The notes under the pieces are model-generated. The model saw nothing but the letters and a program-made list of their open reading frames with translations. It ran no database searches and was not told the origin of the DNA. Below, one piece after another: positions 1-64,000 of a stretch of 64,000 nucleotides of DNA. The translations under genes and the position numbers were made by a program. The stretch's first letter is position 1; the number at the start of each line of letters is the position of its first letter. The stretch spans positions 2,955,001-3,019,000 of the forward strand of contig NC_135549.1 of assembly GCF_964340395.1 (NCBI RefSeq), written 5' to 3'. The stretch comes from Glandiceps talaboti. Its lineage: Eukaryota; Hemichordata; Enteropneusta; Spengelidae.

Positions 1-571
1 TGTCGTGTGATATGTTACTGTGACGTATGTGATGACGTCAGATTTGATGCGACGTCGTCTATCCTAGTCAACAAACGAACTGTTAACGTTTGCCAGTATG
101 AGTGATTTCATAATATATAGGCCTACAAGTAAACCTACTAGCAATGTGGCTATAAGTCTTTTATGATAAAAACTATTGTACATATGTACATATATCCGTA
201 TGATTATGATTTCACCTAATGATACGTAGAGTGTTGTAATATAGTTTAGATGTGGTATGACGTGCTGTGATTACAAATGATGTTATGTGACGAAGTATTA
301 TAAGATATGGGATCCGGGAATGGAGATGTAAATAAGCCTTATTTTCACACTTCGGGGATCCCAGATCCGCAGTATGGCATGGTCTTCCAAACGTTAAAGC
401 CAACACACTCGAGTAGGCCTTCATGTTAAATTGATATTATAACAAGCCAAGGCCTACCAGGTCTTGGTAGTTTCAATTCCTACCCTTTCTCAAAGCTGGG
501 ATACAAGGAATAAAGAGAGATATTTGTGCCTTAGTTGATTCATTTGTTTTCCATTCTTTGTAAATTCATAG
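1..571. other. Probable intron upstream of the first visible exon
   Basis: No EGF exon, signal peptide exon or RNA gene was recognised. A palindromic TGACGTCA (CRE-like) lies at 33-40, but nothing else supports a promoter. The stretch ends in the 3' splice site TTCATAG before 572, so it is most likely the end of an intron whose 5' exon is outside the window. Confidence 0.6.
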
Positions 572-685
572 ATGTCGATGAATGTGTCAGCAATCCGTGT
601 CAAAATGGCGGTTCCTGTCTGAACGAGATTGGCGACTATTTCTGTGACTGTCCAGGTGGATGGACTGGACCAACATGTAGCGAAG
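572..685 (+). CDS. EGF exon 1 of the window
   Basis: 114 bp, phase 1-1. Opens DVDEC and has CVSNPC, CQNGGSC and a WTGPTC end. It is a calcium-binding type EGF with an O-glucose pattern (C-x-S-x-P-C) and an O-fucose pattern (C-x4-S-C). Acceptor TTCATAG, donor GTAAAC. Confidence 0.95.
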
Positions 686-2488
686 GTAAACATCTGAAAT
701 ATAGTACAAAGCTTGTAAAAAGTTACTTTACCGAATGGAATTTATGATATCTTTGCGATGCTTTTTTAAAAAAAATATGTGCATTTCTTTCTTTATTCAT
801 TTCCGTATATGGCAGACAAAAGTGTCTATTCTGCACTAAAATAAGCACATTTTCTTTGAAAGCTCTAATACTACGCGAATTTTCACGGTTCAAACAATTG
901 TAATGGTGTTGAAACACCGTGCATTGTAGTTATACAATACTAGGACGAAGTAAAAGTATACGTACCTTCACATGACTACAAACTTAAGGGGACCCTCAAT
1001 AATTACACGGGGGAGGGCTGGGAATGGAGGTGTATAACCTTTTACAATTCGATTCTCGGGGGTGGGTCATAATTTATTTTTCGGTTCTACATACAACTGC
1101 CACCATTGGTACATGTAATAGGGTCAGGGGTAGGGTTCAGTACCATGATATCAGACCATATCAATCAAATTGCTTCTGACCATGTAGTGAATTACTTGTC
1201 AGTTGTGATGTGAGGAGAGCAGTGGGTCTCATAGGAGCAAAACAGGAACAGATTGGTAATATAGTTGGGATAATGTTGTGGAATGTTGATTTCGGGGTCG
1301 CCAGCAATGGTGGGGATGTGCGCATCTAGTGTCTGAGAGTTAATTTTTTGACATTCAGCTCAGTCAGTGAGATCCAAACACAGGTACTGATTGATGTAGT
1401 GCCGTCACACAAATTCACTGTGGTGGTAGTCGTTTGGAAATAACCAAGGCAGTTAAAACTTTTAATGTGGTGGCAGCGGTGGGACCATTTCCTTGAAACC
1501 ATTGATTCTGGGACTGTCGTTCTTTTCCATGATGTCTGACAGTATTTGAACAATGTTTTTGAAATATATAACAGGGCAAGGGTAATATTTTATTCAACAA
1601 TCTGGGCCTGAATGCCCAGACCCTCCCCTTATAATTACTGAAGGCTCCCTAAACGCCGCACCGCTCAGTGCAGTGTTAGTATAGCGCCCTCATTTCTGAG
1701 AACAAGAGTATCACAATACAGTCAACGACAGCGGCGCACCTATTGCTATTTGCTAAAAGCTGTCGGTCGAGAGTGGTTAGGCGTCCATCATCAGCATGAA
1801 TATGACGATTGTATCGTTAACCTATACTGTAGTAGACTAGTTTTACGTTGCAGTATGCAGTACTATAGTTGCTATCGATCGATCCAACCTGCATACCAAA
1901 TATATGAGCTGTGTAGGTATAAAATCCAAGATATTGTCCCATGTGTGGTCACGCCAGATCATGGATGAGTCCACGGGCGTGTAGATATAATCAATGTCCC
2001 CTATAGCCGTATCGGCCACATGATGGGCAAAACTTCAACAAGTCCCGGAACAAGTACAATAATTTGACATTTATGTCAGCTAGCTATTAAGTGTTATCAT
2101 TATTTACGTACGTGACATTTTGATTTCTGACACATTAGCATTTGATCCGTGTGAGAGTACACCTTGTGAGAATGGAGCCACTTGTGAGATAGACGAAAAT
2201 GGCTTCAGATGTCTGTGTGTGGAAACTTTTTCTGGACCACTGTGTGAAGAAAAGGAATTCGGTAAGCGTAATACATGTATGTCTATATTTGGGCATTTTT
2301 GTGCATGAGGTGCTAGCTCTGGATGTACATAGTTACAGTGTAGTCAAAGTTTTTTAAAACTCAAAGTGAGAGAATCGATGTCACAACAATACATCCAGAG
2401 TTAGAAGTCTGCCAGAATTGAGGAGACACCATGGATAACAATTAACATCCTGATCAAAATGTACTGACAGGAGCTGTAGTAGTAGTAA

Positions 2489-2552
<64 letters not shown>

Positions 2553-2557
2553 TTATT

Positions 2558-2591
<34 letters not shown>

Positions 2592-5500
2592 TTATTTATT
2601 ATTTTGACTTGCAACTCTATGAGTTGTCCAGCCCAATGGACTTGCAAGTCACCAGTAAATACACAGTTCAAGTAATCAATATCAATGGTACATACGTAAT
2701 CATGTTTGTAATTCTAGAAAACTATTTATGTGGAGATGAGCCATGTAATAATGGATTGTGTGAACCAGATGGTGATACCTTTATATGTATATGTGATCCT
2801 GGTTGGACAGGAGAACTTTGTGATGTGGGTAGGTAATTTCTTCTATCCTGAATTGAAGACTAAAGTTACACATTCTTAGACTTAGGAGTAGATTACTTTC
2901 AGCCACATTGTTGGAATAGATAGGAATATACTATCAAAGACTTGCTGCACAAATGTGGAAATTAGGCAAATTTACAACCATATCTATAACCCTGCAGAAA
3001 TTATAGTGACTGATGAAGGGATTACAACTGATGGAATGGTCACTACAGAGGGAGTAATAACAACAGATGGAATGGTCACTACAGATGAAGGGATAACAGA
3101 TGGAATGGTCACTACAGAGGGAGTGATAATAACAGATGGAATGGTCACTACAGATGAAGGGATAACAGATGGAATGGTCACTTCAGAGGGAGTGATGACA
3201 ACAGTTGACATGACAGCCACTGATGTGATAACTGGTGATATGACAACAACTAAAGACATCCAATCAGCATGTTTTAGTTTACCATGTGAAAATGATGGTA
3301 CATGCATAGATAGTGATGAAACATACATATGTCAATGTCCAGCTGGATTTATGGGAGTGCGATGTGAGGAAGGTCAGTGACACTGCCACTCTCATCAAAT
3401 CGTTTCATTCTTGGTGTTTTCATTTATCATCTACGCATCAAAATCTCATGATTTGATTTTTTCTCTGAGAATATATTTAAAAACAGGTAAAGTGTTCTTT
3501 TGATGAATGAGAAACACATTTATTTCTAATGTAGTAGCACTCGATGCCAGTCAGTTTAATGATTTTACAGGATACTTTTGGGGCAAATGTCTGCACCTAG
3601 GAGATAATAAGTTAATCTATTAAATTGGCAAGCAGATGTACTGTAATGAAGTTATACTGCGATTTAAACAGGTTTCCAAGGTTCTAACCAACCCCCCTTC
3701 CCAGTATATCACTGTTATTGCTGAGCAACATTGCTGAAAATTTTAATATTGAAACCCATTTCTCACAAGTTACATTATGATCAAAGTTTTGGTGTTATTA
3801 ATGGTAGCAAGGGTCTGCATTAGAGATCCAGTTGTATAAGTATTCTTTTACATACACTTTACCAAAGAACAAGTGTCAAAACAAAGTGTGTTTAGGCATG
3901 GCAGCACTTGTAAGTTTCAGTTGCTTTGCCTGTTAATGTTGTGCCATTGCGATGGCTAACAAGTTTACAAACTCTTTGATTGTGTTTGGGTTAAAACTGT
4001 CCTGCCCACTAGAATTCTAATAAACCTATGAATAGAAATAGATAGTTTTCCACTATTTCCACAACTTTCCACTTTTTCTTTTTCCAGCTGTCAATGAATG
4101 TCTAAGCCTACCATGTTTAAATGGTGGTACATGTTTTGATGAAGTTAATCAATATACTTGTCAATGTGTGGCTGGGTATACTGGAGTTAACTGTGAAATT
4201 GGTAGGTCATACAGTATTTGATTGATATTTGTGATTGAAACTTGTTATATTGAAAATAAATGTTAAAATGATTCATTGCAACATAATGTCTGTCACTTCA
4301 AACAAATGAAATAACGATTTCATACAAGTCTATTATTGACAACTTCATACATTCATTGCAATAGTTGAATTGTCCAACCTCACCTTAATGAATAAAACTT
4401 TGTTTTATATTTGTCATACTTTCTGTGTAGACATTGATGAGTGTGCTAGTGCTCCATGTCAAGCCACTGCTACATGTTTGGACATGGTGAATGGATACCG
4501 ATGTGAATGTCCTGATGGATTCATGGGAGACAACTGTGACATTGTTATAAGTATGTTTCCTTTTTCCCAATACCAAAAAATATCAGAAATATGTTTTAAC
4601 AGACATTTTACTTGTAGATTCTAAGCATATAGTGTTTGAAAGCAGGATATTCCCTGTAGAATTGAACAAAAGGAATAGTACACAAGACAATCTAATATAT
4701 TTAAATTTTAAAAAAAAGAAGGTATATTTGTTTTGCTGGAAACATTTGAATTAATTAACTCTGAGCAGTATTTGGTGAAACATATCTCGTAAGTTATCCA
4801 TTGCAATTTCTGGATTTATGTTTGCAGGTGTTGATGTATGTGTTGAGCAGCAGCCATGTCAGAATGATGGAATTTGTGAGAATATAGAATCTGATCCTGG
4901 ATATATGTGTCACTGTGAGAATGGATGGTTTGGTGACCAGTGCACAGGTTTGTGTCTACTAGTACATGTTTATCTCTACTATTTATCCATGCAGATTGTG
5001 GTGTTTTTTTGTGGTTCATCACTGTGAACTATATCTGTCTTCTGTCACATCCAAGAAACTATGTTCTATCGGTTCATGTAGTATATTCATTAAATTGTTT
5101 TTTGAAGTAAACATTTGTAAATTTGTTTATTTCATGATGATTATGTATTCATTATTTTTATCTGACTATTTGAAAACATTTTGATTTCTCCTAAACATTA
5201 ACAAATGTTACTAAAATATAATCATATAAAATGGAACCTTAACCATCAAGAAAAATTGCATATTATTATTTTGCCAAAAAAAGGAGGAAAAATAGTTTCA
5301 AAGAAAGTGATTAAATTCTAGCTATAAAGAAACCCATAGAATTAGTGGTAGCTTCTCATGTGTTCTAATAGTGAATGTTCAAAATTGTTGTTACATTTGT
5401 ATAAGGAAAAAGTACTTTTAACCAATGTTTTTTTTTTAAAATGTAAAACAGATTATGATGACTGCTTCCTTAGTCCATGTATGAATGGTGGTTTATGTGA

Positions 5501-8500
5501 GGATGGTGATGATATGTACACATGTACGTGTATGGAAGGGTATACTGGGACAAATTGTGAAGTAGGTAAGGACAGCAGTACACAGGTATTCAGCATTTAG
5601 AATGAATGAAACAAGCATCCACTTGTTCTGCTACCAGAAAGATATCTAAAAAAAATCATCTTGAGGTACTCCCTTTGGCGAGAGTTTGCATGATTTGATC
5701 TGATCTGAGTATGTTTGCATTGGATTTTCCCTCAGTTATATGTTTGTCAACTGACAATACCTATCTGCTTTAAATAATTTGAACACTATAAATTCATAAC
5801 TTTTTTAATTTTTCCTAAAAATATTATTTTTCCAAGTTATTATGGTTGATGAATGTGAGAGTCTACCCTGTCTAAATGGTGGTACTTGTTTAGATGGTGA
5901 CAACATGTACACATGTGACTGTGTTGATGGTTTCACTGGACTCAACTGTGAAGAAGGTATTCTGATCTTTTTGAAGCAATGTAATGTGCATTTGTAACAT
6001 CCTTTTAAAAAAATTAATCTTGAGGTACTCCCTTTGCTAGTGTGTGCATGAATTGATCTGCTCCGAGTACTTTTTGCATTGGATTTCCCACAGTTACATG
6101 TGTTAGACTTTTGTAAACTGAAAATAGATATGTGCTTGAAATAATTTAAAACTATATAAATTGGTAACTTTTTTGTCAACATACTACTTTCAAAATTTTT
6201 CCTAACAATATTATTTTCCCAGTTATTATGGTTGATGAATGTGAGAGTCTACCCTGTCTGAATGGTGGTACTTGTTTAGATGGTGACAACATGTACACAT
6301 GTGACTGTGATGATGGTTTCACTGGACTCAACTGTGAAGAAGGTATTCTGATCTTTTTGAAGCAATGTAATGTGCATTTGTAACATCCTTTTATCAGCTG
6401 AAGGGATTATGTATGTACTCATGTATAATTGGTAAAATTGGTCATCATTTGACGGATGATACATGAAATTATTAAAATAAGAATTTGGTTATTCAGCCAA
6501 GAATGTTGTTACAAATGATATTACTTTCATGAGAGCTAGGATTTCATTACATTTAAAAGATAGTCACAAGGTTTTAAAATTGAAGCATGGGTCATTAACA
6601 TCAAAATCAAGGCTAAGGCTCCTAAAATATGTCCTGCTAAAATACAGTGAACTTTAATATGTGGCAAAACCTGACCATATCATTGTAAACAGTTACGTTT
6701 CAAAATTTACACCTGTTATATTTGTGTCTTATAGAGTGGGTACTTGTTTGTATTATGGATATCAGAATTTACAATTTATCATGAATAATATCGATGATAT
6801 CAAAATATAAGATGTGATTATGGTGAAAGATTGAATATTTTTTGTTTCTAGATATCAATGAATGTCTAAGTTTACCATGTTTGAATGGTGGTACATGTGT
6901 TGATGAAGTTAATCAATATACTTGTCAATGTATGGATGGGTATACTGGAGTTAACTGTGAAATTGGTGAGACATATACTCATTTGTTAATACTATAATAT
7001 TTGGTATTTAAAATTAGTTAAATTTGAATTACATATTACTTTAAGCGTAGAGATTTAATGTTTGGAGTTAGATAAAGTTGCTTCCATTTTAATGTCTTTT
7101 CCTTCAAACAAACAAAAAGTCTTTTATCAACAACTTAACACATTCATTACAATAGGTGAATTAGTACAAGTCCTCACATGAATAAAACTTTAATTTATGT
7201 TGTATTTGTCATAATTTCTGGGTAGACATTGATGAGTGTGGTAGTGGTCCATGTCCAGCCACTGCTACATGTTATGACATGGTGAATGGATACCGATGTG
7301 AATGTCCTGATGGATTCATGGGAGACAACTGTGACATTGTTATAAGTATGTTTCTTTTTTCCCAATACCAAATAATATCAGAAATATGTGTTAACTTAAA
7401 GTTACATGTGTATGTACAAAGGATATTCCGCATACAAATTGACAAATGAAGTAATACAGAAGTGAAGAGTAATATTTTGTATTGTTGTTCAAAGTTATAT
7501 GTACATTCAATTTGGTTTTTGATGGAAAACATTGACTGAATGTTGTTGAAATGGTTCAAATCAATTAACTCGGCGCAGTATCTAGTGAAAGATATTAAGT
7601 CATAAGTTATTGCAATTTCTGGATTTATGTTTGCAGTTGTTGATGTATGTGTTGAGCAGCAGCCATGTCAGAATAATGGAATTTGTGAGAATATAGAATC
7701 GGATCCTGGATATATTTGTCACTGTGAGAATGGATGGTTTGGTGACCAGTGCACAGGTTTGTGTCTACTAGTACTGTTTATCTCTACTATTTATCCATGT
7801 AGATTGTGGTCTTTTTTGTGGTCCATCAGTGTGAACTATATCTGTCTTCTAGTCACATCCAAGAAACTATGTTCTACCGGTTTATGTAGTAAATTCAGTA
7901 AATTGTTTTTTGAAGTAAACATTTGCAAATTTGTTTATTTCATGATGATTATGTATTTATTGTTTTTATCTGACTATTTGAAAACATTTTGATTTCTCCA
8001 AAACATTAACAAATGTTACTGAAATATAATCATATAAAATGGAACCTTAACCATCAACAAAAATTTTGCTAAAAAAAGGAGGAAAAATAGTTTCAAAGAA
8101 AGTGATTAAATTCTAGCTATAAAGAAACCCATAGAATTAGTGGTAGCTTCTCATGTGTGTTATGATAGAGAATGTTCAAAATTGTTGTTACATTTGTATA
8201 AGGAAAAAGTACTTTTAACCAATGTTTTTTTAAAATGTAAAACAGAGTATGATGACTGCTTCCTTAGTCCATGTATGAATGGTGGTTTATGTGAGGATGG
8301 TGATGATATGTACACATGTACCTGTATGGAAGGGTTTACTGGGACAAATTGTGAAGTAGGTAAGGACAACAGTACACAGGTTTTCTGTATTTTCCATGAA
8401 GCAAGCATCCACTGGTTCTGCTACCACTCAGAAAAAGATATTTAAAAACAAATTCATCTTGAGGTATTCCCTTTGCTAGAGTGTGCATGATTTGATCTGC

Positions 8501-11500
8501 TCCGAGTATTTTTTGCATTGGATTTCCCACAGTTACATGTGTTAGACGTTTGTAAACTGTAAACTGAAAATAGATATCTGCATGAAATAATTTAAAACTA
8601 TATAAATTGGTAACTTTTTTGTTAACATACTAATTTCAAAATTTTTCCCAACAATATTATTTTCCCAGTTATTATGATTGATGAATGTGAGAGTCTACCC
8701 TGTCTGAATGGTGGTACTTGTTTAGATGGTGACAACATGTACACATGTGACTGTGTTGATGGTTTCACTGGACTCAACTGTGAAGAAGGTATTCTGATCT
8801 TTTTGAAGCAATGTAATGTACATTTGTAACATCCTTTGTCAGCTGAAGGGATTATGTATGTACTCATTTATAATTGGTAAAATTGGTCATCATTTGACGG
8901 ATAGATGAAATTATTAAAATAAGAATTTGGTTATTCAGCCAAGTACGTTGTTAAAATTGATGCTTTGAAGATAGCTGGGACTTCATTGCATTTTAAAGAG
9001 TATGGCAAAGTTAAAAATATCAAGTAAGGATCTTAGTCTAAGACTGTCTCACAGTCAGACTAAGGTATCTAAAATATGTCCTCCTAAAATAAAGTGAATT
9101 TAAATGGGGTATAAACGTGACCATATCATTGTAAACAGAAACGATCCAAAATTTACACCCTGTTATATTTGTGTCTTATAGTGTGGGTACTTGTTTACAT
9201 TATGGATATTGGGATTTACAATTTATCATGAATAATATCGATGATATCAAAATATAAGATGTGATTATGGTGAAAGATTTAATATTTTTTTGTTTCTAGA
9301 TATCAATGAATGTCTAAGTTTACCATGTTTAAATGGTGGTACATGTGTTGATGAAGTTAATCAGTATACATGTCAATGTATGGATGGGTATACTGGAGTT
9401 AACTGTGAAATTGGTGAGACATATACTCATTTGTTAATACTATTATATTTGGTATTTAAAATTAGCTAAATTTGAATGACATATTACTTTATGCGTAGAG
9501 ATTTAATGTTAGGAGTTAGATAAAGTTGCTTCCATTTTAATATCTTTTCCTTCATACAAACAAAAAGTCTTTTATCAACAACTTAACACATTCATTACAG
9601 TAGATGAATTAGTACAAGTCCTCAAATGAATAAAACATTAATTTATGTTGTATTTGTCATAATTTCTGGGTAGACATTGATGAGTGTGCTAGTGCTCCAT
9701 GTCCAGCCACTGCTACATGTTATGACATGGTGAATGGATACCGATGTGAATGTCCTGATGGATTCATGGGAGACAACTGTGACATTGTTATAAGTATGTT
9801 TCTTATCCCAATACCAAATAATATCAGAAATATGTGTTAACTTAAAGTTACATGTGTATGCACAAAGGATATTCCGCATAAAAATTGACAAATCAAGTAA
9901 TACAGAAGCGAAGAGTAATATTTTGTATTGTTGTTCAAAGTTATATGTACATTCAATTTGGTTTTTGATGGAAAACATTGACTGAATTTATGTTTGCAGC
10001 TGTTGATGTATGTGTTGAGCAGCAGCCATGTCAGAATGATGGAATTTGTGAGAATATAGAATCTGATCCTGGATATATGTGTCACTGTGAGAATGGATGG
10101 TTTGGTGACCAGTGCACAGGTTTGTGTCTACTAGTACAATGTTAATCTCTACTATTTATCCATGCAGATTGTGGTGTTTTTTTGTTGTCCATCAGGGTGA
10201 ACTATATCTATCTTCTGGTCACATCCAAGAAACTATGTTCTACCGGTTTATTTAGTAAATTCATTGTTTTTTTGAAGTAAACATTTGCAGATTTGTTTAT
10301 TTTATGACGGTTATGTCTTATTATTACCTGACTATTTCAGTCAAAGTATGTTGTTTTCTCCTAAGAATTAATGTTACTAAACATTTATACTCCTATAAAA
10401 TTGCACCTTAACCATCAAGAGAAATTGCATCTTATCTTGCTAAGAAAAGGAGGAAAAATAGTTTGGAAGAAAGTGATTAAAATCCAGCTATAAAGAAACT
10501 CATAGAATTAGTGTTAGCTTCTCATGTGTGTTCTAATAGTGAACGGTCAAAATTGTTGTTACATTTGTAAAAGGACAAAATACTTTTAACGAATGTTTTT
10601 TTTAAATGTAAAACAGAGTATGATGACTGCTTCCTTAGTCCATGTATGAATGGTGGTTTATGTGAGGATGGTGATGATATGTACACATGTACCTGTATGG
10701 AAGGGTATACTGGGACAAATTGTGAAGTAGGTAAGGACAGCAGTACACAGGTTTTCAGTATTTTCCATGAAGCAAGCATCCACTGGTTCTGCTACCACTC
10801 AGAAAAAGATATTTAAAAAAGAATTCATCTTGAGGTACTCCCTTTGCTAGTGTGTGCATGAATTGATCTGCTCCGAGTATTTTTTGCATTGGATTTCCCA
10901 CAGTTACATGTGTTAGACGTTTGTAAACTGAAAATAGATCTGTGCTTGAAATAATTTAAAACTATATAAATTTGTAACTTTTTTGTCAACATACTACTTT
11001 CAAAATTTTTCCTAACAATATTATTTTCCCAGTTATTATAGTTGATGAATGTGAGAGTCTACCCTGTCTGAATGGTGGTACTTGTTTAGATGGTGACAAC
11101 ATGTACACATGTGACTGTGTTGATGGTTTCACTGGACTCAACTGTGAAGAAGGTATTCTGATCTTTTTGAAGCAATGTAATGTGCATTTGTAACATCCTT
11201 TGTCAGCTGAAGGGATTAAGTATCATTTGATGGATGATACATGAAATTATTAAAATAAGAATTTGGTTATTCAGCCAAGAATATTGTTACAAATGATATT
11301 ACTTTCATGAGAGCTAGGATTTCATTACATTTAAAAGACAGCCACAAGGTTTAAAAATTGAAGCATGGGTCATTGACATCAAAATCAAGGCTAAGGCTCC
11401 TAAAATATGTCCTGCTAAAATACAGTGAACTTTAATATGTGGCATAAACCTGACCATATCTTTGTAAACAGTTACGTTTTAAAATTTACACCCTGTTATA

Positions 11501-14500
11501 TTTGTGTCTTATAGTGTGGGTACTTGTTTATATTATGGATATTGGGATTTACAATTTATCATGAATAATATCGATGATATCAAAATATAAGATGTGATTA
11601 TGGTGAAAAATTTAATATTTTTTGTTTCTAGATATCAATGAATGTCTAAGTTTACCATGTTTGAATGGTGGTACATGTGTTGATGAAGTTAATCAGTATA
11701 CTTGTCAATGTGTGGATGGGTATAATGGAGTTAACTGTGAAATTGGTGAGACATATACTCATTTGTTAATACTATAATATTTGGTATTTAAAATTAGTTA
11801 AATTTGAATTACATATTACTTTATGCGTAGAGATTTTAATGTTAGGAGTTAGATAAAGTTGCTTCCATTTTAATATCTTTTCCTTCAAACAAACAAAAAG
11901 TCTTTTATCAACAACTTAACACATTCATTACAATAGGTGAATGTCCTCACATGAATAAAACTTTAATTTATGTTGTATTTGTCATACTTTCTGGGTAGAC
12001 ATTGATGAGTGTGCTAGTGCTCCATGTCCAGCCACTGCTACATGTTATGACATGGTGAATGGATACCGATGTGAATGTCCTGATGGATTCATGGGAGACA
12101 ACTGTGACATTGTTATAAGTATGTTTCTTTTTTCCCCAATACCAAATAATATCAGAAATATGTGTTAACTTAAAGTTACATGTGTATGCAAAAAGGATAT
12201 TCTGCATAAAAATTGACATTAAGTAATACAGAAGATGGTAATATTTTGTATTGTTGTTCAAAGTTATATGTACATTCAATTTGGTTTTTGATGGAAAACA
12301 TTGACTGAATTTATGTTTGCAGCTGTTGATGTATGTATTGAGCAGCAGCCATGTCAGAATGATGGAATTTGTGAGAATATAGAATCTGATCCTGGATATA
12401 TGTGTCACTGTGAGAATGGATGGTTTGGTGACCAGTGCACAGGTTTGTGTCTACTAGTTCAATGTTAATCTCTACTAGTTATCCATGCAGATTGTGGTGT
12501 TTTTTTGTGGTTCATCAGTGTGAACTATATCTGTCTTCTGGTCACATCCAAGAAACTATGTTCTACCGATTTATTTAGTAAATTCATTGTTTTTGCAGAT
12601 TTGTTTATTTCATGATGGTTAGGTATTGATTGTTTCTATCTGACTATTTGAAAACATTTTGATTTCTCCTAAACATTAACAAATGTTACTAAAATATAAT
12701 CATATAAAATGGAACCTTAACCATCAACAGAAATTTTGCTAAAAAAGGAGGAAAAATAGTTTTAAAGAAAGTGATTAAATTCTAGCTATAAAGAAACTCG
12801 TAGAATTAGTGATAACTTCTCATGTGTGTTATGATTGAGAATGTTCAAAATTGTTGTTACATTTGTATAAGGAAAAAATACTTTTAACCAATGTTTTTTT
12901 TTTAAATGTAAAACAGATTATGATGACTGCTTCCTTAGTCCATGTATAAATGGTGGTTTATGTGAGGATGGTGATGATATGTACACATGTACCTGTATGG
13001 AAGGGTTTACTGGGATAAATTGTGAACTTGGTAAGGACAACAGTACACAGGTTTTCTGTATTTTCCATGAAGCAAGCATCCACTGGTTCTGCTACCACTC
13101 AGAAAACGATATTTAAAAAAAAATCATCCTGAGGTGCTCCCTTTGCTAGTGTGTGCATGAATTGATCTGCTCCGAGTATTTTTTGCATTGGATTTCCCAC
13201 AGTTACATGTGTTAGACTTTTGTAAACTGAAAATAGATATGTGCTTGAAATAATTTAAAACTATAAATTGGTAACTTTTTTTGTCAACATACTACTTTCA
13301 AAATATTTCCTAACATTATTTTCCCAGTTATTATGGTTGATGAATGTGAGAGTCTACCCTGTCTGAATGGTGGCACTTGTTTAGATGGTGACAACATGTA
13401 CACATGTGACTGTGTTGATGGTTTCACTGGACTCAACTGTGAAGAAGGTATTCTGATCTTTTTGAAGCAATGTAATGTGCCTTTTGTAACATCCTTTGTC
13501 AGCTGAAGGTATTAAGTATAATTTGACGGATGATAGATGAAATTATTAAAATAAGAATTTGGTTATTCAGCCAAGAATATTGTTACAAATGATATTACTT
13601 TCATGAGAGCTAGGATTTCATTACATTTAAGAGACAGTCACAAGGTTTAAAAATTGAAGCATGGGTCATTAACATCAAAATCAAGGCTAAGGCTCCTAAA
13701 ATATGTCCTGCTAAAATACAGTGAACTTTAATATGTGGCATAAACCTGACCATATCATTGTAAACGGTTACGTTTTAAAATTTACACCTGTTATATTTGT
13801 GTCTTATAGTGCGGGTACTTGTTTATATTATGGATATCAGGATTTACAATTATCATGAATAATATCGATGATATCAAAATATAAGATGTGATTATGGTGA
13901 AAAATTTAATATTTTTTGTTTCTAGATATCAATGAATGTCTAAGTTTACCATGTTTGAATGGTGGTACATGTGTTGATGAAGTTAATCAGTATACATGTC
14001 AATGTATGGATGGGTATAATGGAGTTAACTGTGAAATTGGTGAGACATATACTCATTTGTTAATACTATAATATTTGGTATTTAAAATTAGTTAAATTTG
14101 AATTACATATTACTTTATGCGTAGAGATTTTAATGTTAGGAGTTAGATAAAGTTGCTTCCATTTTAATATCTTTTCCTTCAAACAAACAAAAAGTCTTTT
14201 ATCAACAACTTAAAACATTCATTACAATAGGTGAATTAGTACAAGTTCTCAAATGAATAAAACATTAATTTATGTTGTATTTGTCATAATTTCTGGGTAG
14301 ACATTGATGAGTGTGGTAGTGGTCCATGTCCAGCCACTGCTACATGTTATGACATGGTGAATGGATACCGATGTGAATGTCCTGATGGATTCATGGGAGA
14401 CAACTGTGACATTGTTATAAGTATGTTTCTTTTTTCCCAATACCAAATAATATCAGAAATATGTTAGTAAGCCTGCTTGTTAAAGGACTGCTTTATGTAA

Positions 14501-17500
14501 GCATATGGTGATATATGTGGGCAGGATATGAAGATTTAAGAAAAAGAAGTATTCTAATACAAAACACAATTGTCTACTTAGTCTCTGTGTTGTAGATGAA
14601 AGTTATAATATGATCAACTTGGTTTTTGGTGGAAAATATTGACTGAATGTTGACAATCTGATATTTTGAATTTAAAAAAAGTTATATGTATGTGTGTTTT
14701 TGTTGGAAAACGTTCAAATTAATTAACTCTGAGCAGTATTTGATGAAAGATAGCTTGTAAGTCATTCATTGCAATTTCTCTGGATTTATGTTTGCAGTTG
14801 TTGATGTATGTGTTGAGCAGCAGCCATGTCAGAATGATGGAATTTGTGAGAATATAGAATCTGATCCTAGATATATGTGTCACTGTGAGAATGGATGGTT
14901 TGGTGACCAGTGCACAGGTTTGTGTCTACTATAAACATGCATTAATTGTTACAATTCCAACTGAACTCAAAGCATTGATATCTTTCATATTCTCCTATTG
15001 CAATGTATGTATTTTTGATAAATTCATTAACAATTGAATTGTATGACTGACCAAAGCACCACAAGTTGCAAGTGATTATAACTTACACAGATTCCTCATC
15101 ACTTTTGTATGTACATGTCTGATGTAAGTCAGACCTTGAGAATTCATTGATTTTCTTTATAAACAGAGTATGATGACTGCTTTCTTAGTCCATGTATAAA
15201 TGGTGGTTTATGTGAGGATGGTGATGATATGTACACATGTACCTGTATGGAAGGGTATACTGGGACAAATTGTGAAGTTGGTAAGGACAACACTGGTTTT
15301 ACTGTATTTTCAATGAAGTAAGCACTCAATTGTTTTGCTTTCACAAGAATGAAGAGGTGATTTGTTAAAAAATTATCCAGCTGTACTGTCTTTACTAGAA
15401 CTCATATATTGTTGTAGGAAGTTTAATTAGGTTTCACTTTAGTTTTCATCATTTGATTTGAGTGTATTTTTGTATTGTATTTATACTTGAGTTGGACCTT
15501 TGTCAACTGAAAATAAATGCATGTCTTAAGTTAATATTTATGTATTAATGATTAGTCAATGTACATTCAATTTATATGCCTTTGAATAATGTCTACTGCG
15601 ATTTTCAAATGTTTTTTTTTTTTATAGTTATATTGGTGAATGAATGTGAGAGTCTACCCTGTCTAAATGGTGGTATGTGTTTAGATGGTGACAACATGTA
15701 CACATGTGACTGTGTTGATGGTTTCACTGGACTCAACTGTGAAGAAGGTAATAACTTATGTCAGTTTATGTTAGTTTGATCAAAATGTAGTGATATCTAC
15801 ATGTATAGTCACAATGAGACAAGTGGTATTTAGGTCTTGATTCTTTTTTATTTGTTTTAAATGTTATTATAGCTTTATTGACATATACAGTGTCTTTGTA
15901 ATTGTTACATGTTAGTTGCAATTTATTAGATATAAGGCTTTACAATTAAGGATAGTAGATCTCTATTAATTCATTGTATTTTGATAATTGAAGTTATTAT
16001 GTTTGACAAGTGTTGAGAGGCTACCCTATCTAGATGGTGGAACTATATGGACACATTTAACTGTTTTGATGGATATGCAGGCACAAATTGTGTAGAAAGT
16101 AATTTCCAAACCATGAACATCTTTACAAAAGCCCATCTTTCAATCCAAGGTCCTTGCATTAGTGGTTTACTCATCTAAATTGTAATCCCACACTGACATG
16201 GACCTTTAGCAATGTTAAGAGTGGTCTTAGAAGAGGTTACACCAAGTATATAATGTGTTACTTCGTTTTAAACTGATTGTGTTACTTTTATTACCCTTGA
16301 TTTTTAATCACACACACATATATGTAGATTTTGCTTTTTTTAATGAAAAGGTGGGGAATTTTATATATCCTGATATAAAATATTATGCCTTAAATTGTAC
16401 CCTTCCAGTAAAGTTAAAGAATAGTATTTGTACTGTGAAAAGTACTGGAACTTTGACTTCTACAGTATGTTGTATGCAGAGTTCCTCCACAGTTCTGAAT
16501 CAAAGTGATGAAATTGTAAATATAAAATTGTTAGAGTTGAAGGTCATAGAATACTTTCCACTTCTTGACAAACTTCGAAAATGTACAATGCAACCATACG
16601 TTGTAAAGACATGCGAATATATTTCAAAATCATGTATCATTTCAGATATCAATGAATGTCTAAGTTTACCATGTTTGAATGGTGGTACATGTGTTGATGA
16701 AGTTAATCAATATACATGTCAATGTATGGATGGGTATACTGGAGTTAACTGTGAAATTGGTGAGTATCATTTACACTAACAGACATTGTCTCTGTCAAAA
16801 ATTATTAACTGAAGAGTATGAGATGGGAAGTCAATTTGGCCATTGCTTCAGGATCTTTTTAACAACGTACATGTGGATGACTCACAATAGAAAAAGGGTT
16901 CGGAAAACAGCAGTAATAGAAATGACAATACAAGCAAGTAGTAGGATACACTGGGAACTCTGTTCTTTATATGCGCGTGCGTTCCAACTTGTATATGAAA
17001 CTTACATCACACAAGAATGCACGCGCACTCCAACTTGTAACTGAAACTTACATCACACGAGAAATTTTGATTTGATCGTCTGCCTTATCGTTGGGCTGCG
17101 CGCTGATTGGTTGATTATGTATGACATATGACTATATAATGAGTTCATCAGAAAGGGCAACAATGTTAACAACAACAACGTATAACACAAAATATGAATC
17201 AATAAATGTAATTCACGACAGTACATAAAGGCACATGATTGTTATTCTCAGATAAAGATTAGTTACAGATCCAACTCTGACCACTTTTATATCCCTATTA
17301 TTACTTTTAACTAACAATTTCTGGGCAGACATTGATGAGTGTGCTAGTGGTCCATGTCCAGCCACTGCTACATGTTATGACATGGTGAATGGATACCGAT
17401 GTGAATGTCCTGATGGATTCATGGGAGACAACTGTGACCAGCCAATAGGTAAAGTGTAATCATTTGTAAAGTTTGTGATTATTTCTGTGCCAATGGAAAC

Positions 17501-20500
17501 ATTAAGTTTTAAGAATAGATTTAAATAGACAATCTAACTTTGTTTCAATACAATTTAAACCAATGTCACATGAAATTCAGTGTCATCTGGCTCATCAAAA
17601 ATCTTGATAATATTGCTGCATTTTGTCATTTGGTTCCACAGACATTTTAATAACATCACTACATTTCATCTTCTTGCATAACATAGATATCTTCTGTACA
17701 TTACTATCTAATGAGACATCTTTAATGTTAAGGTTAGAATCGATATTTGAATAAAAAGCTTATCACTTAAAGATTTAAGTTTGTACTGTCTGCTATTTGT
17801 CTATGTGATGTTTTACTGTAACAATTGTTATTATTTGTTAACATTTATGAATTCCCAGATATTGACAATTGCATTCCATCACCATGTTTAAATGATGGTA
17901 CATGTACCAATGAGGCAACACCAACTGGTTTCACATGTTACTGTATGCTAGGATGGTCAGGACAAGTCTGTGAAGGTAAGCTCCTAAAATTACCACTTGA
18001 ATTCTTCAGACTGTTGATAAAGAAATTGAAATATTAGTCTTATGACAGTTTAAAAACACTGACATAAACTAATGAAACATACTTCTTATGCTTGAATGTT
18101 TCAGTGAAGTGTACAGGACCAGGTACAAGATAATTGGCATGTAATGCATCTTTTTGCCACCTTAGAATCTAGAATTTGGCCATTCTTCATGCAAAGCACA
18201 ATTCTCACTTAGTGTTATTTTGTCTATATATATATGCATTAAAGAAGTTTGATGACAAATATGATCTCAGACTGTTGCTTAACCAAAAGGCTAAGTCTTA
18301 AAGGTCTCATAAGAGAGAAGTGTGGCTATCAGCTTCAAAACACAAATTATTTCAAAAGTCAGTAAATGAGGTCAGAGATGCCTAACGTCAAAATGAATCT
18401 ATGAATGTATGTCATATCCTGGGAATTAGTTGAAATCGCTAAATATTAATAACGTTATCTTTCCCACAGTTTATAATGAGTGTATTAGCAGTCCTTGTGT
18501 CAATGGAGGTATCTGTTTAGATCTTGATAATATGTATACCTGTACATGTATGGATGGCTTTACAGACACCAACTGCCAAACAAGTAAGTCATGTGAGGAG
18601 GCAAAGATAAAGGCAACTTTGGTGTTTAGAACAATAATTGTTGCCTTTGCTATAATAGTTTCTAGTATGAAAATTATCCTGATGTCATTTGCATCACCAC
18701 AGACCAGCTACAGTACAAATTAATACAATGATTTCATTCTTACTAACCAGAGTATTGTTTTCTGCTGTCGCAGTCATGTTTACAACATTGCAGTGATTTT
18801 GAGTATTTTCATCAGTATTTTAAGCTTGAATTTCTTGTTTAAAATGTGTTCTCAATACATTTTTAAACTACCTCGACCACAAGTACACATAATATTACTG
18901 TATATTGTGTGATAGACATAAATGAATGTGCTAGTGGACCATGTCAAAATGGTGGACAGTGTGTGGATGAAGTCAATGCTTTTGCGTGTATCTGTAGTGG
19001 CGGATTCATGGGAACTCTTTGTGAAGGCAAGTATCCTATAAAGTATTTCATGTCACCTTTGCTGTAGCTGGTGTCATCGGCTGCAATTGGCCATATGTGA
19101 CAATAAAAAAGTGATATGATGATGTGAATGTGAATGTACAGACCATTTTGTTGTTCTTCTGTCACATGTTTTGATGTTGCCCTGTATATATGCGTAACAT
19201 TTTTGTTGCTCACAAAGACAGTGCAACCTGATGCTATGTTAAGCTACTGTATATGCAACCCACAAAATTATCATGATATTGCCCTTGCAATTCTGTCTAC
19301 TTGTATGATATCTGTACTTGAAATGTGTTTAATGTTAAGTATATGTAGCACATTTAAAGCTTTAGAAGCAGTTCAATGAAAATTACTTTTTTATCTATCC
19401 TTGTTGACAATTCCTAAACAGAATCTTTGATTTTGTCATTCTGACGTTGCTGATTGTTGAGATCAAAACTTATATTAATCTGTAAAGCAGAAATTATATT
19501 AAAAGTTAAAAACTTGACTTCAAATTTACTGGCCTGTTTTATCAAGTTGAAATTCAACTATCATACATGACATGGCATATGACCTGTATGTTATAAATGA
19601 ATGATAATAATAAGTTGATAAATACAAACTGTGTGTTTTTATACAGAACAAGACATAGTTACGGATGTGATATCAGCATGTGTTAGTCTACCATGTGAAA
19701 ATGGTGGTACATGTATAGACTCTGGTAATATGTATACCTGTCAGTGTCCAGCAGGGTTCATGGGTACCAAATGTGAAGAAAGTAAGTAAATATATACATC
19801 CCTTTATGGAACAGAGATCAAAATGATATTAAAGTTTACCCATTGTAGTATCCAAAATGACTTCCAAATTAATATTGTACAGAATCAACTCTTTGAGAAA
19901 AGAAAGATTGATCATGTCCTTTATTTTTAATTCAAAATGACCAGGAAGAAGTCTTTTTTAAGTTCAAGGAAAGTGGTCTGAGGCATATTTTACCTTTACA
20001 TTTAATTATGACAGACTGTTGGACTTTGAAATGTATTTCTGCTGCTTTGACCTAAAACAATTTCATGAAATATAGTATTCTTTGATGATGAATAATGAGT
20101 TTCCAATATATTTTTAAAATAATAAACTAAAATGAATTCCAGTAAGTATTTTTACATTAATTTGCAACATACAGATGTGAATGAATGTTAAACCATAGTG
20201 GTGGAGGGATTAAACCATATTAATGGAGGGAATATGGTTAAACCATTGACTATAACTCAAAATGATTGAATGATTAAAAAATAAAACTATTTTATATTCT
20301 GATGAAGATCATCGATCAAGGCAAATCGAAAGCTCAGTGCTAAAAAAAACTTTGATTGTTTTGTGTAATTATTTTATATTTAATTTATGTTTAACAGCAG
20401 AAGATGTTTTTCTAGTTTTCTTTACTTATAAACAATTGTATCACACAGATATGGATGAGTGCCTATCAGGTCCATGTTTGAATGGTGCAACCTGTATAGA

Positions 20501-23500
20501 TGGAGATAATGATGTCACATGTATATGTGCTGTTGGATTCATGGGTGTTAAATGTGAACAAAGTAAGATAGCTTATAATGTACATGTACATCCTTACAGT
20601 TTTCAATCTTGTTCTGAAATCAGCAGTATAGGAATATAAGTATGTTTTGTTTTGAAAAGTGTAAAGCCATGGAAAGTTATACGAATTATCTTTTGTCGCA
20701 AACATTGTTTAATGTAGATACACTATACTTTTATTAGTTTATTTTTATTTTTTGTCAACTTTTAATACGTAATTTGATATTGAAAACAAAAGACAGGATA
20801 CAGAAATAGTTTTTAGTGATCCAATTTCTTTTATCATTAACAAAAGTGTGATGTATTTTAGATTATGATGAATGTGTATCCAGTCCCTGTTTGAATGGTG
20901 GTACCTGTGTTGATGGAACTGCTGAATTTGTTTGTGTATGTCCCATGGGATATAAAGGAGATCGTTGTCAGGAAGGTATTGAACAGACATTTTCATTTAT
21001 AACTTAGATATTAAACAAATACATTTTTCCAAAACAAACAGTAAACAATGTTTCATTTGATACTTTTGTCATCTGAAGGTAATGAATTTACAAAAATGAT
21101 AATTCAGCATGTAAATGATAGATTTTATTCAAAATCTTGAAATCAATATTGTTTTTTCTCATTTTTTCCCCATGTTAAGTTGTCAGTGGATGTGATCCAA
21201 CTCGCTGTCATAATGGAGGTACATGTGTAGACACTGGACCCAGTCAGTATCAGTGTTTATGTGCTCCAGGGTTTACAGAGGTCCACTGTGAAGTCAGTAA
21301 GTCAAAAACTCACAGTGTTATTATTGCATCATATTCACTAAAACTGGAGCTCTGAAAACTCCTGATATCTTGAAAACTGATGTTTGTCAATTGTATTTGA
21401 TAATGTTAATTGCAATAGCATATTTGCCAATTGCCAAATGTTCAATTTGTACATGTGTTTCCTAAAATTCAACTTATGCAGAGTTTTAGTAAATACATTA
21501 TTGAATTGTCAGTTCTATTTGACAGGTCGTACAATGATTGATGGCAGTTATTTGTCTATTGAAATAAATTCAAAGTTTAGTGAAATAAATTTAAAGTTTA
21601 AAATAAACTTATAGACTTTCTGATACATCATTTTGTTAGAAAGTTATTTGCCATTTTTTATTGACTTTTGATATTAACCTTTATTTTAACCTCGGCTTTA
21701 TGGAAACGTGAATGGTAACACATTACATGTAATTCTATAATTAAATCATCAACTGTTAGATTTCAAATATATTATGAAAATTGATTGCACATCCTAAAGT
21801 TCTTAAAGTTCTCACAATGCCATACTTACCAGTGTATGGAATTGATAACATTTAAATTTTGTTTTTGTTCCCTAGACATAGATGAGTGTGTCAGTTACCC
21901 CTGTCAGAATAATGGTATGTGCCTAGACCAAGACAATGGATATATATGTACTTGTCAAGATGGTTTTACTGGACAAAACTGTGAAGAAGGTAAAGTTAAA
22001 GAAGTATAGATTTATGAGTATAAGAAAAACTATATAGATACATATTGTATGGAACAAAGCTAAGAGAAGATACAACCAAAAACTCTGAGATGTAAACTTC
22101 TTTTTCTCTTAATCTACTTGTGTCTTGCATATAAATAATTATTTTCTAGCAATCTGTTCAGTTTATTTATTTATTTATTCATTCATTAAGATTTGTACAT
22201 TTTGCCCAGTGACCATAAATCCTGGCCAAATGAACAATTATAGAACATTAGAATGGACACCTATATTTAGATAATATTTAACAGTTCAGGACTCACAAAC
22301 TCACTTGTACATACAAATATAATGAACCATGTGATGAGAATCCAGGTTTTTCTTTATCACTACAGGAATACTATTTGAAGGAAACTTGTCCATCTTTCAA
22401 GGAAAATAAGAAAACAATTTGTGGTGACACCTGGCTAACGATACAAAAGATTGCATATTTCAAAAAAGAAATTTTCCAGAGCTGCTGGTTTTGCATGCAG
22501 GGAGACTTGTATAGCTGAAGAACCAACTTCAGAAATTTCAAATAAACAATAAACAATAATATATTGTGATATAGAAATATTGATTTCCCACTAAATATAA
22601 CAAATGATCAATCATAGTTGACAACATCTGAAAATGTAAAACATCAAGAAACAAATTACTTTCATCCTGCAAGTTTTGCCAGATTAATTTCAATGATCTA
22701 GTTGGTGAATATGTTTCAGTTACTTGAAATAAAATGTTAAAACTGTTGATTATCTATTAATACTATAGAGGAAACTACAGCTTGTGATTCAGGTCCTTGT
22801 GTTAATGGTGTATGTCACAACACTAGAACAGGATATGTCTGTGACTGTATGGATGGGTTTACAGGAACCAATTGTGAAACAGGTGAGCAAAGATATTTAT
22901 TGTGTTCATCAGAGCCATCTACAAATTACACTGCACAAATGTTCAATATATTCATCAAAGCCATCTACAAAATATACTGTACAAGTTATTCATCAGAGCC
23001 ATCTACAAAATATACTGTAGAATGCTCAGTATATTCATCACAGCCGTCTACAAATTATACTGCACAATGTTCATTGTATTCATTAGAGCCATCTAAAAAA
23101 CATACTTCAGAATGTTCATTGTATTCAATAGAACCATCTACAAAATATACTGCACTATGCCCAGTGTGTTCATCAGAGCCATCTACAAAATATACTTCGA
23201 AATGTGTATTGTGTTCATAAGAGCCATCTACAAGATATAGTGCAGAATTCTCATTGTATTCATCAGAACCATCTATTTTTCAGAGCTATGTACAAATGAA
23301 ATACTGCAGACTATTCATTGTATTCATCAGAGCCATCTATAAAATATACTGCAGAATACAGAATGTATTTAATTTGCGAAATTTTTGTGATTTTTTTTTC
23401 AGACATTGATGAGTGTTCACCAGACCCATGTTTGCATGATGGTACATGTGTTGATGGTGTAGATAAGTTTACATGTATATGTGGTATTGGATACAATGGA

Positions 23501-26500
23501 ATTCTCTGTGAACAAAGTAAGGAACAGTGTATGATGATAACTCAGATTTAATTAGCCCGTGTTAAGACTTTGTATTGTATTGTATTGTATTGTATTGTAT
23601 TTTTTTCTTTTTCACAATTTATCAAATGTACAGTACAGACTAGAAGTTGGTGAAGGACAAGACAAATCACTCTGAGTGAGTCAATGACTAGATACAAGAT
23701 TGCACTGTAATTTTTAAGTGTTATTGCAACTGATAAAAATTGTACATTTTGCTCTGAATGTTTTCAGACAGTAAATGTAACAACAAGAACAGAGAGCCAA
23801 AATTTGTGTTGTACTATGTAAAGATCCAACATTGTTATATTTCAGATGTCAATGATTGTGAAAACAACCCATGTCAGAACAATGGTGTGTGTGTTGATGG
23901 TCATTCTGGTGCTTATAGCTGTGTTTGTCAGTCTGGTTACACTGGAACTCACTGTGAACTGGGTAACTAAGTTACATGTACATCCATATATCTATTCGAT
24001 GCTTTTTTGTATAAATCATATCCCTGTATATTTTCACTAATGCCTGATGAATTCTCATGAAGGTTTTTTAAACAAAGTATGATTACACTCACATAGAATG
24101 ATAAATTTATTTGAGATAAACACATTTCATATGTTCGTACTAATTTGTTAACTGCAGTTGTATACATGTATGTCTGGATCAAGAAATATGCCTAATTTTC
24201 TTGCAGAAATAAATGAATGTGCAAGTAATCCATGTCAGAATGGTGGTATTTGCACAGACCAACTCAATGGCTATATTTGTAATTGTATGAGTAACTATGC
24301 AGGAGTACACTGCACTGATGGTAAGAGTAAGATTCCGGAATTATCACCAGTGTTTTTGTTAGTTTATATGGAAGTCCAATAATGGTCATACGTATAACAT
24401 ATTTATTTGTTTCATGTTGACTGATGTCAGACATCCTACTTAAATCCCATATCTAGTCTGTCAGGTTCTGAATGCATTACAACTTACTTGCTAAAACATT
24501 ATGAGTATTTCTTCAAATGCATGACTTGAAACAAACACAGGGCTTTAGTAGCATCAAAGTTTAGTTAAAATGTCATACAAATATCAGGAAAGAAATTGTA
24601 CTTTCTCCTTGAGATCACCGATGTAGTTGTGAAAATGGTGAGAAATTTATAACTCAATAGGCAAAACATACCATAAATGGTAATGAGAAATTAAAAGTTT
24701 TATCATCATTGAGAGAATGGTCAAACAAGTTCATTATATTGAATTTCCAGAAACTGACTTTTGTGACCCTAATCCTTGCTACAATGGTGGTACTTGCTAT
24801 AACTCTCCCACGGGTCCAATATGTGTATGTGCACAAGGCTACACTGGAGATGTCTGTGTTGAAGGTAAAATAAGTTTGTACAGATTTTAGTAGTTGGTAA
24901 TACTTCCTTAGATAGTATTTTACCATTTGGACCATTTTGAACTCTTCAATGTCTGTTTTGGTAAAAAGTTTACATCTGCTTTGATGTCAACTATCAATTA
25001 CAGCTAATTGATCACTCCACCTTAGATTTTTATGCATGAATCTAAAATGATGTCCCCAAAAGGAATATTGCTACTAACATATAGGTAGCAGAATTGTATG
25101 CATACATTATTATATATGTATATAGTACATTGTAGAGAATGAATTAGGTGTGTAAATTCATCCATCAGGGTTGGGTACAAATTATTCCAGCAGCCATTAA
25201 GTCCATGTTCCATTTGTCATGTATTGCATTAATATAACTGTTGCAAGCATTTGCAATTATACATGCAGTGCAAACAGTATATATATCTCTCAAAACCATA
25301 TGGAAATAGCAATTTGTTGAGTTGTTGGCATTTCTTGATAATTGTCAGAAGTGGCATATGTCAAAGCAAACTAGAGCATTGTCTGAAGAATGTAAGTAGG
25401 TGAAGACTGAAGGACGGAAATTCATTCAAAAATATCCTTCAGTTTTGAATATTTATAAGTGTTAGAGTATATCAAGTTCAGTGTTTGTTGATTTTGTAAA
25501 TGACAAGAATTGGTAAGAAATTGAGCATTGAATTTAGAGTCAGGTTTATTAACACACAGTTGTATGATATTTTGTTGTGATTTCAGAGACAGATGAGTGT
25601 GACCCTAATCCATGTCTACATGGTGTGTGTCATGATACTGTAAATGATTTTGTATGTGTTTGTCAAGACGGATACTCTGGACGGTACTGTCAAGATGGTG
25701 AGTAGAATTATCATTATGGTGTACATATTTCACTTAATATATTCATGTGAATGAATGCTTAAAAATCATGTATTATATCTGACTATTTGAAAACTCCAAA
25801 ATGACTGATTTATAATTAGCTGAATTCCAAAACAGCTATGTGTGACTTAATTCCTAGACATCATCCATGATAAACAATCCATGTACCATATATTTGATTA
25901 TAGAGGAGTATCACTGCACACCCAACCCTTGTCTAAATGGTGGTACTTGTATGGACAATGGATTCAATGAGATTTCATGTGTTTGTCTAAATGGATATGA
26001 GGGTGAAATCTGTCAGACAGGTCAGTTGCTTATAGATGTATTGTATATTAATGTTGTTTATATCATAGACAGTGTGGTGATAAACACCTTTTGAGTTATT
26101 CTAAATCCTCACATATGCATTGATTAGATATATTATTACCCAATCAGTAAGGAAAATATGAGTGACCTGAGGACCTTGCCACTACAAGTTGCTAAACACT
26201 TTGGTCTTGAGTATTTTCCAGTTGAATGAAAAAAAATATTGGGAAATAATATACCTATATCCCTCAAGCATAATTCATGAACAATAGGAAAAAATAATGG
26301 TGAATTTGAAAAGTTTTGAGTCATATTTTGAGCACTACAAAACCAGTGACACAGGTAGACACAGGTAGTCATGACGTAGAACAACCATGTATATAATCCA
26401 CATTTTCTGTTCAAAGAAAATATTTTGATGAAATGTAAGGTAAAATACTAAAAGTATATGATCATCTCAGAATATTTCTACTACATTAACTTCAAATAAT

Positions 26501-29500
26501 TCGATAGTGTTCTATGAACAGTCAGAATCATAGTTACCAATACGTTGAAAACATTAATAAACAAATAATAATCTGATCAATGTGTACACTATTTCTAGAA
26601 AAGTTTGGCCTTTTTAACAAAAAAATGTTCGAGTATTGTAGGGCTCCTAAAGTTATTTTATTCTTGCAGTGAATCCGTGTACAAGTAATCCCTGTAGGAA
26701 TGGAGCCGCCTGTCTGAAAAGTGGAAACACCTTTATGTGTGTCTGTGCACCTGGATATACTGGTCAACAGTGTGACCAAAGTAAGAGTTATAATTGTTGT
26801 CTATGATTTTTGTAAATGTCTTGATTATTACAAAAAGGTACATGTGACTATTTTCATATAAATATTTGGTTTTGTTTATAAAGAAATAGCCATTTATTGA
26901 ATATGAATATATTACCTGTAACAAATATTTTGTGATTATGTTATTGGAAGCTTAGAAGTTCAACTTTAAAGTGACTTAACATATCTGTAAAAATAACCAA
27001 AATAGTTTTTTTTCTTCAAAATATCTAAAAAACAAACATGTTGGGTTTAATGAAAAATTACAAAGGATAATAATAAAGTCAACAGTTTCAGTTCTCTAAG
27101 AGAAAAAAAGAACTAAAAAAAATTCTATACTGTTTAGATTTTAGACTACGTATGTATATTTTTTGTGTTCTTTTCATTTAAGTGTTTCATATAATATAAA
27201 AGAAAATAGAAAATATACATGTTCCTTCTTATGTATGCTTTCAAACAAAAGTTTCCAAATGCTGACACAGTGATATAAATGTTGTGAAAGAGTACTTGAA
27301 ATGTCTGCAAAATCACTTGTACATCAGGGGTGAGATAGACTGACGGGAGTCAAATTTTGAATCAATTAAATCATATACTAAGACTCAAAAAACCTGTATG
27401 TCTGCAGGGACTGCTTTGATGAACTGTCATGTCTAGCAATTACTAGATTATCAAGTTAGCTTTTTGCACCTAGCTTACATGTCAAAAAAATAACTTGGAC
27501 TATATATAAACTTGACTTTTAGATATCAACAACTGTGAACCAAATCCATGTTTACATGATGCACTATGTCTAGATGAAGTTAATGGTTTTACTTGTGTTT
27601 GTGCATCTGGCTTCACTGGCAACTTTTGTGAACAAGGTGAAAAATGACACTTTACCACACTCCATTATATATTCATTTTGGTTCAAAGTAATTGAATATG
27701 ATACTCCACACAAGTACGCTAGTCAAATATGAGTGAATTGTCAGCTCGTCGTGATTTTTAGCTCATTATCTTTGCAGCATTTAGCAATTTTATCAGTCTT
27801 AATTAAATACATGATACATTGTATCCGAGCTATTCTCTTTATTTTTAGGCATTTATTTGATAATGATATTCAGGTGTTGCAAAAATCACTCATCTATCTA
27901 TTATATATCAGATCACTTAATTTTTTGTGTGATGCAAGAATATAGCTAATAAACCCTGTTTTATGTTTCAGATGTTGATGATTGTACCCCAAATCCATGT
28001 CAGAATGATGGACAGTGCGTGGATACAGGTCAAAATGCCTTCTTCTGTATATGCCAAGGAGACTATGAAGGTGTATTGTGCCATGAAGTTGGTAAGACAA
28101 CAACATGGATTGTTTTATGCTAAGTTTATTAACACTAAGCTGAAGTTCAGTAGTGCTAAGTGACTTTTCTGTGTGTGTGTATGTGTGCACTGATTGCATG
28201 ACTGCGCATGCATCTTTGTGAGGTTGCTATGTGAATGCTTAACCCTCTGTGCTTACAGAGGCCTCAATGGTGTGTGTACTCCCTTGAGAGTTGAGGATTA
28301 AGTATATTGACAGGCATTGTGCCTTTGTAGATCTGTGCCAGGGATAAAAAATCGTAATGAAAAGTGTTTTGAGCACATGAAGGAAAGAGCTATATAAAAA
28401 CTAAAATTACTATTAACATTATGAAATTTGTTGAGGAAGTGACTTTGGGTGAAGACTACCAGGATAACTCAAAATGAACATTGAGTTAATTAAGTTTGTA
28501 ACAACCAATGCACAATTGAGTTACATGTATTATGTATGCATTTCATCACTATCTTTCCATACAACATCAAGTGTATTATCCATTTATCTCATACTGTCAT
28601 TGACACAGACACGTAATTATGTATAATTCTATACTCTTATTCTTCAGCCACTAAGCCGTGTGATAGTAATCCTTGCATCCATGGAATTGACTGTATCGAC
28701 TCTGGAGATAATTATGTTTGTGTCTGTCAGCCAGGATATACTGGAAATAGCTGTGAACAAAGTAAGCTGGTCATTGCTTTGTGGGTAAAGTTGTTGGGCT
28801 GTTAAACTGATAGTTTGGACTCTTTATAGGCAAAACTTATTGATGTTGGTGATGGAAATAGCATCAAAAGATTTTTGGAAGAATTTCACATTTGCAAGTT
28901 TGCAAAAGTTGCTAGGTAAATCTGCTGATAGTATTAGTGAACATGAGCACTAAATCCAAGACCTTGGGATTCAAATATTGGGCTATTAATTTAAAGTATT
29001 TATGTTTCATACTGGTCTCACTTTTTCATGTTACCATACAATTTTGTCTCCTCAACGCCATCTTCCTCTAAACTCCACAGATATTGATGAATGCTCTAGT
29101 GAACCTTGTCAGAATAATGGTTTCTGTATGGATGACATCAGCACATTCCACTGTCTTTGTCAGGATGGTTTCTCGGGAGTCTACTGTGAACAAGGTACAT
29201 GTAGAACAAATATGTGACATGACACTACCAGTTCTGTAATAGACTGAGTGTCATTACTAAGATGTAAATGTCATCTTACATGTGTTTGGACAGTCCTTGA
29301 ATCTACTGCTAAGAAAGTTAGAAATTATGACAACCTGAGATTGAAGATTGTAGGAAAATGATAAACAGGTCATTGTAGGACAAATTATAAAGTTAAATCC
29401 TGAAAGACAGTGACATTTACATTTTTGCCAAAGATAAAACTCAGAGTGTATAATTTCCATCTTCCATGAAAGTTAATTTCTCATCAAAATTATTATTTTC

Positions 29501-32500
29501 ATTTCCCATAGATGAGAGTGGGTGTGACCCCAATCCTTGTCAAAATGGTGGTGTATGTCAGATGTACAGCAATGGAAATTATCAGTGCTCATGTGAGAAT
29601 GGATACACTGGTCAGCATTGTGAAATTGGTATGTATCTTGAAAACAACCATTCTTATAGATTTTTGTAAAAGAGGAGTTTGTTGATATCCAGACATTTGA
29701 TAAAAGTTGGTACAAAAAGAAAAGTAATTGGTATTTTGTCTTCATTGGCTAATCTGGAGATGGTTCAGTATTCAAATATATATATTCCACAATATAAGTA
29801 TTTTTTTCATTAGTGAAAAGAATATCTTTCCATCAAGGAAACAACTTTGTAAATGTATATTTATTGAAAGGCATATGATGGATATATAGAAACATTATGC
29901 AGTTTGAAATAATGTGTATGTCTGCAAATATTTGCTAACTGCAGTGTTTTTGAGGATTTACATTTCATGGTTATATTTGATTTGTAGCACCAGAGCCATG
30001 TAGTAGTAGTCCCTGTAAGAATGGTGCCACATGTCATACTAACATCAGAGGACAGTTTATATGTGTGTGCTCATCAGGATGGAATGGACTCACTTGTGAA
30101 ACAAGTACGACTAAATACTATTAAACAATTCTCTGTTTTTTCCCATTAATGCTTGTACATGTATCGTGATTATATTTAGTGATTACCACCTGCATTATGT
30201 TAAGAAGTGTATAAAATGAGAAAGCCTGAATTCAGTCACCATAGTAGTTTGTAATAATCTCTGCTGTCAGCAATTATAGGTGACTGGAGTTTAAGGGTTA
30301 GATTAATTGATTCTCCATCATATATGGCCCATCGTACATCATCTGCAAAAATTTTTTTTGCTTTTATATTTGGTGTGCATGTCCTTGGGGTTGGGGCCAT
30401 TCAGGTTTGTTCATACATGTTAATATGTGTCATTTTCTATATTTAGCAGACATATTAGGTCAAAAAGGATACTTTGATTGCTACCAGTATATGTTGAAAA
30501 GGAGTATAAAATGATAGATTATGCATTCAATCAGCATAGTAGTATAATTGAAATTCAATTCTGCAGGAAATTGACATTGATAGAATTGAAATAGGATCCA
30601 GCTTTCTAAACAATTGTATATATACCAGTAAAGTCTGGTTTAAAACCAGTCATCAATTTGACCAACTACCAGTTAACTTATATCCCAAATGCTGAATCCT
30701 TGGTCTTTAGGCTTTGCTTGTATTCTAAAGTAGGTTGAATGAATGTTAATGTATGTTATGATCAGTTTTCTTCAGTTTATTTATTTGAAAGAGAGTTAGG
30801 AAAAACAGAAAATCCTTTCCAGTTTTCATAATTCACTGAATTATTTGTTAATTGAGCTGTATATTAAATGTAAACAATCTGTCAAAATAATATAATGTTT
30901 ACTCCAGTTCTAGGAAACTTTCAAATTCGAGTGCAGTGAATTGACATTCAATTTTCTTTTAACATTCTTTGCAGACGTTAATGAGTGTTCATCATCTCCA
31001 TGTCAAAACGATGGTACATGTATTGATAGGACAGATTCATTCACTTGTATCTGTCTGAATGGATGGGATGGTATACTGTGTCAGGAAGGTTTGTTACAAT
31101 ACACATTCAAGTGCTTTGAAATACCAGAAATGTACTGAATTGCGATAAAGAATTGGTTTTAATTTTGTGCTACATGATGACTACAAAGAAATGCTATTCC
31201 TTGTCATTTGATATATTTTACTGATTGCTCTTTTAGCTTTTATTATGGGATGACAGTTGCAACATTTTTCTTTTTCCACATGCATAAAAATGTTTAATTT
31301 GTGTAAAATTGTAATTTAAGGCTACACTTTTATGTGAAATTGATGTATAGGAAAGTGAATTTTCATTAAACACTTAAAAATAACCTCTATTACGTTTAGA
31401 AATCAAATGAAACTATTTGTTGAATGATTGTTATTTGTCTTATTCTGTTAGATGTGGATGATTGTAGTCCAAATCCATGTATGTATGGTGGAAGTTGTTA
31501 TGACAGAGGTATTAATGATCATGTGTGTCTATGTGACAATGGATTCAGTGGAGACAGTTGTGAAATAGGTAATATTACAATGCATTTATCATTCAAGTCA
31601 TAGATCTGTAAAAAATAAATTCCTGTCATACATATCAATATTCATATGTATCAAATTGAACCTACGCGTGTAATTACAGTCCTAATAGCCATCAGTTATC
31701 AAAAAAAAAGAGACGATGTCATACATTATCATACAAATCAAAGTATACTAATTTAAAGTACATTTCATTTTTCACTCGTACAATGTCAAATCAAGTGTAA
31801 AGTTCATATTTTTGGTTTTGCTTATTAACAGTGATAGATCTATGCGAGAGTGGTCCTTGTCAACATGGTACTTGTATTAGTGCTATCAATTCCTACACAT
31901 GTGCCTGTGATTCCGGATGGACTGGAAACAACTGTCAAATTAGTAAGTTATACTATCAATTCCTACACGTGTCTGTGATTCCAGATGGACAGGAAACAAC
32001 TGTCAAAATAGTAAGTTATACCTTCAATTCCTATACATGTGCCTCTGATTCCAGATGGACTGGAAACAACTGTCAAATTAGTAAGTTATACTATCAATTC
32101 CTACACGTATCTGTGATTCAATATGGACAGGAAAGTAATGTTATACCTTCAATTCCTACACATGTGTCTGTGATTCCAGATGGACTGGACACAATTGTCA
32201 AATTAGTAAGTTATACTTTCAATTCCTACGCTGTGATTCAGTATGGACAGGAAACAATTGTCAAATTAATAAGTTACCTTCAATTCCTACACGTATCTGT
32301 GATTCAGTATGGACAGGAAACAAATGTTATATCTTCAATCCTACACATGTGTTTGTGATTCCAGATGGACAGGAAACAACTGTCAAAATAGTAAGTTATA
32401 CCTTCAATCCTACACATGTGTTTGTGATTCAGGATGGACAGGAAACAACTGTCAAATTAATAAGTTATACCTTCAATTCCTACACGTGTCTGTGATTCAG

Positions 32501-35500
32501 GATGGACAGGAAACAACCGTCAAATTAATAAGTTATACCTTCAATTCCTACACATGTGTCTGTGATTCAGTATGGACAGGAAACAAATGTCAAATTAATA
32601 AGTTATACCTTCAATTCCTACACGTGTCTGTGATTCAGGATGGACAGGAAACAACTGTCAAATTAATAAGTTATACCTTCAATTCCTACACATGTGTTTG
32701 TGATTCAGGATGGACAGGAAACAACTGTCAAATTAATAAGTTATACCTTCAATCCTACACATGTGTTTGTGATTCAGGATGGACAGGAAACAACTGTCAA
32801 ATTAATAAGTTATACCTTCAATTCCTACACATGTGTCTGTGATTCAGTATGGACAGGAAACAAATGTCAAATTAATAAGTTATACCTTCAATTCCTACAC
32901 GTGTCTGTGATTCAGGATGGACAGGAAACAAATGTCAAATTAATAAGTTATACCTTCAATTCCTACACGTGTCTGTGATTCAGGATGGACAGGAAACAAC
33001 TGTCAAATTAATAAGTTATACCTTCAATCCTACACTGTGATTCAATATGGACAGGAAACAAATGTCAAATTAGTAAGTTATACCTTCAATTCCTACACGT
33101 GTCTGTGAGTCAGGATGGACAGGAAACAACTGTCAAATTAGTAAGTTATACCTTCAATCCTACACTGTGATTCAGGATGGATAGGAAACAACTGTCAAAA
33201 TACTACAAAGTTGTACCTTCAATTCCTACACTGTGATTCAGGATGGAAGGAAACAACTGTCAAAATAGTAAGTTATACCTTCAATCCTACACATGTGTTT
33301 GTGATTCCAGATGGACAGGAAACAACTGTCAAAATAGTAAGTTATACCTTCAATCCTACACGTATCTGTGATTCAGTATGGATAGGAAACAAATGTCGAT
33401 TTAGTAAGTTATACCTTCAATTCCTACACATGTGTTTGTGATTCCAGATGGACAGGAAACAACTGTCAAAATAGTAAGTTATACCTTCAATCCTACACAT
33501 GTGTTTGTGATTCCAGATGGACAGGAAACAACTGTCAAATTAGTAAGTTATACCTTCAATCCTACACTGTGATTCAGGATGGACAGGAAACAACTGTCAA
33601 AATAGTAAAAAGTTATACCTTCAATTCCTACACATATGTCTGTGATTCCAGATGGACTGACACAACTGTCAAATTAGTAAGTTATATTACCTTCAATTCC
33701 TACACTGTGATTCAGGATGGACAGGAAACAAATGTCAACTTAGTAAGTTATACCTTCAATCCTACGGTACACATGTGTCTGTGATTGAGGACGGACTGGA
33801 CAAAACTGTCAGATCAGTAAGTTATGCTGTATTATAACAATATTCTATTGTACAGTTTTTCATTCCCTCATTTCACCAACTTGATATCACATTTGAAGTG
33901 GAATCATTCTGCTAGAATTTAGGGTTCCAGAAAATATGCAATAAAAAAAAAATATGCAATAGACTTTCAGTCTAATGGAGAGCACAGAGAGGAGCTTTCA
34001 AGAGTTCTTTGATGTTACAGAAATAACAGTAATGTGAAGCGCCTTTTTTTCATTCCTTTAATACATCGTAGATATCGATGATTGTGGGAGGAATCTTTGT
34101 TTACATGGTGCAGTTTGTGAAGATGGCATTAATTCATTCACATGTCAATGTGAAGATGGATGGATTGGTACCTACTGTCAACATGGTGAGATACTTTCAG
34201 GATTTGGGGGGGGGGGGGGGGCACTGGCAAGTTGCCATACTGAACTAGATGATAATCTTGGCACTGGTTTTTGATTTTGACCAGAACTGATCCAATGGTT
34301 TGAACTGTGGCCTATTAGAAAGATATAAAAGAGAAATTGTGGTCAAAATACTAATTCAAAGAATTCCTGGCAGACTAGTACATATTTTATGGAGATTTTT
34401 GTAACATTGGTTGATGATTGTTTGTGAAGGGCAGAATATCTCATCCATGTTTCGAAATTAGGATTTTTTGTCAAAAGATATTTATCTCAAAATTTGAGGG
34501 GTGGGTTGGTCCATCATTTAGTGAAGAATATCTTACTTCTAGTATTGGTTACCTTCTAGGCAATCAGTCATGCCACAAGACTAATGGTACTATAAATATG
34601 TGTGTCTTCATATGTGTACTTACATTGTGTAGTCATACATCAATAATGCAGCATGAAACTAACTAATTTACATTGTCTGTTTTCCTAGACATCGATGATT
34701 GTAATCCTGACCCATGTATGAATGGTGGTACTTGCTATGATATGGGAGCAGCTTCATTCACATGTGTCTGCCCAACTGGTAAAACAGGAGCAATATGTCA
34801 GACAAGTAAGTTGACACTGTAATGGCAACCATTGTCATCCTCAGTGCCTTGCTGTCAAAGTTAAGTCACAAATTTTCTGTCTAGTACTAGTAGGTGTGAT
34901 TTCAGAACTGTTATGACATTATGCATAAGATCTTCAAGCCTATCTTAACCTGTACAGGTGAGACAATATCCCTTGCTCTTGCACCATTTAATTGGTGTTA
35001 ATGATTGTATGTCCGTGTACATTATACTTGTCATAGTATACTGTGTTATATCTTAAACTGAACATGATTCTTCGCCACCCAAGAGATTAAATCTTCCTCA
35101 TTCAAGATAAAATATGTACCTCCTCACTAGATCATCTTATAAAATTCTGTCACAGGTGTACATAAATTTACAACTGAATTTGTCACACAGGTTATTGTCT
35201 AACAATTGATATAGACTCTGATCTATGTTAGCCACATAGCCCAGCTTCTATTTATTCCTACCTGTATTGTGTATTTCATAGCTGAGAGAGATAGACTATG
35301 CATAGTTTACATTCTTAGGTAGGAACTGATGTTTTTGGTTGTAGACATATTTTATTGCAGTATATTGGCCAAAATGTGTGTATAAGATGCTAAATTGATG
35401 TTAATGAATGATTTAATTATCTTGTCTTGTCTTGTCAAGCTATCACATATTGCCAAAGTGCTCCATGTAAGAATGGTGCAACCTGTCTTAATGGTATGCT

Positions 35501-38500
35501 GTCCTATACTTGTGTGTGTCCACCTGGCTTCACTGGCCTCACTTGTCAGGAAGGTTTGTAATTACATATTTCATTTACTTCATCTTTTCTGTTCCATATT
35601 CTATGTACTGTCATCATAGATATTTTGTTATTTATGTTGTTCATACTTATTAACAGCTGGTATTTGTAACATTCTACACGTTAACATTACAGACAACTTT
35701 ATATTGCTCTGATGGGTGATTATTGCAGGATTAGGACTAACAATTGGGTACAAATAGGCGTCTGTGCATTTAATCAGAAGGATATATTAAATCATGCTTT
35801 TCATGAACAAAATTATAAATACAATGCAAATAATAGTTGATCTGATGTACACATACTTCTGATTAGTCATTGACAATTTTTTTTATAGATTGATTTAATT
35901 AATCATTCATCATTAATAAACCATAGAACAAAATATATGCTAAGGTGAAAAAAAAGAAAATTATTCTTTGATTGTACAGGTTGTTTAAAGTTTTTGAAAC
36001 AGAAGTCTTCAGTTATGAGCAGTTGTTTTTAGAGTGCATGCAGGTTTAACACCGAAAACTAAATCAAATTATAATTTATATTATTTGAATGATGTCTTTA
36101 TAGATCAGAATGATTGTACACCAAATACTTGTCTTCATGGTGGCATATGTTTAGATGGTGTTAATGATCATCAGTGTTTGTGTACTCAAGGATATACTGG
36201 CCAGTACTGTGAACTTAGTAAGTATATCAATCAACCTGTCACATATAAACTGTTTGAGAGATTTAGTTGAATGCAAATGTAACTTGTGTACATGTTTGTA
36301 CTATTATTCACACTATTCTTGTAATCTTACTACTGGATATGCTGAGGAGATCATAGCCTTGAAATTATGCAAGCAGTACACTGTGAGTGTACCTTGGAAT
36401 CAGTATCGTCTGTATTTATTGTGCCATTGTAATGATTTCAATTGTTTGGTAATACTGAATGTTTGGCTGATTTTTTATTGTCATTTACAGTCAAGATATG
36501 TGCCTGTCTATATTTTTACCAGAAATATTGAGTTACATTGTGTAATCCTGGTGTATGCCCAGTGTTACAGTAGGTATATCACCATGGTTACAAATAGAGA
36601 TCTCATATGAGGTAAACTTTATGTTGCAAAGCTTCATAGTCATCTTTATAGATCTAATTTCACAATATCTGTTATTATAGATCTTAATGAATGTGATCCA
36701 GATCCCTGTCTCCATGGTTACTGTGAGGATCTGTTGATTGGTTATGTCTGTCATTGTTCAGTAGAGTACACAGGTGCTAACTGTGAAACCAGTAAGTAGT
36801 AACATACATGTGCAAGGTGTTTGGACTCGAGAGTCTTGATGTCATCTCCAATGTATGTGCTCTATAGTATTGTTCCTGAGTATAAAAAATAACTAAAAAG
36901 CAAATAAAACTTCTGGTCTGTACTCCACCATGTACATTACTGTAGCTACATAGTTTTCCTGTCTCAAATGATTTATTTGCAAGAAGACCAGTATCTTCAA
37001 GAAACATTTCATAACTATACTTCTGAGTGCTGTAAAACATAGTTATGCTTTGCATTTATACAAGTATAGTAATAAGTACTTATTTATATGGTTTGTGCAG
37101 TAGAAATGATATCATACCAAAGTTTGTTATGTACATGTATGTCACCTTTATGTCGGTGAAATCCTGTAGATTTACATCCTGCCCACCTCATTTTTTAGGA
37201 CTTAATCCATGTGATAGTGCTCCTTGTCTCCATGGTGACTGCATCAATGGTATTATTTTCTATTCATGTGTCTGTGAAAATGGCTGGACAGGGACTAACT
37301 GTGAAGAGGGTAATAAACATTTTATTGCTGAGTTTCCTTTTTTTGTGTTCTTATATATCTTTACGAATAACTTGGAATTGTACCTTTAACAGTAATCTTG
37401 GAAAAGCCTACTTAGAGTTGAATCTAGATGGGTGGAAATGCAGTTCATTTTTGTATTCAGTTCCTATCCCTTGGTAGTACATTTGTACATGTATTCAGAG
37501 AATCACATTTCATTTTTAGCACTTCCACCTAACAACACTGGTAGGTATAAATCTGGTGTAAGCCATAGTGGAAATTAGTGTAAAAAGTGACCAGAAGAAG
37601 TTGAGTTTCTGAAGTTTATTTTAAATTCATAAAACTTCTAATCAGTATTTTTACTTAGCTCATACAGTAAAAAGCATCTTTATCAGGAAATGCCCAAAGA
37701 GCATTAATAGATATATTAAAACATGTCACTTTTATACTGTAATGTATTCTTATTCCAGATGCCAATGACTGTCATCCAAACCCTTGTCTAAATAGAGGTA
37801 CTTGCATTGATATTGGCACCAACCTGTATAATTGTCTGTGTTCTGAAGGATTTACTGGACAGAGATGCAATGAAGGTATGCAGCAACTTTGTTAGACTTA
37901 TGATTACATTATGTACATGTATAAAGTATGTTCAAGAGAGTTGTCCAACTTTTAGCAGGCTGTTTCTGTTAGAGCTGAGAGGGATATTTTCATGTCAGCT
38001 ATTTGGCCAGGACATGTCTAGAGGAATTGCTTACCAACACATTAACACGCTTCACATTAATTTTCCAATATTTTTCTTACAGTCATAGATAGCTGTGAGA
38101 GTTATCCTTGTTTGAATGGAGCAACCTGTGTTTCCGGTATAGCAATGTATTCTTGTATGTGTTCAACTGGATATGAGGGTTTTCACTGTGAAATAGGTAG
38201 GTATTTCCGATATAGCAATACATTCTTGTATGTGGTTCAACTTGATATGAAGGTTCTCACATATTAAAGGTGAGGTATTTCTAGTAAAGTGATGTATTCT
38301 AATATGTGTTCAACTGGATATGAAGGTTCTCACTGTGAAATAGGTAAGGTATTTCTGGCATAGTGATGTGTTCCTGTATGTGTTCAACTGGTTATGAAGG
38401 ATATGTTTAGCAAGGTAGGCATTCAAGCCAGACACTAAAATGTGACCTTGACCTTCATCTCCAAGGTCAAATAGCAAGTTGTTCTATAACTTTGGAAGTT

Positions 38501-41500
38501 TTATACCTAGAGCCATCATTGAAATGTGTACCTGCACATTGTAAGAGATAAGTTAAGGTCAAATTCAAATTTGGTCAATAACCTTGAAAGTTTTTTTGAT
38601 AGGGTCCCCAATCAAAATAGTCTACACTAATATCATAACGGCTGGGTAACCTCTCTGGTAAGATTGTATGACCATATTTCGGACATCGCAAGTCATGTTG
38701 TGTTGGGAGCTATGTTTTTAAATGTAGGAGACTTGTTGAGACATAAATGATATTGCCTGGAATATGTATGTCATGTGAATTCAATGTGTGTATATAGTTA
38801 AGCTGTCCATTATAAGCTCTACTCATTTATGTGTATGGAGATATAATCTCTCATAGTCCTACCTAATCTGTAATATGTAATCTGAAAGCACTTCTGGCCA
38901 TGGAATGTATATGTACCGGTATTAGTAAGCAAAAATATCTTTGAAATTCTCTATTTAGATAAAGATGATTGCCTTTCCAACCCTTGTCAGCACTTCATAC
39001 AATGTCATGTGAATTCAATGTGTGTATATAGTTAAGCTGTCCATTATAAGCTCTACTCATTTATGTGTATGGAGATATAATCTCTCATAGTCCTACCTAA
39101 TCTGTAATATGTAATCTGAAAGCACTTCTGGCCATGGAATGTATATGTACCGGTATTAGTAAGCAAAAATATCTTTGAAATTCTCTATTTAGATAAAGAT
39201 GATTGCCTTTCCAACCCTTGTCAGCACTTCATACAATGTAATGATTTGCCTAATGGCTACCATTGTGTCTGTCAACCTGGCTGGACTGGAACTAACTGTT
39301 TTACAGGTCAGTGAATAAAAGTATCAAATATGATATACTTACAAAATACTTGAAATTTAGCTAATTACAATTTTAGTGGTTCTACTGACTACCAAAAGGG
39401 CTTACTTAGACATTATACATTGTGCATTTGATGCTAGTGTTCTGTAAGAAACAAACAAAGCAAACATTATTAAGTAACAAGCAAATGAAATTTAAAAATT
39501 GATACATATTTAATTTAGTAATCTATGGTAAGCATACGTAGATTGTGGAGAGCACAGGCTTGTCAGATATTGATAAGGCATTGTTATGTATTTTCTTACA
39601 GATATTAATGAATGCTTGGAGTACAATCCATGTAAGCATGGTGGCACATGTATAAATGAAATCAACTCACATCGATGTCTGTGTCGGGAGCCGTATGTGG
39701 GCATGAATTGTGAAATAGGTAACTATAAACACTCTAGGGGAATTTAGCAGAATTCAAATCAAAAATTTATATTTTGACAGATTCTCCTCTATATAAACAT
39801 ATAAACAATGTGTCTGTTGGGGGAGGGGGCATGGCTGTTAGGATTGTACAATATGTTTGTGTTTTTCTGATACGCCATTAAACCATTTACTGTGATATCG
39901 TTTTAACTGTTTGTAATTGGTGGTTGTGTACCTTAGATGTATTATTTTAAAATGATTTAAATCTGGTCTATACATTATGGCTATTAAAGTTGTGTACATT
40001 TATAAAACTGGTGAAATTTTCTTAGTTGAAGCAAATTAAGAATATCATTGTTCTCCATGTACAAATCATGTGGACTAATATTTGATATTATCTTTACAGC
40101 AATCTTGACTACATGTACACCGTCACCATGTACTCATGGTGGAACCTGTGTTTCTCTAGCCACCAGTATACAGTGTATTTGTCAAGATGGATGGACAGGT
40201 CAAATGTGTCAGGAAAGTAAGTTCTTTAGGCTCAAATAAAAATTGTAGTCGCATAATTATATCCTTTATATACTTCTCAACATAATAGATACTTGAATTA
40301 TTGTGAGGTACTAGTAAGCAGTCAACAGCAAAGTGACAGTTTAAAAACATCTGTGTAACGTATTCTGTATTTATACATATATTCATAATCATGTTCCATT
40401 TAAGTACTGAGTCAGCCTTGTTTCATGACCATGGACAAATATTAATAACTTGTGATAATGATGTATCTCAGACCCAGAATCAGTTATACAAATGAGTTTA
40501 TATTATAATTGTGCCAGGAACACCTGATCCTTGTTCAACCAATCCTTGTCAACATGGAGGAACCTGTATTGGTAATACAGATGGTAGTTCCTTCTTCTGT
40601 CAGTGCAACAATGCCTGGGAGGGTACACATTGTGAAATCGGTGAGTTATTACATTCCACAAGATTTCATTCTTGTAGATTTTGTAAAATTTTAAATTAGT
40701 GTCAGAGTTCTTGAGAATTCTTGAGGATTTTAATGTATGTGGCTGATAAACATTTTCTAAATGCAATGTTATTTTCTTTCTTCAGTCTCTCCTGTTGTAC
40801 CCGATACCCCACCACCAACACATGGACCACCTGACATTGGACCATGTCAATCCTCACCATGTGCCAGTGATTCAACCTGTGTTAGCAGTACAGACAATAC
40901 AGCTTATTTCTGCGTGTGTCCAGTAGATAAACAAGGAAAACATTGTGAAGATGGTAGGTAGAACATCTGTTTAACTAGCAGTGCCTTGTGACATGAGAGC
41001 AACGTCTTGCAAATGAGACATCCAAACTGACAACTGTCAATATGTACATGTATACCACACAACCCTGCACACTACCTGCACATCATTTTGCTGCGTATGA
41101 TGCTATATGAATTGAAATGATTGATATGGTTGTGTGCATGCATATGACTTGAAGAGTGTTAATTTACAACCTTAACTTCAAATTTTTGTAATATTGGGAA
41201 AGAATTGTTTGTGTGATTCTGAACAAGCTTACTTTAGCATTCAAATTATGAACATTTATAAAAATAACAGTTAATAAGTTACGATTGTTTACTGTATACT
41301 GCAGATATAACACCAGACAATCCATGTGCTTCGTTACCATGCCAACATGGACCATGTGTACAAACCCAGGATGTGTATTTCTGTATCTGTGACATGGGAT
41401 GGGAAGGACAAAACTGTGAAACAAGTTAGTTTTATTCATCTAATAAACTCTTTACATTGTCAATAACAAATTTTCAGAAAACATTCTATGATATTAATTT

Positions 41501-44500
41501 TCCACACAGAAGATTGTGACTATTAACTAATTCAGTACAAAAAAACAGCTTAAATGTTCAACTAGTTTTGATCATTTTTAGGATTAACTCTTGTCTGTAA
41601 AGTTATGTTTACACTACCATCCATATGAAGTTCCATCAAACTGAGGCTTCATAAGTATGTTGTATTCTTGATAATTCATCCAACTCATCAATAATGATTT
41701 AATATGTGAGAGTTAATGTTCATGGACTCTGGGTTCATACTTACTAGTAATTTCTACTCACAGAGTAAAAAAATGATTTAATATGCTGCTTAAAGCCATA
41801 ATATTTTTAACTGATTGCTTCATGACTTGCATTTTATGACAAATGTAAATGTTTCAATGTTTAAAGATAAAATTTTCCATATATGTACAGTTTATATAGC
41901 ATTTAAGCTTAGCATTTGTAATATGTACTTTAAAAGACATCAAGAATCATTGTGACTTTGTTAATAGGGATACCAGAAGAACCTAGTCCATGTGAGTCGT
42001 CACCATGTAAACATGGCGGTACATGTGTTAGTAGTGGCGCTGCATCTGGATATCAGTGTCTGTGTGTAGATGGCTCTACAGGAAGCAACTGCGAAACATG
42101 TATGTTACAAATATATTACAGTCCACAAGAATAACAAAATAACAACATGTGCAGTCCTACATTCATTTAGGCAATTAGGGAGATTTGGTCAGTTTAAAAA
42201 CCACACAGAACTATGTACCAGTGTCTTGTGTAATACAGCTTCATATACCACTAGTATCTTGTACCATATAAGACATTTTTTTAATGTTGAAAGTTGTGAT
42301 GTTTTCAACAGCAATGTTCAGTTCAAATACCAAAGTAGTTAAATCACACATGTATGGTTAAGATTTTTTTTTACTATTGCTTGTACACATAACCTTACAT
42401 TCAATATACTACAAGTAGGTAAAACTATACTTTCGTAAAGTACAATGTGTATTAGCTGATATTGTGGATTATATAATATGTAATGAGGTAATAGTTCATA
42501 TAACAGCACCCACCCTCAACCTTCATGTCATCTTGAGTCATCCATGCTCATCCAGGCATGTATGATATCATGTCACAGTATTACACAATATGTAATACCT
42601 GATAATGACCCATTTGGCATTAAGTTGATAACAACAATTTAGAATATTAATGAAATTAATAACACATTTTAAATTTATAGTAACTGATCCAACTGAGTGG
42701 CCATGTTCATCTTCACCATGTCTAAACCATGGCACCTGTGATGGTGATAGTGCCATCTACACATGTCTCTGTCCACAGGGATATCAGGGAACACATTGTG
42801 AAGAAAGTAAAACAAGTTGTATGATATACTATTTACTTGTATAGAAGGAGGCTGTTTGACTAAAGCAGTATTATAATATCTATCATTTCAGCTTCAAGAG
42901 TTTTAGTTAGTGTCCAATCAATGCCACATCATTTCTTTGAGCAATGTTACCCCCCCAACCCCTCCCTGAGCCATTGATTATCTAACACTATAGTATAATT
43001 TCTTTGAGCCATGTGAAACCTCCACCACCCTCTTAATTAACTTATACTGCATATATGCATTATAAACATTATTTAGTAAGTTTCTAATGCAGAAAGTCAC
43101 ATTGGTCATTGGTGAAAATGTCTTTGGGAAAGTGCCTTTGCCTTTCATGTAGAAAGTTACCATGATTGTGGATCTGTACCAAAGTATCATGTCAATTTTC
43201 AAAATTTGTTCTAGATTAAAATGACAAACAAGTGTCGTAACTAGTATATTGTAAGGAGTTTTGTCACATGGTAAACTCAAAAGTGTGCACAACTCCACTA
43301 TTTGTTGTGGTTAAAGAAAACTATATACATGGTCGATCCTGGTATAATGTATAATGTCCCATCATACATTGTAATTCTTCAGAAACTAAGAGGAATTCTG
43401 ATATTTTCCTTTTCAGTTGTACCAGATGACCCCTGTTCATCCTTTCCATGTGAGAATGGCGGTACCTGTATGTCCTCTGATACCAGCTTTGGTTTCAGCT
43501 GTGAATGTTCAGATGGATGGACAGGACAAATTTGTGAAACAAGTAAGAACCCTATAAAGGGGAAATAGAGACATTTTAATAAACTATGGAGTCTGGAGAG
43601 TCATTTCTATATTACTTGTCCTCTACAGCTGTGACTGTTATCAATCCATGTCTAAGTACTGATTCTATTGTCCTCTACAGCTGTGACTGTTATCAATCCA
43701 TGTCTAAGTACAGATTCTATATTACTTGTCCCCTACAGCTGTGACTGTTATCAATCCATGTCTAAGTACAGATTCTATATTACTTGTCCTCTACAGCTGT
43801 GACTGTTATCAACCCATGTCTAAGTACTGATTCTATATTGTCCTCTACAGCTGTGACTGTTATCAACCCATGTCTAAGTACTGATTCTATATTGTCCTCT
43901 ACAGTTGTGACTGTTATCAACCCATGTCTAAGTACTGATTCTATATTACTTGTCCTCTACAGCTGTGACTGTTATCAATCCATGTCTAAGTACAGATTCT
44001 ATATTACTTGTCCCCTACAGCTGTGACTGTTATCAACCCATGTCTAAATACTGATTCTATATTACTTGTCCTCTACAGCTGTGACTGTTATCAATCCATG
44101 TCTAAGTACAGATTCTATATTAATTGTCCCCTACAGCTGTGACTGTTATCAACCCATGTCTAAGTACAGATTCTATATTAATTGTCCCCTACAGCTGTGA
44201 CTGTTATCAACCCATGTCTAAGTACTGATTCTATATTACTTGTCCCCTACAGCTGTGACTGTTATCAATCCATGTCTAAGTACAGATTCTATATTACTTG
44301 TCCTCTACAGCTGTGACTGTTATCAATCCACGTCTAAGTACAGATTCTATATTACTTGTCCCCTACAGCTGTGACTGTTATCAACCCACGTCTAAGTACT
44401 GATTCTATATTACTTGTCCTCTACAGCTGTGACTGTTATCAACCCATGTCTAAATACTGATTCTATATTACTTGTCCTCTACAGCTGTGACTGTTATCAA

Positions 44501-47500
44501 TCCATGTCTAAGTACAGATTCTATATTAATTGTCCCCTACAGCTGTGACTGTTACCAACCCATGTCTAAGTACAGATTCTATATTAATTGTCCCCTACAG
44601 CTGTGACTGTTATCAACCCATGTCTAAGTACTGATTCTATATTACTTGTCCCCTACAGCTGTGACTGTTATCAACCCATGTCTAAGTACTGATTCTATAT
44701 TACTTGTCCCCTACAGCTGTGACTGTTATCAACCCATGTCTAAGTACTGATTCTATATTACTTGTCCTCTACAGCTGTGACTGTTATCAACCCATGTCTA
44801 AGTACTGATTCTATATTACTTGTCCCCTACAGCTGTGACTGTTATCAATCCATGTCTAAGTACAGATTCTATATTACTTGTCCTCTACAGCTGTGACTGT
44901 TATTAACCCATGTCTAAGTACTGATTCTATATTGTCCCCTACAGCTGTGACTGTTATCAACCCATGTCTAAGTACTGATTCTATATTGTCCTCTACAGCT
45001 GTGACTGTTATCAACCCATGTCTAAGTACTGATTCTATATTGTCCCCTACAGCTGTGACTGTTATCAACCCATGTCTAAGTACTGATTCTATATTACTTG
45101 TCCTCTACAGCTGTGACTGTTATCAATCCATGTCTAAGTACTGATTCTATATTACTTGTCCCCTACAGCTGTGACTGTTATCAATCCATGTCTAAGTACA
45201 GATTCTATATTACTTGTCCTCTACAGCTGTGACTGTTATCAATCCATGTCTAAGTACAGATTCTATATTACTTGTCCTCTACAGCTGTGACTGTTATCAA
45301 CCCATGTCTAAGTACTGATTCTATATTACTTGTCCTCTACAGCTGTGACTGTTATCAATCCATGTCTAAGTACTGATTCTATATTACTTGTCCCCTACAG
45401 CTGTGACTGTTATCAACCCATGTCTAAGTACTGATTCTATATTACTTGTCCCCTACAGCTGTGACTGTTATCAACCCATGTCTAAGTACTGATTCTATAT
45501 TACTTGTCCTCTACAGCTGTGACTGTTATCAACCCATGTCTAAGTACTGATTCTATATTACTTGTCCCCTACAGCTGTGACTGTTATCAATCCATGTCTA
45601 AGTACAGATTCTATATTACTTGTCCTCTACAGCTGTGACTGTTATTAACCCATGTCTAAGTACTGATTCTATATTGTCCCCTACAGCTGTGACTGTTATC
45701 AACCCATGTCTAAGTACTGATTCTATATTGTCCTCTACAGCTGTGACTGTTATCAACCCATGTCTAAGTACTGATTCTATATTGTCCCCTACAGCTGTGA
45801 CTGTTATCAACCCATGTCTAAGTACTGATTCTATATTACTTGTCCTCTACAGCTGTGACTGTTATCAATCCATGTCTAAGTACTGATTCTATATTACTTG
45901 TCCTCTACAGCTGTGACTGTTATCAATCCATGTCTAAGTACTGATTCTATATTACTTGTCCTCTACAGCTGTGACTGTTATCAACCCATGTCTAAGTGCT
46001 GAGTCTATATTGTCCTCTACAGCTGTGACTGTTATCAACCCATGTCTAAGTACTGATTCTATATTACTTGTCCTCTACAGCTGTGACTGTTATCAACCCA
46101 TGTCTAAGTACTGATTCTATATTACTTGTCCCCTACAGCTGTGACTGTTATCAACCCATGTCTAAGTACTGATTCTATATTGTCCCCTACAGCTGTGACT
46201 GTTATCAACCCATGTCTAAGTACTGATTCTATATTGTCCCCTACAGCTGTGACTGTTATCAACCCATGTCTAAGTACTGATTCTATATTGTCCCCTACAG
46301 CTGTGACTGTTATCAACCCATGTCTAAGTACTGATTCTATATTACTTGTCCTCTACAGCTGTGACTGTTATCAACCCATGTCTAAGTACTGATTCTATAT
46401 TGTCCCCTACAGCTGTGACTGTTATCAACCCATGTCTAAGTACTGATTCTATATTACTTGTCCTCTACAGCTGTGACTGTTATCAATCCATGTCTAAGTA
46501 CTGATTCTATATTACTTGTCCCCTACAGCTGTGACTGTTATCAATCCATGTCTAAGTACAGATTCTATATTACTTGTCCTCTACAGCTGTGACTGTTATC
46601 AATGCATGTCTAAGTACAGATTCTATATTACTTGTCCTCTACAGCTGTGACTGTTATCAACCCATGTCTAAGTACTGATTCTATATTACTTGTCCTCTAC
46701 AGCTGTGACTGTTATCAATCCATGTCTAAGTACTGATTCTATATTACTTGTCCCCTACAGCTGTGACTGTTATCAACCCATGTCTAAGTACTGATTCTAT
46801 ATTACTTGTCCCCTACAGCTGTGACTGTTATCAACCCATGTCTAAGTACTGATTCTATATTACTTGTCCTCTACAGCTGTGACTGTTATCAACCCATGTC
46901 TAAGTACTGATTCTATATTACTTGTCCCCTACAGCTGTGACTGTTATCAATCCATGTCTAAGTACAGATTCTATATTACTTGTCCTCTACAGCTGTGACT
47001 GTTATTATCCCATGTCTAAGTACTGATTCTATATTGTCCCCTACAGCTGTGACTGTTATCAACCCATGTCTAAGTACTGATTCTATATTGTCCCCTACAG
47101 CTGTGACTGTTATCAACCCATGTCTAAGTACTGATTCTATATTACTTGTCCTCTACAGCTGTGACTGTTATCAACCCATGTCTAAGTACTGATTCTATAT
47201 TACTTGTCCCCTACAGCTGTGACTGTTATCAATCCATGTCTAAGTACAGATTCTATATTACTTGTCCTCTACAGCTGTGACTGTTATTATCCCATGTCTA
47301 AGTACTGATTCTATATTGTCCCCTACAGCTGTGACTGTTATCAACCCATGTCTAAGTACTGATTCTATATTGTCCCCTACAGCTGTGACTGTTATCAACC
47401 CATGTCTAAGTACTGATTCTATATTACTTGTCCTCTACAGCTGTGACTGTTATCAATCCACGTCTAAGTACAGATTCTATATTACTTGTCCCCTACAGCT

Positions 47501-50500
47501 GTGACTGTTATCAACCCACGTCTAAGTACTGATTCTATATTACTTGTCCTCTACAGCTGTGACTGTTATCAACCCATGTCTAAATACTGATTCTATATTA
47601 CTTGTCCTCTACAGCTGTGACTGTTATCAATCCATGTCTAAGTACAGATTCTATATTACTTGTCCTCTACAGCTGTGACTGTTATCAATCCATGTCTAAG
47701 TACAGATTCTATATTAATTGTCCCCTACAGCTGTGACTGTTATCAACCCATGTCTAAGTACTGATTCTATATTACTTGTCCCCTACAGCTGTGACTGTTA
47801 TCAATCCATGTCTAAGTACAGATTCTATATTACTTGTCCTCTACAGCTGTGACTGTTATCAACCCATGTCTAAGTACTGATTCTATATTACTTGTCCTCT
47901 ACAGCTGTGACTGTTATCAATCCATGTCTAAGTACTGATTCTATATTACTTGTCCCCTACAGCTGTGACTGTTATCAACCCATGTCTAAGTACTGATTCT
48001 ATATTACTTGTCCCCTACAGCTGTGACTGTTATCAACCCATGTCTAAGTACTGATTCTATATTACTTGTCCTCTACAGCTGTGACTGTTATCAACCCATG
48101 TCTAAGTACTGATTCTATATTACTTGTCCCCTACAGCTGTGACTGTTATCAATCCATGTCTAAGTACAGATTCTATATTACTTGTCCTCTACAGCTGTGA
48201 CTGTTATTAACCCATGTCTAAGTACTGATTCTATATTGTCCCCTACAGCTGTGACTGTTATCAACCCATGTCTAAGTACTGATTCTATATTGTCCTCTAC
48301 AGCTGTGACTGTTATCAACCCATGTCTAAGTACTGATTCTATATTGTCCCCTACAGCTGTGACTGTTATCAACCCATGTCTAAGTACTGATTCTATATTA
48401 CTTGTCCTCTACAGCTGTGACTGTTATCAATCCATGTCTAAGTACTGATTCTATATTACTTGTCCTCTACAGCTGTGACTGTTATCAATCCATGTCTAAG
48501 TACTGATTCTATATTACTTGTCCTCTACAGCTGTGACTGTTATCAACCCATGTCTAAGTGCTGAGTCTATATTGTCCTCTACAGCTGTGACTGTTATCAA
48601 CCCATGTCTAAGTACTGATTCTATATTACTTGTCCTCTACAGCTGTGACTGTTATCAACCCATGTCTAAGTACTGATTCTATATTACTTGTCCCCTACAG
48701 CTGTGACTGTTATCAACCCATGTCTAAGTACTGATTCTATATTGTCCCCTACAGCTGTGACTGTTATCAACCCATGTCTAAGTACTGATTCTATATTGTC
48801 CCCTACAGCTGTGACTGTTATCAACCCATGTCTAAGTACTGATTCTATATTGTCCCCTACAGCTGTGACTGTTATCAACCCATGTCTAAGTACTGATTCT
48901 ATATTACTTGTCCTCTACAGCTGTGACTGTTATCAACCCATGTCTAAGTACTGATTCTATATTGTCCCCTACAGCTGTGACTGTTATCAACCCATGTCTA
49001 AGTACTGATTCTATATTACTTGTCCTCTACAGCTGTGACTGTTATCAATCCATGTCTAAGTACTGATTCTATATTACTTGTCCCCTACAGCTGTGACTGT
49101 TATCAATCCATGTCTAAGTACAGATTCTATATTACTTGTCCTCTACAGCTGTGACTGTTATCAATGCATGTCTAAGTACAGATTCTATATTACTTGTCCT
49201 CTACAGCTGTGACTGTTATCAACCCATGTCTAAGTACTGATTCTATATTACTTGTCCTCTACAGCTGTGACTGTTATCAATCCATGTCTAAGTACTGATT
49301 CTATATTACTTGTCCCCTACAGCTGTGACTGTTATCAACCCATGTCTAAGTACTGATTCTATATTACTTGTCCCCTACAGCTGTGACTGTTATCAACCCA
49401 TGTCTAAGTACTGATTCTATATTACTTGTCCTCTACAGCTGTGACTGTTATCAACCCATGTCTAAGTACTGATTCTATATTACTTGTCCCCTACAGCTGT
49501 GACTGTTATCAATCCATGTCTAAGTACAGATTCTATATTACTTGTCCTCTACAGCTGTGACTGTTATTATCCCATGTCTAAGTACTGATTCTATATTGTC
49601 CCCTACAGCTGTGACTGTTATCAACCCATGTCTAAGTACTGATTCTATATTGTCCTCTACAGCTGTGACTGTTATCAACCCATGTCTAAGTACTGATTCT
49701 ATATTGTCCCCTACAGCTGTGACTGTTATCAACCCATGTCTAAGTACTGATTCTATATTACTTGTCCTCTACAGCTGTGACTGTTATCAATCCATGTCTA
49801 AGTACTGATTCTATATTACTTGTCCTCTACAGCTGTGACTGTTATCAATCCATGTCTAAGTACTGATTCTATATTACTTGTCCTCTACAGGTGTGACTGT
49901 TATCAACCCATGTCTAAGTGCTGAGTCTATATTGTCCTCTACAGCTGTGACTGTTATCAACCCATGTCTAAGTACTGATTCTATATTACTTGTCCTCTAC
50001 AGCTGTGACTGTTATCAACCCATGTCTAAGTACTGATTCTATATTACTTGTCCCCTACAGCTGTGACTGTTATCAACCCATGTCTAAGTACTGATTCTAT
50101 ATTGTCCCCTACAGCTGTGACTGTTATCAACCCATGTCTAAGTACTGATTCTATATTGTCCCCTACAGCTGTGACTGTTATCAACCCATGTCTAAGTACT
50201 GATTCTATATTACTTGTCCTCTACAGCTGTGACTGTTATCAATCCATGTCTAAGTACTGATTCTATATTACTTGTCCCCTACAGCTGTGACTGTTATTAA
50301 CCCATGTCTAAATACTGATTCTATATTACTTGTCCTCTACAGCTGTGACTGTTATCAACCCATGTCTAAGTACTGATTCTATATTACTTGTCCCCTACAG
50401 CTGTGACTGTTATTAACCCATGTCTAAGTACAGATTCTATATTACTTGTCCCCTACAGCTGTGACTGTTATCAACCCATGTTTAAGTACTGATTCTATAT

Positions 50501-53500
50501 TGTCCCCTACAGCTGTGACTGTTATCAATCCATGTCTAAGTACTGATTCTATATTGTCCTCTACAGCTGTGACTGTTATCAATCCATGTCTAAGTACTGA
50601 TTCTATATTGTCCTCTACAGCTGTGACTGTTATCAATCCATGTCTAAGTACTGATTCTATATTGTCCTCTACAGCTGTGACTGTTATCAACCCATGTCTA
50701 AGTACTGATTCTATATTGTCCTCTACAGCTGTGACTGTTATCAACCCATGTCTAAGTACTGATTCTATATTACTTGTCCTCTACAGCTGTGACTGTTATC
50801 AATCCATGTCTAAGTACTGATTCTATATTACTTGTCCTCTACAGCTGTGACTGTTATCAACCCATGTCTAAGTACAGATTCTATATTACTTGTCCCCTAC
50901 AGCTGTGACTGTTATCAATCCATGTCTAAGTACTGATTCTATATTGTCCTCTACAGCTGTGACTGTTATCAACCCATGTCTAAGTACTGATTCTATATTA
51001 CTTGTCCCCTACAGCTGTGACTGTTATTAACCCATGTCTAAGTACAGATTCTATATTACTTGTCCCCTACAGCTGTGACTGTTATCAACCCATGTTTAAG
51101 TACTGATTCTATATTGTCCCCTACAGCTGTGACTGTTATCAATCCATGTCTAAGTACTGATTCTATATTGTCCTCTACAGCTGTGACTGTTATCAATCCA
51201 TGTCTAAGTACTGATTCTATATTGTCCTCTACAGCTGTGACTGTTATCAATCCATGTCTAAGTACTGATTCTATATTGTCCTCTACAGCTGTGACTGTTA
51301 TCAACCCATGTCTAAGTACTGATTCTATATTGTCCTCTACAGCTGTGACTGTTATCAACCCATGTCTAAGTACTGATTCTATATTACTTGTCCTCTACAG
51401 CTGTGACTGTTATCAATCCATGTCTAAGTACTGATTCTATATTACTTGTCCTCTACAGCTGTGACTGTTATCAACCCATGTCTAAGTACAGATTCTATAT
51501 TACTTGTCCCCTACAGCTGTGACTGTTATCAATCCATGTCTAAGTACTGATTCTATATTGTCCTCTACAGCTGTGACTGTTATCAACCCATGTCTAAGTA
51601 CTGATTCTATATTACTTGTCCTCTACAGCTGTGACTGTTATCAACCCATGTCTAAGTACTGATTCTATATTGTCCTCTACAGCTGTGACTGTTATCAACC
51701 CATGTCTAAGTACTGATTCTATATTACTTGTCCCCTACAGCTGTGACTGTTATCAATCCATGTCTAAGTACAGATTCTATATTACTTGTCCTCTACAGCT
51801 GTGACTGTTATCAACCCATGTCTAAGTACTGATTCTATATTGTCCCCTACAGTTGTGACTGTTATCAACCCATGTCTAAGTACTGATTCTATATTGTCCT
51901 CTACAGCTGTGACTGTTATCAACCCATGTCTAAGTACTGATTCTATATTACTTGTCCCCTACAGCTGTGACTGTTATCAACCCATGTCTAAGTACTGATT
52001 CTATATTACTTGTCCCCTACAGCTGTGACTGTTATTAACCCATGTCTAAGTAATCCCTGTAAAAACGGTGGAATATGTATATACCAACAGACAGAAAGTA
52101 CTTACATCTGTCAATGTATTGACAACTTGCAAGGAACTCATTGTGATGTGGGTAAGTAGTTAAGTCTTACACCTGGAAAGAAAATATTTGCTAGTCAGTG
52201 CTTGATGCAAAAATAAAAGAGTCATATCAGTCACTTGAAAATACGTACAGGCTCATTTAAATGTAGTTGTTAGTTGAAATGTTTGGCTTTCTTCAAATTT
52301 TCAACCACACATTTGAGATCATTTTAATATTCTATTCTATTCTATTCTATTTTATACTATTCTATTCTATTATATATGTTCTATTCTTTTCAAAGTCTAT
52401 TCTGTTCTAATCCATTTTATTGCTTTATTTTATGCTTTAATAGACTAATATATTCTATTCTATTCCATTCTATTGTGTTCTATTCTATTCAAAATCTATT
52501 CTATTCTAATACATTTTATTTGCTTCTATTCAATGCTAATTCTATTCTATTCTATTCCTAGACTGTTCTATGAATAATCTGTTTTCCATTATATAATTAC
52601 AACAGCTCCATCTGAAGACTGCAACAAGGAGTTCAACTTGGGCACAGGTGAAGTAGCTAGAGTGACATCTCCTAATTATCCCAACAACTACCCAGACAAT
52701 GCACACTGTACATGGATCGTGCGTACTCAAGAAGGCCATACATTGAAAGTGATAGTTAATGACATGAATACAGACTGCAGTGTTGATATGGTCAAACTAG
52801 GATTTGGTGATGATCCCAATAACCCTAATTCATTGGAAATGAGTGAATCTGGTTCTGACTTGATTCATCCTTTTGTAGTGGATGATAATGAACTTTGGAT
52901 GACCTTTGATTCTGACCCAAGTACTAGCAAGAAGGGATTTTCAATTGACATCCAAGACTTACCAAAAGGTGAGTGTGTCATAGTAACAAATGATAAGTAT
53001 AGAAGGACCTTCCAAATCGTTAACATTTTGTCATAACTACAAGTGATATCAGGACATGTTTGGGATAAGTCAAGGTAACCAAATGATAAGTATATTGTGT
53101 CATGTAACAAGTGTTAATAACTGATGTATGACATAATTTAAGACTCACCAAATGATAGGTATATGTTGTCATGGTAACAAGTGTTGATATAAGGGATATT
53201 TGAGATAGGTTGAAACTTTACCAAATGATAGATATGTTTTCATGGTAACGAGCATGACAACTGATGCATGAGATAAGTTGAAACTTACCAAGTGATAAGC
53301 ATATGTTGTCACGGTAACAAGTGTTGATAACTAGTGTATGAGATAAATTGAGTTCCTATGCCATTGGAGCGCCCCCAGTGACTGATAGTTGTACACTAGC
53401 ACCTACACCATTGGAGCACCCCGAATGACTGACTAGTCTACACAGCACCTACACTATTTGAGTGCCGTATTGTTTGTTTTGTCTTTATAACCTATCACAT

Positions 53501-56500
53501 GTACTAAATATCTAGTCATCTTCTTTCCCACTCATTACAATAACAGAAACTTGTGGTCAATACGTATGTTATAATGGTGGAGGTTGTGTTATGACTGGAG
53601 GCCAAAAAAAGTGTGTCTGCACTGATGGATGGACTGGAGAGTTCTGTGAGGATGGTAAGTATATATAGAAATGTTACAGTCAAAATAGTTGATAAATTCC
53701 ATATGCTATGGATAGCCACAACAAAATGACTTGAAAATATACATTTGGGAAATTGGTTGTGTTCACTACTTTAAAATAATTTGTCAACACTGTACTTCTA
53801 AAAGTTCATCTCTGGCTCCATCAATAGAAAGCAGACACTGTTAACAGATGTATGCAAGTCATTATGTCCAAGACTAACATAAAGATCATAACATTAAATG
53901 TGTTCTGTAGAAGCATTTGATTTATAGTTTAACTGATTCAGCTCTTGGTTCTGTGCAGCTATTTGTAGTCAATACAGATGCAAGGATCCCAGCATAATGC
54001 ACTTTACACTTCTGAATTGGAATACAGTTCACCTTTTGATTCCACTCACTTAGGCAAAGTATACACCAGGTACATTATATCCTTTGGAAAGCATAATTTT
54101 ATAATATTCTGGGTGGTTTCACCGACTTATCATGGTTTTCTTCCTTGTAGATATTGATGAATGTGAGAATTCACCTTGTGAAAATGGCGGTGATTGTGTT
54201 AATGGTAACAATGAATTCCAATGTACATGTAGTCCAGAGTGGTCCGGAGAAACATGTGCTGAACCTGCATCAGGTAATTTGGATATCATACGATGATTCC
54301 CATTTGTCCCAAAAGTAATAGTTGACCAATCACAGCTAAAGATGTCAGATATTCACAAATCACAAATAGTGTTACAATGATGAAGGTGATAGGGATACTA
54401 GTAATCTTTAAAAGGTATAGGCTAACTTTGCCAAAATAAACGGTTGTGCATAGTCCCACTTCGTGTCATTAATAAAAGGTTGGGGGCAAATATACAAAGC
54501 TGTTATACATCACACATACATATATCATAGAGTATGACCAGGGGAAATATTCACTACATAAAATGTAAAACAATTGAAGTTGTCACTTTGCAGCATTCAT
54601 ATTTGAACATGAATTTCATTTTTTTCAATTCTTTTGAAAATTCTCCCCATTTCACCTAGCAGGTGTTGATGTAATCTATTCACTCATGTACATTGGGAAT
54701 TTTCAGTTTTTCCATGGACATTTGAACAGATTTGGGTAAAAATTCTGTCCTCTTCCATGTATGTGCAAGCAATGACAGTTGATAACCCAGAAGATTTGCA
54801 TATAAACTCAAGTCAAAATATCTGCTAAACAGTATCAAAGATATATTTGATGGTATATGGCCTGACATGTTGTATTATACAGGAAAACAAGGAGATGACC
54901 CATCCCCAGCTGAAGATTCCTCACTGGAATGGTATTGGATTATGATGGTCACTGCTCTTAGTGGTTTAGTGGCTGGGGTTGGTGGCTACTTGGCATATAA
55001 ACAGTATCAGGCAAGGTAAGTGTTATTATAGGTTTGTATTTATATGCTAGTGGATATGTTGGTGGGAAGAAGGTTAGCGAGCAATATTTGGTTATGTGGT
55101 TGTCAAATGGCTGTGTTTGTTTGTTTGTGCGTGCGTGCGTGCGTGTGTGTGCGTGTTTGTGTATATTTGTGTGGGGCGGACAGGGTGATAATATAATATT
55201 TGGCACACTAACTTTGTCAGGCAAGACAAATGTTGATATTTGGGTTGGAGGGGGTCATACAGACAGCAACAAGCAAGATTATTATCTGGCATTTTAGTCT
55301 TATAGTGATCACTCTTTGCAGTAGGTATATACATGTATGAGGCATGGGCATGGTTATCATTATTTAAAAAATAAACATCCATGTGCCAACAGATGTGTTT
55401 ACTTTGAAATTGTTGTTTTTATATGTAGTAGCTAGGTTCATAGAGTTATTTGAAGTAAAACCTGTGACAATAAAATAGTGTTGTACGAGTCAAACTTTAC
55501 CCAAAACTGACTTGGTATGAACAAAATGAAAAAATAGTACAAAGCAGATACTTTATTTACATGTTATTTACATTTATAAACATTGAATGAAGTTGAATGT
55601 GCAGACACTTGAGGAAAACTTGCTATCTAAGATGCCACCCTACTGTGGGTGTAATTACATCAACATTCATTGAAAGCTTAATCAACATGTTACAACAACA
55701 GTCTTAATATGTGTCTTGGTCTTTGCTTATAGCTTGTTTTCTGTAGTAGTACTGCTTGTAATAAAAGCCACTTTCCATAGTAGTATTTTTTTTTCACATA
55801 ATTAATTTCACTTCCCTTCAAGCATTGTGTTTGTCTTTATTCTAATTTCAGAAAGCAAGCAAAGAAATCAAACATACGAAACACTGATTTACTTCAGTCT
55901 TTGAAAGTAAATAATGGTGAATTACCACCTGTAGACAGATATGGTTTTACATCACCTGAAGAAATGGGGTAAGTAATATTTATCTGTGAATTAACATCTC
56001 TTGTATTGTTTTGAACCTCTAGCTGATACTCACTATTTACTAATCCTTGTAGTAACTTTCTGTGATGTAGTAGACTGTACTAAGAGTATGGACATAGTCA
56101 TAAAAAACAAATCAATTTTTTGAAAGATTTAAAAAGTAGTTATTTGAAAAGTATTAATTAAACGCAATATATGGTATTATGAATATAATAAAGAAAATTA
56201 CGCCCAGATCAATTGTTCTTGATGACTTTTAATGTGAAATATCAATTCTGATATGGGATGTTAAACGTCATGATATTCATGTTAAACATCTTGTGTCACG
56301 TTACGGAAACTGCACTCACAGCGATATGATGAATGAATAGGTGATATCAGGTTATAACCTCTTATTAGCTCTGTTGATATAGATATATCCTAAAGCGTGA
56401 GTAAAGTACACTGTAGTATTACACTGTATATACATGAACTTCTGAAAGAAAATTGAACCCTTCACTCTCCTTGTGATATCATTTTCCTGTGAGAGAAAAA

Positions 56501-57026
56501 CTACTGAAAAGTTTAATGTATAGGAAACCTCAGATTAGTGGTCTGAGAGGGAACTAAGTTGATATTGTTATATATATTTTGTAATGTTTACTTCCATATC
56601 TGTATCCAAATGTTTATTACAGTGTACTTCCATGAAATGAATGGAATACATTGTGCAAAAAGCTTTAAATCTAACATCTATGCATTTCAACAGGAAGAAA
56701 ACAAGTTGATTTTTTTACATTCTCAATGAAATTGTGGCATTGTTATTGGAACATTGACGAATGTATCTCTTGATAAATTATTGTCAACCACTGCTTCGTG
56801 TTACAGAATTAGTATTTTTGCCCTATAAAGACAACCACTTACAAATAATTGTTTTTATCTGTTTAGTTCCCAGGCCATTGTCATAACTGCATAAAGATGA
56901 ACACTTACAAAAAATCGTTTTTGTCTGTTTAGTTCCCAGGCCACTGTAAGTCAAGTCAACAGCTATGAAAACCCATGGCCAAAAAGTACTGAAGAGTTTG
57001 GAGACCTCCACAAAACAGAAATTTAA
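572..57026 (+). CDS. Giant multi-EGF, single-CUB, type I transmembrane protein (5' incomplete; spliced from about 81 exons)
   Basis: Span of one spliced gene; the individual exons are listed separately. Seen: 77 exons each carrying one six-cysteine EGF domain, then one CUB exon placed between EGF 75 and EGF 76, then one membrane helix and about 70 cytoplasmic residues. All EGF and CUB exons are phase 1-1, so summed exons stay open to the TAA at 57024. About 3,340 residues are encoded here; the start, signal peptide and any N-terminal domains lie upstream. Many EGFs open with D-[ILV]-[DN]-E-C and carry C-x-[DN]-x4-[FY]-x-C, the calcium-binding and Asp/Asn hydroxylation pattern. Known: such EGF stacks form rod-like extracellular regions in receptors and matrix proteins. 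Inferred: a cell-surface adhesion or signalling receptor with a short tail. It is not Notch, because no LNR, RAM or ankyrin exons are present, and not Crumbs, because no laminin G exons are present. I do not assign an orthologue. Expression and regulation cannot be read because the promoter is outside the window. Confidence 0.93.
686..2138. other. Long intron without recognisable exon
   Basis: 1.45 kb between EGF exons 1 and 2. Both strands were read for cysteine-spaced EGF segments and none was found. The short open frames here show no domain pattern. Confidence 0.6.
2139..2261 (+). CDS. EGF exon 2
   Basis: 123 bp, phase 1-1. Opens AFDPC instead of the usual DxDEC, so this domain probably lacks the calcium-site opening. 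CESTPC, CENGATC and SGPLC are followed by a charged tail KEF. Donor GTAAGC. Confidence 0.93.
2475..2590. repeat. (GTA)n / (TAG)n trinucleotide microsatellite
   Basis: Two near-pure runs of GTA units separated by a TTTATTT interruption, inside the intron before EGF exon 3. The poly-leucine open frame on the minus strand here is only the repeat translated. Confidence 0.95.
2718..2828 (+). CDS. EGF exon 3
   Basis: 111 bp, phase 1-1. CGDEPC and a shortened second loop CNNGLC, then [12 protein letters not shown]. No DxDEC opening and no O-fucose pattern because the loop is one residue short. Acceptor TTCTAG, donor GTAGGT. Confidence 0.93.
2998..3372 (+). CDS. EGF exon 4 with N-terminal Thr/Asp-rich repeat segment
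   Basis: 375 bp, phase 1-1, about three times the usual exon. The first 85 or so residues are repeats built on DGMVTTEGV and [10 protein letters not shown], rich in Thr, Asp, Glu and Gly and free of cysteine. The last 37 or so residues are a normal EGF ([23 protein letters not shown]). The frame is unbroken from the acceptor CCTGCAG to the EGF, so the repeat is coding. The Thr density suggests an O-glycosylated, extended spacer (inference). Donor GTCAGT is less common. Confidence 0.9.
3006..3215 (+). repeat. In-frame coding minisatellite in EGF exon 4
   Basis: Tandem units containing GATGGAATGGTCACTACAGA, at alternating spacings that are multiples of three, giving the Thr/Asp-rich protein repeat. 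Units are very similar to each other, so copy number may vary between alleles. Confidence 0.9.
3373..4087. other. Intron, 715 bp, nothing recognised
   Basis: No cysteine-spaced exon, tandem repeat or RNA gene was seen. It ends in a pyrimidine-rich TTTTTCTTTTTCCAG acceptor. Confidence 0.6.
4088..4201 (+). CDS. EGF exon A1 (module 1)
   Basis: 114 bp, phase 1-1. AVNEC opening, CLSLPC (O-glucose pattern), CLNGGTC (O-fucose pattern), then FDEVNQYTC and [10 protein letters not shown]. Differs from the other A copies by FDEV and VAGY, so it is the most diverged A. Confidence 0.95.
4431..4550 (+). CDS. EGF exon B1 (module 1)
   Basis: 120 bp, phase 1-1. [26 protein letters not shown], ending DIVI. 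Calcium-type opening with O-glucose and O-fucose patterns. Ends with A before donor GTATGT. Confidence 0.95.
4828..4947 (+). CDS. EGF exon C1 (module 1)
   Basis: 120 bp, phase 1-1. [18 protein letters not shown], then a longer loop [10 protein letters not shown] and [10 protein letters not shown]. Acceptor TTTGCAG; donor GTTTGT, a weak form kept in every C copy. Confidence 0.95.
5452..5565 (+). CDS. EGF exon D1 (module 1)
   Basis: 114 bp, phase 1-1. YDDC, CFLSPC, CMNGGLC, then EDGDDMYTC and [10 protein letters not shown]. The last loop fits the EOGT O-GlcNAc pattern. Donor GTAAGG. Confidence 0.95.
5837..5956 (+). CDS. EGF exon E1 (module 1)
   Basis: 120 bp, phase 1-1. [39 protein letters not shown]. 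Carries O-glucose, O-fucose and EOGT patterns plus the C-x-D-x4-Y-x-C hydroxylation pattern. Acceptor TTCCAAG uses an unusual AAG. Confidence 0.95.
6223..6342 (+). CDS. EGF exon E1' (extra copy in module 1)
   Basis: 120 bp, phase 1-1, almost identical to E1 and 386 bp downstream of it. The intron part with TTGAGGTACTCCCTTTG is copied too, so this is a genomic tandem duplication. One difference is CDDDGFTG in place of CVDGFTG. Confidence 0.95.
6852..6965 (+). CDS. EGF exon A2 (module 2)
   Basis: 114 bp, phase 1-1. [38 protein letters not shown]-glucose, O-fucose and EOGT patterns. Donor GTGAGA is shared by A2 to A5. Confidence 0.95.
7226..7345 (+). CDS. EGF exon B2 (module 2)
   Basis: 120 bp, phase 1-1. 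[35 protein letters not shown]. Shares the GSG variant with B5, which suggests exchange between modules. Confidence 0.95.
7637..7756 (+). CDS. EGF exon C2 (module 2)
   Basis: 120 bp, phase 1-1. [33 protein letters not shown]. Donor GTTTGT. Confidence 0.95.
8246..8359 (+). CDS. EGF exon D2 (module 2)
   Basis: 114 bp, phase 1-1. [28 protein letters not shown]. Acceptor AAAACAG, donor GTAAGG. Confidence 0.95.
8669..8788 (+). CDS. EGF exon E2 (module 2)
   Basis: 120 bp, phase 1-1. [30 protein letters not shown]. Acceptor TTCCCAG, donor GTATTC. Confidence 0.95.
9300..9413 (+). CDS. EGF exon A3 (module 3)
   Basis: 114 bp, phase 1-1. [28 protein letters not shown]. Same protein as A2. Confidence 0.95.
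9674..9793 (+). CDS. EGF exon B3 (module 3)
   Basis: 120 bp, phase 1-1. [30 protein letters not shown] end. Acceptor TGGGTAG. Confidence 0.95.
10000..10119 (+). CDS. EGF exon C3 (module 3)
   Basis: 120 bp, phase 1-1. [33 protein letters not shown]. Only 206 bp after B3. Confidence 0.95.
10617..10730 (+). CDS. EGF exon D3 (module 3)
   Basis: 114 bp, phase 1-1. [28 protein letters not shown]. Confidence 0.95.
11033..11152 (+). CDS. EGF exon E3 (module 3)
   Basis: 120 bp, phase 1-1. [30 protein letters not shown]. Confidence 0.95.
11632..11745 (+). CDS. EGF exon A4 (module 4)
   Basis: 114 bp, phase 1-1. DINEC, CLSLPC, CLNGGTC, then [10 protein letters not shown]. The T to N change in the last loop removes the EOGT acceptor; A5 has the same change. 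Confidence 0.95.
11999..12118 (+). CDS. EGF exon B4 (module 4)
   Basis: 120 bp, phase 1-1. [26 protein letters not shown]. Same protein as B3. Confidence 0.95.
12323..12442 (+). CDS. EGF exon C4 (module 4)
   Basis: 120 bp, phase 1-1. [10 protein letters not shown] (V to I), [17 protein letters not shown]. Confidence 0.95.
12917..13030 (+). CDS. EGF exon D4 (module 4)
   Basis: 114 bp, phase 1-1. [27 protein letters not shown], ending ELG. The most changed D copy. Confidence 0.95.
13328..13447 (+). CDS. EGF exon E4 (module 4)
   Basis: 120 bp, phase 1-1. [30 protein letters not shown]. Same protein as E1. Confidence 0.95.
13926..14039 (+). CDS. EGF exon A5 (module 5)
   Basis: 114 bp, phase 1-1. 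[28 protein letters not shown]. Shares the GYNG change with A4. Confidence 0.95.
14301..14420 (+). CDS. EGF exon B5 (module 5)
   Basis: 120 bp, phase 1-1. [26 protein letters not shown]. Matches B2. Confidence 0.95.
14798..14917 (+). CDS. EGF exon C5 (module 5)
   Basis: 120 bp, phase 1-1. [23 protein letters not shown] in place of [16 protein letters not shown]. Donor GTTTGT. Confidence 0.95.
15167..15280 (+). CDS. EGF exon D5 (module 5)
   Basis: 114 bp, phase 1-1. [28 protein letters not shown]. The intron before it is short (249 bp) and unlike the other C-D introns. Confidence 0.95.
15628..15747 (+). CDS. EGF exon E5 (module 5)
   Basis: 120 bp, phase 1-1. [30 protein letters not shown]. 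The T to M change removes the O-fucose pattern. Acceptor has a long T run before ATAG. Confidence 0.95.
15994..16098 (+). pseudogene. Relic of a type E EGF exon
   Basis: Begins TTATTATG after AAG like other E exons and keeps pieces such as TGTTGAGAGGCTACCCTATC and GCACAAATTGTG. It has a frameshift, an early TGA and internal deletions, so it cannot encode an EGF. It lies 366 bp after E5, where E1' sits after E1, so it looks like a dead E' copy. Confidence 0.8.
16646..16759 (+). CDS. EGF exon A6 (partial module 6)
   Basis: 114 bp, phase 1-1. [28 protein letters not shown]. Same protein as A2. The 390 bp before it also reads open in the same frame. Confidence 0.95.
16977..17062. repeat. 46 bp tandem duplication in an intron
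   Basis: Two copies of a unit with CCAACTTGTA and GAAACTTACATCACAC, 46 bp apart, flanked by GCGCGTGCG and CACGCGCAC. Confidence 0.8.
17329..17448 (+). CDS. EGF exon B6 (partial module 6)
   Basis: 120 bp, phase 1-1. [26 protein letters not shown], then DQPIG in place of DIVI, so the exon tail and donor (GTAAAG) differ from B1-B5. Confidence 0.95.
17449..17858. other. Intron, 410 bp, nothing recognised
   Basis: AT-rich sequence without cysteine-spaced frames or repeats, ending in AATTCCCAG. Confidence 0.55.
17859..17975 (+). CDS. EGF exon 33
   Basis: 117 bp, phase 1-1. [35 protein letters not shown]. First EGF after the module block; not a module copy. Confidence 0.95.
18470..18583 (+). CDS. 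EGF exon 34
   Basis: 114 bp, phase 1-1. [35 protein letters not shown] (TG changed to TD). Donor GTAAGT. Confidence 0.94.
18916..19026 (+). CDS. EGF exon 35 with GC 5' splice site
   Basis: 111 bp, phase 1-1. [28 protein letters not shown]. After GAAG the intron begins GCAAGT, not GT. The next GT, 4 bp on, would break the phase 1 rule held by all other exons, so a GC-AG intron is the best reading. Confidence 0.92.
19027..19646. other. GC-AG intron, 620 bp
   Basis: Starts GCAAGT after AAG and ends ATACAG. No other exon was found inside. Confidence 0.75.
19647..19781 (+). CDS. EGF exon 36
   Basis: 135 bp, phase 1-1. Nine extra residues, EQDIVTDVI, precede SACVSLPC; then CENGGTC and [10 protein letters not shown]. 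The EGF resembles that of exon 4 (SACFSLPC and [10 protein letters not shown]), so the two may be old duplicates. Confidence 0.95.
19782..20448. other. Intron with a truncated EGF-like start
   Basis: 667 bp. At 20172 ACAG is followed by ATGTGAATGAATGTTAA, which reads DVNEC then stop. Around 20195-20255 are short direct repeats of TTAAACCAT and TGGAGGGA. Confidence 0.6.
20174..20235 (+). pseudogene. Possible truncated EGF exon start
   Basis: Acceptor ACAG, then the D-V-N-E-C opening of a calcium-type EGF in phase 1, immediately stopped by TAA. No later EGF cysteines follow. It could be chance, but the match includes splice site, phase and motif. Confidence 0.45.
20449..20562 (+). CDS. EGF exon 37
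   Basis: 114 bp, phase 1-1. [36 protein letters not shown]. Confidence 0.95.
20862..20975 (+). CDS. EGF exon 38
   Basis: 114 bp, phase 1-1. [36 protein letters not shown]. Ends QEG. Confidence 0.95.
21180..21296 (+). CDS. EGF exon 39
   Basis: 117 bp, phase 1-1. VVSGC opening, [33 protein letters not shown] is changed to TE. Acceptor GTTAAG uses AAG after a long T/C tract. Confidence 0.93.
21297..21875. other. Intron, 579 bp, nothing recognised
   Basis: Only short open frames without domain pattern; ends CCCTAG. Confidence 0.55.
21876..21989 (+). CDS. EGF exon 40
   Basis: 114 bp, phase 1-1. [36 protein letters not shown]. Calcium, O-glucose and EOGT patterns. Confidence 0.95.
21990..22768. 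other. Intron, 779 bp
   Basis: Holds a short TTTA/TTCA run at 22160-22188; nothing else was recognised. Confidence 0.55.
22769..22882 (+). CDS. EGF exon 41
   Basis: 114 bp, phase 1-1. ETTAC, CDSGPC, a short loop [21 protein letters not shown]. Start chosen at the first AG of TATAGAG, because the second would shift the frame. Donor GTGAGC. Confidence 0.94.
22899..23360 (+). repeat. 45 bp minisatellite, about 10 units
   Basis: Units carry TTCATCAGAGCCATCTAC and AAATATACTGCAGAATG. The usual period is 45 bp, with one longer unit near 23270. It starts 16 bp after the donor of EGF exon 41, and the exon frame reads on through the first seven or so units to TAA near 23218. Confidence 0.9.
23403..23516 (+). 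CDS. EGF exon 42
   Basis: 114 bp, phase 1-1. [36 protein letters not shown]. Strong T-tract acceptor. Confidence 0.95.
23571..23600. repeat. (TGTAT)n pentanucleotide repeat
   Basis: Six perfect TGTAT units in the intron after EGF exon 42. Confidence 0.95.
23846..23962 (+). CDS. EGF exon 43
   Basis: 117 bp, phase 1-1. [38 protein letters not shown] pattern present. Confidence 0.95.
24207..24320 (+). CDS. EGF exon 44
   Basis: 114 bp, phase 1-1. [36 protein letters not shown]. Donor GTAAGA. Confidence 0.95.
24321..24750. other. Intron, 430 bp, nothing recognised
   Basis: AT-rich, no repeats or exon-like frames; ends AATTTCCAG. Confidence 0.55.
24751..24864 (+). CDS. EGF exon 45
   Basis: 114 bp, phase 1-1. 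[35 protein letters not shown]. Not a calcium-type opening. Confidence 0.94.
24865..25586. other. Intron, 722 bp, nothing recognised
   Basis: No exon-like frame; ends GATTTCAG. Confidence 0.55.
25587..25697 (+). CDS. EGF exon 46
   Basis: 111 bp, phase 1-1. ETDEC, CDPNPC, short loop [22 protein letters not shown]. Confidence 0.94.
25904..26020 (+). CDS. EGF exon 47
   Basis: 117 bp, phase 1-1. [35 protein letters not shown]. Donor GTCAGT. Confidence 0.94.
26021..26669. other. Intron, 649 bp, nothing recognised
   Basis: Contains a direct repeat of ACACAGGTAG near 26350; no exon-like frame. Ends TTCTTGCAG. Confidence 0.55.
26670..26780 (+). CDS. EGF exon 48
   Basis: 111 bp, phase 1-1. Very short lead VNPC, then [30 protein letters not shown]. 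Confidence 0.94.
26781..27522. other. Intron, 742 bp, nothing recognised
   Basis: Strongly A-rich in the middle; no exon-like frame. Confidence 0.55.
27523..27636 (+). CDS. EGF exon 49
   Basis: 114 bp, phase 1-1. [36 protein letters not shown]. Confidence 0.95.
27972..28091 (+). CDS. EGF exon 50
   Basis: 120 bp, phase 1-1. [36 protein letters not shown]. Confidence 0.95.
28092..28647. other. Intron, 556 bp
   Basis: Contains a short GT run near 28170-28190. Region 28240-28340 reads unlike its neighbours and might be part of an interspersed element, but I cannot identify it. Confidence 0.5.
28648..28761 (+). CDS. EGF exon 51
   Basis: 114 bp, phase 1-1. [35 protein letters not shown]. Confidence 0.94.
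29081..29194 (+). CDS. EGF exon 52
   Basis: 114 bp, phase 1-1. [35 protein letters not shown]. Donor GTACAT is weak. Confidence 0.95.
29512..29628 (+). CDS. EGF exon 53
   Basis: 117 bp, phase 1-1. [34 protein letters not shown]. Confidence 0.95.
29988..30104 (+). CDS. EGF exon 54
   Basis: 117 bp, phase 1-1. [35 protein letters not shown]. Donor GTACGA is weak. Confidence 0.94.
30105..30974. other. Intron, 870 bp, nothing recognised
   Basis: Two related stretches near 30205 and 30500 share GTATAAAATGA and CATAGTAGT, suggesting an old internal duplication. No exon-like frame. Confidence 0.5.
30975..31088 (+). CDS. EGF exon 55
   Basis: 114 bp, phase 1-1. [35 protein letters not shown]. Donor GTTTGT. 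Confidence 0.95.
31452..31568 (+). CDS. EGF exon 56
   Basis: 117 bp, phase 1-1. [35 protein letters not shown]. Confidence 0.95.
   Translation: MWMIVVQIHVCMVEVVMTEVLMIMCVYVTMDSVETVVK
31832..31942 (+). CDS. EGF exon 57 (parent of the donor-edge minisatellite)
   Basis: 111 bp, phase 1-1. VIDLC, CESGPC, short loop [23 protein letters not shown]. Its last 70 or so bases together with the donor GTAAGT are the unit amplified in the following 1.9 kb. I took the first donor because it keeps a complete EGF and the frame. Confidence 0.92.
31943..33830 (+). repeat. Donor-edge minisatellite, about 29 units of 60-71 bp
   Basis: Each unit repeats the end of EGF exon 57 (AATTCCTACACATGTG, then TGGACAGGAAACAACTGTCA) followed by the exon-intron junction ATTAGTAAGTTATACC. 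Outer units keep GTAAGT. Central units from about 32265 to 33015 mostly read AATAAGT, so the donor GT is lost. The final unit near 33780-33830 is the most diverged. Open frames in this block are the repeat read through, not genes. Confidence 0.95.
34072..34185 (+). CDS. EGF exon 58
   Basis: 114 bp, phase 1-1. DIDDC, CGRNLC (P changed to L), [23 protein letters not shown]. Confidence 0.95.
34206..34221. repeat. Poly-G run
   Basis: An uninterrupted run of 16 G in the intron after EGF exon 58; it could form a G-quadruplex in RNA or be a sequencing length artefact. Confidence 0.9.
34222..34688. other. Intron, nothing recognised
   Basis: No exon-like frame; ends TTTTCCTAG. Confidence 0.5.
34689..34805 (+). 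CDS. EGF exon 59
   Basis: 117 bp, phase 1-1. [35 protein letters not shown]. Donor GTAAGT. Confidence 0.95.
34806..35439. other. Intron, 634 bp, nothing recognised
   Basis: Ends with a short CTTGT repeat and acceptor GTCAAG. Confidence 0.5.
35440..35553 (+). CDS. EGF exon 60
   Basis: 114 bp, phase 1-1. [35 protein letters not shown]. The acceptor is AAG. Confidence 0.94.
35554..36103. other. Intron, 550 bp, nothing recognised
   Basis: AT-rich; no exon-like frame; ends TTTATAG. Confidence 0.5.
36104..36217 (+). CDS. EGF exon 61
   Basis: 114 bp, phase 1-1. [36 protein letters not shown]. Confidence 0.95.
36218..36680. other. Intron, 463 bp, nothing recognised
   Basis: A long plus-strand open frame here is a shadow running out of EGF exon 61 in another frame. 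Confidence 0.5.
36681..36791 (+). CDS. EGF exon 62
   Basis: 111 bp, phase 1-1. DLNEC, CDPDPC, short loop [22 protein letters not shown]. Confidence 0.95.
36792..37198. other. Intron, 407 bp, nothing recognised
   Basis: No exon-like frame; ends ATTTTTTAG. Confidence 0.5.
37199..37309 (+). CDS. EGF exon 63
   Basis: 111 bp, phase 1-1. GLNPC, CDSAPC, short loop [23 protein letters not shown]. Confidence 0.94.
37520..37540 (+). CDS. Candidate 21 nt microexon (Pro/Asn linker)
   Basis: CATTTTTAG acceptor, 21 bases, then donor GTAGGT. In phase 1 it adds ALPPNNT, a short proline linker with an N-x-T glycosylation sequon, between EGF 63 and EGF 64. It has the same phase 1-1 symmetry as all neighbours. 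It is too short to prove from sequence and could be chance. Confidence 0.45.
37759..37875 (+). CDS. EGF exon 64
   Basis: 117 bp, phase 1-1. [36 protein letters not shown]. Confidence 0.95.
38083..38196 (+). CDS. EGF exon 65
   Basis: 114 bp, phase 1-1. [35 protein letters not shown]. Its 3' end plus donor is copied three more times downstream. Confidence 0.94.
38125..38405 (+). repeat. Donor-edge repeats of EGF exon 65 (parent plus three decayed copies)
   Basis: After the true exon end, three stretches repeat TGTGTTCAACTGGATATGAAGG or a variant of it, with flanking TATTTC and ATAGTGATGT, about 70-75 bp apart. The second copy still carries CACTGTGAAATAG with GTAAGG; the others have lost the exon end. 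Confidence 0.88.
38418..38700. other. Possible interspersed repeat fragment in an intron
   Basis: Contains TGACCTTGACCTTC at 38443 and CCAAGGTCAA at 38461, which look like AGGTCA half-sites on both strands. The stretch reads unlike surrounding intron. I cannot name the element. Confidence 0.35.
38772..39239 (+). repeat. Perfect 234 bp tandem duplication spanning a 3' splice site and half an EGF exon
   Basis: Copy 1 is 38772-39005 and copy 2 starts at 39006, with no mismatch that I can see. Each includes the acceptor CTATTTAG and the first 47 or so bases of EGF exon 66. Only the second copy continues into a full EGF. Confidence 0.95.
38959..39035 (+). pseudogene. Truncated first copy of EGF exon 66
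   Basis: Same acceptor and start as the true exon (DKDDC, CLSNPC, CQHFIQC), then runs into repeated intron sequence and stops at TAA 39033-39035. If spliced in, it would truncate the protein. Confidence 0.85.
39193..39306 (+). CDS. EGF exon 66
   Basis: 114 bp, phase 1-1. DKDDC, CLSNPC, unusual second loop [24 protein letters not shown]. Donor GTCAGT. Confidence 0.93.
39602..39718 (+). CDS. EGF exon 67
   Basis: 117 bp, phase 1-1. DINEC, first loop longer by one (CLEYNPC), [23 protein letters not shown]. Confidence 0.94.
39719..40099. other. Intron, 381 bp, nothing recognised
   Basis: No exon-like frame; ends TCTTTACAG. Confidence 0.5.
40100..40216 (+). CDS. EGF exon 68
   Basis: 117 bp, phase 1-1. 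[35 protein letters not shown]. From here on most EGFs lack the calcium-type DxDEC opening. Confidence 0.94.
40518..40640 (+). CDS. EGF exon 69
   Basis: 123 bp, phase 1-1. [37 protein letters not shown]. Confidence 0.94.
40786..40953 (+). CDS. EGF exon 70 with proline-rich lead
   Basis: 168 bp, phase 1-1. About 20 residues rich in Pro ([16 protein letters not shown]) precede CQSSPC, CASDSTC, TAYFC and [10 protein letters not shown]. The lead is likely a stiff spacer between EGFs. Confidence 0.94.
40954..41304. other. Intron, 351 bp, nothing recognised
   Basis: No exon-like frame; ends ATACTGCAG. Confidence 0.5.
41305..41424 (+). CDS. EGF exon 71
   Basis: 120 bp, phase 1-1. [14 protein letters not shown], short loop [21 protein letters not shown]. 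Donor GTTAGT. Confidence 0.94.
41425..41967. other. Intron, 543 bp, nothing recognised
   Basis: AT-rich without repeats; ends TTAATAG. Confidence 0.5.
41968..42099 (+). CDS. EGF exon 72
   Basis: 132 bp, phase 1-1. [40 protein letters not shown]. Ends ACAT before donor GTATGT. Confidence 0.94.
42100..42680. other. Intron, 581 bp, nothing recognised
   Basis: No exon-like frame; ends AATTTATAG. Confidence 0.5.
42681..42806 (+). CDS. EGF exon 73
   Basis: 126 bp, phase 1-1. [39 protein letters not shown]. Donor GTAAAA. Confidence 0.94.
42807..43416. other. Intron, 610 bp, nothing recognised
   Basis: Two related C-rich bits near 42950 and 43020 around TTTCTTTGAGC suggest a short duplication. 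Confidence 0.5.
43417..43542 (+). CDS. EGF exon 74
   Basis: 126 bp, phase 1-1. [37 protein letters not shown]. Its donor GTAAGA must be joined across the 8.4 kb acceptor-edge array. Confidence 0.94.
43606..52050 (+). repeat. Acceptor-edge minisatellite, roughly 145-155 units of 54 or 58 bp
   Basis: The 58 bp unit runs from CTGTGACTGTTATCAACCCA through TGTCTAAGTACTGATTCTAT to ATTACTTGTCCTCTACAG; the 54 bp unit lacks ACTT before GTCC. Each unit holds a branch-point-like TACTGAT about 24 bases before a CTACAG, then the first bases of EGF exon 75. The array sits in the intron between EGF exons 74 and 75 and ends inside exon 75. Runs of 54 bp units are open on both strands, giving false open frames. 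The unit number is estimated from length. Confidence 0.97.
45340..50460 (+). repeat. Higher-order duplication of 2,562 bp inside the array
   Basis: Marker variants recur exactly 2,562 bp apart: GTGCTGAGTC at about 45996 and 48558, AATGCATGTC at about 46592 and 49154, and the four-unit 54 bp runs at 45620 and 48182 and at 46126 and 48688. Edges are approximate. Confidence 0.85.
52023..52151 (+). CDS. EGF exon 75 (parent of the acceptor-edge array)
   Basis: 129 bp, phase 1-1. [36 protein letters not shown]. Its first 29 or so bases are the ones repeated upstream. Only the acceptor at 52021-52022 leads into the full EGF in frame; the copy just before it runs into TAA. Confidence 0.93.
52328..52560. 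repeat. (TTCTA)n-rich degenerate microsatellite
   Basis: Many CTATT and TTCTA units, interrupted, between EGF exon 75 and the CUB exon. It also supplies a pyrimidine-rich stretch upstream of the CUB acceptor. Confidence 0.92.
52606..52968 (+). CDS. CUB domain exon
   Basis: 363 bp, phase 1-1, one exon for the whole domain. Seen: C at about residue 6, the hallmark [16 protein letters not shown], a hydrophobic strand [20 protein letters not shown], then [20 protein letters not shown]. This matches the CUB pattern, including the acidic residues that bind calcium in many CUBs. The usual fourth cysteine (LCG) is missing, so one of the three cysteines is unpaired. CUB domains bind protein or glycan partners; a ligand cannot be named here. 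It is the only CUB in the window and sits near the membrane, between EGF 75 and EGF 76. Confidence 0.93.
52955..53345 (+). repeat. Donor-edge-like repeats after the CUB exon, about 4-5 units of 65-70 bp
   Basis: Units with CTTACCAAATGATAAGTATA, TTGTCATGGTAACAAGTG and TGATGTATGAGATAAGTTGA. The first unit overlaps the CUB exon end (ACTTACCAAAAG, then GTGAGTGTGTCATAGTAAC), so the repeat seems to have grown from the exon-intron junction. Confidence 0.72.
53350..53465. repeat. Short tandem repeat, about 2.5 units of 57 bp
   Basis: Repeats of CCATTGGAGC, GTGACTGA or ATGACTGA, and AGCACCTACAC in the same intron. Confidence 0.75.
53547..53654 (+). CDS. EGF exon 76
   Basis: 108 bp, phase 1-1, the shortest EGF exon. 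[15 protein letters not shown], a short loop [18 protein letters not shown]. Donor GTAAGT. Confidence 0.94.
53655..54150. other. Intron, 496 bp, with a possible EGF relic
   Basis: At 53959, after CTGTGCAG, phase 1 reads [14 protein letters not shown], resembling the start of EGF exon 76, but with no later EGF cysteines and no donor. Otherwise nothing was recognised. Confidence 0.5.
53959..54027 (+). pseudogene. Possible decayed copy of an EGF exon start
   Basis: C-SQYR-C matches C-GQYV-C of EGF exon 76 in spacing and phase, behind a good acceptor. The CNGGxC loop and donor are absent. Confidence 0.4.
54151..54273 (+). CDS. EGF exon 77 (last EGF)
   Basis: 123 bp, phase 1-1. [35 protein letters not shown], then a tail AEPAS leading to the juxtamembrane region. 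Calcium-type opening. Confidence 0.95.
54274..54882. other. Intron, 609 bp, nothing recognised
   Basis: No exon-like frame; ends TTATACAG. Confidence 0.5.
54883..55015 (+). CDS. Juxtamembrane and transmembrane exon
   Basis: 133 bp, phase 1 in, phase 2 out; the first exon that breaks the 1-1 rule. An acidic extracellular stalk ([14 protein letters not shown]) is followed by a helix of about 21 residues, [21 protein letters not shown], ending at KQYQAR. Basic residues after the helix place the C-terminus in the cytoplasm, making a type I protein. The GxxxG-like AGVGG could favour helix pairing (inference). Confidence 0.93.
55016..55851. other. Intron, 836 bp
   Basis: Apart from the TGCG/TG repeat, nothing was recognised. 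Ends TCTAATTTCAG. Confidence 0.55.
55109..55160. repeat. (TGCG)n / (TG)n simple repeat
   Basis: A TTTG, TGCG and TGTG run in the intron after the membrane exon. Confidence 0.9.
55852..55968 (+). CDS. Cytoplasmic tail exon 1
   Basis: 117 bp, phase 2-2. Continues the basic stretch ([12 protein letters not shown]), then [28 protein letters not shown]. The basic cluster suits the membrane inner face. PPVDRY and TSPEE are possible signalling sites, but no domain is present. Confidence 0.88.
55969..56932. other. Intron, 964 bp, ending in a duplicated acceptor
   Basis: Mostly featureless; the last 108 bp hold two copies of the 3' splice region 66 bp apart. Confidence 0.6.
56825..56956 (+). repeat. 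Duplicated 3' splice region (66 bp offset)
   Basis: Two diverged copies of ATAAAGA, ACACTTACAA, CTGTTTAGTTCCCAGGCCA and neighbours. The first acceptor (exon from 56867) would give GSQAIVITA then TAA; the second (exon from 56933) gives the longer tail. Confidence 0.9.
56933..57026 (+). CDS. Last coding exon (cytoplasmic C-terminus)
   Basis: 94 coding bp from phase 2 to TAA 57024-57026. Encodes [16 protein letters not shown], then [13 protein letters not shown]. The last four residues KTEI fit a class I PDZ ligand (S/T-x-hydrophobic), and YENP is a possible phosphotyrosine or adaptor site. I chose the second of two acceptors because the first stops after nine residues. Confidence 0.87.
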
Positions 57027-57452
57027 CATTCTTAGCATCTTCATGTGTATGTAAATAATATTAAATAATGAATGGAATTTACCTACAAATATTTGAGTGA
57101 CATTCAGAATATAATATTTATAATTAATATATAATTATTAAATTGAGACTAGAGTGTTACATTGGATTTGAAAAACAAAAAGATATCTTTGCTAATTTTA
57201 ATACAAAACAAGTACAAAGTATTAAAAATAATATTTGCTACAACAATCTATGTATAAGACAGCTTTGTTGATTTTTTGTAAAATCCTGTAGTTTCCAATT
57301 GGTTAGATAAATGAACTGCATTTATTGATGTAACTTTTACAATTTTTTGAAGATCTTCGGAAAAAAAAATATAGTCATGTTCTATTTTTAAGTTTTAGTT
57401 GATGAATTTAGAATGTTTGCATCATCCACAGAATATTGTGTGTAATCATAGC

Positions 57453-57562
57453 CCAGAGACCATGGCTATGTGGCGTGACATACTGGCTCAACTTTGTCAA
57501 GCTAGATTAGCCAAATCCCTAGGTGTGAATAACATTATTACGCCAAATAGCCATCTCTTGGC
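57453..57562. repeat. Imperfect inverted repeat in the 3' UTR region
   Basis: AGAGACCATGGCTATGTGGCGT at 57456-57477 pairs with ACGCCAAATAGCCATCTCT at 57540-57558, with a small bulge and a loop of about 60 bases. It could fold as an RNA hairpin or be a foldback element remnant. Confidence 0.7.
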
Positions 57563-58225
57563 TAGCTTTTAACTTTCCTTTAATGAACTTTGAGATGTAT
57601 AATATTGAGAATTCACTTAATAGCCCTGTAGTGGTAACATGTTACCGGTACTATTTATCACTAATTTGTACCTGCTGTAAAATACACCAAAGATTTACTG
57701 GAGGTTAAATCCCAGTATTACAGTTGAATTAACCTGTCTACTACTCAGTATACACTGATTGTGTGCTGTATGCATGAATAAACTGAATATTCAATCATTT
57801 TGTCAATAAATTCTAGATCCATGGGTGGGTGACAGTGATCACTAGGTAATGTTCTTCACCATGTACAATAAAATTATAATAGGTGGAAGTAAGATAAAAT
57901 ATTATGAACAAATTGTTGACAGAAACAGTGAGAGTATAGTTATGATACACAATGGCTTGATTTGATTTGAGTTTGGAGAAAGAATGGTGTTATATTGGTC
58001 ACATTTATTTTGACCTCTCTAGTTTGTTTTTTAATGTACCTAGAGGTAATTTTGGAGACAAGTTGTCTAAATGAGCTATTAATAAAAATGTGAATGATAT
58101 ATCCAGGGGATATGACCTCATAGAGATTATGAGAACAATAGTATTGATATAATAAACTATGTAGTTGACCTTGGTGGTAGTGATTTGTATTTTCTAAAGT
58201 CATTGTATTTCAACTATTGAATTCA

Positions 58226-58231
58226 AATAAA
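58226..58231 (+). promoter_or_regulatory. Best candidate polyadenylation signal (AATAAA)
   Basis: AATAAA followed within 20-30 bases by GT-rich TTGTTTGTGTAATGGTGTG, as expected for a cleavage site. Earlier hexamers (57777, 57805, 57867) could be used as well. Confidence 0.5.
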
Positions 58232-58464
58232 GTACTGTCATTGTTTGTGTAATGGTGTGAAGGTCATTTACATACAATTGAACAATTACAGCCAGTGATG
58301 TTAGATCCAGTGAGTTATTTCAAATACTCTGCTGCAAGGACAAATTTTATTATTTATACTCTTCCAATTGCTCAAGAAGAGGAGAATGGGATTACACGAA
58401 AAAAAATGTCTGTGACGATAGCATAGTGAGAGAAGCAGAAAATCACTTGGGTTAATGTAGTTTT

Positions 58465-58770
58465 GGCAAGTTAAGATGGACACAGACTACAACCATAGTT
58501 ATGGCAAGTCATTTAAGATCTCAGATCACCAAATACATGTAATATAGATGGACATTAAGACTACAACCCTAGTTTTGGCATGATATTTAAGATCTCTCAG
58601 ATCACCAAATAATATAGATGGACACAGACTACAACCTTAGTTTTGGCAAATTAAGATAGACACAGACTACAACCTTAGTTTTGGTAAGATATTTAAGATC
58701 TCAGATCATCAAATACTAGTAATAATATAGATGGACACATCTTAGTTTTGGAAAGTTATTTAAGATAGGC
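58465..58770. repeat. Minisatellite, about 4-5 units of 50-78 bp
   Basis: Units with AGATGGACACAGACTACAAC, CTTAGTTTTGGCAAG and TTTAAGATCTCAGATCACCA, of variable length through internal deletions. Confidence 0.88.
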
Positions 58771-58934
58771 ACACTAAAACTATTGACTAGAGTCAGGACT
58801 TGTGGGCAATGGACATTGTAATTACATACACAATAGGGCAGTGTCTCTGATGATGACTTTGTTCAGACTATGCAAAGACACAAGCAAGATGAGTCTGCAG
58901 CATGTTGGGGTTTGTTGTATGTAGATTATGTGAT

Positions 58935-59235
58935 GTGAGTGGAGGTGTAAGTGGTAACGATACTGTATAGGAACTAGACTCAGTGGAGGTGTAAATGGTA
59001 ATGATACTGTATAGGAACTAGACTCAGTGGAGGTAACGATACTGTATAGGAACTACACTGTCAGTGGAGGTGTAAATGGTAATTATACTGTATAGGAACT
59101 AGACTGTCAGTGGAGGTGTAAATGGTAATTATACTGTATAGGAACTAGACTGTCAGTGGAGGTGTAAATGGTAATTATACTGTATAGGAACTAGACTGTC
59201 AGTGGAAGTGTAAATCGTTATACCATATAGGGACT
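58935..59235. repeat. Minisatellite, about 7 units of 36-49 bp
   Basis: Units with CAGTGGAGGTGTAAATGGTA and ATACTGTATAGGAACTAGAC. The three inner units are nearly identical. Confidence 0.93.
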
Positions 59236-62200
59236 AGACTACATACAACAAAGAATAATTTTAATAATTTTACATTCTGCAAACCAGAGTAGTTTTTCCA
59301 CAGATGTAATAAAGAATAGTACATGTTGACTTGTGGTTCTATGATCATTGTATAGTATTATTTCTATAGTCATCACTCTGTTCATTAGAGATTCTAGATA
59401 TTTTCACTGACTAATTTTGTAGTCACGGGTTTTTCAAAGGTGAAATTGGTGATTTGAACTGAGCAAAAGATTTCAGAAGCACAAGCACACACAATTGTGA
59501 TTCAGGAGTAGACCACTGTTATTTCTGTTCAAATACCAGAATTGGCTTACACAGTCCAAGTATTCTAGCATGAAAATATCCTAAACTTTAGTTCTGCTTG
59601 GAAAAGATTTATTTAGAGACAAGAATTGATCTGAAGGTGATTTTGAAAATTGTGGCAATTTTGCTTTTCAGAAATTCTGAAAAAAGTTCCTCTTTTACTA
59701 TTTCTACATGTTGATGCAATGCGAATAATGCAGACATTTTTCACATCAGTAGCAGACAAAAGATAATATCTGAAGTCACTCGATGTTTGTGTAATATAGG
59801 ACTCATTTTATTAGTCATTCTGTTTAAAACAAAGTCAGCCATATTGAATGTTTCTCCATGATGTGGCAAATAGTAGGCTGGTTCTTTCAGTGGTTTACCA
59901 GAATACAGGGGTAAGTCTACTCATCCTATTGAAAACATGAAAGTGTAAAGTTATACACAAAGACATGGGGGCAAGAACCTTGTCAAGAAATCATGAAAAC
60001 ACAAGTCTTAGAGTCAAAACCATTCACAAATATCCAATAGAGTGGAAAAATTATTCATAAAACTCTACAGTCTTGGTTATATTACAGATCGGTGTAGATG
60101 TATGGTATATACAAGTATTTGTTTAACACAAGTACAGTGTGTTGTATGCTTTCTTAATGTGTTTATAAGTAGGATACCTGCCTATTTGTTGAGCAGCTTT
60201 CCACAATGCATGTACACCTATTGCAAATCTGGAGATATGTGCATGAAGCCCATAGACATGATGTGTGTATGGTGAAACACTTCACTGCACTTTCTGCTAA
60301 TACTATTTCTATGAGCTCCATATGCATAGTCAGGTTTGTAATAGATGTATTCTAATGACCATGGACACAGACATGTCAGCATATAGCCTTGGTTTCCAGG
60401 CTATTGTTGACAACCACCAACATACATTTGTACGGCAAATATTATGGTATGTCCTTGGTACAGAATCAAACATTGCCATGTTGGACTTGTCGAGTTTAGC
60501 ATCAATGTAGATATTGGTCTTGGATGAAAAGATGCACAAATCTAGTTTTAGCATACATATGTATACTGGGTATACGCTGAAAACACAACATCACTGTATT
60601 GTGTCACTTGCACTTAAAATCAGATTACAAACTCTGACAGACGAGTAACTGACATGTCTAAATCGGATTCTGATATTTAGAGTGCATAGCTGTCACTGCT
60701 ACTTTCAGTTTGGTTTTGCTTTTAGAGAAAAAAACCTTTGCTTTTTTACAATGTCAAAGAAATATCAAACATCTGATTGGCAGTGCTGAGCACTTAATTT
60801 AAATGTCACAGAAGGCTGTAATAAACGTCTTGAAAACAAAATACACACCTTTCATAAGCCACAATTTCAGTAAAAATTTGGGTTCTATATATATATATGC
60901 TATGTCTTTCAGAATACAATTCTAGTGTCTGTCTTCCCATTGCTATGGCAGTGGTGTATTTAGAGGAAGAGGTCATTGAACTATAAGTCAAAACCAAATA
61001 TATAATATCGGTCAAAAACATGAAGGGGAAATATGATTTCATTATGAGATGTCAGTTGGTCTAAGTTACAGATACATGTATCCTTAATTAACCAACCTTT
61101 ACATTTAATATTGATATCGCTGCAAATTGCACTTTGCCTGTCCTACACAAATATTTATGTATAGAAGACAAATGTCCAATTTGAGCTAATAATGCCTGCC
61201 TACAAGTAACAACCTTTGCAATGATAAGAGAAAAACATTTTTGCTTTGCTTAGATGATAACAATTGGTTTTCTCCCAAGTCACCAAACAGTAAAGGATTG
61301 GGGGCGCCACAAGACATTGCTGTGTTTCAATGACACATCAAATTGGCTGATAGGGATACTGGTTCTAGCTTGGGTGCAATACTCTTTTTTTTCCACAATA
61401 GCACATCTTTGCCACTTAGATATTGCTTTTTGAAAACAAGCAAAACTAAAGATCAGATTTTTTTTTGTCTGTCGGGGTTGACTATACAGGGCTTTGTAAT
61501 TGCCCAAGACACTTGCCACAGCAATGGAAACAGATGTCCTCACACCAAATAGTAATGTTGTCATATCATACAAAATATTTCAGAAAAAAATGTTATAATT
61601 TCATGAAGTTTGAGTAGTGAAAGAACTGCACAACTCAAGAAGGAAATAAAATCTACACAATCAGTCTTTTAGAAAGTTGTGAAGTAAATATCTCGTGAAA
61701 AAAAGGAGAGAGAGAAAGAACTGTACAAGAGATTATATTACCACTTTTGGAATGACGCTGTCTCAAGACTGACAGAAAAAGTCCATTTTTTTTTCAATAT
61801 CTTAATTTTTAAACAACAGACAAAAAAAAGCATATTAGTTCTTTGAAATTAATTCTGAGCTATTTTCAAATTCAAAAAAAACAGTATACATGTACATGCA
61901 AACTCCCCTGTATTGACAAATATTCATTCAATGCTACTTAGAATAGAAGAGTGTGTAGTAAGTTATCTGTCTTGCATCTAGCATACACATGGTTGCCCTT
62001 TGGGAGGAATTACACAAGTTAGTGTAGTTGGATGTCTTTGTGGTCAAATATGTGGACTAAAATGCCAACACAAACTTTGGCTTTGAGATTGTTCTATGAT
62101 TTCCTTTATTTTTTCAAGTATTTGTTTTTTTATCAGTTCCTGCATACAATTTACAAATCATTACTTTTAATTCTTGGTACCTGCAATATCATTTCATCTC

Positions 62201-64000
62201 CTGCTAGGTCATATTAGAACAAGAAGGCCGACTTATTGTCAAATACATCTACAGTATATGTAATGCATGTGTAGCATCAAGCAGAAGTCAATGTGTCGAC
62301 CAAGAAATTGAACGTTTCTTATTTTAACAGTGAGAGAGATTATGTTGTTTTCAAATATCCTTCTAGTGCAGGTAGGAAAATTGTGGTCTGGATGATAACT
62401 TTTCAATTCCCAGTGACTCCCTGTGGTCATTGCCCTCTGACCTTTATCCTTTGACCTTACTTGAAAGATGCAAAACAGAGAACTTTGTCTAGACTATATT
62501 ACTGGATGTTTAGAGCATGCAGTTTGCTATTCTAGGATATGCTATGTATAAGAAGAAGATAACAAAATGATTCATACACCAACTAAAGTACAGATTCAAG
62601 CAGAACATGACAAACATACACAAGTCAACATTTACAGAGAAAAGGTAAACAATTTCTATGGGCCTTTGCCTCAAGTTCCTATTTTTGTCAGGAACCAATT
62701 TAACTATTATTGCACTGAAACATGATCTCTCTAACAAATACACATCACTTTCTTGGACCAAATTATCAACAATCAGAAGTAGTACTTGAGAATTAATTGA
62801 TCTAGGAGCATTACTACATGTTACTAGTCAAATCAAAGGACAACAGGTAAGACCAAGTTACAGATACTTCAAATATTCTGTTGAATTCAAAGGTAAGTAA
62901 GAAATAAAAATTTGTGAAATTCTACAGAGTGTGTGCCAGTAATATGCACCTTGATGCTGACTTCTAAATAAAGCATGTTGATCATTGTTCTGACTTAAAA
63001 ATTGAAGTATAATGAACCCCTTGATTGCTGGCACATCACAAGCTCTATGTCTAAATATGGGCAATGCCAAGACTTCCATATTTAAATCAGTTGAGAAGCA
63101 TCATCTCCATATATGGACATAACCATTGGTATCCATATTTTGAGATGATGAACACTAGACCTAAACTTGGACAGGTTCCAACTGTGATATGAAGGCCACC
63201 ATGTTCATATTTGGACATGATGTAATGCCCATATTTAGACATTCAGTAGTGACCATATAGACTTCTCATACTGACATTTGCAACACTGTCCACCCTTAGA
63301 TACCATATGCATGCAATATGTCCATAATTTTATGAGCAGCATTATGGTACAAATTCATTTACCACATAAGAAATCAATGTGACGGTTTCTGAATAGATAC
63401 ATTCTAGCCCAGGATACAACAGCACTATGATTCAGTAAGGCAATTTTTCATGTCAAAATAAAACTGTGTTCCCTAAAAAGAGCATCAACACTGCATTCTG
63501 GAATAAAATGTATCGGATAGTAAATGTTGTGCATGTTGCCAATAATTATTTCAGCATTCTAGGTGTAGGGAGTTAAATGTATGTAACCATCTTGTAATGT
63601 TTGCTAATATTATCACCTTATTAACATCAACACGATGTCATGTGATGTCAAAGTTCCAAAGGATGGCATTAACCAGTAGAATGAAAATTTGTTTTTTAGA
63701 ATTTCACTGGCACCATCACAAATATGGTCATCTGCAAAGCAAGATCTGTTTACATCATGGCACAATCACATTCAACAGAAATGGTAACTTTATGCAATTT
63801 TTTTTTTCAGTCAGAACAGCATTTAATAAACCTGACCCTTTCTGGGGTGTGGGGGTGTGGATGTTACCAAGTGTCTTATAGCAAGTCAAACTCTGTACGG
63901 TACCCACTGTTAATGCAATGTTTATAGAAATACAATTCTAAAATCCTCATTAACTGCAAATTGGCATTTCTTTTCTTGCCATATTCTGTAAAGCATAAAT

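Follow-up and report, generated by a model that had tools for sequence, protein, structure and literature searches.

A tandem array of splice-acceptor copies in an EGF-repeat gene of the hemichordate Glandiceps talaboti, probably a large mirage-type minisatellite

Introduction

Mirage minisatellites are repeats of exon–intron boundaries, described in the Adh3, globin, troponin C and PGBD5 genes of amphioxus (PMC3087553, PMC3902484, the latter citing the troponin C case). They occur on both 5' and 3' boundaries (PMC3087553), and splice signals are present in many, although not all, of the published copies. Unit lengths of 10–72 bp are given for Adh3, as cited in PMC3087553; the globin gene BflGb6 carries 6 and 3 units of 150–160 bp in two haplotypes, with a further amphioxus globin, BflGb9, also bearing a mirage (PMC3087553), and PGBD5 contains 2 or 7 copies of a 60-bp unit and 3 or 6 copies of a 108-bp unit in two assemblies (PMC3902484). 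The units of BflGb6 evolve in concert (PMC3087553), with the edges of the cluster reported to escape homogenisation, and length polymorphism—somatic as well—has been reported for Adh3. As to their effect, the Adh3 data together with RT-PCR on globins suggest that mirages do not disturb regular splicing (PMC3087553). In all cases found in the accessible parts of these two papers, the host is a cephalochordate (PMC3087553, PMC3902484). Tandem repeats internal to human segmental duplications have also been described, with up to 39 copies in the morpheus genes (PMC2812944).

Here, we analyse a repeat at an exon–intron boundary in a hemichordate. The window is a stretch of 64,000 nucleotides from Glandiceps talaboti (contig NC_135549.1, positions 2,955,001 to 3,019,000), and all coordinates below refer to it.

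Results

An EGF-repeat gene and its acceptor array

The window (G+C content of 0.34) represents most of one gene on the forward strand, encoding a huge EGF-repeat protein, with the 5' end of the gene outside the window. A mechanical scan with correction by hand yielded a model of 80 exons running from 572 to 57026; six borders were corrected after the scan for edge repeats described below and before the scoring of splice sites. In this model, which may miss an exon, the exon copied in the array is number 74 and not 75, as the first-pass annotation had counted. Nearly all exons are single EGF-like modules of phase 1-1, followed by a CUB exon and two further EGF-like exons, and the 3' end encodes a likely membrane span, recognised by eye, and a short tail. 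The joined frame comprises 3,303 residues and has its sole stop at the end. Ten exons were compared with Pfam, which returned nine EGF and one CUB assignment, with the EGF exon at 53547–53654 falling just under the curated cut-off. The 79 non-terminal exons measure 108–375 nt, and the 79 introns have a median length of 454. For the CUB exon, the nearest solved structure was that of cubilin (E 1e-25), which speaks for the domain only, and a search of this exon against the protein collection gave one candidate and no homologue at E <= 0.001.

A tandem array of splice-acceptor copies lies inside this gene and fills its longest intron except for the first 62 bp (Table 1). The annotation had placed an acceptor array of about 8.4 kb at 43606..52050, and our detection of tandem repeats agrees to within a few bases, with a period of 58, 148.9 copies and 94% matches. 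A 22-base acceptor core, allowing up to 3 mismatches, matched the window 149 times between 43623 and 52038, always on the forward strand, compared with a mean of 0.00 matches in 100 shuffles. Each unit joins 30 bp of exon start to 28 or 24 bp of intron end, such that the tandem repeat spans the boundary itself. The 148 decoy units fall into 101 of 58 bp, 46 of 54 bp and a single one of 52 bp, with 27 distinct sequences overall. Rfam gave no match at the gathering score, and a 22-base piece of the unit had no exact match in viral or prokaryote contigs, the latter result saying nothing about animals.

Two sequence motifs had been attributed to every unit. CTACAG does end all 148 decoys; the branch-point-like TACTGAT, in contrast, is restricted to 115 of them, with TACAGAT in 30 and GTGCTGAGT in 3, and the first acceptor of the array has no TACTGAT upstream. 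This motif straddles the point where the exon portion of a unit meets the intron portion of its successor; the branch-point-like element before the true acceptor therefore seems to be itself a product of the duplication. At its left edge the array enters the unit at TTCTATATT, and at its right edge the unit is left after AAGTA, within the true exon. As for the units at the two ends, the first is the odd one of 52 bp, the last two decoys are of a common type, and the true copy carries TTATTAA, a variant present in 6 of the 148 units.

Table 1. Coordinates of the array, its flanking exons and the other duplicated junctions of the gene (positions in the window)
Feature	Position	Strand	Evidence
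Donor-side boundary array repeating the end of exon 31832–31942 + GTAAGTTAT	31886..33825	+	
Donor-side array at exon 38083–38196, about 3.7 diverged 74-bp copies	38131..38400	+	
234-bp tandem pair with a second acceptor (first exon base 38959) ahead of the true acceptor (39193)	38768..39243	+	
EGF exon upstream of the main array, phase 1 in and out	43417..43542	+	open frame, EGF match
Donor GTAAGA of the upstream exon	43543	+	
8,480-bp intron, filled almost entirely by the array; the longest intron of the model (of 79)	43543..52022	+	
Tandem array, 148 decoy acceptors and the true one	43605..52052	+	tandem-repeat detection, acceptor-core count
1,873-bp block, identical to 47783–49655	45221..47093	+	
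Second copy of the 1,873-bp block	47783..49655	+	
Unit with G as first exon base (49891), CTACAG/GTGTGA: acceptor and donor-like site	49885..49896	+	
678-bp stretch identical to 50944–51621 (11-unit tandem block, the two overlapping at their ends)	50330..51007	+	
True EGF exon, 129 nt, phase 1-1; first 30 bp equal the exon part of the unit	52023..52151	+	
CUB-domain exon downstream of the array	52606..52968	+	Pfam PF00431, E 5e-19
Two acceptors for the last exon, first exon bases 66 bp apart	56867..56933	+	

Growth by block duplication

The array grew by the duplication of blocks. When written as a string of unit types, it contains an exact run of 32 units at a lag of 45 units—corresponding to the identical 1,873 bp in Table 1—while shuffling the order of the units 300 times produced repeats of 5 units at most. 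Older, diverged block copies are visible at lags of 24 and 69 units, with several units differing between the copies. The mean pairwise identity of the units is 0.968 (147 of 148 units, excluding that of 52 bp and ignoring gap columns); units that are alike on average, together with identical block copies, amount to concerted change within the array. Growth of this kind is usually explained by unequal exchange or conversion, and these processes presumably operated here as well.

Local strength of the acceptors

Acceptors were scored with a matrix extending from 20 bases before to 3 bases after the site, with the branch point lying beyond it, and built from the 79 other acceptors of the gene model. 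Since the matrices derive from our own hand-edited 80-exon model, they do not constitute an independent predictor. With this gene-specific matrix, the true acceptor scored 5.0, at about the 21st percentile of the 79; 111 of the 148 decoys scored higher, 37 equalled it and none scored lower, with 18 exceeding the median of the 79 model acceptors. The true site is therefore not distinguished by local strength. The feature that marks it is a real donor 129 nt downstream: exons starting at the last four decoys would measure 187, 245, 299 and 353 nt, and only these fall within the 108–375 nt range of the model. At the opposite end of the array, the first decoy is located 86 nt from the upstream donor. 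The earlier description of well over a hundred near-identical acceptors thus holds for local strength, but not for TACTGAT, absent from 33 of the 148, nor for exon length, which is outside the range for all except four.

The 745 GT sites inside the intron include a single one that attains the minimum score of the 79 model donors (2.4). This site, at 49891, scored 8.2–8.4, compared with a median of 7.8 for true donors. The next-best GT sites, TAA/GTACTG within the units, scored 1.5; the use of units as 27-nt microexons through such a donor is unlikely, this value being below the weakest model donor. An RNA structure hiding the decoys was likewise discarded as a candidate, as the segment 51849–52070, with the last four acceptors in it, showed no more stable folding than shuffled sequence (z of 0.64; 143 of 200 shuffles as good).

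Reading frames after decoy use

The claim that only the terminal acceptor is productive proved correct for direct splicing from the preceding exon (43417–43542, phase 1). Each of the 148 decoys runs into an in-frame stop no later than the end of the true exon, and the frame stays open solely from the acceptor with first exon base 52023. The stop lies 89 nt past the junction in 67 of the 148 cases; for the last decoy (51965), it follows 71 nt after the junction and inside the true exon, in line with the annotation. These stops need no special design. The frame survives a 54-bp unit and is shifted by one of 58 bp, the length of the last units; one of the shifted frames meets TGA at the start of all 148 units, and in the other TGA occurs in those 115 units that contain TACTGA. 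Of the decoy fates proposed earlier, the frame argument stands, yet one frame-neutral fate had been omitted, i.e., exon skipping: the frame also stays open when exon 52023–52151 is left out.

Other duplicated junctions of the gene

Smaller boundary duplications were found on the intron side of four other junctions of the gene (Table 1), where the functional site was taken to be the one joined to the full exon. The largest of the donor-side examples, at 31886–33825, contains 26 copies that differ from the core by at most 5 edits, counting the true one and leaving more diverged copies aside; 15 of these copies have GTAAGT, 10 have changed GT to AT, and one (33598) has become GTAAAA by insertion. 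Its decoy donor at 32081 keeps the frame, which stays open into the following exon, and the one at 32011 shifts the frame and meets a stop in the second exon after it. Use of the acceptor at 38959 gives a stop, and the upstream acceptor of the last exon would give a shorter protein tail.

The scan for edge repeats took in 160 exon edges with uncorrected borders, among them the end of the last exon, which has no donor. A copy at most 450 bp away and with an edit distance of at most 9 was found for 9 of the 160 edges; four of the nine belong to a whole-exon pair (5837–6342), upon whose removal five junctions remain, the main array included. Among random intron points, 11 of 160 were accompanied by a copy of this kind, four of them inside the boundary arrays 38131–38400 and 38768–39243—a weak control, based on one random seed and 160 points, with several matches in the same arrays and the two largest arrays left out. 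The idea that junctions are repeat hot spots is not supported by this comparison of 9 with 11. A preference for boundaries is thus not demonstrated, and the repeats resemble ordinary tandem duplications that took in a junction by chance.

Discussion

The array shares the anatomy of amphioxus mirages: a unit spanning the boundary, splice signals in the copies and concerted change (PMC3087553, PMC3902484). These likenesses uphold the earlier suggestion of a mirage minisatellite. The difference is one of scale: the present array has 149 copies over 8.4 kb, compared with 6 and 3 units for BflGb6 and 2 to 7 for PGBD5; this is about twenty-fold above the largest number in these two genes (149 vs 7), counts for Adh3 and troponin C standing outside the comparison. 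That five junctions of one gene carry boundary repeats is a further difference from the amphioxus cases. No boundary array of such size was described in the literature searched, a body poor in subscription papers that offers no proof. The repeats of human segmental duplications are likewise a minisatellite expansion within genes, one that lengthens exons and introns and may activate cryptic splice sites; in the accessible text of PMC2812944, however, those repeats are not described as boundary copies adjoining the exon copied. The array is an unusually large member of the mirage kind, and most likely a passive one.

Our favoured reading, which we regard as probable, is that of a mostly passive mirage-type minisatellite whose decoys are largely bypassed by splicing through exon definition. 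A segment comprising the end of the intron and the start of the EGF exon would have been duplicated in tandem, and its copies would then have spread in blocks, leaving 148 extras in the intron ahead of the true exon. Exon definition is a well-known principle of splicing, and it would be favoured in this gene, with its short exons and longer introns: an acceptor would be used if a real donor lay some 110–375 nt downstream, a situation that applies to the terminal acceptor and to about four decoys. Most of the array would accordingly be ignored for want of a nearby real donor, judging from exon and intron lengths. Use of a near decoy would result in a premature stop and, presumably, decay; with exon skipping being neutral to the frame, the cost of the array may therefore be small. 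Three points run against this reading. Co-transcriptional splicing could take the first decoy before the true site exists, as this decoy, 86 nt from the donor, is transcribed long before it; the true acceptor is locally weaker than 111 decoys; and the edge scan did not show junctions to attract repeats.

The first two of these points recur in a different account, which we hold to be unlikely, where the array is a field of poison acceptors: decoys would be used substantially, the transcripts would undergo nonsense-mediated decay, and the number of copies would set the output or the share of exon skipping. A stop after 148 of 148 decoys, a local strength at or above that of the true site in all 148 and the short distance of 86 nt to the first of them fit this account. 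However, the lack of productive decoys follows largely from unit length, the last units being of 58 bp, and we found no sign of selection for decoys, the kept AGs not being above chance. Of the 58 columns of the unit, 14 are variable, and exon and intron columns vary alike (10 of 30 vs 4 of 28, p 0.13); the invariance of CTACAG is unsurprising, with a chance of about 0.17 that six given columns stay unchanged. Nor are copied sites generally kept in this gene, as GT has been lost in 10 of the 26 counted copies of the donor array. An extension of this idea, in which a field of about 150 acceptors, variable in copy number, acts as a dial whose length sets transcript loss or skipping of the EGF module, is in our judgement very unlikely; if true, germline or somatic changes in length would tune a giant EGF-repeat protein. 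The regulatory reading is without support of its own in the sequence.

Recursive or stepwise splicing, in which the long intron would be divided at the CTACAG/GTGTGA unit acting as a ratchet site, strikes us as highly improbable. The donor-like score of this site exceeds the model donor median, and no other of the 745 GTs within the intron reaches the donor minimum; still, it concerns one unit of 148 and could easily be a chance base change. Among 110 exons formed from upstream acceptors to the donor at 49891 and joined to the true exon, none was open—a result that bears on the exon version only, because true ratchet use leaves no such exon. A further account affects the extent of the array rather than its nature: a real, shorter array might have been lengthened in assembly, e.g., by the joining of haplotype paths. 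The 1,873-bp pair is identical throughout and might reflect faulty assembly, which makes the length of 8.4 kb provisional, and an amphioxus mirage was aberrantly assembled in a draft genome (PMC3087553). Inflation nevertheless appears rather unlikely to us, as the block copies at lags 24 and 69 differ in several units, as expected of a real history; even with one 45-unit period subtracted, about 103 decoys would remain.

Work on how the spliceosome decides among similar sites usually relies on small sets of engineered copies. Reed and Maniatis reportedly worked in 1986 with laboratory constructs carrying tandemly duplicated splice sites; the choice among like neighbouring sites is the same here, although those constructs were engineered and the roughly 150 copies in G. 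talaboti are natural. The array offers a good natural test of the selection of one acceptor from many: a single intron with 149 acceptors of similar local strength, in which small differences between units (27 types, lengths of 58 or 54 bp) would help long cDNA reads to separate groups of acceptors. The donor array of the same gene provides the mirror case, with some copies changed from GT to AT. Taken together, the locus shows how far a boundary minisatellite can grow within a gene whose frame stays open.

Variant copies and alternative sites at splice boundaries

The donor-side boundary array, made of copies of the end of exon 31832-31942 and the start of the following intron, shows a change of the donor GT to AT in 10 of its 26 counted copies. 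Nine of these ten form a single run of neighbours, a pattern suggesting block-wise spread of the altered copies within the array. One decoy donor (a copied site other than the one joined to the full exon) is open and in frame. In the main array, which precedes EGF exon 52023-52151, one unit variant places a putative acceptor directly against a strong donor-like site, an arrangement that resembles a recursive splice site in form. Two predicted acceptors lie 66 bp apart at the last exon; splicing to the upstream copy would exchange the last 30 residues for 8 others, followed by a stop.

Coordinates of the features described
Feature	Position
Thr-rich coding minisatellite	2998-3372
Recurring EGF exon run	4088-15747
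Whole-exon pair	5837-6342
Donor-side boundary array	31886-33825
In-frame donor decoy	32081
Acceptor/donor-like unit variant	49891
TATTC repeat	52328-52558
Last-exon acceptors	56867, 56933

Repeats and exon duplication

A degenerate TATTC pentamer repeat lies within the intron following exon 52023-52151, and an in-frame minisatellite lies N-terminal to the EGF module of one exon. A whole-exon pair sits inside the region across which a run of EGF exon types, starting with a 48-letter protein sequence (not shown) and its close variants, appears about five times. Judging from these recurrences, multi-exon tandem duplication would thus be a further route by which the EGF gene has grown.
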